Source of the DNA: Bolinopsis microptera
Taxonomy: Eukaryota; Ctenophora; Tentaculata; Lobata; Bolinopsidae
Length of the DNA stretch: 64,000 bases
Assembly: GCF_026151205.1 (NCBI RefSeq)
Contig: NC_087079.1
Coordinates: forward strand, 5,723,230 to 5,787,229
Reading direction: 5' to 3'
Positions 1 to 64,000 of this stretch are shown here, one piece after another. The position numbers were made by a program, and so were the translations under genes. Every line of letters starts with the position of its first letter. Within the stretch, counting starts at the first letter, position 1. The notes below the pieces were generated by a model. The model did no database searches and had not been told where the DNA came from. It saw nothing but the letters and a program-made list of their open reading frames with translations.

Positions 1-929
1 AAACGAAGGGAGACTGTACCGATTATTTTTCCCCAGTCCATGAAACTAATACACAAAATAATGTGCTATATATTAAATATAGCTGATCAGAGTGTAACTC
101 TGTAATATAATATTACAGTTGTTCGGAAGAATGCGAGCAGTCGAATGGTTCGCTGTCCTAAAAGACATAGTTCCGAGAGCAATTATATTTTTAGCATAGC
201 GAAATTTCTTACTTTAATCCACACGTGCCAGACAGTACAGGAGACAAGAAGTCTGGCTATTTTACGGCCGTTCTCATGGGACCATTAGTAGAAGTAGCTC
301 CTATCAGAACGGTGCCGTGGGAACTGAAAAATACCCGGTCTACTAAATACTGATTGGAGTGTACAGTGTGCGGAGTGTTTTGAATTTGACTTACCTAGTT
401 ATCGTCCTACTTGTATGATCATCGGTACTTACCATAAATAAACTACAGGTAAATTTAAATACCAAGTGCAAACGTGTTCAGTCAATCGACCCACTGAACA
501 ACTATAGAATTTCCAAGACCCTATTATTCTTTGGCCATATGTATTACGGCACGATCGATTCTTAGATGGCTAAACGACAAACGTTAATCTATACAATTCT
601 TAAACTATGAGATAGCACTTTAATCTAAAAATACACTTTTTATATTACTATTTACTCCTGATTTTTACATTTCAATTTTCACGTAAAACATTGTAGCCAT
701 AGGTTGATCATGGACACTGACAGCTTAATTTTAGATAATAATGATTTATGAGTTTCTCTAAAGTTAACTCTAAACTTGTGTAGTCCAGTCATTTATGGAC
801 ATTTATGGAATTGAACCTGCAAATTTTCGTATACTCACGAAATTTTGCAAAGACCTTCCCAAAAGTATGAATAAACGATTTTCGGTTGGAGACATATTGA
901 CCACGCCGATATTAACCCAATAACGTAAC
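1..929. other. AT-rich intergenic DNA, nothing recognised
   Basis: Short ORFs only, without family features. No gene or repeat could be supported. Confidence 0.6.
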
Positions 930-1490
930 CGACCTTTTGCTTCTGAAGGTCGTAGAGACTTCTAAATAGGCTGAAACGAAGCGGCATATGCATGTTTATA
1001 TAGGAGTTACTGAGCAACACATGGCCTAAAATCCTTACTTTTCGAGAAATTTGCCAAAAACCATTTTGGGCGTGGTGCTGAGCCCATTTTCGATAGGATC
1101 GTGATAGAGTCTTTAGACAGGGTGCAAAAGAACCGCAATTAGCATATTTATATATGACTTACGAAGAAACAGATGCCTTAAAGTGCTTACTTTTTCAGTT
1201 ATTGGCGAAAAACTGATTTCCGGTTCCAGAAATCATGCAAAAATATGGGTATCTTGTAAATTGGGCTATGAAGGCCCTACAGATTTTTGAATGGGTGCAA
1301 ATTGTGCAGAATGGCCATGTTTATATACAACTTATGAAGCAACATGTACCCTAAAACACTTACTTTTCGAGTTATTTGGGGGAGAACCATTGCATTATGT
1401 CCATTTTTACCTGTAAAATACAGTCTCACGAGCTCTTCTGTGCGCGCAAGGGACTTTATGACGTCATCGCCAAAATAATACAAACGGTAA
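930..1490. repeat. Degenerate ~172-bp tandem repeat, three copies
   Basis: Segments beginning TGCATGTTTATAT near 970, CATATTTATATATGACTTA near 1143 and CATGTTTATATACAACTTAT near 1315 share the order '(C)CTAAAA-CTTACTTTT-GAG(A/T)-TTGCC/GGCGAAAA'. Spacing is about 172 bp. A related monomer lies near 43690. Divergence is high, so the array is old. Confidence 0.65.
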
Positions 1491-1739
1491 TTACACGCGT
1501 TAGAGAGCAGTTAGAGATTTAGGAATTTCGACTCGTTGCTCAGTTTGCTATTTGTCACAATCTGTCAAAATATGAGGATAACTTTTTTTTGAGTTAACTG
1601 GTCCTTTAACTCTTCCTATTCCACTCTCGGAGAACACGTTGAGGAGCCTGATAAAACATGTAGCCATGACGTTAAGAAGAGTAATTAGGCATATATTATC
1701 ATGCTTGACAAATTCTCCGAGACAAATTCAGATGTTTAG

Positions 1740-1835
1740 TAGTTGCGGTCCTCCTGTAGTAGAGCACTAGTAGAGTAGTAGGGGACCTCCCCTCTGTTGA
1801 GCTACTTCACCGGGGGGCTGCATAAGTACGTGCAT
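1740..1835. repeat. SINE-body fragment (shared with 60.3 kb)
   Basis: Shares the 15-mer CCGGGGGGCTGCATA and flanking similarity with the body of the tRNA-headed SINE at 60300-60507. No tRNA head is visible here. Confidence 0.4.
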
Positions 1836-1942
1836 TTTAGTTTACTTGCAAGCTTATTTTAGCATTCTGCTACGTTACTGTGTCTATTATAGTATGATCC
1901 AGTGTGTTGTGTTTTCTTTGAAGGGGAAGGAGGGTTTTTATT

Positions 1943-2313
1943 TTGAGTGAGAGGGAGGGAGGGAGGGAGGGAGGGAGGGAGGGAGGGAGGGAGGGAGGGC
2001 GGGAGGGAGGGAGGGAGGAATGGAGGAAGGGTGGGAGGGAGGGAGGGAGGGAGGGAGGGAGGGAGGGAGGGAGGGAGGGAGGGAGGGAGGGAGGGAGGGA
2101 GGGAGGGAGGGAGGGAGGGAGGGAGGGAGGGAGGGAGGGAGGGAGGGAGGGAGGGAGGGAGGGAGGGAGGGAGGGAGGGAGGGAGGGAGGGAGGGAGGGA
2201 GGGAGGGAGGGAGGGAGGGAGGGAGGGAGGGAGGGAGGGAGGGAGGGAGGGAGGGAGGGAGGGAGGGAGGGAGGGAGGGAGGGAGGGAGGGAGGGAGGGA
2301 GGGAGGGAGGGAG
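1943..2313. repeat. (GGGA)n microsatellite, ~370 bp
   Basis: About 90 units of GAGG/GGGA with a few substitutions near 2000-2030. The long ORFs across it, on both strands, are by-products of a stop-free 4-bp repeat and not genes. The G-rich + strand could form G-quadruplexes. Confidence 0.97.
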
Positions 2314-2319
2314 GTTAAG

Positions 2320-4380
2320 GGTATAAGACTTGTGTAAAAGTCTCCCACACCTGTGCTATTTCCAGAACATTCAGTAACCACCACCACCAGGGTTTAAGAT
2401 TACATCACGCTCAGTATGCAGTGACCTCATACAAAACGGTTATTACAATGACAGGAAGATGACATGATTATGGCACATAAACGTGACCCTTACCAACGTA
2501 CCCTTACCAAGGTGACGTTCAGGCTGCTGTAAAGCGATTGGATGACTTTAGTTCCTAGTGTTCCTAGTGTGAGCTAACTCAATTATTATCACGATCCCTT
2601 CCGTCATTTGAACCTTCCCTTCAGCCAGGTTGTTGGGGGTCTGGACACTCATTTCACCATATTTCGTGATTTGTTCTCTGAGACAGGGGTCCGTTTGAAC
2701 TTTGTTTATTTTGTTACCGAACTTGCTGTCAAATTGAATAATTTGTACGGCTTGGCTCAGGGTCGGAACTGCTCGTTCATCTGTACATGACACCTCTCAT
2801 AATATCCAAATGTTGTTATAAATCAACTGATAAGTTATAATATTCACACCGGACAATCTTGTATTACATAATCTACATAATATACTTGTGAGACAGCCGC
2901 ATAAATATTTTCTAGACGTGTAATAGCCCCTAATTCAGAGAAGGTCATATATCCGACTCGCAACCTTTCGTCCTCCTCCTCCTCTCTGCGTGATATTTAG
3001 CAACAACTCGGTGATCGCTCATCGCAGAATTCCATGTTGTCGAAATTAATAATACAAGTTGTTCACTGGTTCAAACACTTGTTCACTGGTTCAAACACTT
3101 CTAAGACTTAAAGTATGTTTCTATTGTTTTTATTATGAATGTTACAACAGAGGTTTAAACCGTGTAAATGTCACTTAGCAGCAGTCTTTACATTAAACAT
3201 AACTCATTCAAGGTTAAACGTTGTTTTTTGAGTATTGAGTTAACTCAAGATATGGTAAAATTGGGTGTGTCACGTCACTCATTTTTCTCCGTTTGTGTTT
3301 CACCCTATTAACGTGTGATATTTACTCTGTTTATAGCAGCTAAACTGGCAGCTCATATTTTGAAATTGTTCTTGTAGAACAACGAGTTATCGGTTCTGAC
3401 AGTTTTACTCGCTTGTTTTTTAACCGAACAATTAAGATTACTTGTTTGAGATCTTTACCCATCCAACGATTACCTCACACTTCACATTTTCCCAGGCATT
3501 TATGATTTTTCCAGGTATTTATAATAATTCATTTCATCTCCTAAATATGAACAATTCCGCGGAATTCATTTTTGCAGTTACCTAACCTAAGGATATATTT
3601 CCCAATTTCTCAAATTAACTTATTGCAAAATCATAGAAATATAAATCTAATTTATTTAACTTATATTTATATAACCCATATTCAGATATATGATTCACAT
3701 TCATTTCATCTCCTCTTATCTGTATTTTCTTATAACGAACGAGCAGATGGCAAAATATTCCTTTATTTTTATTTTCAATTTTTAGTTCGTTCTAAATCTT
3801 AAAATATAAAATTGTATTTATTATGTCAGCCGCCCCGAGATATTTGCAATTAAATATTGATCGTAATATATCATATCTGGCTTTTCTGGATATAACTAGG
3901 AAAAAACCTTTGTCATTTCATTATCATTATCTAGGTTATCCTTTCTCCAAATTCGAACAATGAGTTTAGTGAATGAAACTTATTAACCCCTTCTGGACCA
4001 TTCTGGACCCTTTTGGACCATTCTGGACAGAATTTAATCGCCTAATGAGCAAATTCTAGACGGTCGACGGGTCGACTTCTAGGTTGTTTAGTTGTAGTCA
4101 CAGGAGCCTTTGTTGATCTAGGTTTTAATTGTTCTGCTTAATTTTATTGATAATAGATGTTCTAATTTATTAAATTTTAGTTTCCTAGCTGAACTTTACA
4201 GAACTATCCTTGTTTTACATATTTTTCTTGTGTATCCAATTCCATCCTCGCTACTGAATTTGCATTTGTGACAATTGCAGCTGATAATTACAGTGAATTG
4301 ATAATATTTATAGTATACAGCCGAGGTGACAAAATTTATTAAACTTTGCTCTATAAGTGCTGCTGAGGTGACAGGATCCT
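2320..4380. other. Intergenic, nothing supported apart from a 20-bp duplication
   Basis: A direct repeat of TTGTTCACTGGTTCAAACAC lies at about 3058-3100. Otherwise no coding or RNA gene is visible. Confidence 0.5.
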
Positions 4381-4559
4381 AAATACTTAATGTCGGGGGA
4401 GGACAACCCCAACCCTCGAACCAAGAAACATGGATTTACGAGGGACGACACGGGTGTTCCCTCCGCAAACCGGCGGGATGCAAGCAGCTGGCAAGGCCGG
4501 CCCGGCCGGGTACGTTAAATTAGGCGTGGTTCTTAAGTAAAGCTTGATTTATCTGAGCG

Positions 4560-5210
4560 TTAATACGCTGTTTATAAAAATAAAATTAGATATTTATCCA
4601 AAATAAAACCAGATATTTATCAGGACGTAAATTTATATGGCCCGGCAAGATTCGTGTCTTGCCGGGGGTACGTCACATTGGAATATTAGGCGTATCTATT
4701 ATTTTACCCGGTGTTAAACTAGCTGTGTATCTGAGAGGGAAGCTAGATTTATCTGAGAGGGAAACTAGATTCATCTGGTAAAATATTTTGTTGTAGTTGA
4801 TTCGGTAGAACCGGGTTAGTTATATTTAGCGTTAAGCTATTTTATCAGAGTAAAGTAGCGGTAACACTAGATATTTATCTGGAACAATAATATATTTAAC
4901 AAAGTAACGCTAGATATTTATCTCGAACAATACTATATTAATTAACAAAGTAAAACTAGATGTATCTGGAACAATAATATATTTAACAAAGTAACGCTAG
5001 ATATTCATCTCGGACAATACAATTTTTAACAAAGTAACACTAGATATTTATCTGGAACAACACGTCTTTTAGTTTTTGTATCAGAGTATAAATACTATTT
5101 TTATATCGCGTAAAACTGCAAATGTGATCGTTAAGCTAGATATATCTGGTTAGCGAAATACATTTATTTTGTAAAACTATTTTGAGTTGATAATGCTATA
5201 TCTGGCTGGG
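4560..5210. repeat. CTAGATATTTATCTGG minisatellite
   Basis: The AGATATTTATC(T)GG core recurs about ten times. Between 4861 and 5060 five ordered copies of a ~44-bp unit (GTAAC-CTAGATATTTATCTGGAACAA-TATATTTAACAAA) can be lined up. Confidence 0.8.
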
Positions 5211-6300
5211 CGTCTGCTATTATACCCATACATTCTTAACAGGTTAAAGCTACTTATATATATATATATATATATGTATAGTAGGGACCAGCATGTTGAA
5301 TACTAAACTGTAATGGCTTGTAAGTGATCATCATAAATATATCATCCTGTAAACTTATAAGGGAACATTAAAATCAGTACAATCGCTATTGTACAAAACG
5401 TGGTTCCAGCTACTTGTTGAACTTGTACAAGAAATGGCCTGAGTTTGAATACTTGTTCACGCAAATCACTTCAGATTGGTACAAATTAAACTTTGTAAGT
5501 GCTTTGCACTACGATAACCTCTCTGAAAATCACTTGAATTCACAAATTTTTGTCACAAATTGAAGTTCTGGCAGCATGATACGCCTCAGAATCACTGACT
5601 TAGTACTTTGAGTCCCACTTGTGCCAGATTTACTTCGGCACTTCTTATCAACTACATTCCTAGAATACCATCAGACAATGTGACCAAATATATTGCCCTG
5701 TAAGGGAGAAAGTGATGAAAGCACAATTTGATTGATATACCGACAAGCAGCAAGGTCTCTTGATCGAAGATGATCCTAATTAGTATTTTCAGCGGTATCA
5801 AATTCTTTTAAAGCCCCATCAAGTCTCCAAAAGAGGGAGAGGTTAACTGAGGGAACCCTGTCCACTTTATCAGAGCTATTAACTGTTTAATTGAGTAAAT
5901 TAAACTGGACTACAACACACCCCAACTTAGCTGCAGCCCATCTCCAAACAATTCATAACACTGTTGTAGGCTCTCTTAATGGAGTGTCTCCAGGCTAACA
6001 GTGCAAGTCTCCGGGCAGCGACAAGCTCCAACTAGCAAGAGTGTTGTGCTGCAGTACTTAGCACTACAACACGCTGTTTTGCTGTGTGGTGTGGTGGTGA
6101 TGATGGAGTATGATTGGAGAGATTGACTGACTGATTGATATGAGGGGGAGGAAGTAGGGGTGAATCTCACAGAGCCGGATTTAGCACACACTACACCTAA
6201 CGTGTACACAAATATTTCAGAATTTTCTAGTGTGAGCTTTACTCCGGAGGGGTTGACAGGTACAGTCACATTCAATTGCAAAGCATTGACATCTCATAAC
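5210..6300. other. Intergenic, nothing recognised; (TA)n near 5253-5275
   Basis: A short TA microsatellite and AT-rich sequence. Small ORFs lack any family signature. Confidence 0.5.
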
Positions 6301-6460
6301 CCGCTAGTCGGTCTCATTGGCCGCTCCTCGCCAGGACTGTGCTCCAATTGGTCGGCTTAAAGTCACGTGTTCACCCTCCGTCAGCTGACTAGGCAGCAAA
6401 GTTTCTGCGAGCTGTTATCACCTTCCACTATTTTCTTTATTTTTGTTCTGTTTTGCAGCC
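6300..6460 (+). promoter_or_regulatory. Candidate TATA-less promoter with CCAAT boxes
   Basis: An island more GC-rich than its surroundings carries two ATTGG/CCAAT boxes (near 6317 and 6346) and a TCACGTG E-box near 6363, followed by the candidate first filamin exon. No TATA box is visible. Assignment to filamin is inference. Confidence 0.35.
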
Positions 6461-6478
6461 TCTCCTGCGCACACTGGA

Positions 6479-6544
6479 ATGGCTAATAGATGGAACAGAA
6501 AACCCAAACCCTCTTCCTCGGGCTCAAGGGGATCAGCCCCAATG
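6479..6544 (+). CDS. Candidate first coding exon of the filamin gene
   Basis: The ATG at 6479 opens 22 codons rich in Ser, Lys, Arg and Pro (begins MANRWNRKPK, ends SAPM) and stops at a strong donor, ATG|GTGAGT, at 6545. The phase is 0, so it would join the exon at 10627 in frame. That exon begins right after an AG acceptor and therefore needs an upstream partner. CCAAT boxes and a CACGTG E-box lie just upstream. A pyrimidine-rich stretch ending in TTTTGCAG at 6458 could instead make this an internal exon starting at 6459. The link to filamin is inferred from phase and position only; another 5' exon nearer 10.2 kb is possible. Confidence 0.4.
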
Positions 6545-9500
6545 GTGAGTTAAACCCGGCCCCTCAAACTAACCTACTCTGGAGTGTTTTTCTGTCACTT
6601 TTACCGGCCGATGTGCCGACTTTTACCGGCTTTGTCTCTATAACCGCAGCCGGGTCCACCCTGATACTAATTATAGTTACCAGGTGCTCAGTCCCTGATT
6701 TAGAGTGTCAGAGTTTGTAAGATTTACGCATGCAACAGCCAATATCAAACAAATAATTCATAATAATAAGCATAATTATCAGACGTCTAATTGCGGATAC
6801 TTTAGACAAAGGAATTTATCATCTTTCATGAAGTTTAGGGGATGATATTTTTAAAACCAGTACGGTGAGAGTCATGTTTTCTCTTGGTTAAGAGCTTGGA
6901 ATGTGACCATGCTGGATACACTGCCAGGTTACACACTACACAGTTGTGTACGGGAGACTGGTCCGGGATCTTAATCTTCGGCGTACGACAGTGTAATAAA
7001 TGTAAATATTACAGTCATATTAGTTACAGTCAAACAATAGGGTTAAAGTACAGGGAAATGTGGCTGTACAAAGCACCTGTGTAATTGCTGCTTCCTCTTG
7101 ATCCTTGCTGTGGAGCTTGTTAGACTATGTTGTGAGTTTGACTGGGGTTAAGTTGTAATTGCGTCAAGGTTTCTCTGAGCTCTGTTGTGACTGGACATCT
7201 AGAACTTTCTGATTGTCTTATCAGTTGATATAGGGGAGTTTCTCACAATCTTATCAGTAGATAAGGTTGTGGTTTGATAGCGGGATTCTGGTTGATCTTA
7301 AAGTCTGGTCAGAGTGTTGCCTTGATGTCCAAGTGAGTCCATGTAGGAGTCGTCTGAAATGTGGTGTCTCACAAAAATAAACCTTTTTGCCATGCTGGAG
7401 GTTAATTTACAAAAAACGCTTTTCTTAGAATATCACTTAATAGTTTTCGTTATCAGCTGGAAATAGCAGCAAATTAGGAAACCTTAAAAAACCCCAAAAA
7501 GAAACAATCATCACTAGTGGTTTTTTAACGATATTTAGGTTACAAAAATGCTTGTTACGGCTTCTCAAACCTTCGAGAGCCCCAAAATTTATTTAGAAAC
7601 ATTTATCACTCGGGGTTTAATAATTTCAGCAGTCTTAAGGATTTTTAGGCCGTGAAAATTATTTTTTACGGCTTCTCCATCCTCCTATATCTGTATAAAA
7701 ATCACATCCAAAAAAGTAATTTGCCGGAATGAAATAAACATTGGTTAATGAAATAAATCCATTCCATTGAAAGAATTTACATTGACTAGTAAGCAGCAAT
7801 ATTTACCCTTATTTGGTCCTCTATGAAGAATATAAAAATCAGTCAGAAAGACTCCGAAAGGAAGGTTTGTAAAAGGAGTGGTCTGATCCAGTAAGGCTTA
7901 CTAACGTACGGCTCATCTTACACTCCAATAACGTAATACTGCATACATAATCGTATTGCAGGGCTGAAGTAGCAAGGAAGTGCAGTACGGCGTCAAAATT
8001 AGATAAATTCAAATCCCTCCTTGAATATTACTAGAATAGAACATTTTAATGAAATCATAACATTATCTCGGTACTTTCATTATTCTTTAAGGCCTGCCGA
8101 ATGAAACATTAGTTTTGTGCTTTCTCGCTCGATTTCAATCCCTCCTTCCATACTTTTATTGAAGTCTCAATATTAAACTTTTCTAAAAATAGTTTTAAAA
8201 AGTTTTAAAGTTCTTAATTCGTCGGACCGCCGACTTACTAATTAAGCTAATATCATAAAAGTATAGACTGGCCACTGTTAGTGCTGAGAAGTTGTTACTG
8301 ACAGGACCACTGAACCCAACACGTTTTATCCAGTGTCCACGGTTAGGTTCATTAAATATGCAACATATTTTTAAACAATAGCATATTTTGTACTAGGGAG
8401 TAACGTATTGTCATTACTTAATTTCTTTATATTAATTTTAGTAAATTTCTATGGAATATTTGTGTTGTAAAGGCATGGAATGCTAGTTATAGCAGACTAA
8501 AATCTAAGTCATCTCTAATTTGTATTCGATATATGTTGTAAAATAAAAACTTGTGGTAAAAGTGAGTTGTAAAATAAAAACTTGTGGTAAAAGTAAGTTG
8601 TAAAAAAGTTGAGTGTGTTTAAGTCATGGATTCTAACAGGTTATTACTTGGGTGTTAATTTGGTCTGATCATTAAATTACACTAATTAGTTATGCTAAGT
8701 TATATATATCCTGCAGGAACGCTATTTACTCATAATTGAATTCTAATCATGTTCCAAAGTTCAGCTCATCTAATCGTCCTAATAATGTGCTAATTTAATT
8801 GCCTAAAGCAACTTACTCTACAGACCCTTGAGAGTCAGAGACAAGCCCTTACATTACCAAATTACCCTTTAATTAGTTTCATATCAAGTTCCAAATTGCC
8901 CTTAATTAAGTGAATATCAAGTTCCAGTTTAGCGTCTAATTAAGTTTCAAGGTTTTACCATAGCACTACCGGTCCACTTCACATCCGCGCATCTAAACTA
9001 AGCTTCGCCGTATACAGAGAACTGTCAAGCCGGGTAATAAGATCACGTGACGTCACGTGACAGATCACGTGACGTCATCACACCAGTGAGCTGGCTGGCC
9101 TGTGTAACACGTGATCAGATCGGACCAATTAGCAGCTTGCCTGTTGCTTGCCGCACTCAGAGAAAATGAACCCATCCGGTCGTAAAATATATGGGTAGGA
9201 AAATACATTTTCCTAAAATTTAATATATACTATATTCCGTCCGGCCGTTGCTTTTACGTTTCACAAATCAGGTGAGTCCAGTAACTAGCACCCTAACATT
9301 TCACCCTCAAATTCCAAACATTTTGATCGTTCCAAGCCTTCCCGGATTCTCTGAGATCACCACAAAAATGTATCACTTTTTAGCAGTACGGGGGGCGTGC
9401 ATAAATACCTTGCATCTGTTGGACGAGTCTGGTTGGGCCGGCAGTTAAATTTTGAGGCTTTCATCGTGCAGTGCTGGAGATTTCAACACGTTCCAGGGCT

Positions 9501-10626
9501 CTGTGCGGCACTTTGCGGCACTTTGCGGCACGTTGCGGCTCTTGTGCACCTGTTTCCTGGATTGTGACCAGATTCCAGCACTGTGGAAGTCTCGTGGGAC
9601 CTGTTGTAGTGGTGATGTGGAAATACTTTGTGATGTGAAGTTAGGTCGCGATTGGGAGAAATGGGTGTTGAACTGTTTTGGAAAATTTTGCATATATTCT
9701 ACAAGAATTACACAAGTAGCGAAAATTTAAAACTTACTATATATAGTGCTTCAGCAATACTTGCATTTATCGTGATACAGCGTAAATCACATGTAGTCCG
9801 CAAGTCTCGTAACAGTGTCATCCACCGTGGGATAGTGAGAACAGGTCTGTAGCTAGCTGTTAATATAGCAACCCGCTACATTAGATACAATTCACCGCTC
9901 GCATATCTACGATTATTTCATTATCCTGGTCCTGTCACAGTCCCTTGAGCATAAATTTCGACTGAATGGTTTTCCTGGTTAACTGCTAACTGAATTAACA
10001 AATTCAAGACTTTTCTCTCCCGAACATATTCCGTAACTTTTGAATTTACCCTACTGTCCGGCCCGATTATTGGTTATCGCGGGGTAGAACACGCACACAA
10101 CGGAAGAAGCTGCGCAACTCCACACCACCCAGTATTGCCGGCCTGCTGCATAAGCTTGTTAAGTTAAACACATATCCTGCGCTTCCTCTGCAGTTGTTAG
10201 CTATATATCGTGTGTAAAGTTTTGCCTCGTTACCACCGTCTCTAAATTAAGGTACATTTAAACTTGGGTAAGGTGATGAGTGGCCCCCAGATTGAAACTC
10301 TGCTCCCTTGCTATCCGGTGGGGATGCAAGGGAGGGGGCTGTTAAAACCACCCGTCTGTCCTCTGATGACACGGCAGTCACGTGACCTCACCGGACAGGG
10401 TGTCAGCTCTAACCCGGGGAAATATTTTTACCATAATATTGTGCGACCTGTCAGTTTGTTAGGCGAACCGTACAAAGCCAACAAAGTTAACACTTGTTTT
10501 ACCAGGTTTACGTATGTGACACGACAGTCGTCATTTCTGAAAATATATGAGATTTTAAGGTGTTGGGATATAACAATAAAGTGAGCGAAATGTGGTTTCG
10601 GTGATGATAAATGTAACTAATTTCAG
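6545..10626 (+). other. Probable first intron of filamin
   Basis: From the donor GTGAGT at 6545 to the acceptor TTTCAG at 10626. It contains the E-box/CRE cluster at 9042, a 33-bp tandem duplication at about 8536-8602 (GTAAAATAAAAACTTGTGG core) and three CTTTGCGGCA units near 9510. Its extent depends on the candidate first exon being right. Confidence 0.35.
9042..9078. promoter_or_regulatory. Clustered E-box/CRE palindromes
   Basis: ATCACGTGACGTCACGTGAC is followed at once by a second ATCACGTGACGTCATC. Three CACGTG E-boxes interleave with two TGACGTCA cAMP-response elements in 37 bp, and another CACGTGATC lies near 9108. Dense overlapping bZIP/bHLH sites suggest an enhancer or alternative promoter in the first filamin intron. 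No transcript evidence is available. Confidence 0.4.
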
Positions 10627-13314
10627 ATGAGTCACGACGACGCTCACGCGCAGGAAGAGGATTTTATCGCTCAGCGAATATCTGAGGACCAGGGATGGGT
10701 TCGTGTTCAGACACGTACCTTCACCCGATGGGTCAACGAGAACCTTAAGACTACCGAGTACCAGGTTAGCCTAATTTTAACCTCATTTAACCTCATTTTA
10801 ACCTTGTGTTAACCTTGGGTTAACCTTGTGTTGACCTCATGTTGATATTATTTATTATGATATTTACCTAATGTTCAATTATTGTGGACTTGTTTGACGA
10901 CACATTCAGATCTGAAACAAATTTCTAAGCACGATGTCCACTTATCATGGGTCCGGAATACTGAACATAGTTTAAAATTCACAACACTGTAGGTCATTTT
11001 GTCCGACCTCAAAATGTGATATCCCCTTTTTTTATAAATCAAAAATAATTTCTACTTTTTTCAGATTGAGAATTTAGACGACGACTTTGGAGATGGTTTA
11101 AAGTTAGTCTCTTTACTTCAACAACTCGCTGGCAAGGGAATCGGGGCTCGGTTCACAAAGAAACCTCGAATTCGTGCTCAAAAACTTGAAAATGTCAAGA
11201 TCTGCTTCGATTTTATGAATCGTGAAGGTACGTTACCATGGTTACATCGACCAATACTCAATAATAGACAAATAATGTTTCAATCGACTGAGAGGACATT
11301 TCCAATTAACTATCCGTGTATATATGTAATTAAGCTTCTTCCTGATTGCTCTACATATCACTCTGACAAGTATTTGTGGTATATGGCAGTTCTGAGATAC
11401 CCAGATACGTTATAAGCATTAATATGTCGATTAGAACACATTATTTCTCACTAAAAAATGCGATCAAATCCCGCTAAACAAATATGATCAAATTTGGATA
11501 ATGACACATAATTTTATGACAGATCATGTCATACAGTTAGTCTGTACAATATTTTACTCCAATATATATCAATTATCAACCTCTGATATTATATATCCTT
11601 CACTATAACCTACATTATATCCTACACAATATCCTATATTCTACTTTATCCTACATTATATCCTACACATTATCCTACACTATATCTTACACTATATCCT
11701 ACTTTATCCTACGTTATATCCTATACTATATCATACTTCATCCTACACTATATCCTACACAATATCCTACACAATATCCTACACAATATCTTACACAATA
11801 TCCTACATTATACTACATCATATTATACTACCAGATATTAACCCCTCATATTATATATCCTACTTTATCCTACATTATATCCTACACAATATCCTACACA
11901 ATATCCTACACAATATCTTACACAATATCCTACATTATCCTACATTATATCATACTACCAGATATTAACCCCTGATATTATATACCCTACACTATACCCT
12001 ACACAATATCCTACATTATCCTACTTTATCCTACATCATATCATACTACCAGATACTAACCCCTGATATTTACCCAGGTATTGAGATGGTCAACATTGAC
12101 AATCAGGATGTAGCCGACGGAAACATGAAACTTATTCTCGGTATGGTCTGGCATCTCATTCTTCACTACCAGGTTTGTTGGGGACTCATACTTAATTAAT
12201 TATATTAATTATACTTAATTAATATCAACTAAAATAATATGTGATTTGGTTGTGATAATTTTTACTCAGTCGGGTATTAGACCGGTGTTTGACTCCACTT
12301 GAATATTCTATATTTTAATGATTATCAGATTTTCAATGCGACTTCAATTGGGTGTTGTTTCTGCGAAGTAGAAAATCTCAAATAAAATTTATGAGACTTC
12401 CACTGACAGTAACGATATCCATACTTCCACTTTTTGTCTAAAATTATTCAGTTTTCATGTTCTAAATCTCATATTTCCAGATTGCAACCGGTTTTGAAGA
12501 TGACGGCGGCAAAGGTGGTCCCAAGAATCGTATTATCAAGTGGGTCAACAGCAAAATTAACCCCTGGGGTAAAAGCATTACAAACCTTAACAATGACTGG
12601 AACAACGGTAAGAACATTTAAATTGTTTTGGCTAATTTTAACGTCTAACATTTGCCGAATCTTGAACAAAAATCTCTAATTAAAACCACTCTTGAGGACG
12701 CACCTTAAATTATACCCGTTCACTCAAATCAAGTACAATTATTGTACTAATACTCGTTTCCCTATACCTCACCATATATTTTACAGGTACGATCTTGGCT
12801 TGCTTGGTCAACGCCCTTGCCCCTGGACTTGTACCTGACTTCAACGAGATGGAACCAGAATCTGCTAAAGACAACATTGAAAGAGCTATGGAAATGGCCA
12901 AGGAATGGATGGACATACCTCGCGTTATAGAACCAGATGATATGATGGATCCTAATGTAAGTAGTTTTCAGACAGTACTTATTTTCCCTGACTGTGTCCA
13001 GTTTGCTGCACGGCCTCCAACTGACAATTTTCAAGGCTGAGGAAGTGTGATCACGTGTATACGACACTCCTTTTTACAACCAGACCAGTCTATTGAGTAT
13101 TGACAATCGACATTCCTCAATACCACTTCTATCATCACAGTCGTTACCCTATGTTTACAGCAAGTTTCACTTTCACTACTAACACTTAATTTCACTTTCT
13201 TTTTCTAAACCGCCTTTTCCACCTCAGGTCGACGAACTGTCCATGATGACATACCTGTCGTACTTCCCCAACGCCAAGGTTAAAGAAGGAGCCCCTTGTG
13301 TAAATCCAGGCCGT
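10627..13314 (+). other. Filamin actin-binding domain (CH1-CH2), six exons
   Basis: Residues 1-260. CH1 starts around RTFTRWVNENLK and runs through KICFDFMNREGI and LGMVWHLILHYQI. CH2 includes RIIKWVNSKI, NDWNNGTILACLVNALAPGL, AKEWMDIPRVIEPDDMM and a MMTYLSYFP end. The order, spacing and signature segments match filamin/alpha-actinin type-3/type-1 CH pairs. All visible core tryptophans and the IP(R)VIEP region are present, so F-actin binding should be intact. Confidence 0.93.
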
Positions 13315-16300
13315 GTAAGTACTGAGTAATTATTCTAAGCTGAGCAGTTATCCTAATTGCTTTAAACACTTTTAACTCCGTCTCCTGGGCTAATGACTGA
13401 GATGTAGGGTTTCCCCGACCGTACATATTTCCAGCTTTGCAAAGGAAACCTTGCAGTCTTTTTGCAACAAGATATTTTAAATTTTTCAAGTAGGAACATG
13501 CTACGGCTTCTTAAGTCATAACTATGGGTAAAATTATGGTTTTTTATAACTTTGAATTATGATTATAAGTTTATTACAAAATTATCTAACTTCATATTTT
13601 CCACTCCAGTAATGTGGTAATCCGATTAGAAATTTATCAGATTTTATTTGTCAGATCTTGTTAGATTTTTATTTTATCAGATTTTGACCAATCCCCTGCA
13701 GGTAATCGCTCGAGGCCCAGGTATCACAGGAGTAGGCCTCAAGCTGGGCAAGCCAGCAGAGTTCGAGATAGATGCTTCAAAGGCTGGAGAAAACGGAAGA
13801 GACAAGATCAAGGTGGAGGTTCTCGGACCAGAAGGACCCGTTAAAGTCGACATGACTTCCAACGGGGATCTTACTTACTCTGGAGCCTACTTCCCTGAGG
13901 ATGATGGTGAATACACCATCAAGGTCACCCTTCTTAACTGCTCCGTCCCTAAATCTCCCTTCAAAGTGGGAATATACGGATCTCAGAAGACCGATCCCAA
14001 CAAAGTCAAGGTATCTGGACCTGGTATCACCGGTGAAGGTGTTTTGCCTGGTGACCCCGCTCCATTTATCATCGACTACAAAGAAGCTGGTCGTGGTCAG
14101 CCTCAGATTGAGGTGTTCGGACCCGACCATCAACCTCTTACCATCGTGGAGGACAACGACAAGAAGGAGGGTATCTGCAAAGTAGAATACCAACCTGGTG
14201 TGTTCGGAGAGTACACAGTTACCATCAAATACAGTGGTCTTCCTCTGCCAAACTCTCCATACAAGGTCAACATCAAGCCTACTGTGGATATCAGCAAAGT
14301 AAAGACCGAAGGCCCCGGACTGTCTAGGTGTAAGGTTGGAGAACCAACATGGTTCAAGGTACACACTGCTGGTGCTGGCAAGGGAGACCTTAGCGTTAAG
14401 ATTCTCCAGACCGACGGCACTGAACTGGAACCCACTATCAACAATGACGGCAAAGGTACATACCATATTGACTACACTCCCATGATGGTCGGAAGCTACA
14501 AGGTGACAGTCACTTACGGTCGATGCAAGATCCCCAAGTCTCCGTTCACTGTCACTGTGGTTCCTCCTGGTGATGCCGGCGAGGTTATTGTTAACGGTGA
14601 TGCCCTACATGGAATACGAGTAGGAATGACCGGCAGGCTCTTCGTGGATTCGTCCAAGGCTGGCAAAGGTGACCTCAAAGTTACCGTGATCGGACCCGAC
14701 AACAAACCCGTAACTTCTGGACTTGAACTGATCAGAACCACTGATGGAGTTTCAGAGTATGGTGTCACCCCTGAAGTACCCGGACCTCATGTAATTTCAG
14801 TATACTTCTCTGGTACTGCAGTGCCAGGCTCGCCATTCGATATTACAGTCCAACCCAGTCTGGATATTGAGAGGATCAAGCTTATTGTTGACCGAGAGAA
14901 CCCACCTAGGATTAACAAACAATACAAGTTCACAGTTGACTGCTCAGATGCTGGACCTGCTCCAGTTCTGTTCGGTTTTATCGGGGACCCGGATAACGAC
15001 AATCCTGATAAACCTAGGAAGGACATATTGGTAATCGTGTGTGACGATAAGGGCAACCCAATCAAGGACAAGAAAGGCAAAGTTATCACTATTGATGTCA
15101 GAGTACTGAAGTCATCTGGTATTTGCCACTTCACCTTTACACCTGAGGTTGAAGGCCCTATCTATCTGAAGGTGCAGTATGATGGAAAGAATGTACCCAA
15201 GAGTCCACTTAAGGTCAACGTTAGCTCTTTCATTGATATGAGCAAGGTTCGAATCTATGGGGACGGTATTACCACTGATAAGCCTGTTAGAGCCAACAAG
15301 CCTATGACCTTTGTCATTGATGCCACAAATGCTGGAGCCGGTCCTATTAGTTTGGACTTCCTTTCAAAGCTTGGATTCACAATCGGAAAAGACAACGTAC
15401 CCAAAGATATGAAGATCACTATTCTTGGGCCCAACGGCGAACCTATGACATGTGACGTAAGGAAGCGTACCGACAAGATCTTTGAAATCACAATTCTACC
15501 AATGCTTGTTGGCACGATGAACATCGATATCTTGGGAGCCAACGGTGAACATGCACCTAAGAGTCCACTTAAGATTCAAATCAAACCAAGTGTTGATGCT
15601 TCTAAGATTGTGATCGGAGGTGATGGACTTGAGAAAGACAAGGTACCAAGAAAGGACAAATTGTGTGCTCTCACAATCGATGCTCAAAAAGCTGGCAATG
15701 CTCCATTCTCCATTTCTGTCAATGGCAAGGACAAAACCCCTCTGTCATGTACCCCAACGATGAAACCTATTTACGGTACCACTCCCGTTAAATCAGGAAC
15801 CCCAATTAAAGTTGGTACCAAACCCGGAGAAGAAGGACCAGCACCTGGTGCAGGTAAACCAGGATTTGGGCCTGACGGAAAGCCTACTCCTGGCAACTTC
15901 ATCGCTCCTGATGGAACAATCAAAGATGATAAGAACCGACCGATCAAAGGCAAAGATGGCAAACCTCTCAAATGTTCTCTTGGAGGCGCTGGAAATCCCA
16001 ATGCTCCTAAGACTGATGACAAGGGTAACCTTCTTGGACCAGATGGCAAACCTCTGATTGGATCTGACGGTCGTCCCGTCAAACCTGGTACTGGTCCTGA
16101 TGGTCCCACTGCTGGTCCTGACGGAACTCTCTTTGGTAGCGATGGTAAACCGCTTCTAGGCAAGGACGCCACGCCACTCAAAGCTGGACAAATGCATGAC
16201 GGAAAGCCACTCTGCAACAACGAGGGTGAAATCCTTGGACCTGACGGTAAACCTGTTACTGGTCCTGATGGAGAACCTCTTAAGGCCAACAAAACACCGT

Positions 16301-19300
16301 TGGGTCTTACGGTTCTTCCAGATGGTTCTCTTATGACCCCCAGTGGAAAACCTCTGTGTGGTCCTGATGGCAATCCTTTGAAATGCGGTTTGGACAGCGA
16401 CAAGAAGCCTGTTATCGATGAGAAGGGTGCTCTCTGTGGCCCTGACGGTAAGCCTCTTGTTGGACCTGATGGAAAGTGCATCAAACCAGGTGCTGGAAGT
16501 CTCGGACCTATTGTGAAACCTGACGGAACCGTCACTGATGGATCTGGTAGACCACTGAAAGGTAAAGACGGAAAGCCTCTCATGGCTGCTATGGGATCAA
16601 GCGGAAAACCTAAAGTCAATGACAATGGTGATATCGTTGGACCTGACGGAAAGCCTCTGTTAATGCCTATCAAGAAAGGAAAGGGTCCTGGACTTACATT
16701 CCTGGCACCTGATGGAACTCTTTATGGTCCTGATGGAAGGCCAATCACAGGTGATGATGGCAAACCACTCAGAGCTGGACTTGGTCCTGATGGAAAACCT
16801 ATCACTGACGACTCTGGCAGTGTTCTAGGTCCTGATGGAGCTCCACTCTCTGGACCTGACGGAAAACCAGTCAAGTTAGGTGATGGTCCTTTCGGTCCTA
16901 AAGTTGGTCCTGACGGAACAGTATATGGACCTGACGGTAAGCCTCTCACTGGACCTGGCGGTAAACCACTCACAGCCAAACTCAGTCCTAGCGGCAAACC
17001 AGTCTCCGATGCTTTCGGAAATCTCTTGGGACCTGATGGTAAGCCTCTGACGGACAAAGACGGTAAGCCAGTGAGCCCTGCATCTGATGGCCCCAGTGCC
17101 GGACCAGATGGTTCACTTTATGGACCTAATGGCAAACCATTAAGGGGTACAGATGGCAAACCACTCACAGCTGCACTTGGTTCTGATGGCAAACCATTAA
17201 CCAACGACAACGGTGATATTGTTGGACCCGATGGTAAACCAGTCAAGGGACCTGATGGCCGACCTATCAAGGGACCTAAGGGTACTCCAATCAAAGCACC
17301 TGACGCCTTCCCAGGCCCCCACATTGGTGATGACGGAACTGTTACCAAAACTGACGGTGCACCCTTACTTGGATCTGATGGTAAGCCACTTAGAGCGGCT
17401 CCTGGAGGAAAGCCTCAGACTGACAAAGACGGAAACTTGGTTGGACCTAACGGTAAGCCTTTGGAAGGTGCTGATGGCAAGCCTGTTCCATCCAGCGGAG
17501 GACCATATGGCCCACTTGTTACTCCTGATGGTGATGTTGAAGGACCCGGAGGACTTCCAGTCATCGGAGCTGACAATGTGCCACTCGTCTGCGAACAAAA
17601 TCCAGAAGGTATACCTTGCAAGGATGGCGAAGGAAACCTTATTGGTCCTGACGGTCTGCCTCTTCTTGGCCCTGATGACAAACCTGTCGTTTTCGGTAAA
17701 GATACAGCAGAAGATACCAAGCCAGATGAACAACCGTCTGACATCAACGTTGTTATCCTGGGACCTGATGATAAACCAGTTCCTGCTACAGTTAAGGATC
17801 TCGGTGATGGCAAGTTTGCCGTGCAATACGAACCAAAGGAAGAAGGTCCACACAGACTTGATGTTCTGGCTGGAGGTGAACATGCACCAAAATGTCCTGT
17901 TGAGGTTGATGTTAAACCGTCTCTCGATCTGGATAAACTAGCATATGGCGTCGGAGGTGGTCCAAGGGTTGGCCCTGATGGAACTCTCTACGGCCCGAAT
18001 GGCAAACCTATTCTTGATAAGAATGGCAAACCATTAAAGTGTGCTCTTGGACCCATGGGTGGACCTCTCACAGATAAGGATGGAAATTTGTTAGGACCTG
18101 ATGGAAAACCATTGTTAGGACCTGACGGAAAGCCCATCAAAGGACCAAGTGATGATACGAACAAATCAGGAAAGGGTCTTGACTTGAAGATTAACCCAAA
18201 AGATCTTGGAGTTGACAAGCTGAACATCAAGCCCAAAGGACCAAACGATGGAGATAGTCCACCTGGAGCCGCATGTGGCCCGTATATAGGAAAGGACGGA
18301 CAAGTTCATACTCCATTAGGAACACCACTCCGCGGAAAGGACGGTAAGCCATTGAGGGCTACCCTCGGTAGTAATGGAAAGCCCGTCACCGACAAAGACA
18401 ATAACCTTGTTGGTCCTGATGGTGCCCCACTTATTGCTCCTGATGGCAATCCTATCAAACTTGGAAGTGGACCTTATGGACCAGCTGTTGGTCCTGATGG
18501 AACTCCCTTCGACAAGAACGGAAAGCCTCTAGTTGGGCCTGATGGAAAGCCCCAGAAAGGAGACATTGGACCTAAAGGAAAGCCCCTTGTTGATAAGGAA
18601 GGTAACCTTCTGAATCCTGCTGGACAGCCAGTGACTGACAAGGCTGGAAAACCTTTCACTCCAGGTGCAGGTCCTCACATCGGACCTGATGGAACAATAT
18701 ACGACGACAACGGTGAGCCTCTGATTGGAAGTGATGGTCGCCCTACACCAAAAGCAGCTATGACTCCTGAAGGTACCCCGAAATATGACAAGGATGGTGG
18801 CATTCTTGGATCCGACGGGAAACCAATACGAGGTAGTGATGGTAAACCTCTTAAAGCAGGAACAGGACCTTACGCTAAACCTGACGGTGAGGTATTCGAT
18901 TCTGACGGTTCCCCATCCAAAAACCCCAACGGTGAACCAAATCGTGCTGCTGTCGGCGAGGACGGAAAACCAGTCACTGATGCTAAAGGAAATCTCGTCG
19001 GTCCTGATGGCAGACCTCTCAAGGGACCTGATGGAAAACCTGTCCGCCCCAATCCTAATGGACCTAGTGGCCCTAGTGTAACTAGCGTTAAACCAGATGG
19101 ATCTATGTTGGGACCTAATGGTAAACCCCTGAAAGGTGCAGATGGAAAGCCTTTGAACGCTGCAATTGGTAATGATGGCAAGCCGAAGAAAGATCCTAAT
19201 GGAAACATGGTAGGAAAGGACGGAAAGCCACTCATTGGTCCAAATGGACTACCAATCAAACCTGGTCAAGGAGAATACGGCCCTAGAGTTGGACCAGACG

Positions 19301-22300
19301 GAACTGTCTTCAAGCCTAATGGTGATCCCGTACAAGGACCCAGTGGTAAACCAACAAAGGCAGGAATCGGTCCAGATGGAAGACCAATGGTAAATGACAA
19401 TGGCAACATTCTTGGACCAGATGGAATTCCTTTGGCTGGCAGGGACGGCAAACCAGTAACATCGAGTGAGAATCCCTTCACCGGTCCAGATGGTACCGTA
19501 TACAAGCCTGATGGTTCTCCCATTGGAGGAGGCAAAGGTGGAAAACCTTTGACAGCTGATCAGGACAAAGTTGGTCGTCCTAAGACCGACAAAGATGGAA
19601 ATCTTCTCGGACCTGATGGTAAGCCACTCCGTGGACCAGATGAAAAGCTGCTCAAAAACGGCATGAAGCCGTACGTATCTCCAGATGGTGATGTTATGAT
19701 GCCAAGTGGCAAGCCCTTGACTGGTAGTGACAAGAAACCACTCAAAGCTGGAGTTGGTCCAGATGGCAATCCTGATATTGACGACAAGAATTGCATCTTA
19801 AATCCTAATGGCCAGAACGTTAAAGGTAAAGACGGAAAACCAGTCCAGACTTCACCTAATGGACCGAAAGGTCCTGGACCAGGTTCTTACATCGGACCTG
19901 ATGGAATTCTGTACGGACCTGACGGAAAGCCTCTCCTAGGACCTGATGGAAAGCCACTGAGATGTGCACTGGGACCAAATGGTAAACCTCTCACAGATAA
20001 GGATGGAAATCTGTTGGGACCTGACGGTAAGCCTCTTCTCGGACCCTGATGGTAAGCCTATTAAGCTGGGACAAGGACCTTATGGACCAACTACTGGACC
20101 TGACGGAACAGTGTACGGCCCAGATGGAAAACCAATCCTTGGACCTGACGGTAAACCTCTTAGGGCAGGTCTTGGTCCTGATGGAAAGCCATTGTGCGAT
20201 GAGAACGGTAATCTGCTTGGACCTGATGGAAAACCATTGACTGACAAGAACGGAAATCCAATCAAACCAGGTGATGGCACAGCATTTGTTGGACCTGATG
20301 GAACAGTCTATGGACCTGACGGACATCCACTTCTCGGACCAGATGGCAAGCCACAGAAATGCATGCTTGGTCCAGATGGAAACCCTATGACTGATAAGGA
20401 TGGAAATCTTTTAGGACCTGATGGCAAGCCTCTTAAAGGCCCTGATGGGAAACCAGTGAAGCTTGGTGCAGGTCCAGTTGTTGGTCCCGATGGTATTGTT
20501 TATGGCCCAGACGGTAAGCCTCTTTTGGGACCTGACGGAAAGCCTCTTGTGGCTGCACTTGGATCAAATGGTAAACCTCTTAAGGATAAGAATGGAAATC
20601 TTATCGGACCGGACGGTAAACCACTTCTTGGACCTGACGGAAAGCCATTGCATTCCGCTCCTGGTGGACCTGATGGTGCTGGACCGGGTCCTTATGCTGG
20701 TCCCGATGGCACTTTGTATGGCCCCGATGGGAAACCTCTCCTAGGACCTGATGGAAAGCCATTGAAGGCAGGACTCAACCCAGACGGATCACTCATGTTG
20801 GATGATAATGGTAACATCCTGGGACCTGACGGAAAACCTCTCATCGGACCAGATGGAAAGCCGATCAAACCTGGATCTGGCTACGGCCCAGGTGTAGGAC
20901 CTAATGGAACTGTGTATGGTCCAGATGGCAAACCACTGCTCGGACCTGACGGTAAGCCCCTCAAGGCTCTTCTTGGAAACCCCAAGACTGACAAAAATGG
21001 GAACCTCCTTGGACCTGATGGAAAGCCTGTTCTCGACAAAAATGGCAAACCAGTGCCAGGGGATGGAAAGCCATTCATCGGACCCGACGGAACATTGTAC
21101 GGTCCTGATGGGCAGCCACTTTTGGGTCCTGACGGCAAGCCTCTTAAGGCAGGTATGGGTCCAGATGGAAAGCCATTATTTGACAAAAATGGAAACCTCT
21201 TGGGACCAGACGGAAAACCATTAGTCGGACCAGATGGCAAGCCATTCAACAAAGGAGCTGTTGGTTCAGATGGACAAATTTACGGACCTGATGGCAAGCC
21301 TCTTACAGACAAATATGGTAATCCTCTGAGAGCAGGATTAGGAAAACCAAGGACAGATAAGGATGGAAATCTGATAGGCGAAGACGGCAACCCAATGTTG
21401 GGACCTGATGGTAAGCCACTCAGGCCTGGACAGTTGCCTTATGTCGGACCTGACGGTACTGTCTATGGTCCTGATGGTAAGCCTCTGCTAGGCCCCGATG
21501 GAAAACCATTGAGAGCTGGTCTCGGACCTGATGGAATGCCCCTTTACGACCACAATGGTAATCTCCTTGGTCCTGATGGTAAGCCACTTCTTGGACCTGA
21601 CGGACTTCCAATCAAGACCGGACCTGGTCCTCACGTTGGTCCTGACGGTACTGTGTATGGTCCCGACGGAAAACCAATCCTTGGGCCAGATGGTCTGCCT
21701 CTTAAGGCTATGATGACTCCTGATGGAAAGCCGTTCACAGATCCTAATGGCAATCTTCTGGGACCAGATGGCCGCCCTCTTTTGGGACCTGATGGAAAGC
21801 CATTAAGAGCCGGTCCAGGTAGCAGAGGACCAAAAGTTGGTCCTGATGGCACAGTCTTTGCTCCTGGAAACACAATTGGCCCAGATGGTACCGTATACGG
21901 TCCTGATGGCAAGCCAATTGATAACAGCAGTATCCTGGGACCTGATGGAAAACCACTTCTTGGACCTGACGGCAAGCCCGTAAAGCTTGGCGGAAAACCA
22001 TCAATCGGCCCTGATGGCACAGTCTACGGACCTGACGGCAAACCAATTCTTGGTCCTGATGGCAAGCCTCTAAAGGCAGGTCTCGGTAAAGATGGAAAGC
22101 CATTATTTGACAAAAATGGAAACCTCTTGGGACCAGATGGAAAGCCACTTTTGGGACCCGATGGTAAGCCTCTAACAGGTGGGGCAATTGGACCTGACGG
22201 AACTGTGTTCGGACCTGACGGAAAACCAGTCCTCGGACCTGATGGAAAACCACTGAAAGCCGGTTTGGGACCAGATGGACGTCCTCTTAAGGACCACAAA

Positions 22301-25300
22301 GCTCCTCCTAGCACTGACAAAGATGGCAACATTCTTGGACCCAATGGAAAACCTCTTGTTGACAAGGATGGAAACCCTGTCAAGATGGCTGGCAAGCCTT
22401 ACATTGGTCCTGATGGAATCCTGTATGACGAAGAAGGAAATCCTCTCCTAGGACCAGACGGAAAGCCTTTGAAGTGCGGTCTTGATAAGAATGGTAAGCC
22501 ATTGTTCGATAAGAATGGTAATCTTCTTGGACCAGATGGTAAACCACTGCTCGGACCTGACGGTAAGCCGCTTAGCAAGGGAGCTGTCGGACCAGACGGT
22601 ACAGTATATGGACCTGATGGCAAACCTATCATCGGACCAGATGGTAAACCACTTAGAGCAGGTCTGGGACCAGATCCAACAACGCTCAAAGCTCTGATGA
22701 GTCCTCCTGATACAGACAAGGACGGAAATCTCCTCGGTCCAGACGGGAAACCACTGACTGATGCAAATGGTAACCCAATCAACGCCACTGACAAACCTTA
22801 CATCGGACCAGATGGTACATTGTATGGCCCAGATGGGAAACCTCTCCTAGGACCTGACGGCAAACCCCTTAAATGTGGTTTCGACAAAAATGGCAATCCT
22901 CTCTTTGACGAAGATGGTAATCTTCTGGGACCTGACGGAAAGCCACTCGTTGGACCTGATGGTAAGCCATTCAACAGAGGAGCTGTTGGACCTGACGGTA
23001 AACTGTTTGGCCCTGACGGTAAACCAATCTGCGACAAAGACGGAAATCCAGTGTTTGCTTCTCTTGGAGCTCCTAAAAAAGACAAGGATGGAAATCTTTT
23101 GGGACCTGACGGTAAGCCTCTTACAGGACCCGATGGCAAACCAGTTGGTGAAGGCCCCGAGGTCATCTTAGGACCCGATGGAAAACCACTCAAGGCTGGA
23201 TTAGGACCTGATGGCAAGCCAAGGCTTGGACCAAATGGTGAACTTCTGGGACCAGACGGAAAACCATTAGTCGGACCAGATGGCAAGCCTCTAAATGTTG
23301 GCAATGGCCCATCTGTTGGTCCTGATGGCACAGTTTTCGGACCTGATGGAAAACCTTTACTTGGACCTGACGGTAAACCACTCAAAGCTATGCTTGGCCC
23401 CGATGGCCAACCAATAACTGATAAGGATGGTAACTTGATTGGACCGGATGGAAAACCATTGGTTGCCGGTGACGGAACAAATGGTGGTCCAAAGGTAGAC
23501 AAAGATGGAGCTCTACTCGACAAAGATGGTAAACCTCTTCTCGGACCGGACGGCAAGCCACTTAGATGTGGTGTTGACAAGAATGGCAATCCTCTTGTAG
23601 ATAAGGACGGAAATCTTCTTGGACCTGATGGAAAGCCTCTGATCGGAGCCGATGGTCAACCTATAAAATGTGCTCTTGGCCCAGATGGCAAGCCCAAGAA
23701 GGACAAACATGGTAACCTTCTTGGACCAGACGGCAAGCCTATCATCAAACCTGGAAACCCAGTATCTTCTGGAAAACCTGCATCTGGTGGTCCAATTGTT
23801 GGTCCCGATGGTACTTTGTTGGGACCTGATGGTAAACCACTTCTCGGACCTGATGGCAAGCCACTCAGAGCAGGACTTGGACCTGACGGAAAACCACTTA
23901 AGGATGCTAATGGCAATCTCCTTGGACCTGACGGTAAACCACTTCTCGGACCTGATGGCAAGCCTATCAAAGGAGGAACATCTATGAATCCAGATGGTAC
24001 ACTCGCTGGACCAGACGGTAAACCTTTGTTAGGACCCGACGGTAAACCTCTGCAAGTTGGAGTAGGAAAGCCATTAGTTGATGAAAATGGTAACATGCTC
24101 GGACCTGATGGCAAGCCCTTGTTGGGACCCGATGGTAAACCAGTGAAAGGACCAATTGTGTCCCCTGATGGAACTGTTTTGGGACCAGATGGAAAGGCTC
24201 TATTGGGACCAGATGGTAAACCTCTGAAGGCTGGAGTTGGACCAGATGGAATACCTCTTGTTGACAAGAACGGAAATATCCTTGGTCCAGATGGAAAGCC
24301 ACTGCTGGGTGCTGATGGAAAGCCTCTGAAGGCTGGATGTTTAGTGTCCCCTGATGGCACAATACTTGGACCTGACGGTGCCATAATACTCGGACCTGAC
24401 GGAAAGCCGCTACATGCCGCTCCTGGTGCTCCTTTGACTGACGATAATGGCAACATACTTGGACCTGATGGTTCACCTCTTGTTGGAACTGATGGCAAGC
24501 CAATCAAGGCTGGAATCCCAACAAACGGTCCTATGTGTGGACCAGATGGTACCCTCTTGGGACCTGATGGTAAGCCAATCATTGGAGCTGACGGCAAACC
24601 TCTGAGAGCAGCTCTTGGACCAGATGGGTTACCTATGGTTGACCAAGACGGAAATCTTCTTGGACCTGGAGCAAGGCGTCTACGTGGTCCTGATGGCAAG
24701 CCAATACACGCTGGACCATCTGTTGGTCCTGATGGCGTTGTCAGGAGCCCAGATGGCTTCCCAATTGCTGGCGCTGATGGTCTGCCTCAGATTTGTATGA
24801 TGGACGACTTTGGTAAGTTGATGTGTGCACCTGACGGAACACTCATGGGAGAAGATGGAATTCCCATCATCGGACCAGCTGGCAAACCTATCAACGAACA
24901 TTGTGCTCCTCCAAATGGACCTCCCACCGGACCTGACGGCACTGTCTACGGCCCTGATGGTAAACCTCTTCTCGGACCTGACGGAAAACCACTTAAAGCA
25001 GGTCTCGGACCCGACGGTCTTCCTTTGACAGACAAGGACGGAAATCTCCTTGGACCTGACGGAAAACCATTAAAGGGACCTAACGGACAACCAGTACGAG
25101 CAGGACCATGCGTTGGACCTGATGGAGTTGTTAGACACCCAGATGGCACCGTTGTTAAAGGTTTAGACGGCCAGCCTATCAAGGCCGCAGTTGGACCTGA
25201 TGGCAAGCTAATGGTAGCCCCTGATGGAACTCTTCTTGGACCTGATGGCAAGCCACTTTGTGGACCTGATGGCAAACCAATGAAACCTGGCAGTGGTATT

Positions 25301-28300
25301 GGACCAGATGGAACTTTGGTCGGACCAGACGGTCAAGCACTTGTTGGACCAGACGGTAAGCCTCTCAAGGCAGGTCTCGGTCCTGATGGAAAGCCACTTC
25401 TTGGACCTGACGGAGCTCTACTCGGACCTGATGGAAAGCCATTGGTTGGACCTGATGGCAATCTCATTGGTGCTGATGGTAACCCGCTACTTGGACCTGA
25501 TGGTCGACCTGTTCGTCCTGGAACAACAGTCGGACCTGATGGAACAGTTTTCGGACCAGACGGCAAAGCTTTATTGGGACCTGATGGAAAACCACTGAAG
25601 GCTGGTCTTGGCCCTGACGGCAAGCCCCTTAGAGGACCAGGAGGAGAACTTCTAGATGAAGACGGTAATCCTCTTGTTGATGAGAACGGTAATCCTATCA
25701 AACCTGGAACAACAGTTGGCCCCGATGGAACCGTGTACGGACCTGATGGTAATGCACTCATTGGACCTGACGGCAAGCCTCTTAAGGCTGGTCTAGGTCC
25801 CGACGGAAAGCCACTTCTAGGACCTGACGGATCGCTTCTTGGACCTGATGGTAAGCCACTTCTTGGACCTGATGGTAAACCTGTTGGTCCTGGCAATGAT
25901 CGAACTCATGCTACTGGTCTTGGTCCTGATGGAAAGCCTCTTGGACCTCTTGGTGCTGACGGAAGACCTCTGCCAGTTGAAGAGGGAGGTGATATGACAG
26001 TGATGTGTGTTGGACCTGACGGAGATCTTGTTCCAGTAGAAATCATCGAGAACCCTGACGGAACCTACTCCGTAAAGGCAGCTCCTGGAATAGAGGGCGA
26101 CTATGTTGCTGACATAATCGGGCCTGATGGCAAGAAACTCGCAAGTATTCCATTCCATGTTGAACCCCAGATCGATGCCAGTAAGGTTAAGATTAACGGT
26201 GATAGCATTGATGGAGTCGTCAAGAAAGACAGGCCAACAAGCTTTGAAATTGACACCACAGATGCCGGAAAAGGACCATTCACTGCGTCACCTTACGAGC
26301 CGGAGACAGTCAAGAATGGAGGTATTCCCGGAGTCGGAGACAAAGACGGACCCAAGAGTCCTGATGAGGAAGATACTGACATCAAGGTTGCTGTTATCGG
26401 ACCCAACGGAGAACCAGTCGACTGCACAGTTGTTGACAAGGGTGACGGTTTGTTCGATGTTTCATACAAGCCCACAAAGAAGGACCCCACAAAGTCGTTG
26501 TTACAGCTAACGATGATCTGGTGCCTGGTGCCCCAGTTCCAGTGGATGTCTTCCCCAACGGAGATGCAAGCAAGTGCAAAGCAAGTGGACCTGGTCTTGA
26601 ACCTAAAGGACTCGTTGCAGGTAAACCTGGCACTTTCAAGGTTGATGCTACCCGAGCAGGCGATGGAGACGTGGAGGTTGTTGTTACCTCTCCTAATCCT
26701 AAGTTCGATGCTGGTGTAAAGGTCACCAAGAGAGGAAAGGGAATATTTGATTGCGAATACAGTCCTTCATTGAAGGGACCGTATGAGGTCAAGGTACTCT
26801 TCGCTGGAGAGGAAATCCCCGGCAGTACATACGCTGTCAAGGTTGCTCCTAACCCCAACGCTGAGAAGGTTATCGTTTCTGGCAAGGGTCTCAAGAAGGG
26901 CTATGCCAAGAAACCTAACAAGTTCACTGTTGCACCTAACGGAGCTGAAGGAGCCCTTAACTTCGACGTTGAAGGACCCTCTAAGTGTGATATTGATGTG
27001 GAAGACAACGGAGATGGAACTGTGACAGTTACCTACACTCCTCAAGAAGCCGGAGAATACACCATCAACGTCACCTTGGATGGTGCACAAGCCCCTGGAG
27101 GTCCATTCTTCCCTCTCATTGAGGAACCACAACCGTCTGATGCCTCCAAGGTTAAACTTTCAGGTGATGGAATCGGAAACAACGTTAAGACCGGAGTTCC
27201 TTCGACCATCAAGATCGACGCGTCGGAAGCAGGCCCAGGAGATGTTGGTGTTGTCATCAAATCTCCAAGTGGATCCAAGGTTCCAGTTAAGATCATCGAC
27301 AATGAAGATGGAACATACGACGTTACCTTCGTTCCTGAAGAGGTTGGAAACCACAACGTCGATGTCAAGTTTGACGGGGATAAGGTGCCTGGTGCCCCTC
27401 TCACTGTTCCAGTTAAACCTGGTATTGATGCCAACAAGGTGAAATGTGCTGGAGACGGTCTCGATAATCCCAAAGCAAAACACGACAATGTGTTCACGAT
27501 CGACACTAGTGACGCTGGACCTGGAGATGATGTTACCGTTGAAATCGTTCCAATCGACAAATCTGGTAAACCAATCCCTGGAGGCAAACGAGTTCCTGTT
27601 ACCATCAAGGATCTCGGAAACGGTATCAAGTCTTGTGTTTTCAAACCGGATGATGAAGGACTCTATTCAGTGGATCTCAAATTCTGCGGAAAGAACCCCA
27701 AGGACTTCCCTCGCGGTATTAACGTTAAGGGACCAGGTGCTCAGGGAGCTCGTCTACCTAACATCAATGGTCTTGAGGTCGAACCAGATCAAGAGATCAA
27801 CATTCCAGTTGACCTCAGTGGTTCAGGCCCAGGTAACTTTGTTGTTATCATGAGGAACGACACAACCGGAGAAGAAGAACCAGTCCGTGTGACTGATGGA
27901 CCTAACCTGATCAAGAACGTTACTCTGAAACCAAACGGTTCCGGACCACACACCATTGTCATGACATTCGATGATGAAGATCTTCCCGGTGGACCATACA
28001 CCATCACCGTCAAGAAACCAGTCGGTGCTGATGCATGCTTCATGAAACCAACTAAGGATGGCAAGCTGTTCACCCCTGACGGCGACTTTTTGTCCTTCGT
28101 TATCGATCTCAGCCAAGCCGGACCTGGATCTCTTACTGGTATTGCCAAGACACCAAGTGGTAAGACTGTGCCAATTGACATTGAAGTTGATAAGGATACT
28201 GGACTCGCACAGATCAGGTTCAAGCCTACTGAAAGAGGAATCCATATCATCAACCTACTGTTCAACGGTCATCCAATCCCCGGATGTCCATTCGAAATGG

Positions 28301-31300
28301 ATATCCAAGGACCTGCTGATGTAACAATGAACGGCGGAAAACCAAGAGATGGATCCAACACAATCTGTCTAGATCTCGACGACAGATCTCTGGTGGTTGT
28401 TCCTAACCTGGTAAATGTCAAGATAACTAGAGGACAGGACATGAAGATCCCAATCGATCTTACCTTCTCTGGAATGGGAGAGATCGAGGTTACCTGTATC
28501 CACGACTCAACCCTTGAACATGTCCCATGCAAACTTGTGGACACTCCTAACGGAAAGGAAGTACAAGTCAGCCCCAAAGAACCCGGCTGGTACACTGTCC
28601 ATCTCAAGTTCAACGGACAGAACTTACCTGGAAGTCCATACAAATTCGAGGTCAAGGAACCCACTGGTGCTGACGCCTGCAAGATCAAGCGAGGCCCCAA
28701 GTCACCTCTCAAGGAGGGAGATGAAGTTACTCTTATCATCGATGTGTCCAAGGCTGGCGAGGGACAACTCCTCGGAACATGCAAGGGACCTGATAGCAGT
28801 AACATCACTGTGAGGACCACAACTTTGGACAACGGAGATATTGAGGTATCATTCAAACCAAGAGGAGATGGAGACCACACCCTGGATCTCACTTTCAACA
28901 ACAGATCCATCCCTGGATGTCCTGCTATCGTCAACATCAGACACGTTACCCCAGACAGCATGGGTCTTGTATTGGACCTTGCACCATGGGAGGTGGACGC
29001 TGGAGCTAAGGGAGCTAAGGGAGTCAGACATCCTAACTTCGACGATATCACCGTACAGCTCAACCAGACCATGAAGGTTAGATTTCAAGTTATTTCTTTT
29101 CCTTTTTTGAACATTTGTGAACAATTCCTTCAAAAAAATGAATTTCTTTTTTTGAATCACATCGATAAACTATTTTGCTAGTAACCTAAAACTGTTCACT
29201 TTCAGATTCCTATTGATCTGAGTGCTGCTGGCCCTGGTAACATAGAGGTATCCTGCATGCAGGAGAAAACTAAAACTCCTTGCCCAGTCACTGTTATACC
29301 CACCAAACAAGGTTATTATTGTTAATTAAGTATTATTGTTAACTGTTAATTAAGTTGAATCGTAAAAGTCTACTTTGAACTGAGAGGCCGATTAGTTTGT
29401 CTATATTTTAGGTTAAAATAACTTACAGATATAGATATAGTATAGATCCCTATACAAGTCTAAACCACAGCCTATTTTTAGACATTTAGACATGTATTTT
29501 TATCAAGGGATTCTTTATACATCCCTTCATCAATTGAAAAATACCCATGACCCTACTTTACTAGGTGCTGTTGAGATAGCTGTGAAGCCCCTGGAAACAG
29601 GACCTCATCTACTCCACATCACCTTCAACGGAGTGGATCTGCCCAAGTCTCCATTCAGATTCATGGTGGAACCACCAAGCGGTGCTAACGCTGTCACTCT
29701 CAAGAAGAACGCACAGGCTGTCAAGGTAAATAATCTTGTCCCCTTTAGTTCTTTTAACTATTCTTTGGACTTGAGTCTGAGTTGTTTGAATGAAATGGAA
29801 CCACATCAGTGCTTGTCAGCCAATATTATTCAAGATATAGGCAAATGACTTTGTCATGACTGGCCTCTTACACACTGAGGAAACTATTGTAAGTGACAGT
29901 GAGCATGAAACTGAACTGTGCCTACTATTCAGGTTGTGAAGGACGGAGTACAGTTTGCTATCGACTGTTCCAGAGCTGGACCTGGTGTACTTACCGCCGC
30001 CTGCACTGGACCTGATGGACAACTCGTACCTTGCGACTGCAAGAAGGTAAAAATTGGTTTTAAGTTATAAATATAAATATATTATAATGTGTATTGTGTA
30101 AGTTATATATTATAATGTGTTAGTTTCATAGCCGTATGGTTGCCGGAAAATGAGAGTTTACAGAACACTGGTGAAGGTTCAAAACTTGCAATTTTACTAC
30201 CGATAAATTATAGCCGTTAATGTATTTAACGGCCAAACCAATAGTTAGTATTATGCAGCGTCATGTTTACAGCGTAACATTACACGCATAATATGAGAAA
30301 TATTACACGCTCCACGATAACAAATAATAATGATAATTCACAATATAATGCGTACCAGCCATAACATGATAGTAACAACCATAAACCCACAGTCCGGTAG
30401 CGACCAGCTGATAACAATAAAGCCCACCAAGCCTGGACTTCACTCCCTGGAAGTTATGTGGGACGGCCAACAAATCCCCGGATCACCGATTGAGATAATG
30501 ATTAATATGGTAGACGGACGAATCATTTACGAGCTTTGCGACGTACTGTTGATGCTGATGGGTGCTTTCACCGTGAGAACCCCTGATCTCAGTAACATCC
30601 AACTTGAGATTAACCAGTTTATTAGGATTCCTATTGATTGCAGACTTGCTGGTCCTGGAAAACTTCAGGTTTGTTTTTAGGATTTATTGGTTTGTTGGAA
30701 TTTTGGTTTGTTCAGTGGGATTTATCAAGGGTTCATTTCTAACTGTGCCCCGGACTGCAACTAGAGAGTGCACAAAATTTGTTACCCCCTTGTACACTGT
30801 ACTATACACAGTTATTCCATACTAGTCTCACCTCCTGCTTTGTAATATTTTCGCTGAGTAAATTCCGAGGTTTTAATTTGCTTTTCCTGCTTTCACCCGG
30901 CCTACCGGATGAAACGCTGCAAATCTCATTATAGGAGCTGCACAATCTGTCACGTGACTACGTTTTGTTGTGTCACGTGACAAGTTGATGAGCCTTTTAA
31001 GAAAATATTTAACTTTTTCCAAATAGATTGAGTGATAATAATGTTAAAATGAGGGTCATCAGTCGGTCTATTTAGAAAGAAGAGATTCTTGAAATAATAC
31101 TCAAATAAGACTCAACAACAGCACAGCCGTACAGGTCTTACGATTCAGTAGCAAAAAACTCTATGCAGTGAAGTGCACACTCAACACCTCCCTGCTACTG
31201 CAGTATACTATGGTAATTGCTCAATCACATGATAATATGTTTAACTCAGGTCACCTGCAAAAATGAGGACACTGGAACTTCCATTGATTGTGATATGAAG

Positions 31301-33015
31301 AAGACCGGAGATATGTACGAGATTACAATCAAACCTACAGGTAATTATCATCCAAATAGTTCCATTCCCACCACTCATTTGTCAAATCGATTAGATTCAA
31401 GTTTTCTTTCAAGTGAAAACGTCTAAAGCCGCCGCCGATCAAAAAAGAAGTTACCAATGAATATTTCTACCACTCCTAGCCAAGTTTAAACAATTTCCCT
31501 TGATCAGATCCTGGTCGACACGCTCTGAACATCATGTGGGACGGTAAGCACATCCCAGGATCCCCAGCTTACTTCACAGTAAAGGGACCTGCCCCTGCTA
31601 GACTCTGTTACATCCTCTCTGGAGCTGACCACATCAAGTGCAGCAAGGGAGCTATATCGTTCAGGTTGGTTAACTGGTGCTGTAACAGTTGCGGCAGAAT
31701 CACGTATAGTTGATATCAGTTCACTGTACTGATTGTGATTCTGTAGGTTTTGTATGTTATTCTGTAGCTGCTGGAAAACTTGCCAGCCCAAGCTGACATG
31801 TAGGAACTTTACAGAAATTGTATGCAGCGATACTTTGATTCCGGAACAGTTCAGCTGCCAACAAATAGAAATACTGGGGGAATGTGTTTGCTCAAAATAA
31901 TATGCTTAATTTCTATTGTCACTAAGCATATAATCCTGAATTCCGCTGGCCCAGTGCAAGACTAGTTTGGGTTCTGATAAATTTCTATTACATCTATCCC
32001 CTTAAACAAGCCGAATATTTTAACACGATCCCTTCAGATGTACCACCCAAGAAGCAGGCAAAGGAGAACTTACTGCCATTGGAGTAGATCCGTTCGGTAA
32101 GCAGTTCGAGTGCGAAATCACTGAAGAACCTAACCTAACCTACGCTATTGCCTTCAAACCGGAGGTACCTGGTGTACACAACGTAGACGTTAAGTACAAC
32201 GGGCTGAGCATCAACGGCAGTCCTGCCCTCATTGACATAAAGTCCCTACCACAGGTACTATTAGAAATATTCAACATTCCACGCTACTGTATTTAGCTAT
32301 TCACCTCGACTTTAATCAACTGCATACAATACGTATAGCCTTAGAAAGGAAGTGTAGCTGGCCACTTAACTGGCTACTTAACTGGCCACTTAACTGGCCA
32401 CTTAACTGGCCACTTAACTGGCCACTTAACTGGCCAGTGTCGCTTATTTAACGTGCTCAATGACCTACATATCCACCTGATCCACACCATCTTAACCAAT
32501 ATCACCCCAGGGAGATGAGGGTGGTATCTCGCTCGAGCTGATCAGCTGCAGAGACACAACCTCCAGTGGCGCCGGAACGGAAACCCAAGTCCAACAGAAA
32601 GCGACCATTACCCTGCCCATCCCACAGAAGGACCACAGCGGACTTTCGGTGTCTTGTAAGGGACCTGATGGAAGCGATCTGCCTTGTGAGGTAAAACTCC
32701 CTTTATCTTTTCAAGTTTTATTTGGATTCAGTCACATTCCAGTTTCATAACAAAAATTGAAAACTTGTCAACTAAATTTATGGTGCGCCATTAAAATATG
32801 AGACGCACAATAACCACTCATTTTATTTATTATATATGTATAATAATTATATATTTTATTTTATATATTCTTTATTTCAGTTGGGTGCCAGTACTGACGC
32901 CGGTATTAACGTTCTGTTTGAACCAAGTCAAGGTGGTAAACACACTTTGACGGTCATGTTGAACGGTAATAACTACCCAGGGACGCCTGTAGACGTAGAA
33001 GTACAAGGACTGTAG
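10627..33015 (+). CDS. FLN: Giant filamin (actin cross-linker) with GPDGKPL repeat insertions
   Basis: Filamins cross-link cortical F-actin and act as mechanosensing scaffolds. Exons read from GT-AG sites and phase: 10627-10764, 11065-11227, 12078-12172, 12481-12607, 12787-12956, 13228-13314, 13702-29076, 29206-29311, 29565-29725, 29933-30046, 30393-30668, 31250-31340, 31508-31664, 32038-32254, 32511-32690, 32881-33015 (TAG). The phases agree throughout. The N-terminus has two CH domains (residues ~24-260). About 22 Ig-like filamin repeats follow, recognisable by AGxG and SPxxVxV motifs, ending in a probable dimerisation repeat. Two insertions of GPDGKPL repeats (~3300 residues in total) interrupt repeats 7 and 8, giving ~5860 residues. 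One extra base (20044-20046) and one missing base (26482-26483) shift the frame across the middle of the giant exon and then restore it. The ATG at 10627 directly follows an acceptor AG, so an upstream exon exists (see 6479-6544). Filamin identity is near certain; frame integrity is not. Confidence 0.93.
11580..12070. repeat. Intronic ATATCCTACAC minisatellite
   Basis: Dozens of imperfect copies of a 10-11-bp TATCCTACAC(A/T) unit fill most of the intron between exons 11065-11227 and 12078-12172. A longer ~150-bp period is also visible, with blocks repeating ACTACCAGATATTAACCCC. Not coding. Confidence 0.85.
13702..15749 (+). other. Filamin Ig-like repeats 1-6 and N-half of repeat 7
   Basis: Six complete repeats end in SPFKVGI, SPYKVNI, SPFTVTV, SPFDITV, SPLKVNV and SPLKIQI. 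Most carry the family's AGxG strand-B motif and a GPDxxP-type C-C' turn (for example IGPDNKPV, LGPNGEPM). Repeat 7 begins at about 15590 (VDASKIVIGGDG) and reaches AGNAPFSISV before the first insertion breaks it. Confidence 0.9.
15750..17735 (+). repeat. GPDGKP repeat insertion 1 inside filamin repeat 7
   Basis: About 660 codons of loosely periodic GPDGKPL-type units, with spacers such as DKGNLLGPDGKPLIG. It starts with a Pro/Gly/Thr-rich transition after ...GKDKTPLSC and ends where filamin sequence resumes at SDINVVILGPDDKPV. Units are more degenerate than in insertion 2. Glycine is not at every third position, so this is not a collagen triple helix. Codon use at third positions varies freely between otherwise identical units. 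Confidence 0.88.
17736..17950 (+). other. C-half of filamin repeat 7 and start of repeat 8, between insertions
   Basis: INVVILGPDDKPVPATV, then KFAVQYEPKEEGPH and HAPKCPVEVDV, supply strands C to G of an Ig-like filamin repeat. DLDKLAYGVGGGP is strand A of the next, which insertion 2 then interrupts. The two halves of repeat 7 are therefore ~660 residues apart in the primary sequence. Confidence 0.82.
17951..25984 (+). repeat. GPDGKP repeat insertion 2 inside filamin repeat 8
   Basis: About 2680 codons. The regular part has a super-repeat of roughly 64 residues: GPDGTVY, GPDGKPLL, GPDGKPLK, a 3-residue step (AGL/CGL/CAL), GPDGKPLx, D(K/E)(D/N)GNLL, GPDGKPLL, GPDGKPxK, then a 7-15 residue Pro/Gly linker. 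From 20045 it reads in the next frame because of one extra base. Gly, Asp and Pro codons are scrambled synonymously between copies. Lys and Asp balance, so the tract is close to neutral and very hydrophilic. Structure is unknown; PDG turns suggest stacked beta-hairpins or a flexible spring. Confidence 0.9.
20044..20046 (+). other. Apparent +1 frameshift in filamin exon
   Basis: Repeat units here normally read GGACCTGATGG; this one reads GGACCCTGATGG. The extra C makes the upstream frame hit TGA at 20047-20049, while the +1 frame continues GPDGKPI with no loss of motif for 6.4 kb. A homopolymer sequencing or assembly error is the simplest cause. Confidence 0.85.
26482..26483 (+). other. Apparent -1 frameshift restoring the filamin frame
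   Basis: Around SYKPTKK the sequence reads AAGAAGGACCCCAC, where the conserved filamin reading (KKGPHKVVV) needs one more G. After this point the protein continues in the original frame with DLVPGAPVPVDV. The missing base cancels the extra base near 20045. It lies in a G/C homopolymer context. Confidence 0.85.
32345..32440. repeat. Intronic GGCCACTTAACT tandem repeat
   Basis: About seven near-identical 12-bp units in the filamin intron between 32254 and 32511. Confidence 0.9.
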
Positions 33016-33750
33016 GATCTAACTTATTTTTAGGGGATGGATTTGAATAAACGTCCTCTAGGTTCATATTATCACAAATTTGGGAAGTTTTTCTCGGGCG
33101 GATCGGACTAGTTTGATACACGACCCCAACTGGTTTTATCTGACTCAGTTTTTCTATTCTTAATTAAAGCGTTTTATTTTGTTTAAAATTCAATGTTTTA
33201 AATTTAAAGTTATATATTTGCAAATGAATGGTGATTTGTACTATACTTTCTTTTTTCTGTTTTCTATGGATAGCACTTATGGTGAAAATTTGGCTGAATT
33301 TGTATGTTGTCGCCACTATTAACATCACCGAAACCCCGTGGTAATCAAAATTTTCGGTTACCATGGAAACCATCTTCCGGTTGTCGTGGTTTCAATATAT
33401 GACTCTATGCTGATGTTTATATTTTGTACAAAAAATGTTTTTGAGCTTATGTTAAATAACAGTATGCTATTGTATAGATACGAGATATACGAATTACGAT
33501 GACACACTCTTTACGGATTATATTGATAACCTACAAATTTTCCAATGTAAAACTATGCGTACAACTATTAAGTTTAGATTTTACTAAACAAATTGATGTG
33601 TTTTTATTTGTTCGTGGCTTTTTAGTTCATAGTTCGAGGAAAATGATTATGCTGAAGTAGGATGAATCTCTCAACATAAAAATGTAAGCGGTTTTCCGTT
33701 TTTGACAAACAACCTTGAGATACATACTCATACTGAGTGGAGTTGGGTTA
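33016..33750. other. Intergenic, nothing recognised
   Basis: AT-rich sequence downstream of filamin with only short shadow ORFs. Confidence 0.5.
33046..33051 (+). terminator. Filamin polyadenylation signal AATAAA
   Basis: AATAAA lies 31 bp after the filamin TAG, followed by GT/T-rich sequence. It implies a very short 3' UTR. Confidence 0.6.
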
Positions 33751-34321
33751 AAAACATATAAGAGATACGATGATTTAACTTGTAGAAGCTTTCAATAAAC
33801 ATGTGTTAATCGTCGTCAGCTGAATGTGATGTGGTGGACAATGCTTATATGTGATTGAGTGGTGTCAGGGATGGAGGGTGGGGGAAGTGTGGGTGGGAAA
33901 GTGAAAATTACAGTACAATGTCAATAAAAATTTAGTCTTCTGTTGAGGTTGAGAAGGAAATGCCAGATGGTCTGGACTTTAAGGATTTGGCAATTTTAGG
34001 AAGAATGGGGTCCCAGAGGGAACTACATTTGGGTGCGCGGTCTGTTCTGTTCATAGCTGGTTGTCGTATTTGTATAGCTGCGTGTTCTGTGAGGTCAAGT
34101 TGGGAGCGTGAGGTGAGGGATTTGAGGACTTCGATGTTGTTCCAGGAGATGGTGTGGCCGGTGGTCAGGGCATGATGTGCAGGGGCTGATTTGATTCTGT
34201 CTGTGGATTCGTCGATGGCGTTGTTGAGTCTGTAACATCGTTCGTGTTCTTTCATGCGGTGGACCAAGGGTCTGTAGGTCTGTCCGGCGTATTTGGAGGG
34301 GCACTGTGAGTACATACTCAT
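33750..34321 (-). mobile_element. Penelope-like element 3' fragment with GIY-YIG nuclease
   Basis: The minus-strand ORF 33932-34321 reads CPSKYAGQTYRPLVHRMKEH, then a central APAHHALTTGHTISWNNIEVL. This is the GIY-YIG endonuclease pattern (Y-x-G-Q-T-x-R..R..EH, followed by a 'HA..TGH.I.W....VL' block) found at the C-terminus of Penelope-like retroelements. The reverse transcriptase half is missing, so the element is truncated upstream. Downstream non-coding sequence at 33750-33830 matches 38600-38700, which supports an element 3' end. Not expected to be functional. Confidence 0.75.
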
Positions 34322-34620
34322 AGTTTATAAAGTTGCAAGTACGAAGAGTGGAGACATTCCATATTATATCATTGCAGTTATTAACTGCATTTGCAATAAC
34401 TCACATTATATTTGTTATTTTTTCATTACGCAAATTTCATCTGCGGTGCATACTTAATAGGTTTACTGGTTTAACAGCCACCGCGACCCGCGTGCTCCGA
34501 AATGATATCTACCGTTGAGTGGACACATTTATTGCTTGATACATGAGCGGGGGATAAAATGGATACATTGAGTAAAATAACTTAAGACGCGGAGGTGCAA
34601 TTACAAGCTGGTATAGACAT
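34322..34620. other. Intergenic, nothing recognised
   Basis: About 300 bp between two element fragments. Confidence 0.4.
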
Positions 34621-34629
34621 ACTAAGTAC

Positions 34630-35295
34630 ATGGGAATCAACATAAGAGATGATGATAACCCGACTCTGGTTGCTGGGAGTGGGAAGAACATTGAGAAAGT
34701 CGATGACTTTGTATATTTGGGTAGTAGAATGAAGAGTTCGGAGAAGGACTTCGAAGTGAGGAAAGCTAATGCATGGGGAGCGTGTCACCAAATGAAGCTT
34801 GTATGGAAGTCGGATATGCGTAGAGATCTCAAGATACGACTCTTCCTGGCTACAGTCGAGTCCATCCTTCTATATGGCTCTGAAACATGGACTGTCAGCC
34901 AGACCCTCGCAAAACGTATTGATGGATGTTATACGAGAATGCTGAGGATGGCACTTAACATTGACTGGAAAGAGCGGCAGACTAACGCCAAGGTGTATGG
35001 ACACCTCATCAGAGCATCTGATAAGATAGCTGCACGGAGGATGAGACTCGCACGCGCAGGTCATTTAGCCAGACATGAAGAACTTCTGAGTCATCAACTT
35101 CTCTTCTGGGAACCCCTTCAAGGACATCGTCGAAGGGGAAGACCACACCTCACATATATTGACATCCTTCGGAAGGACACGGGGCTTGACGACAGCAAGG
35201 AGATTAACAAACTCATACTGGATAGACAGATTTGGAAAAAAAACTATCTCTGTTCGGACGTTGAAGCCGCCCTAAGTCGAGTAAGTCGAGTATAA
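34630..35295 (+). mobile_element. Non-LTR retrotransposon C-terminal fragment
   Basis: The open frame carries the region that follows the polymerase in RTE/L2-like elements: VDDFVYLGSRM, LKIRLFLATVESILLYGSE, TRMLRMALNIDW, GHLARHEELLSHQLLFWEP and RRGRPHLTYIDIL. It resembles the LINE at 42.2 kb domain for domain but with substantial divergence, so it is a different subfamily. No polymerase catalytic motifs are present; 5'-truncated. Confidence 0.82.
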
Positions 35296-35439
35296 ACGTA
35301 TAATCTAATGATTGAGGTAAACTGCTAACGGTGGTTCAAACTGAAACATGTGACAACACTTCCAATTCCAGGCTCTTTTATAGTTAAATAAGAGTTTTCT
35401 CAATTTCTTCGATTGACACTTGACCATTGTTACCTTATC

Positions 35440-36160
35440 GGACCTTATTTGGACGGACATTACTTGAACGCTGGAGGCCCTAGCGTTCATCTTAATGTCC
35501 GTTCAAATAAAGTCCGTTTAATTAATGTCCGTCCAAGTTAAAGTCCGTTGAAATTTTTTCAAAAATTTTTCCATTTCGAACTTTTTGTCCAGAATATGAC
35601 AACTATGAAAACTTTATTGTGCCGTAAGTTAACGACGGAAAGGTTCTCTTTGGTCTGCCGGAGGCACAGAAAACTCTACTAGTATATGATGTTATCAAGG
35701 GTCACTTGGCGGAAAAAGTCAACGAAATTATGGCACTCAACAACATAGTTCATGAGCTAGTCCCCGCCAACATGACAAAGTCAAACTTGTTCCAACCTCT
35801 AGATATTACGGTAAATCGTGTCGCCAAGGACATTGTCCGACGTTATTATAGTTCATATTACTAAAGCTAGAAATCACAGAAGCATGGACTATTTCATGCA
35901 CGAAAACCCATTTGATAAAGATGATATGTGACATTAGACACTGATCATGTACACATATTTTAACATGTTTACTGCTTAATGACTCCTTTTCTTACTTACT
36001 GTACAAAAAATGGATTTAAAAATCATTTGCTGAAATTAAAAAAACGTAAAAAAATTGAAAAAAGTTCGGATTTTTGATGGTTTTGAATGCCTTCGAGCGT
36101 TCATATTAATGTCCGTTCATAATTATGTCCGTTCATGTAATGTCCGTCCAAATAAGGTCC
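35440..36160. mobile_element. 721-bp TIR DNA transposon, non-autonomous
   Basis: A perfect 24-bp terminal inverted repeat, starting GGACCTTATTTGGACGG at 35440-35463, is matched in reverse at 36137-36160. Sub-terminal copies of AATGTCCGTTCA(A/T) recur at both ends. The interior keeps a piece of transposase (35655-35864). No convincing target-site duplication is seen at the boundaries. Confidence 0.8.
35655..35864 (+). pseudogene. Pogo/jerky-like transposase remnant (DDE_1 C-terminal part)
   Basis: The frame CTG...TAA encodes 69 residues with TLLVYDVIKGHLAEKVNEIM, then ELVPANMTKSNLFQPLDITVN. The 'vPaNmT..fQPLDltvN' block is characteristic of the DDE domain of jerky/tigger/pogo-family transposases. 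Here it sits inside a TIR element, and the rest of the transposase is gone. It starts without an in-frame ATG context and is too short to be active. Confidence 0.75.
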
Positions 36161-36245
36161 AATAATGTAATCATATTTATAATGGTCTGGCCCGGCGCGC
36201 GCTACTTCGAAGAAATTTAGACGAGTAACATCCGTCAAATTGACA

Positions 36246-36926
36246 CTCGTTTACTTTTTTTTCATCATTATATTTATACTTATAGTATGGCGCCATGATC
36301 AGGTCCTACGTGAAATCATGAAGACCGTTTCATCACAGATTGAAGAGTTTAATTCCGACATCGCCAAGGAATCGAAAAGGGCACCGTCGGTCTTTCACAA
36401 GGCAGGCAATAAGCGCGAGAAGGTTACCTTAGCTGACCCAACTCATCATAAGACCCAAAGATATTTCTTTTCAGATGCCAACGACTGGAAGATAATATTT
36501 GATGAGGATGAGAGACAGAGGAACTTCCCGCAGCACATTGCAGCTACACCACTAAGACCTGATGTAGTGATCTATTCAGATAAAGCAAAGAAGGTTTATC
36601 TAATGGAGCTGACTTGTGGAAATGAGCAGAACTTTGCTGATCAAGAGAAGCGAAAGATGAAGAGATATCAGCAGCTGACAGAAGAGATAGAAGCCAACGG
36701 ATGGGCTTGCAAGCTCCAGACAGTAGAAGTGGGAGCTCGAGGCATTTACAACTATAGCCTCCCAACCTTTATGAACCACCTGAACGTAAACAACAAAGAG
36801 AAGAAGAAGGCCTGCATGAAGATCGCTGAGATCAGCCTGAGGGCATCGTATACCATCTATTTGTCCAGAAACAATACCATATGGACAGATGATTGGGAGT
36901 TAGTCAAGAGACCAGTAATAGGATAG
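36246..36926 (+). mobile_element. Retroelement-associated C-terminal domain, nuclease-like fold
   Basis: From WRHDQVLREIMKTV to ISLRASYTIYLSRNN, the ORF follows the layout of C-terminal domains widespread in invertebrate and fish retroelement polyproteins: 'RHD.VLR', 'DWK...D', 'LRPDVVIYS', 'V.LMELTCGNEQ', 'K..RY..L..E....GW' and 'VEVGARG'. The RPDVV...MELT spacing resembles a PD-(D/E)xK nuclease core, which is my inference. The first ~20 residues (YFFFIIIFILIVW) are probably read-through of flanking DNA. No reverse transcriptase is adjacent, so it is a fragment. Confidence 0.65.
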
Positions 36927-36929
36927 TAG

Positions 36930-38450
36930 GAGCGTAGAATGTTTGGGCCCAGAAAAACATGTTTAATACCGCTATGAACCCGTCATAAGCCGGGGACTAC
37001 TATGAAAGTGATGATGCTGTGTTGTTGAAAGACCTTCGACCAATCAAAGATGTACCTCATCACGCCAAGCAGTTATGCTTGTAGGTGAATATACACTTAT
37101 AGAGTACAACAACTTTATAACACTCCCATACTTATTCAACAAAATAACAAAATTTGCTTTGTTTTATTTTAATTTCAGTCTGCCTTCGATTTTACTCTCG
37201 CTGGTGAATAGATTTTACAAATACTTGTATTGCGATTCTAAATTTTCACTTTTATAGTTATACCTATTCCTTGTAAAATTAATACAAATAAAAACTAACT
37301 TAATAAATATGATTAATACACTGTTATGCCGCTCCTGTTAAGAAAAGTATGTAAAGCAAAGCACGCTACTTTGAATTTAGTGTTCTTTAGTTCTTATCAA
37401 ATTTAGTGTTCTAGTATAAGTAACACTAACACTAACCAATGCTTGCATGTTTTATTGTTTATTTGCACTGAGCAGTGAGCAAAGGTCCTTCCCAAAATTG
37501 AAAGTCATTATAACTATAAAAGAAGTACTGCTACTTCACACAATATCATTGTCAGGCAGTTTCTATTCTCGCACTTGACTACTTTGTTTCCCGTTGTGAT
37601 ATCGGCCAGCAGTCATGTTTTTAATCATTAATGTCGACGGTTAAGTTTCAAATGCAGCCCATGTGTTATAATTACCTGGGGATACCTGGGGATACCTGTT
37701 CAAACTTCATGAATATATGAATAGAGATTTGGCGGTACTCATGCCGGGTGATTCAGAATTACTGTTGATACAGATCATTACATTTACATTTACAATTTCA
37801 GTTTCACACGGCATACTATTACCCCTCAACTTCAAGCAAAGCCAAGGCCAGAGGCCCTTTTGCATTTTTAAAATTTATGTGATCAATTTACTGGGAAAAG
37901 TATTTTTAATCCCTAATCTTTATCCCAGAGTGATTATCTGGCACGCCAATTTTTGTGATTGTATGTGGCGAGCTCTTTTCAAACTTCATGCACATTGCAG
38001 AAAGAAACGTGAAAGAATCCGTGAAAGAACTAAAAGCGAGCTAGGTCATGGGTAATACCGAACGAATCTTAAAGAAAAATTTAAATTTAGTAAAATTTAA
38101 AGCATGGTACATATTGCAAATCTGCAATCTACTAGTAGTATAATTTTATAGTACTGACTTAATTTATTATATTTATATAGCTTAAAATGACGGGTCAGTG
38201 GGTCACGCGCGTGAACCTTTAACACGTACAATTAAGCTGAGACTAAGAGTAGTATACTAGTATAGTATAGTATAATATTGTAGTATATATTATTATTAGT
38301 ACGCGTATTATAGTATAAGTATAACTATAACTATAAGTACGCGTATGCTGCGTACAACTGTACAAGTTTAATTGTACGTACAGTTAAAGGTTCTTCCGTT
38401 ATTGTAAGCTATCAGGATGAGGTAGACAATCCCTTCTCTTCTGTCATGTA
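36930..38450. other. Intergenic, nothing recognised
   Basis: AT-rich, with TATAG-type simple repeats near 38240-38340. The ORF at 37717-38055 has no recognisable features. Confidence 0.5.
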
Positions 38451-38890
38451 ATGTCCTCACTTATTATACTTATAGTCACTGTTGTGATTACAGTTTAAGT
38501 GTAATCTAACCACGTTAATTAACAAACAAACAAACAAACAACTAGACTTAGAGGAGATTGTTTTATTTTTACAATTTGTAGATACGCAGTTGTTATCGTC
38601 TGGAGGGGGATTGTTTAAAACATATAAGTGACACGAAAAGTTTGTTTTAGCAGGAGCTTTCAAAATACATGTGTAAATCGTCTTCAGCTGCATCTTCATA
38701 TAGGGATAGCGTCTTCCTCAGTTGTTTACGTGTTCAGCTCGTTAATTAAGTTTAGCTGTTTGTTTGTTTGTTTGTTTGTTAATTAACGTAGTTAGATTAC
38801 ACTAAAACTGTAAATGTAATCACAAAAGTGACTATAAGTGAGGACATCTAATATAGTGTTTATAAGTATAAGTGAGGACATGACATGACG
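38451..38890. mobile_element. Foldback/MITE-like element with ~90-bp inverted arms
   Basis: The left arm starts ATGTCCTCACTTATTA and includes TGATTACAGTTTAAGTG and a (CAAA)n tract. The right arm, about 38757-38847, is its reverse complement, ending ACTATAAGTGAGGACAT, and a further copy of that end lies near 38862-38890. The core at 38600-38700 matches the Penelope-like element end at 33750-33830. Confidence 0.7.
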
Positions 38891-39540
38891 ATGAGGATCA
38901 AATTGTTACCTCATACATTTAAATAAGATTGAAACGTATGATGAGAGTAATTGTTGATGTAAATGCAATGGTGATCACAACCAAGTTCTGAAATCACGCT
39001 TCTATAGGAGCCGCGAGCCTATATAGGAATGGTAATTATCAGAACTGTCAATTGTCAATGTTGTTATTTTAAATTGTGTTGAGTACGGACTACTAAACCT
39101 GAGTTGTAGGTTTATAACCTACCAGGACGCGTGCCGAGTTGGACTCGTCGACGGTCCTGTATTTGGAGCAAATATTTTACGAGTATCACCCGTTAAAACC
39201 TGAGCACCGACTACTAAACACTAAAACTACTAAACCTAAAAATTCTGTAATGATTTTAGAGTGAGTCCGTATGGACTATAATGAAACAGTTTGTTTCTTT
39301 CAAATTTAAAATTATACAAAGTTTAGGTATAACTACGAATATTCTGCGATTTGTTCATTACCATTATTTTTAGATTATCTCCTCGATTTGTGATGGGAGT
39401 ATACCTATAACTTTTTCTGTATTTTAATTCAATACTTATTTAAGCTTTAAGTTTAAGATTCCATGGTGATCCGTTATACTTATAATATTAAATCATATAA
39501 CTTTCATAACCCCATCTAATCAACATACTTTTGTAGCGTT
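38891..39540. other. Intergenic, nothing recognised
   Basis: Upstream flank of the first protease gene. No convincing core promoter was found. Confidence 0.4.
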
Positions 39541-39570
39541 TGTAAACGAGCAGTGAAGGACTAAACAGTA

Positions 39571-41825
39571 ATGGTAATTAAAATCAATGTGATATTAGAT
39601 AATTACACACAAAATGTTTGAAGATGCGGTTAGACTTAGCATTATAGAAGGGGGTGATATCCAATTTATCATCATCTCATTTTCCCTCAGATAAAATTAA
39701 ATGTGATTACTTAAATAATGTACCAATATGATTAACATTTTCAGAGACAAGTTATAGTAACGTTATCGTTATGCTTTGCACTTGCTTTTGGACAAAGGGG
39801 CGGGCGTCGCCCCCAGTTGCTCGGCGAGAACGATGGCTCTTTTGATGTAAAAATCTACAATGGAGATGATGCTGTAGAAGGAGAATTCCCGTTCATGGTT
39901 TGTTTGAGTTTGAAAATTCAGTTGAGAAATAAATGGTTGCTATGCTTGGTCTTAGTCTTACTTTTAAGATTGATCAATATTGTCAACATTACTTCACCTC
40001 GCTTTTCAAAAATTAAAATACCATAAATGTTAGGTGCTCTCCTAAATGATTTGTTTGACGCTCTTCTTTTATATCGATTTATGGAATGTGTTTTCAGGTA
40101 CGAGTCCTACATGGTGGCCAGTATGGTTGCGGCGGAGCCCTTATCTCAAAGGATATGGTGATAACAGCAGCGCACTGTGCGGTAGATGATAGCGGGGGCG
40201 CTCTTAAACCTTCCGATTTTACTTTGACTGCAGGGGAACACAAACTGTACGATTTCAGCATCAACGAGCAGGTTCTAGAAGTGACTGAGGTCATCGTCCA
40301 TCCGAAGTACAATCCATCAACTTTAGAACATGACATAGCTCTGTTGAGGATAAAGCTTTTTGATGGTGCTGACGGTAAGATAAGCGCTATCAACCTGCCT
40401 ACAGAAGAATTGAAAGAGGAGCTGTACCGAGTTGGAAATGATATAACGATCATTGGATGGGGAGGAACGGAGAAAACAGATTCTTCCAACACTCTTCAAA
40501 AATTGACCTACAACATTGCAAGCAGAGAAGATTGCATTGCGTACTGGGGTCAAACTTTACATGACAGTAACATGTGTACCAACATGAAGGACAAGCCATT
40601 GACCAGCCATTCCTGGGCGGGTGATTCAGGTGGTCCACTCTTCTCAAAGTACCAAGACAAATTGTATATACTGGGGTTGGTCAGCTTTGGAGTTAGCACC
40701 CCGCAAACAGATACTCTTGATGTCAATACGGATGTGTCATATTACTTGGGATGGATCAAGAGACATTACGGGGAATATGACAATGAAGATGACAAGGAAG
40801 ATGACAAGGAAGATGACAAGGAAGATGACAAGGAAGATGACAAGGAAGATGACAAGGAAGATGACAAAGAAGATGACAAGGAAGATGACAAGGAAGATGA
40901 CAAAGAAGATGACAAGGAAGATGACAAGGAAGATGACAAGGAAGATGACAAGGAAGATGACAAGGAAGATGACAAGGAAGATGACAAGGAAGATGACAAG
41001 GAAGATGACAAGGAAGATGACAAGGAAGATGACAAGGAAGAAGATGGAGACAAAACGGGTTACACACTAAAGTTGAAAGGAGGTAACGGACCAAACGAAG
41101 GTATAATTGTTATTGGTCAAAAGATGAAATATTCTGCAATCTGCAATGATAGATTTACCAATATGAACGCAATGGCCGTTTGTAAGCATCTTGGCTTCAA
41201 GTATGGCAAGATCAGATGGGCATATGACTTCATGATCAACGAAGATGTTGCTGAATCAATCTCCTCCTTCTCCTACACAAATGTTGCCTGTCCTGCTGAC
41301 GCTTCAGACTTTTTCAAGGATTGCACAATGGACAAGTACATGCCATCAACAGCAAGTGTTCCCTGTTTTTACGGTGAGCAAGCCGCCGTGTCCTGCTCCA
41401 ATGATGTGTTCCGGTTTGAAGTGGAAGCAGCTGCCATGAAAGTGTCACTCAAGAAAAAGGGATCCGTCATGAAAGTCAAGTCGGTGTGTAAAGTTGCTGC
41501 AGAGAAGTTAGGAGAAGAGATCTGGCTCGCACGGGAGGTGAACACAGTAATAATGAACGTGTCATCAGATGGAAAAGTGACCCAATTCTCTGGCAAGCTA
41601 AAGTACAACAGGAAGAGAGGAGTATTCTACAAGAACTTTGTGAATAAGGTTGACCCGGAGTCTGTTAAGGACAACACTTGCTTAGTCTGCCTTGCTCGTC
41701 TGAACGGAGCCCCTCTTGTGTCTGCTGTCAAAGTCTCTGATGTTTGCTCTGGAGATGCTGATGAGGCAGAGGCTGCTGTAAAACTGTGGCGGAAGTGTAA
41801 GCTAGTAATCTCATATGGACGTTAA
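39571..41825 (+). CDS. Secreted S1 (trypsin-fold) protease with (EDDK)21 linker and SRCR domain
   Basis: Exons 39571-39573 (ATG alone), 39745-39897 and 40098-41825 give 627 residues. A signal peptide (RQVIVTLSLCFALAFG) precedes a zymogen site VK|IYNG. The catalytic triad is His78 (TAAHC), Asp131 (HDIALL) and Ser229 (GDSGGP). The position equivalent to chymotrypsin 189 is His and 191 is Trp instead of Cys; the 191-220 disulfide is absent, so substrate choice is not trypsin-like in any simple way. A 21-copy EDDK linker (282-365) leads to an SRCR-like domain (~374-487: KLKGGNGPNEG, AVCKHLGFKYGK, QAAVSC), then ~140 residues of unknown fold shared with the paralogue at 46.6 kb. The start exon is inferred from that paralogue's identical layout. 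Likely extracellular; substrate unknown. Confidence 0.85.
40785..41036 (+). repeat. 12-bp coding minisatellite, 21 units of EDDK
   Basis: GAAGATGACAAG is repeated 21 times; only a few units use AAA for Lys. Near identity at the DNA level, including third positions, points to recent slippage and probable length polymorphism. The long opposite-strand and off-frame ORFs here are artefacts. Confidence 0.97.
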
Positions 41826-41951
41826 AACTGAACATAATTATTGTAGACAGTTCAATTTGAATATTTGTTGTTTAAAGAAACAGTCTTAATTCCATAACGT
41901 ATTAGAATGCATCGTAGATATTTTAAAAACTTTTATCAGTGATCATTTCAA

Positions 41952-41957
41952 AATAAA
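41952..41957 (+). terminator. Polyadenylation signal of first protease gene
   Basis: AATAAA about 130 bp after the stop codon. Confidence 0.55.
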
Positions 41958-42171
41958 GAACAAATATATTTCCCACAGTTTAGGTGACTTGAAAATCAAT
42001 TTAAATGACTAAAATAGTTAGTTGTAAATTGCTCTAACGTGACACAGAGGTATATTACATTTACATATTATATATATTTGAGATAACTTTATAGTTAATT
42101 TTATTATATTGTTATATATTGCTGTATCAAAATGAATTACATTTAACAAAAACTTTGTTTATTTGACTTTT

Positions 42172-43386
42172 ACTACTACTACTACTACTATGTCGGAGCT
42201 AAGTCCGATCTACGCCAGAAAACCCCCTCCATATATCCCTGTCCCGCATCAGGGTTCGCAGTTCCTCTTTAGAGTTTGTCCCAACTTCCTTCAGTAACAT
42301 AGACAAGTAGCTTCGTCTTGGTCGGCCTTGCTGTGCTCTACCGTGCGTAGGTTCCCATAAGACTAAATCACTGGCAAGTAGCTCAGGATGTCGGATGCAG
42401 TGTCCCGCCATTTTTAATCTCCTGCTTCGTAACTTGTTTGACAGCCTTGGGAGGCTACCATACAAAGTTATATTGCTGACCTTGTCCTTCCATGAGATAC
42501 CCAGCACCATACGCAACATCTTTGTGTATGTCCCGTCCAAACTTTTCTCTTGAGCCTTTGTCAGTGTCCAGGTTTCTGATCCGTAGAGCAGTACTGATTC
42601 ACAAGCCGCTATGAACAATCTAATCTTTAGGCTCTTTGAGAGTTTGGATTTCCAGATATCCTTCAGTCTATGTAGGGCACCCCACGCTTTTCCCTTTCTA
42701 ACCCTTATCTCCCTATCTGTGCTCTCAATCCAGGAGCCTAAGTAGATGAAATCATCTACATTTTCTATGGCTTCCCCGGATCGACTTTGTAGGTCGCTAG
42801 ATCGATCCTCCATATTCAGTGTCATGACCTTGGTCTTGCCTTCGTTTATGTGTAGTCCCACGCTTGCTGCCGCCGATTCTACTCTGAGCAGGAACTCGTT
42901 AGCCTTGTCCATGTCCTCAGATATAAGTGCTATATCATCTGCAAAGTCCACATCGGTGATGATCTTGGGCCCCACTCTTCTGCTTTTTCTACGTTCGAGG
43001 GTGAGTCCAAGTCGCTCCGCATCATCGCCTATGGCTTGCCTCATACAGTAGTCGATGACTATTGCAAAGAGGTAAGGTGCTAAGGTATCACCCTGTAACA
43101 CACCTGCAAGTATCTCGAACAATTCAGTTTCTCCGTCTGGAGTTAGGACTTTGGCCATTGTCTTCTCGTACATGAGCCGTATAAGCTGCACGATTTTGAC
43201 TGGAATGCCGTAAGCTTCTAGAATCTTTAGCATTTTCCCACGATGTACACTGTCGAAAGCCTTCTTAAAGTCTATAAATGTCAGAACAGCTGGCAGTTTC
43301 CGACTCTTGACACCCTCTATAAGACGTCTCAGTACCAATATCTGAGTTATTTGACTTTTGATATTCATTAATGACCGAACTAACAT
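42172..43386 (-). mobile_element. 5'-truncated LINE with reverse transcriptase and (TAG)n tail
   Basis: The minus-strand ORF 42199-43386 holds an RT palm: FIDFKKAFDSV (motif A), GVLQGDTLAPYLF, and DVDFADDIALI (catalytic FADD). The C-terminal LLYGSETWTL, MLRMVLGISW, GHCIRHPELL, LVLWEP and QGRPRRSYL blocks follow. The layout matches RTE/L2-like non-LTR elements. Homology begins only around ITQILVLRRLIEG (~43350), so the endonuclease and N-terminal RT are lost. The ORF stop is followed after ~10 bp by a (TAG)n microsatellite (plus-strand ACT repeat, 42172-42190), the typical 3' tail of such elements. No internal stops: a relatively young, dead-on-arrival insertion. Confidence 0.88.
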
Positions 43387-43549
43387 TTGTGACGAGCTTA
43401 ATTAAGCATCGACTTACGTAATTAGTTAAAGACACACTAGTTCCAATTATTTTACTGTTTACAGCCAATTTAATGATGCAATTGCTGGGACTGGCGCTAA
43501 GTTTCTCGATGTAATCCGACTTATATACCCTAAATAACACTAATTATTC

Positions 43550-44810
43550 GGGTACACTTTTTCACCAGTGGGGCATTTCTCGGAATCACGCCCTTTTTGA
43601 CCGCACCCATATCGGCATATCGCGACCCCCACTATAAATTATCTCGGCTTCTGATTGAGATACATACCTCAGCTATGTACCAAAATATACCTAAGATGCA
43701 TGTTTATATTAGTGCTATGAAGATACTTAAGGCCTAAGAGACTTAGTTTTTGAGAAATCGCCAAAAGTCCGATTTTACTATACTAGCAGTATCGCGAGTA
43801 ACAATTATCACACCTATTTCAAGATATCTCAGCTTCTGATTGGAGCTAAGCGCTCATCTTGGGCATTAAAATGGTCAGAATCATCATATTGAGTGGGGAA
43901 GAGCATTATTTTAAAGTATTGAGACTTCAGGTTGTTGAGTTATTAGGTCAGATTTTTACGCTTTCGCGAGTAGCGATTGATGCACTTATTTCAAAATATC
44001 TCAGCTTCTGATTGGAGCTAAGCGCTCATCTTGGGCATTAAAATGGTCAGAATCAACATATTGAGTGGGCTTGGGGTAGAGCATTATTTTAAAGTATTGA
44101 GACTTCAAGTTGTTGAGTCATTAGGTCAGATCCCATTTTTACGCTCTCGCGAGTAGCGATTGATGCACATTGCACTTATTTCAAAATATCTCAGCTTCTG
44201 ATTGCAGCTAAGCGCTCAGGCTTTTACTAATTCGCTCGCCCAAAAATTTTACGTGACTTTGGTTTTTATGGTTTTGCAGCCGTACAAAACGGTTTTACAA
44301 AACCCAAATCCCAACCCTAACCCAAACCATAACCCCGAAGCTATCCATAACCCTTACCACAACCCTAACCCTAACCCGAGCCCTAAACAATCGATTCCAT
44401 GTTTTAGTTTTACTAGCCTGTCACGTGACCAAAACGGTTTTTTGCCCTAAACTCTCCAGGGAAGCATTATTACTTTACGTCATGGGGGTGATTTGGAATC
44501 AGCGTCCAAAAATAGACCGATTCAGATCAATTTCACAACCAAAGGGCCGTTTAACAAGAATTTTCTTAAAATTTGGGCGAGCGATTTAGTAGGAGCGAAG
44601 CGCTCATCTTGGGCATTAAAATGGTCAGAATCATCACAATGAGTGGGATAGAGCATGGTTTGAAAGTCTTGAGACTTCAGGTTGTTGAGTTATTAGGTCA
44701 GTTCCCTTTTTTACGCTCTCGCTAATAGCGATTAATGCACTTATTAGTTATTTCAAGATATCTCCGCTTCTAAGTGGAAATAAGCATCATGGGCATTAAA
44801 TTTAAAATAG
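43550..44810. repeat. ~172-bp tandem repeat family, forward copies
   Basis: Monomers containing ATCTCAGCTTCTGATTGGAG and AAGCGCTCATCTTGGGCATT and CGCGAGTAGCGATTGATGCA occur at about 43830, 44002 and 44192 (the last broken), and again at about 44590 and 44760. Adjacent spacing is 172-190 bp. An older monomer near 43640-43790 links this family to the repeat at 930-1490. Confidence 0.85.
44300..44395. repeat. Degenerate CCCTAA (telomere-like) interstitial tract
   Basis: Imperfect AACCCTAACCC units (ACCCAAA, CCCTAACC, CCATAACC) interrupt the 172-bp array. The ORF covering it (NPNPNHNP) is an artefact. Confidence 0.6.
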
Positions 44811-44831
44811 TAAAAATGATCAGATTAAGTT

Positions 44832-45505
44832 ACTGTGCCGCGCTCAGCCTGTCATTCCGCCTAATCTCTAGTCTATTCGGAAACATGATAGCATGAGGTC
44901 CCCAGGTAAAGATTAAGTAGCAAACTAGCATCAAGCATGGTTTTAAAGTCTTCAGACTTTATATGTTATAGGTCAGGACAATTTCGAAAACTTAACTAAA
45001 CTTTTAAGTACTAGCAGTAGCAAAACTGCGCGTTTTGCTCTAGATACAAACTTTTTTAGAGATTTTACCGGCATAATCTCTAAAATCACCTAATTTGTTC
45101 AATTTAAGGGAGGGGCATTAAAAGGGGAGGGGGCGCCAACAGGGGGGCGCTTTTTCGGCGGGGGGGGGGGGGGGGGCGCTAACAGGCAACGTTACGCCAC
45201 TGCAGTTCAGGTTATTAAATTATTAGGTTAAACCTTATTTTTCCGCTCTGCCTCTCGCAAGTATGGTCACTGCAATGGTGAAAATATTTATTAAATGAAC
45301 TTTAATTAATCGCCAGGAAAAAGATGGAGGACTTCGCCGCTTCGACGTGCCACGCAAACTAGCATTCTTGCTTCGCAGAGCAACGATCTCGATGGGTTGA
45401 CACCGTCAATCAAGGAAAAAGTTACCTGAGGACCCCAGGCTATTATGTTCATTAACATAGAGAATAGAGATTAGGCGGAATGACAGGCTGAGCGCGGCCC
45501 AGTAA
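44832..45505. repeat. Inverted pair of an ~85-bp dispersed repeat
   Basis: GCGCTCAGCCTGTCATTCCG at 44838 is found in reverse complement ending at about 45500, and both extend to a GG(A/T)CCCCAGG end. A third copy at about 49848-49925 is forward. A run of ~20 G at about 45159-45177 lies between the pair. The arms may be termini of a degenerate element. Confidence 0.65.
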
Positions 45506-45589
45506 GGAAAAAGTTGTTTTCCAAGAAATATCAGTAAAATTTCACTAAAACCTCTAGCCCTAAGAAAATGTTTTACCCCACTTAATTTG

Positions 45590-45960
45590 ATCATTCTGAC
45601 CATTTTAATGCCCATGATATTGATAAGTGCTTAGCTTCAATCAGAAGCTGAGATATTTTGTAATGAGTGTGCATCAATCGCTACTCGCAAGAGTGTAAAA
45701 ATATGTTTTAACCTAATAATTCAACACCCTGAAGTCTGAAGACTTTGAAATCACGCTCTACCCCACACGATGTGATGATTCTGACCATTTCAATGCCCAA
45801 GATGAGCGTTTAACTCCAATCAGAAGAAGATATTATCTTGAATTAAGTGCGTCAATTGCTACTCGCGAGAGCGTAAAAATGTGGTCTGACCGACTGACCT
45901 AATAACTCAACAACCTGAAATCTCAAGAGTTTAAAACTATGCTTTACCCCACTCTGCATA
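45590..45960. repeat. 172-bp family, reverse-orientation copies
   Basis: Two reverse-complement monomers (AGCTGAGATATTTTGTAATG..., CTACTCGC(A/G)AGAG) mirror the forward copies at 43.8-44.8 kb. Confidence 0.8.
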
Positions 45961-46600
45961 TTAGTTGTAAGTAGAAGAAGCGTGGCCTGTACTCCGTAGC
46001 TGTTTAACCAATGAAATGATATAATCGCAACTCAGTTCAATACAAAGTGGTGATACTCGTTTACGTGCTTGGGATACACAATATCAATTATTGTACCATT
46101 ACTTCAATACCTTCTAACATCTTTAAAGTGATCATCAGGAGCAATCGTGAAGATCATCAAAACAATGGTGGAGGTCACGACCCAGACTTCATTGTTATTT
46201 TCAGTGTGTTTATTGTAACAAGTCTTCAATAATTTAATATTGTTTCTGCAGCATTTCCCTGTTGTAGCATTTTTATATTCGACCTTATTTCTGATTCACA
46301 CACAAATACGGAATAAAAAATTTTAACAATTAAAAGTAATTTAATATTACCCATCATTGGTATAGTTGGACTTTTTATTTTTAGGGATGGACGATAAGTT
46401 TTAACGAACTCAACCAAACTATTAATTCGGGCTCTTGAAGTTGAATTATCATCTTTTTCACTTAACAGTAACTAAAGGTAAAATCCTGTATCCATGTACA
46501 CGAATTGTACCACGTTTATTTTTAAGTTTTACATCATACATATAAATTACCAATGATAATGTTATTTTACAAATCTTATATCCTTATAGCATTTAGAAGG
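45961..46600. other. Intergenic, nothing recognised
   Basis: AT-rich flank upstream of the second protease gene. Confidence 0.4.
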
Positions 46601-46639
46601 CAAGAATTTTACGAGATACAGTTTTTGAAGGATATTGGC

Positions 46640-48802
46640 ATGGTAAGTCAAATTTGTGTTTCATTCAGTTAATTAACTATTAAATTTTCCCCTTATCCAA
46701 ATACTGAGACTTATAATTATATCATTTTGAGTATGCAACTTTTTACAGAGAAAGGTATTGGTTACACTGTGTATGCTGCTTGCAGTTGTTGCAGCTAACG
46801 GTGGGGATGCATCAGACGCAAATGGGCGCATATTCTACGGCGATGACGCAACGGAGGGAGAGTTTCCTTTTATGGTAAGTCGTTTTACCTTGCAAGTCCA
46901 GCATTTAAAAAACAAAATTCTGGCGGATTCAATGGTTCTACACAAATTTTGAGGAGTTTGATTTCTACAAACTTTGCAGGAGCCAGCAATGATCTACATG
47001 GACCTTTTCGTATTTCAAATTTGGCACCCCTTTAATTAACCTTTGTGCAGTGTCAGCTGAACAGGGCATTACATTAACATGAACGCGAGTACAGTAATTA
47101 GTCACTTGTTGCTACAACACAATGCTGTTGCTACAGTTGGTCCTACAACACAATGACAACATAAAAACTGCACATAATATCCAAATATCACATGTTTGAT
47201 TCATTATGTTTAATATGTTTAATTAACTTTCAGGTCCGTCTCCGTTCTAACGGATACACCTGTGGAGGATCTCTGATATCTAAAAAGGTGGTCCTAACGG
47301 CCGCACATTGCGTCGTAATGGGAGGTAATAGGGGAGAGGAGCCATTTGGGCCTCACATGATATATATCGGTGTCGGAGACCACAAATGGAGCAGTTGGGA
47401 CAAGAATGAGCGGTGGATATCCGTTAGCAGGGTCATTGTACATCCAGGCTACGATAACGATGTGCTTTCAAATGACATAGCCCTGTTGGTATTAACAAGA
47501 AGTATTGACGAAGAAGTGCAAAGCACAATTGAGCTGCCACCAACCTCAGGACCCCTTAAAGAAAGCCTCTACGCTGTTGATGCTCCAATAACTCTGATCG
47601 GCTGGGGAGCAGACGAAACAGACCGACTCTCAGAAACCCTGCAGAAGCTGACCTATAATGTAGCGGACCTAGAGGAGTGTAAAGAGTATTACACAACAGG
47701 TGAATTCGAAGGCTTGGAGTGGCCAGGAGGGATCATGTGCACTGGGATTAAAGGTAAGCCCAACACAAAACACGCATGGGGTGGGGACTCAGGCGGACCT
47801 CTGTTCCATACTTTTGAAGGGAAGACCTATGTGCTGGGATTGGTCAGTTTCGGGACCTGGGAGCCTGATCCCGACGCATTTGGTGCCAACACTGATGTGT
47901 CTTATCATGTGGATTGGATCAAAAAAGTCATGTCGAGTATTGACCATGATTCGGAAGAGGAGGAAGATAAGTTCCCATCGGGACACCGTGAAATCACTTT
48001 AAAAGGAGGGCTCAAGGAAAACCAGGGTATTGTGTTTGTAAGCCACAAAGACTTTATAAACCCGTTACCCCGACCAGTTTGCTCTGACGGATTTGGACAC
48101 AATGAAGCAACCATGATCTGCCGAAATCTTGGTTACAAACATGGCAAAGCTATACCCTCCTGGATGTTTGGACTCATAGACTGGGATATGGAGGGCTATG
48201 GGTACACCAACGTTCAATGTCCTCAATATCAAAATGAGGGGGACGACTTCTTCGGAAGCTGTAAGCAGGAATTATATGATCCGAGTAAAGCAAGTATTCT
48301 TCCTTGCTTTACGGGAGACCAAGCTGCTGTTTCTTGTTCAGAAAGTGTTGTTGAAATGCGAGTTGAAATGGTTAAAATTAAGGTAGGGTCGATAAATAAA
48401 GGAAAGGGCCTTAAGATGAACACAAGATGCTCAGCTGTCCTGGAAAAATACGGACAACCAGTCCATGGGCTTGGAAGAATGGCCACTGCATCAATCGTGA
48501 ATATCATGGTAAACGGCACAATTGAAAGAATTGATCGAGGAATGAAATATAAACGCAACAAAGGAGTCTTCCTCGGCACGTTCAAGACCCAGATGTTGGA
48601 GAGAAAAGAAAGTTGTTTAGCATGCGTTGTTTACCTTGACTATGCAGATCTCGGATTTGGGTTTAAGATCGATCAAGAACAGTGTGGATACGAATCTGAA
48701 AAAGCTGAAAAATGGTTGGAAATCTGGGCCGGGAAGAACGATAAGGAAGAGAACTCCGATGATTATGAAAATGACAAGGAAACCCCAAATAATATAAGCT
48801 AG
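46640..48802 (+). CDS. Secreted S1 (trypsin-fold) protease with SRCR domain, paralogue of 39.6 kb gene
   Basis: Exons 46640-46642 (ATG alone, donor GTAAGT), 46749-46874 and 47234-48802 give 565 residues. The signal peptide RKVLVTLCMLLAVVAANG is followed by the activation site GR|IFYG. The triad is His68 (TAAHC), Asp124 (NDIALL) and Ser229 (GDSGGP). As in its paralogue, the residues at chymotrypsin positions 189 and 191 are His and Trp, and the Cys191-Cys220 bridge is missing. A short acidic linker (DSEEEEDK) takes the place of the EDDK array. The SRCR-like domain (~296-413) has KGGLKENQGIVFV, MICRNLGYKHGK and QAAVSC. The last ~150 residues match the paralogue's C-terminal domain (KYKRNKGVF versus KYNRKRGVF) and end in an acidic tail. 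No close AATAAA was found. Family assignment is firm; specificity and partner are unknown. Confidence 0.9.
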
Positions 48803-50200
48803 ATTAGTAATTGCAGACTTCATACTTGTTTTCTGGACTCGGCACTTACGCCTTTAAGATTATTTAGAAAATTTATCACAGTCAATTTTAGAACATACTA
48901 TTACTTACTCATATGATATTATAACAATATGTTGACTTACATGATCATCACTCATCATAGCATTTGTTGGAAAATTTAATTTAGCTTTACTTTCATATGA
49001 TATGTTTGCTTTCTTCCAAAATGAAAACCAATTAATTATGAATTAGCATGTTTATTTATTTTACTGAATCAATAATACTAAATTGATGATATAATACATG
49101 TAGGAGAGCTCAGCACGGTTAAGTTTTTTAAGTGTTACTTACACGTTTCATTCGAATCATTCAGGAGGGATCAAATTCAACAAGTATGATACTGTTGATG
49201 AATTTTACGAAACTTTCAGAGAATCTTAGTTTGAAACATGTTTGTAATTTTTGAAATCTTAGTTTAATTCTGATACGAATTACGTAATTGTTGTTCAAGG
49301 GTTACAAGTGGGCAGCTACTTATGGGCCACCTTGTACAATGTCACTCCCTTTAAGTGCGATTAAGACAATAATCAATAATCAAACGATTGTCGCATAAGC
49401 TCGTTCGTTTGATTATTGCGCTAACGTCACCTTTGGTGTTTTTAGCCACGGAATTACGTTATAAGATCGGGTAACTCGCCATAATTTTATTACCAGTTAA
49501 GTTAAGTTAAGTTGTGGTGTCTCAGATCAAAACGATGCCTCATTGCTAATCTTAATTTTTATTGTAACTATTATAAAGGATCGTTTATTATAACGCGAAC
49601 CAAATTTTGGGTAATTTTATAGTTTAGCCACTTCACACTTACAGTTACACTGTAAGTGTATAACTATAAGCCACTTCACACATTGCTTCAGCTTCTGTGT
49701 ACAAATTATACTAGCATATAAAAATTTTCCGAACTGAGTTCGGCGAACTCCTCCCCTAGGTATGTTAACGATCCTTATATATTAAGACCATTATTGGCTC
49801 CCAAATCTTAATAAACATATTCTTATTAATATCAATGCTTAATTTACTGGGCGGCGCTCAGCCTATCATTCCGCCGAATCTCATTATTTGTGAACATTAT
49901 GGCCTTGGGTCCCCGGGTAATGCTTAATGTTCAATGGTCATGCTTATTTGATCTAATTTTAAGAAGAGGACAATAAAATCCCATATTAATGAGGATATAA
50001 AGTTAATACTTCCCAGTACTACCACAAACTTAGCAATATTAAACTATATATTCTACAGAAAGACACAAAATTTCGACATATATTAATATCGGAAAGAAAA
50101 ATGACCACAGCCTTCATCACGCAGAGTTGTTAATTAACTTCAAATATTGCAGCTATCGAACCGTCGTCATTCTTTTTTTTCTCGTCATCGTTACACCACG
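48803..50200. other. Intergenic; one dispersed-repeat copy and a short hairpin
   Basis: Contains the third copy of the GCGCTCAGCC repeat (49848-49925) and a perfect 13-bp inverted repeat (AATAATCAAACGA, 49375-49387 and 49405-49417). No gene is supported. Confidence 0.5.
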
Positions 50201-50221
50201 TGATTTAAAGTAATACTATAG

Positions 50222-50230
50222 TATAAAAAG
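50222..50230 (+). promoter_or_regulatory. TATA box of the small secreted-peptide gene
   Basis: TATAAAAAG lies ~92 bp before the ATG at 50314. Transcription would start near 50250. A CACGTG motif lies ~25 bp upstream of the TATA box. Confidence 0.65.
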
Positions 50231-50313
50231 CGAGTCACTCAGCAGTTTAATGTTACTTAACTTATATCTTTGTAAGCCTGGATATTAGAGTTCTACTTGA
50301 GAATTTCAGAGAC

Positions 50314-50896
50314 ATGGTTGGTTTCCGTGTTTTATCTGCCCTTATATTGGTCTTTGGATTGGTGGCGACTTCTTACTCAGCTGAGAGGTAAAGTTTGAAA
50401 CTGACGAATTAATTTATTTAAGTAAGAATAATGATATATCATTAGGAATTTAACGATTCGTCCGCTTATTATTACACTAACCAGTAACCACTTACCACAT
50501 GTTACAAAAGTACACAAATCAGTAATTAAATTTAGAACTATTTCTGTTGGATGTTGTAGTGGTGTATGTGTGTGTGTGAAAACGACATAATTGACAATTC
50601 AGTTGTTTTAACAATCTGATAACACCCTCAGTGATATGAACAGTGCAGAAGAACCAAGAATCGCCAACAATGCAGTGGAGCTGGCCATGAGCGATCCGGC
50701 GGGAAACATGAATCAGGACAAAGGTGCATATTCTTTATATGTTAGAAGTCAAATTGTCCGAGATCTAAAATTATACATTATATTAATGATTAAGGGAAGT
50801 GCTTCCCCTTACAATTAAACTTATCCAATCCCAGGTCATCCAAGGAGCCTGTCTGCCAGTCAGAACTGGGGGCTCATGGGCGAGAGGGAGGACTGA
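50314..50896 (+). CDS. Small secreted peptide precursor, function unknown
   Basis: Three exons (50314-50387, 50632-50723, 50835-50896) join with consistent phases into ~75 residues. The N-terminus MVGFRVLSALILVFGLVATSYSAE is a clear signal peptide with cleavage expected near SYS-AE. The mature part is polar and cysteine-free (for example SAEEPRIANNAVELAMS, then NQDKGHPRSLSASQNWGLMG and an ERED end). One R-S and one K-G step could be processing sites, but no dibasic site followed by Gly-amide is obvious, so a classical neuropeptide precursor is not supported. A TATA box upstream and AATAAA at 51113 frame the gene. It is convergent with the phosphatase gene on the other strand. I do not recognise a family. 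Confidence 0.65.
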
Positions 50897-51112
50897 ACAA
50901 TTACCACTTGGGACTGGGATAGCCGTTGACGTCTGTTCCGTGATATCTGCCACTAATTGCAACAACTTGGCATTTTTGTTTTTCACAGCTTTCTAAATTT
51001 TGCTCTAGGAGTTATGTCCGTATAAACAATTATTTGTTTTCTGCATCTTCAAAGAAAACTCGTCATTTTTATTCTTCTCAACAGAAATTCTTATTTAGAA
51101 AACTTGATTCGA

Positions 51113-51118
51113 AATAAA
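51113..51118 (+). terminator. Polyadenylation signal of small peptide gene
   Basis: AATAAA about 215 bp after the stop codon. Confidence 0.5.
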
Positions 51119-52157
51119 AATCAAATACACAGTTGGTTGCATTAAAATTTAATAACATCTTTAAATCCAAAACTAAAATGATGAATCGATGAATTTGGTC
51201 AACTGATAAAAAGTGCGATTGTCATAAGCACCAAAACTCTAAAAGAACGATGATAACTCCGGACAGCTGTAGGTTGCTGGATTATAAGACTTGGTATGTG
51301 ATAATGAAATAGCTCAAATGCCAAGGTAACTGGTAATTCATAGGAAAATGAATCGTTGTTTATTTAATCGCGCGTAGGACACTTTCAACTTGAACGTTAT
51401 ATCAATAAACATATGAAAAGTACATAATTCTGAAAATCTATTCTAAACAATAACAATATGGATTACGAATGTACACCACGTGTGTAACACCACGTGTGTA
51501 ATCATGTATCATATTTACACCCAGATCAAACACACAAAGGTATGTTTTGACGATTATATATTCACATGAGTAGCTAAGCAAACAAATCGAAGCACAAAAA
51601 TTGGATCAAACGTTTATAAAAAAAACAGAGATATGGTATGAAAATCATGAAGTTTAAAGTCATTTCTAGAAATTACTCTACAGATGGGTGCTCGGCAAAT
51701 AAATGTGGAAACACATCATCAACTTGTACTGGTTACATCCGACCACCTTAATACGGGTGGACCATAATTAACTTTATCTTAAAACCGTTATGCGATTCCT
51801 GTTAAAAGCAGATCAACTAGAAATCACATTCAAAACAAGAAATAAAGTTAATCCTGATCCATCCTTAATTACTAACACAACTCATTGTTACACGCTAGTT
51901 TACCATCATTGATTAGTCTACAGCTGTATCGAGTTCTACACTTTCCCGATTTAAAGGCCGCGGCTAAAAGATTTGCCAAATCGTGCCTTATAAAAAGCTA
52001 AAACTGGGGTGATTTTAGCCTCATAACTATAAGGCATCACAACTACGTGATCCGTACAGCCGCGATCAATAGTCCATCTGTTCTTCTCTCAACCACACGA
52101 ACACCCGACCCTAAAACTCTGGGGCTCAATCTGTTTATCAGGATGTCTGGTGATTTT
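51119..52157. other. Gap between convergent genes; probable 3' UTR of the phosphatase
   Basis: On the minus strand an AATAAA (plus TTTATT at about 51358) could end the phosphatase transcript. Nothing else is recognised. Confidence 0.4.
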
Positions 52158-60127
<7,970 letters not shown>

Positions 60128-60299
60128 CTGTAGATATATGAGGGTGAGGTTAATTTTTATCTAGACACTTATTTTACTTCGGTGTATTCCAACAGCCACA
60201 ATGTTACACAAGTGCAACCAGCCAATTACAGGAAGCCGAAGGATCTTTTTGGCCAGTGACGGTTAAGGTAGTGTGTACCATACTTTCTTTGTCCGAGAC

Positions 60300-60507
60300 T
60301 TTGCTGCAATGTGCAGCTCCTCATTTAACCCTCACACCCGATTTCTCGAGTATTCGGCTGAGTAGACCGGGGGGCTGCATAGACCACTCATGATCCTTAG
60401 CTGAACGTCGACGACGCTCACCCCACGACCAGGCAGTCAGTGGGTTTCGAACTCGCAACCTAACGATTGTAAGACAGGCGTTCTAACCAACTGCGCTACC
60501 TGGCCGC
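60300..60507 (-). mobile_element. tRNA-headed SINE
   Basis: On the minus strand the element starts GCGGCCAGGTAGCGCAGTTG, with A box TAGCGCAGTTGG and B box GGTTGCGAGTTCGAAACC. These are the RNA polymerase III promoter elements of a tRNA. The anticodon stem does not pair properly, and a ~130-bp non-tRNA body with ATGCAGCCCCCCGG follows. A body fragment recurs at 1740-1835. It is a SINE rather than a tRNA gene. Confidence 0.8.
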
Positions 60508-60658
60508 TAATGTGTTGAGATTATTATAAAGGAGTTATTTGTACGTGGTATAAAGACATTTCTTTATGTAGGGTAGTGTAGTGGGTAACGTATAGTAAGT
60601 AGTGGGATCAATAAGTTCATAAAACAATCATGATCCTCTTTTAGATAGAGGCGCTGTC

Positions 60659-61150
60659 TTGTCTAGCACTACTGGCCATTGTAAAGAACCAATTCATTCG
60701 GGTCGTATCAAAAAATATATATTAGCGACTGAGACAATTGTAGTTTCAAAACTTCTAAACAATAATTACCACAAAGCAGCTTACGAAGGATTAGATTTGG
60801 ACACTCTGACCCCCAACACTTACGAAGGATTAGATTTGGACACTCTGACCCCCAACACTTACGAAGGATTAGATTTGGACACTCTGACCCCCAACACTTA
60901 CGAAGGATTAGATTTGGACACTCTGACCCCCAACACTTACGAAGGATTAGATTTGGACACTATGACCCCCAACACTTACGAAGGATTAGATTTGGACACT
61001 CTGACCCCGAAGACCCCATCTTTTCCCGCGTATTCCTCCCCCTTCATCTTGGCTTCCATCTCCACTGAACTAATGTACGGACTGAACCATCTTGAGGACA
61101 TGAAGATGTCATTGTCAGCCATACTTGCGACGTGGTTGGCAACTTGTTAA
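60659..61150 (+). CDS. Candidate ORF with six YEGLDLDTLTPNT repeats
   Basis: A 163-codon open frame contains six tandem 13-residue units at 60782-61015 (Y-E-G-L-D-L-D-T-L-T-P-N-T; one unit has Met for Leu). YxxL motifs spaced 9 residues apart fit the ITAM spacing rule (YxxL/I-x6-12-YxxL/I), and YEGL-(N/D)-LD resembles the first half of the CD79A ITAM. The flanks (residues 1-41 and after TLTPKTPSFPAY) show no signal peptide, membrane segment or known domain, and no splice sites clearly define an exon. It could be the cytoplasmic tail exon of a receptor, or only a 39-bp minisatellite whose frame happens to be open. It lies antisense to the 5' part of the phosphatase gene. Confidence 0.3.
   Translation: MSSTTGHCKEPIHSGRIKKYILATETIVVSKLLNNNYHKAAYEGLDLDTLTPNTYEGLDLDTLTPNTYEGLDLDTLTPNTYEGLDLDTLTPNTYEGLDLDTMTPNTYEGLDLDTLTPKTPSFPAYSSPFILASISTELMYGLNHLEDMKMSLSAILATWLATC
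60782..61015 (+). repeat. 39-bp minisatellite, six copies
   Basis: Unit TACGAAGGATTAGATTTGGA plus 19 bp; copies differ at only a few sites. Confidence 0.97.
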
Positions 61151-61980
61151 CGTAGATTCATCATGTCATGGACTAGTAATTGGGAATCTGTTACAATAAG
61201 TGTTAACTGATTAATTAACTGATTAATAAACTAATGGTATAATTAGTTAGATTTATAAGAGGTTCAGCTTCATGATATTGTTTCAATTCATAAATTAATG
61301 TAAACTTGTATTATACTATTATATATTTATTATTTATGCGGATGTTGAACTGAAATAATATCTTTAAAGTTTGAATAATAGCATGGTATACTTTGAAAGT
61401 GTAAACAGTCTTATCAAACAACGTTCAATATCATCTAAATCAATAAATATTTCACATTTCACAGTGTTTTAGTTTTTACTGTCTCGCAAACAAGTTGGAA
61501 AAATTTAGCAATTTATCTAACACAAATATTCCAAATCAAAATAAATCTCAGTACTGTAGTTAAAACATTTATTGTAGACCAATCTCTTGAAAATCATCGA
61601 TACAAGGCCCGAATTCCGAAAAAAACATACTCAACAAGATAGAAACATAAAAATCAAACCCGAATAGCCAAAAAAAACTCCAATGTCACAACCGCACTGT
61701 AAAGAATTTTTCTGGAAAATAAAACCGTAAAACTTGGGAACTGACGGAGATGGTAAAAGCCCCATAAAAAAGACGCGAAGCTGCACAATGATACAAGTGT
61801 TGAGCGACCCATAAAGAACAACCCAGACAGAGCTACCCAAACTTTGACAGACAACTTTAAAACAAATTTTACTAACGTCATTTTTACCAATCACCAGTGA
61901 AACCAGGAACTTATCTTAGAAGCAACAAACGTGATGGGAAACGGGGGAGCATCCAACCAATGCAAATTCCTCCCATTCCG
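61151..61980. other. Intergenic, nothing recognised
   Basis: Two overlapping minus-strand hydrophobic ORFs (61631-61894) have no family features and look fortuitous. Confidence 0.4.
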
Positions 61981-61991
61981 GGGATGTTTTG

Positions 61992-62016
61992 CTGAGAGAG
62001 AGAGAGAGAGAGAGAG
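61992..62016. repeat. (GA)n microsatellite
   Basis: About 12 GA units. Confidence 0.9.
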
Positions 62017-62679
62017 CAAGATAAATAAATAGGATTCCGAACATTACTAGGTCATCCTATAGTGTAACAGGCTGTGTGGATGATACGGGTTACAGTAGTG
62101 ACAACACTAGGATAACTACATCGCGGAGTTAAAATAGTTGTAACATTACCACCACACGGTTTGTTTGTAAGTTGTCTGTCTGTAGCCACTACACTAAACT
62201 ATGCAGCATATTTCTCATTCCTTTCTGAATATTCTGCTGTTAAACTGTTAAAACACGAACCATTTGGCGACAGGTGCTTCGTATAAAGTGACGTATGCAA
62301 ATTAGTGCAAGCCCTTGAAGTGGGTGAGCACAGGTTTGCGAAGAACCGAGGTGTAGTTTAGTGCTGCAGTTGCTGTTGACAAAATTAATGTTATATCTTA
62401 TATATCCTGTTTAATTACTGTCGGTGGAGATGGTGAACCAGTCAGAGTATAACTTAAAAGCTAAAATATTATTTAAAAGTTATCTAGACTTGAACACGTG
62501 ATAATAACAACGTTACAATCATCACTACCAATAAGTAAGCAGTATGAAATTCTACAAGATATCTGAAACTAGAACCGTCAAGTAAAATTAGAAATCAATC
62601 TGCAGAACACATCAAAGAACGCTGAAGCTAAAGAATTTGTAACTAGAGAATTTGTAACTAGAGAATTTGTAACTGCAAC

Positions 62680-62690
62680 TCTCTCTCTCT

Positions 62691-62723
<33 letters not shown>

Positions 62724-62746
62724 GGTCTTGTCAAAGAGAGAGAGAT
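62680..62746. repeat. (CT)n then short (GA)n
   Basis: CT run at 62680-62722 with one AG break, then AGAGAGAGAGA near 62736, so the two can pair. Just upstream, GAGAATTTGTAACTA recurs three times (62630-62672). Confidence 0.9.
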
Positions 62747-62839
62747 GAGTGCCCTAAGTCAGTTGAGGTAACTCGTAACACGACACTTGTATTATTTCGT
62801 AAACTTGCTGTTGAGTATTAGAGTTTATAGTGACACGCT

Positions 62840-62890
62840 AGCGGCTACTGTAGCTAGGTTATGTGATATAACCTAGCTACAGCAGCCGCT
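62840..62890. other. Strong hairpin, 23-bp arms, 5-nt loop
   Basis: AGCGGCTACTGTAGCTAGGT and three more bases pair with 62868-62890 at 22 of 23 positions around the loop GTGAT. It is too short-looped for a typical animal pre-miRNA. It may be a small foldback repeat or an RNA hairpin. Confidence 0.7.
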
Positions 62891-63293
62891 GTTTTTATCT
62901 AGGGTTTATCCTCAGCACTATTGGACTTGACGAGTTATTTTAATAATAACGTTCAAATATTATGTAAAATGTAACATTAAACTAAGATAATACTTCCATG
63001 ATGAATAATCAGAGCGACGATGTTAAAATGTATATAACTTATATTGTGAAACCGGAAGCAAAATACGCAGTATCGTGCCAGGAACCAAGAAAATGGAGCC
63101 AGATTTAATGCGGAATATTAATGGAAAGACTGAAGTTTCCAAACTGTGTGTAGTATTATGTGGGTAGATAAGAACACTTTTCACCCGACACACGCCATTT
63201 CTTGGAAACAGGAAGGTTGTCTAGTTTTTAGGAAACCAAAGTACAATGTAAAATCCGGATTGGAGTATTGTTTATGAGTCGCATGGTTGCAAT

Positions 63294-63466
63294 GTATTCT
63301 TGTGTAAATTTGTATTGATCCCGTTTGATGCGACAAGGAAAAATGCTCTTATCAGATCATGAATACGATGTTGTAACATTGAACCGTTGAGTAAATTCCT
63401 TTGTCTGATAAGAGAATTTTTCCTTGTCGCATCAAACGGGATCAATACAAATTTACACAAGAATAC
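63294..63466. mobile_element. Foldback element with 63-bp arms (62/63 identical)
   Basis: The left arm 63294-63356 begins GTATTCTTGTGTAAATTTGT; the right arm 63404-63466 is its reverse complement apart from one base; the spacer is 47 bp. CAAAGTACAATGT occurs both at about 63237-63249 and right after the right arm (63466-63478), a possible duplicated target if the element includes the 44 bp left of the first arm. The ORF inside is an artefact. Confidence 0.75.
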
Positions 63467-63783
63467 AAAGTACAATGTTCGTTATTATGGAGCCGACTGA
63501 CGGAGTGCGTAATCATTGATTTGAAGGGTAATAATGTCCACGTTTAACAGCGCTTAGCCACGTTTAACAGCACTCAATACAACTGTGCTGCACGTTTTAT
63601 TAGTCGAAAGTACCAGTAACACCCGGAGTACAAGCATTGTGCACTGCTGAGACATTATAGGTGGGGTTATAACAAAACAAAACCATGTTTCCCCTGTAAC
63701 TGGTGACTCTCTTCAAACCAAGCTCATCCCGTTGAGGATAATGCCAGGTATTGTTGAATGAAAATAGTAGTAAATGTTAATAT

Positions 63784-63825
63784 GTACGGGGGGAGGAGGG
63801 GAAGGAGGAGGGGAAGGGGGGGGGT
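63784..63825. repeat. Purine-rich G tract
   Basis: GGGGGGAGGAGGGGAAGGAG followed by a run of G. Low complexity. Confidence 0.85.
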
Positions 63826-64000
63826 AAACCTGGATAATAGTGGAGATGTTCTGTGATCACTTTCTACAGAACAATAATCATCACTTGTACGGTCTTATTT
63901 TCAAAAGATTTAATAAAAAAATAAAAATAAATCCCGCGTAATTAAGCCAGCTAATCTAGGCGGGAAATGCTCTACAACTCATTAAAAAGTGATTTATAAA

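What the first reader, a model, noticed from the sequence alone, without database searches (positions are those of the whole stretch)
17951..25984. Filamin carrying ~3300 residues of a GPDGKPL repeat, more than doubling its length
The flanking CH domains and ~22 filamin repeats are unmistakable, yet two blocks (15750-17735 and 17951-25984) of an octapeptide-based repeat are read through in the same exon. Filamins have two short hinges, not a multi-thousand-residue repetitive rod. If expressed, this would be an actin cross-linker with a very long, near-neutral Gly/Pro/Asp/Lys spring between the N-terminal and C-terminal rods. I know of no described filamin of this form, but I could not search.
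Basis: partly seen in the sequence, partly recalled or inferred. Interest (0 to 1): 0.92.

Follow-up and report, generated by a model that had tools for sequence, protein, structure and literature searches.

The report
Comb-jelly filamin with huge repeat insert
A comb jelly has a giant version of the actin-linking protein filamin in which two of its domains carry long chains of about fifty similar small modules that evolution has kept almost unchanged, a build not known to us from other animals.

Summary
The window lies in a ctenophore genome, probably Bolinopsis microptera. A 16-exon GT-AG gene (10627-33015) encodes two CH domains, 22 filamin Ig repeats and about 3,270 residues of repeat (~598 kDa), most of it in one 15.4-kb exon. 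The frame is not unbroken: it shifts by one base near 20,047 and back near 26,470. I read these as likely assembly errors: an independent ctenophore contig (misfiled in a Rhodopirellula MAG) is open for 2,507 residues across the first site. It has 34 of 34 covered units in the same order, no amino-acid indel inside a unit, 89% identity and dN/dS about 0.075, so selection acts on the protein. The true unit is 62-67 residues (about seven GPDGKPL-like turns), about 50 copies. Both blocks lie inside Ig repeats, Ig7 (clear) and Ig8 (less clear), in the strand B-C region, so they look like side arms of the rod rather than a spring between two rods. The module has no above-threshold family match and no significant PDB match. 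Its predicted fold is beta-rich, with known caveats. Expression was not testable here.

The parts
10627..13314 (+). Exons 1-6 (10627-10764, 11065-11227, 12078-12172, 12481-12607, 12787-12956, 13228-13314): ATG and the tandem CH actin-binding domain
   Evidence: GT-AG ends, in phase; Pfam CH E=4.8e-41, filamin ABDs best PDB hits
13702..29076 (+). Exon 7, 15,375 nt: Ig1 to the start of Ig18, and both repeat blocks
   Evidence: AG before and GT after; open frames
15592..15750 (+). Ig7, N-terminal half (strands A-B and a C-like strand)
   Evidence: self-built Ig HMM, positions 1-48 of 88, 14.7 bits
15895..17700 (+). Repeat block 1: 602 residues, 9 units, inside Ig7
   Evidence: unit HMM rows 993-1593; orthologue 1:1
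17734..17898 (+). Ig7, C-terminal half (strand C onward)
   Evidence: Ig HMM positions 33-87, 34.8 bits; Pfam Filamin E=1.3e-13 for the same part of the orthologue
17923..17961 (+). Ig8 start (strand A-like, by reading); a weak strand B-like stretch lies at 18154-18249
   Evidence: the B-like stretch scores only -3.8 bits
17962..25957 (+). Repeat block 2: 2,664 residues, about 41 units, ending inside Ig8
   Evidence: unit HMM; codon analysis; orthologue covers it to about 22981
19081..19884 (+). Four-unit superunit A-B-C-D, aligned in the same order with superunits of the C1 gene
   Evidence: 39-48% identity to six C1/C56 superunits; unit tree for two of the four subtypes; AlphaFold2 pLDDT 85.4, pTM 0.79
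20044..20050 (+). Frame change 1 (one base); not present in the orthologue
25988..26152 (+). Ig8, C-terminal half
   Evidence: Ig HMM positions 34-76, 21.8 bits
26171..26535 (+). Ig9, with a 30-residue insert at the same B-C position (26285-26374) and frame change 2 near 26,470
29206..33015 (+). Exons 8-16 (29206-29311, 29565-29725, 29933-30046, 30393-30668, 31250-31340, 31508-31664, 32038-32254, 32511-32690, 32881-33015): rest of Ig18, Ig19-Ig22 and TAG stop
   Evidence: internal ends GT-AG, single stop at the end; Pfam Filamin E=2.6e-59

Best explanation
This is a working, very large ctenophore filamin whose Ig7 and Ig8 each carry, in the loop region between strands B and C, a long tandem array of a folded, beta-rich module of 62-67 residues (9 units in Ig7, about 41 in Ig8). 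Shown here: the gene model, the insertion places (clear for Ig7, less so for the start of Ig8), the module, purifying selection on the protein, and an independent orthologue with the same array. Inferred: the module folds (short beta strands joined by GPDG turns); because each array leaves and re-enters the same Ig repeat, the arrays stand off the filamin rod as two side arms near its N-terminal end, so that each actin-bound filamin carries a big, stiff, near-neutral scaffold that spaces filaments or binds partners, and opening of Ig7 or Ig8 under load would put the array in line as extra length. The two frame changes in this assembly are inferred to be residual sequencing errors.
For: Gene coherence: 16 exons, GT-AG, one stop at the end. 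Selection: pS 0.71 vs pN 0.31 among units; orthologue dS 0.83, dN 0.062, omega 0.075 over 2,497 codons; block 1 0.092 (602 codons), block 2 0.045 before (695) and 0.086 after (977) the frame change; Ig parts 0.018 (64 codons) and 0.109 (89), linker 944-991 0.139 (47). 34 of 51 unit rows lie in the part that the orthologue covers; all 4 internal amino-acid indels (1, 2, 5, 2 residues) fall outside units. Insertion place: Ig7 halves at residues 891-943 and 1605-1659; Ig8 C half at 4356-4398; smaller inserts at the same place in Ig5, Ig6 and Ig9. Module: HMM rows in C1 (37), C56 (48) and C12 (7), none in the 30 kb read of the C7 filamin locus; the seven C1 subtype-4 units group with window unit 2250 (support 100/96) and the seven of subtype 3 with 2185 (99/85). 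Fold: AlphaFold2 pLDDT 81.5, pTM 0.42 for an ordinary four-unit stack, 85.4 and 0.79 for the superunit. Errors: the B. microptera assembly is described as wtdbg v2.4 with later Illumina polishing (PMC10232365, passages); the C1 giant gene also passes from frame to frame at five places looked at.
Against: No transcript or peptide was seen. Frame change 2 is outside the orthologue, and one filamin frame of the same assembly (C7) runs 11.7 kb without a change, so errors are not everywhere. [quoted passage not shown] the ordinary stack has a low pTM. The N half of Ig8 is poorly recognisable (B-like stretch -3.8 bits), so for the larger block the geometry with both ends in one Ig domain is less sure. 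Superunit order is backed by the tree for two of four subtypes only, and best pairwise partners agree well only for subtype 4. No structure of a split Ig7 or Ig8 was predicted: my alignment for it failed. Function is inferred only.
Confidence: 0.55

Rival explanations
1. In-line entropic spring: the blocks are unfolded Gly/Pro/Asp/Lys chains that link two rods.
For: Composition 21-22% Gly, 16-17% Pro, no Trp, little aromatic; AlphaFold2 may over-predict order in repeats (PMC11795689, abstract); low pTM of the ordinary stack.
Against: Block 1 lies within Ig7 and block 2 ends within Ig8. Conservation of 34 of 34 covered units without amino-acid indels at dS about 0.8 and omega 0.045-0.092, and subtype-specific residues kept in a paralogous gene, are unusual for a loose spring.
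Confidence: 0.17
2. In-line stiff spacer: the modules fold, but Ig7 and Ig8 no longer close, so the arrays lengthen the rod itself.
For: Ig8 N half is degenerate; modules are predicted to fold; Ig7 N half scores only 14.7 bits.
Against: Both halves of Ig7 are kept in the orthologue, the C half most of all (omega 0.018, 64 codons), and the smaller inserts of Ig5, Ig6 and Ig9 at the same place suggest that the Ig fold tolerates them.
Confidence: 0.22
3. Assembly artefact or decayed gene: the repeat is a chimera or a pseudogene with frameshifts.
For: Two one-base frame changes.
Against: Independent orthologue open across the first site with the same unit order; low dN/dS on both sides of that site; intact splice sites and stop.
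Confidence: 0.04

Closest known systems
Filamin (FLNA/FLNB/FLNC type: CH-CH, Ig repeats)
   Same: Tandem CH domain with filamin ABDs as best PDB hits, Pfam Filamin repeats, 22 Ig repeats.
   Different: Mammalian filamins have 24 repeats and two hinges, between 15/16 and 23/24 (PMC7714767, passages); here about 3,270 residues of another module sit inside Ig7 and Ig8.
Flagellar rod/hook proteins FlgF/FlgG/FlgE, D1 stretch
   Same: Local sequence likeness: 23 of 23 rows of A1 match TIGR02490 flgF at E<=0.01, best 6.1e-11, over about 45 residues in the row shown; flagellar chains recur among non-significant Foldseek hits.
   Different: Far under the family cut-off (38.1 vs 178.5 bits); only one beta stretch matched; likely analogous turns, origin not shown.
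Short GPDGKPL-type runs in bacterial and viral contigs (L039, L040, L041, L045-L047)
   Same: The same octapeptide motif, 2-6 GPDGKP copies each (counted by eye).
   Different: No 65-residue unit array and no filamin seen in the frames printed; read as convergence.
Giant muscle proteins (titin/connectin)
   Same: Very large, modular, actin-related (works-like only, recalled).
   Different: Not filamin-based (recalled; not compared here); connectitin is reported absent from ctenophores (PMC12198301, passages).

Membership tests
Filamin | N-terminal tandem CH actin-binding domain | tested here: met
   Pfam CH two stretches, E=4.8e-41; filamin-B 3fer E=4.9e-70, ahead of alpha-actinin at 4.3e-41
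Filamin | Rod of filamin-type Ig repeats (24 in mammals) | tested here: met
   22 repeats; Pfam Filamin E=4.5e-112, 1.5e-14, 3e-124 and 2.6e-59 for the pieces
Filamin | Short hinges as the only breaks in the rod | tested here: not met
   inserts of about 660 and 2,675 residues inside Ig7 and Ig8; a variant feature rather than one that excludes it from the family
Filamin | Dimerisation by the last Ig repeat; actin cross-linking | not testable with these tools
   last repeat present; no assay
FlgF/FlgG/FlgE D1 | Curated family score | tested here: not met
   38.1 bits against cut-off 178.5; PF22692 15.7 against 27
Known solved fold for the module | Significant PDB match by fold or sequence | tested here: not met
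   Foldseek 0 of 110 and 0 of 112 matches at E<=0.001; by sequence best E 0.004
Entropic spring (elastin, PEVK type) | Disordered, fast-evolving chain | tested here: inconclusive
   slow and without indels inside units, predicted beta-rich, but disorder not measured

The most novel reading that the evidence does not exclude
Ctenophores built a new class of giant actin cross-linker: an undescribed folded module (no solved relative found) was multiplied about fifty-fold inside two Ig domains of a filamin and then frozen by selection, giving a filamin with two force-gated side arms. The same module, in a four-unit order, was spread to a second giant filamin-like gene and to a third locus, in a phylum reported to lack titin-type proteins.
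Probability: 0.33. Interest if true: 0.86.

Novelty: new variant of a known kind. Interest (0 to 1): 0.72.

Why it matters
Filamins are usually described as a rod with two hinges. A lineage near the root of animals has put more than half of a 600-kDa filamin into a different, highly constrained module, hosted inside Ig domains. If expressed, it shows that a mechanosensing rod can carry large cargo without losing its frame, adds a protein module of unknown fold, and offers a candidate giant cytoskeletal protein in animals reported to lack titin-type proteins. Tandem arrays often turn over fast (general knowledge); one frozen unit by unit between species is a good test case for repeat-protein evolution.

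Tried and rejected
Pseudogene or chimera: disfavoured by the orthologue. Recent DNA-level tandem expansion: rejected, units share amino acids but not codons; by contrast C56 holds near-identical 1,401-bp copies. Bacterial origin of L038/L044: rejected, the contig is one open frame colinear with the window, and its codon usage correlates with the window's repeat exon at r=0.971 and with the window's Ig part at 0.796, but with one other contig of the same MAG (L043) at 0.678 (the first value is helped by shared residues). Known family for the module: PHROGs 0 of 3 proteins at E<=0.1, Pfam only sub-threshold, NCBIfam flgF sub-threshold, PDB by sequence weak. PADLOC was not searched for it. Origin from the filamin strand C turn (GPDGKPV-like in several Ig repeats of this gene): plausible, not proven. 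A model of split Ig7 was planned; MAFFT misplaced the Ig rows, so it was not run. For the species name: 18S search failed twice by machine error, COX1 gave 0 matches. Rows left out: 7 of 51 window units; 4 of 51 window units, 9 of 37 C1 rows and all 48 C56 rows in the tree and score comparison; of the stacks listed, 3 of 19 window, 1 of 6 C1 and 2 of 2 C12 were not put into A1.
Full report
What it is. The window is C8:5723230-5787229 of a 264.65-Mb genome. The S1 parts of the ligand-binding domains of two of its glutamate receptors (L036, L031) have as best hits among 177,635 distinct PDB sequences the receptor named ML032222a (recalled: Mnemiopsis leidyi; E=1.3e-33 and 2e-37) and then 4zdm (recalled: Pleurobrachia), far ahead of vertebrate receptors; the full-length query L035 ranked kainate receptors first and ML032222a just behind. 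The size and the largest contig I saw (26,206,493 bp) equal the values printed for Bolinopsis microptera (265 Mb, 13 chromosomes, largest 26.2 Mb; PMC11797021, passages), although that table gives 346 scaffolds and this assembly has 232 contigs. I take it as B. microptera or a close relative.

The gene. Reading exon by exon gives 16 exons with GT-AG ends, an ATG at 10627 and a TAG at 33013-33015. Exon 7 alone is 15,375 nt. The open pieces hold 2,375, 2,139 and 1,346 residues; total about 5,860 residues, 598.5 kDa. The N terminus is a filamin-type tandem CH domain. A profile built from eight Ig repeats of the gene finds 22 Ig repeats.

The frame changes. The frame moves by one base near 20,047 and back near 26,470. 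The code after the first change is under much the same constraint as the code before it (omega 0.086 and 0.045). The orthologue is open at the first place and does not reach the second. The published B. microptera genome is described as a wtdbg v2.4 assembly, later polished with Illumina reads (PMC10232365, passages), and another giant gene of this assembly (C1) passes between frames at five places that I looked at; on the other side, a C7 filamin frame runs 11.7 kb without a change. I conclude that sequencing error is the likeliest cause, and not proven.

The repeat. The unit is 62-67 residues, roughly xVGPDGTVY-GPDGKPLL-GPDGKPLKAGL-GPDGKPLTDKDGNLL-GPDGKPLL-GPDGKPIKPG; 51 profile rows in this gene (some partial or overlapping), of which 44 full-length ones were compared codon by codon: 946 pairs, mean pS 0.709 (minimum 0.471), mean pN 0.308; codon-position mismatch 0.333, 0.260, 0.637. 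So the array is old, is not homogenised at the DNA level, and is held at the protein level.

The orthologue. Three (L039-L041) are bacterial contigs with short runs of the octapeptide. The fourth, L038, is a contig filed under a Rhodopirellula MAG. The whole contig (L044, 7,524 bp) is one open frame of 2,507 residues, from the end of Ig6 through Ig7, block 1 and block 2 to window residue 3353. Of 2,498 aligned residues 2,234 are identical (89.4%); DNA identity is 83%; there are four internal amino-acid indels, all outside the unit rows. The one difference of length inside a unit is the window's own frame change. Its codon usage is close to that of the window gene and less like another contig of the MAG: I read it as contaminating DNA of another ctenophore.

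Where the blocks sit. Ig7 is split: profile positions 1-48 at residues 891-943, then block 1, then positions 33-87 at 1605-1659. Ig8 shows positions 34-76 at 4356-4398 after block 2; its start is only a short A-like strand and a weak B-like stretch (1745-1776, -3.8 bits). Ig5, Ig6 and Ig9 have short inserts at the same place (28, 21 and 30 residues by the profile alignment), so Ig5-Ig9 share a widened B-C region; by reading, a C-like strand stands before and the C strand after the insert. Block 1 and block 2 are the two extreme cases of a series.

Relatives in the genome. The same module occurs on C1 (37 rows) in a giant filamin-like gene, on C56 (48 rows, near-identical 1,401-bp copies, probably an unplaced part of the C1 array) and on C12 (7 rows); the 30 kb read of the C7 filamin locus has none. 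In C1 the units come in fours. The window stretch 19081-19884 is 39-48% identical to six such superunits in one alignment. In a tree of 82 units, with few columns and many open forks, the C1 units of subtype 4 group with window unit 2250 (100/96) and those of subtype 3 with 2185 (99/85), while subtypes 1 and 2 are not placed with a window partner of the same rank. By pairwise score, 7 of 7 C1 subtype-4 units choose 2250, but only 2 of 7 of subtype 3 choose 2185, 2 of 7 of subtype 2 choose 2121 and 0 of 7 of subtype 1 choose 2055.

Fold. AlphaFold2 gave pLDDT 81.5, pTM 0.42 for an ordinary stack (23 rows) and 85.4, pTM 0.79 for the superunit (10 rows), both with short beta strands and bridges and no helix. 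Foldseek found no PDB match at E<=0.001 (0 of 110, 0 of 112). All 23 rows of A1 match the FlgF profile (best E 6.1e-11) but far under its cut-off where the score was shown. Weaker likenesses to DUF3659 and DUF6799 exist (4 and 5 of 23 rows). AlphaFold2 is known to over-predict beta-solenoids for repeats (PMC11795689, abstract and outline), so the fold is a hypothesis.

Mechanism. Shown: protein-level constraint, insertion place, unit. Partly shown: the four-unit order. Inferred: folded modules; side arms; scaffold or spacer role; possible length release when Ig7 or Ig8 opens. I give this 0.55, against 0.22 for an in-line stiff spacer and 0.17 for an in-line spring.

Novelty. Text searches for filamin with GPDGKP, ctenophore, Mnemiopsis, insertion and evolution terms found no paper on such a filamin (listings, apart from the passages named). 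The library lacks most subscription papers; a paper on filamin evolution (Light et al. 2012, seen only in a reference list) is not held. No eukaryote sequence collection could be searched.

Noticed in passing
window 53096-55138 and 55131-56645: Two adjoining arrays of a 171-172-bp satellite, apparently head to head (the second consensus reads, by eye, as the reverse complement of the first).
   Followed up: no
window 40086-41825 and 47192-48802: Two single-frame Trypsin + SRCR genes, the first with a 12-bp tandem repeat at 40772-41041. In the second the SRCR match is under the Pfam cut-off.
   Followed up: no
window 42199-43386, strand -: Reverse-transcriptase fragment (Pfam RVT_1 E=1.7e-20) between the two protease genes.
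   Followed up: no
C1:2372268-2400950 (L017-L020): A second giant filamin-like gene with acidic repeats and superunits of four modules; its last part is broken up in the assembly and near-identical copies sit on contig C56, which also has about 1.6 kb of poly-A.
   Followed up: partly
C12:7412943-7416526 and C12:7445622-7449737 (L024, L025): CH-domain matches in and beside a 3,586-residue open frame some 29 kb upstream of the third GPDGKP array, with a Ser-rich repetitive frame in between; may be one giant gene. The stretch between was not fetched.
   Followed up: partly
C12:5.69-5.81 Mb and C7:12.34-12.36 Mb: Further filamin-repeat clusters with open frames up to 3,245 and 3,914 residues.
   Followed up: no
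L044 (NZGD01000003.1): Ctenophore-like filamin DNA filed as part of a Rhodopirellula MAG: a contamination worth flagging, and a handle on a second ctenophore.
   Followed up: yes
L039 1377-3434, L041 402-2405: Short GPDGKPL runs in bacterial proteins that look like DotG/IcmE and FliF (names recalled, no family search run).
   Followed up: no
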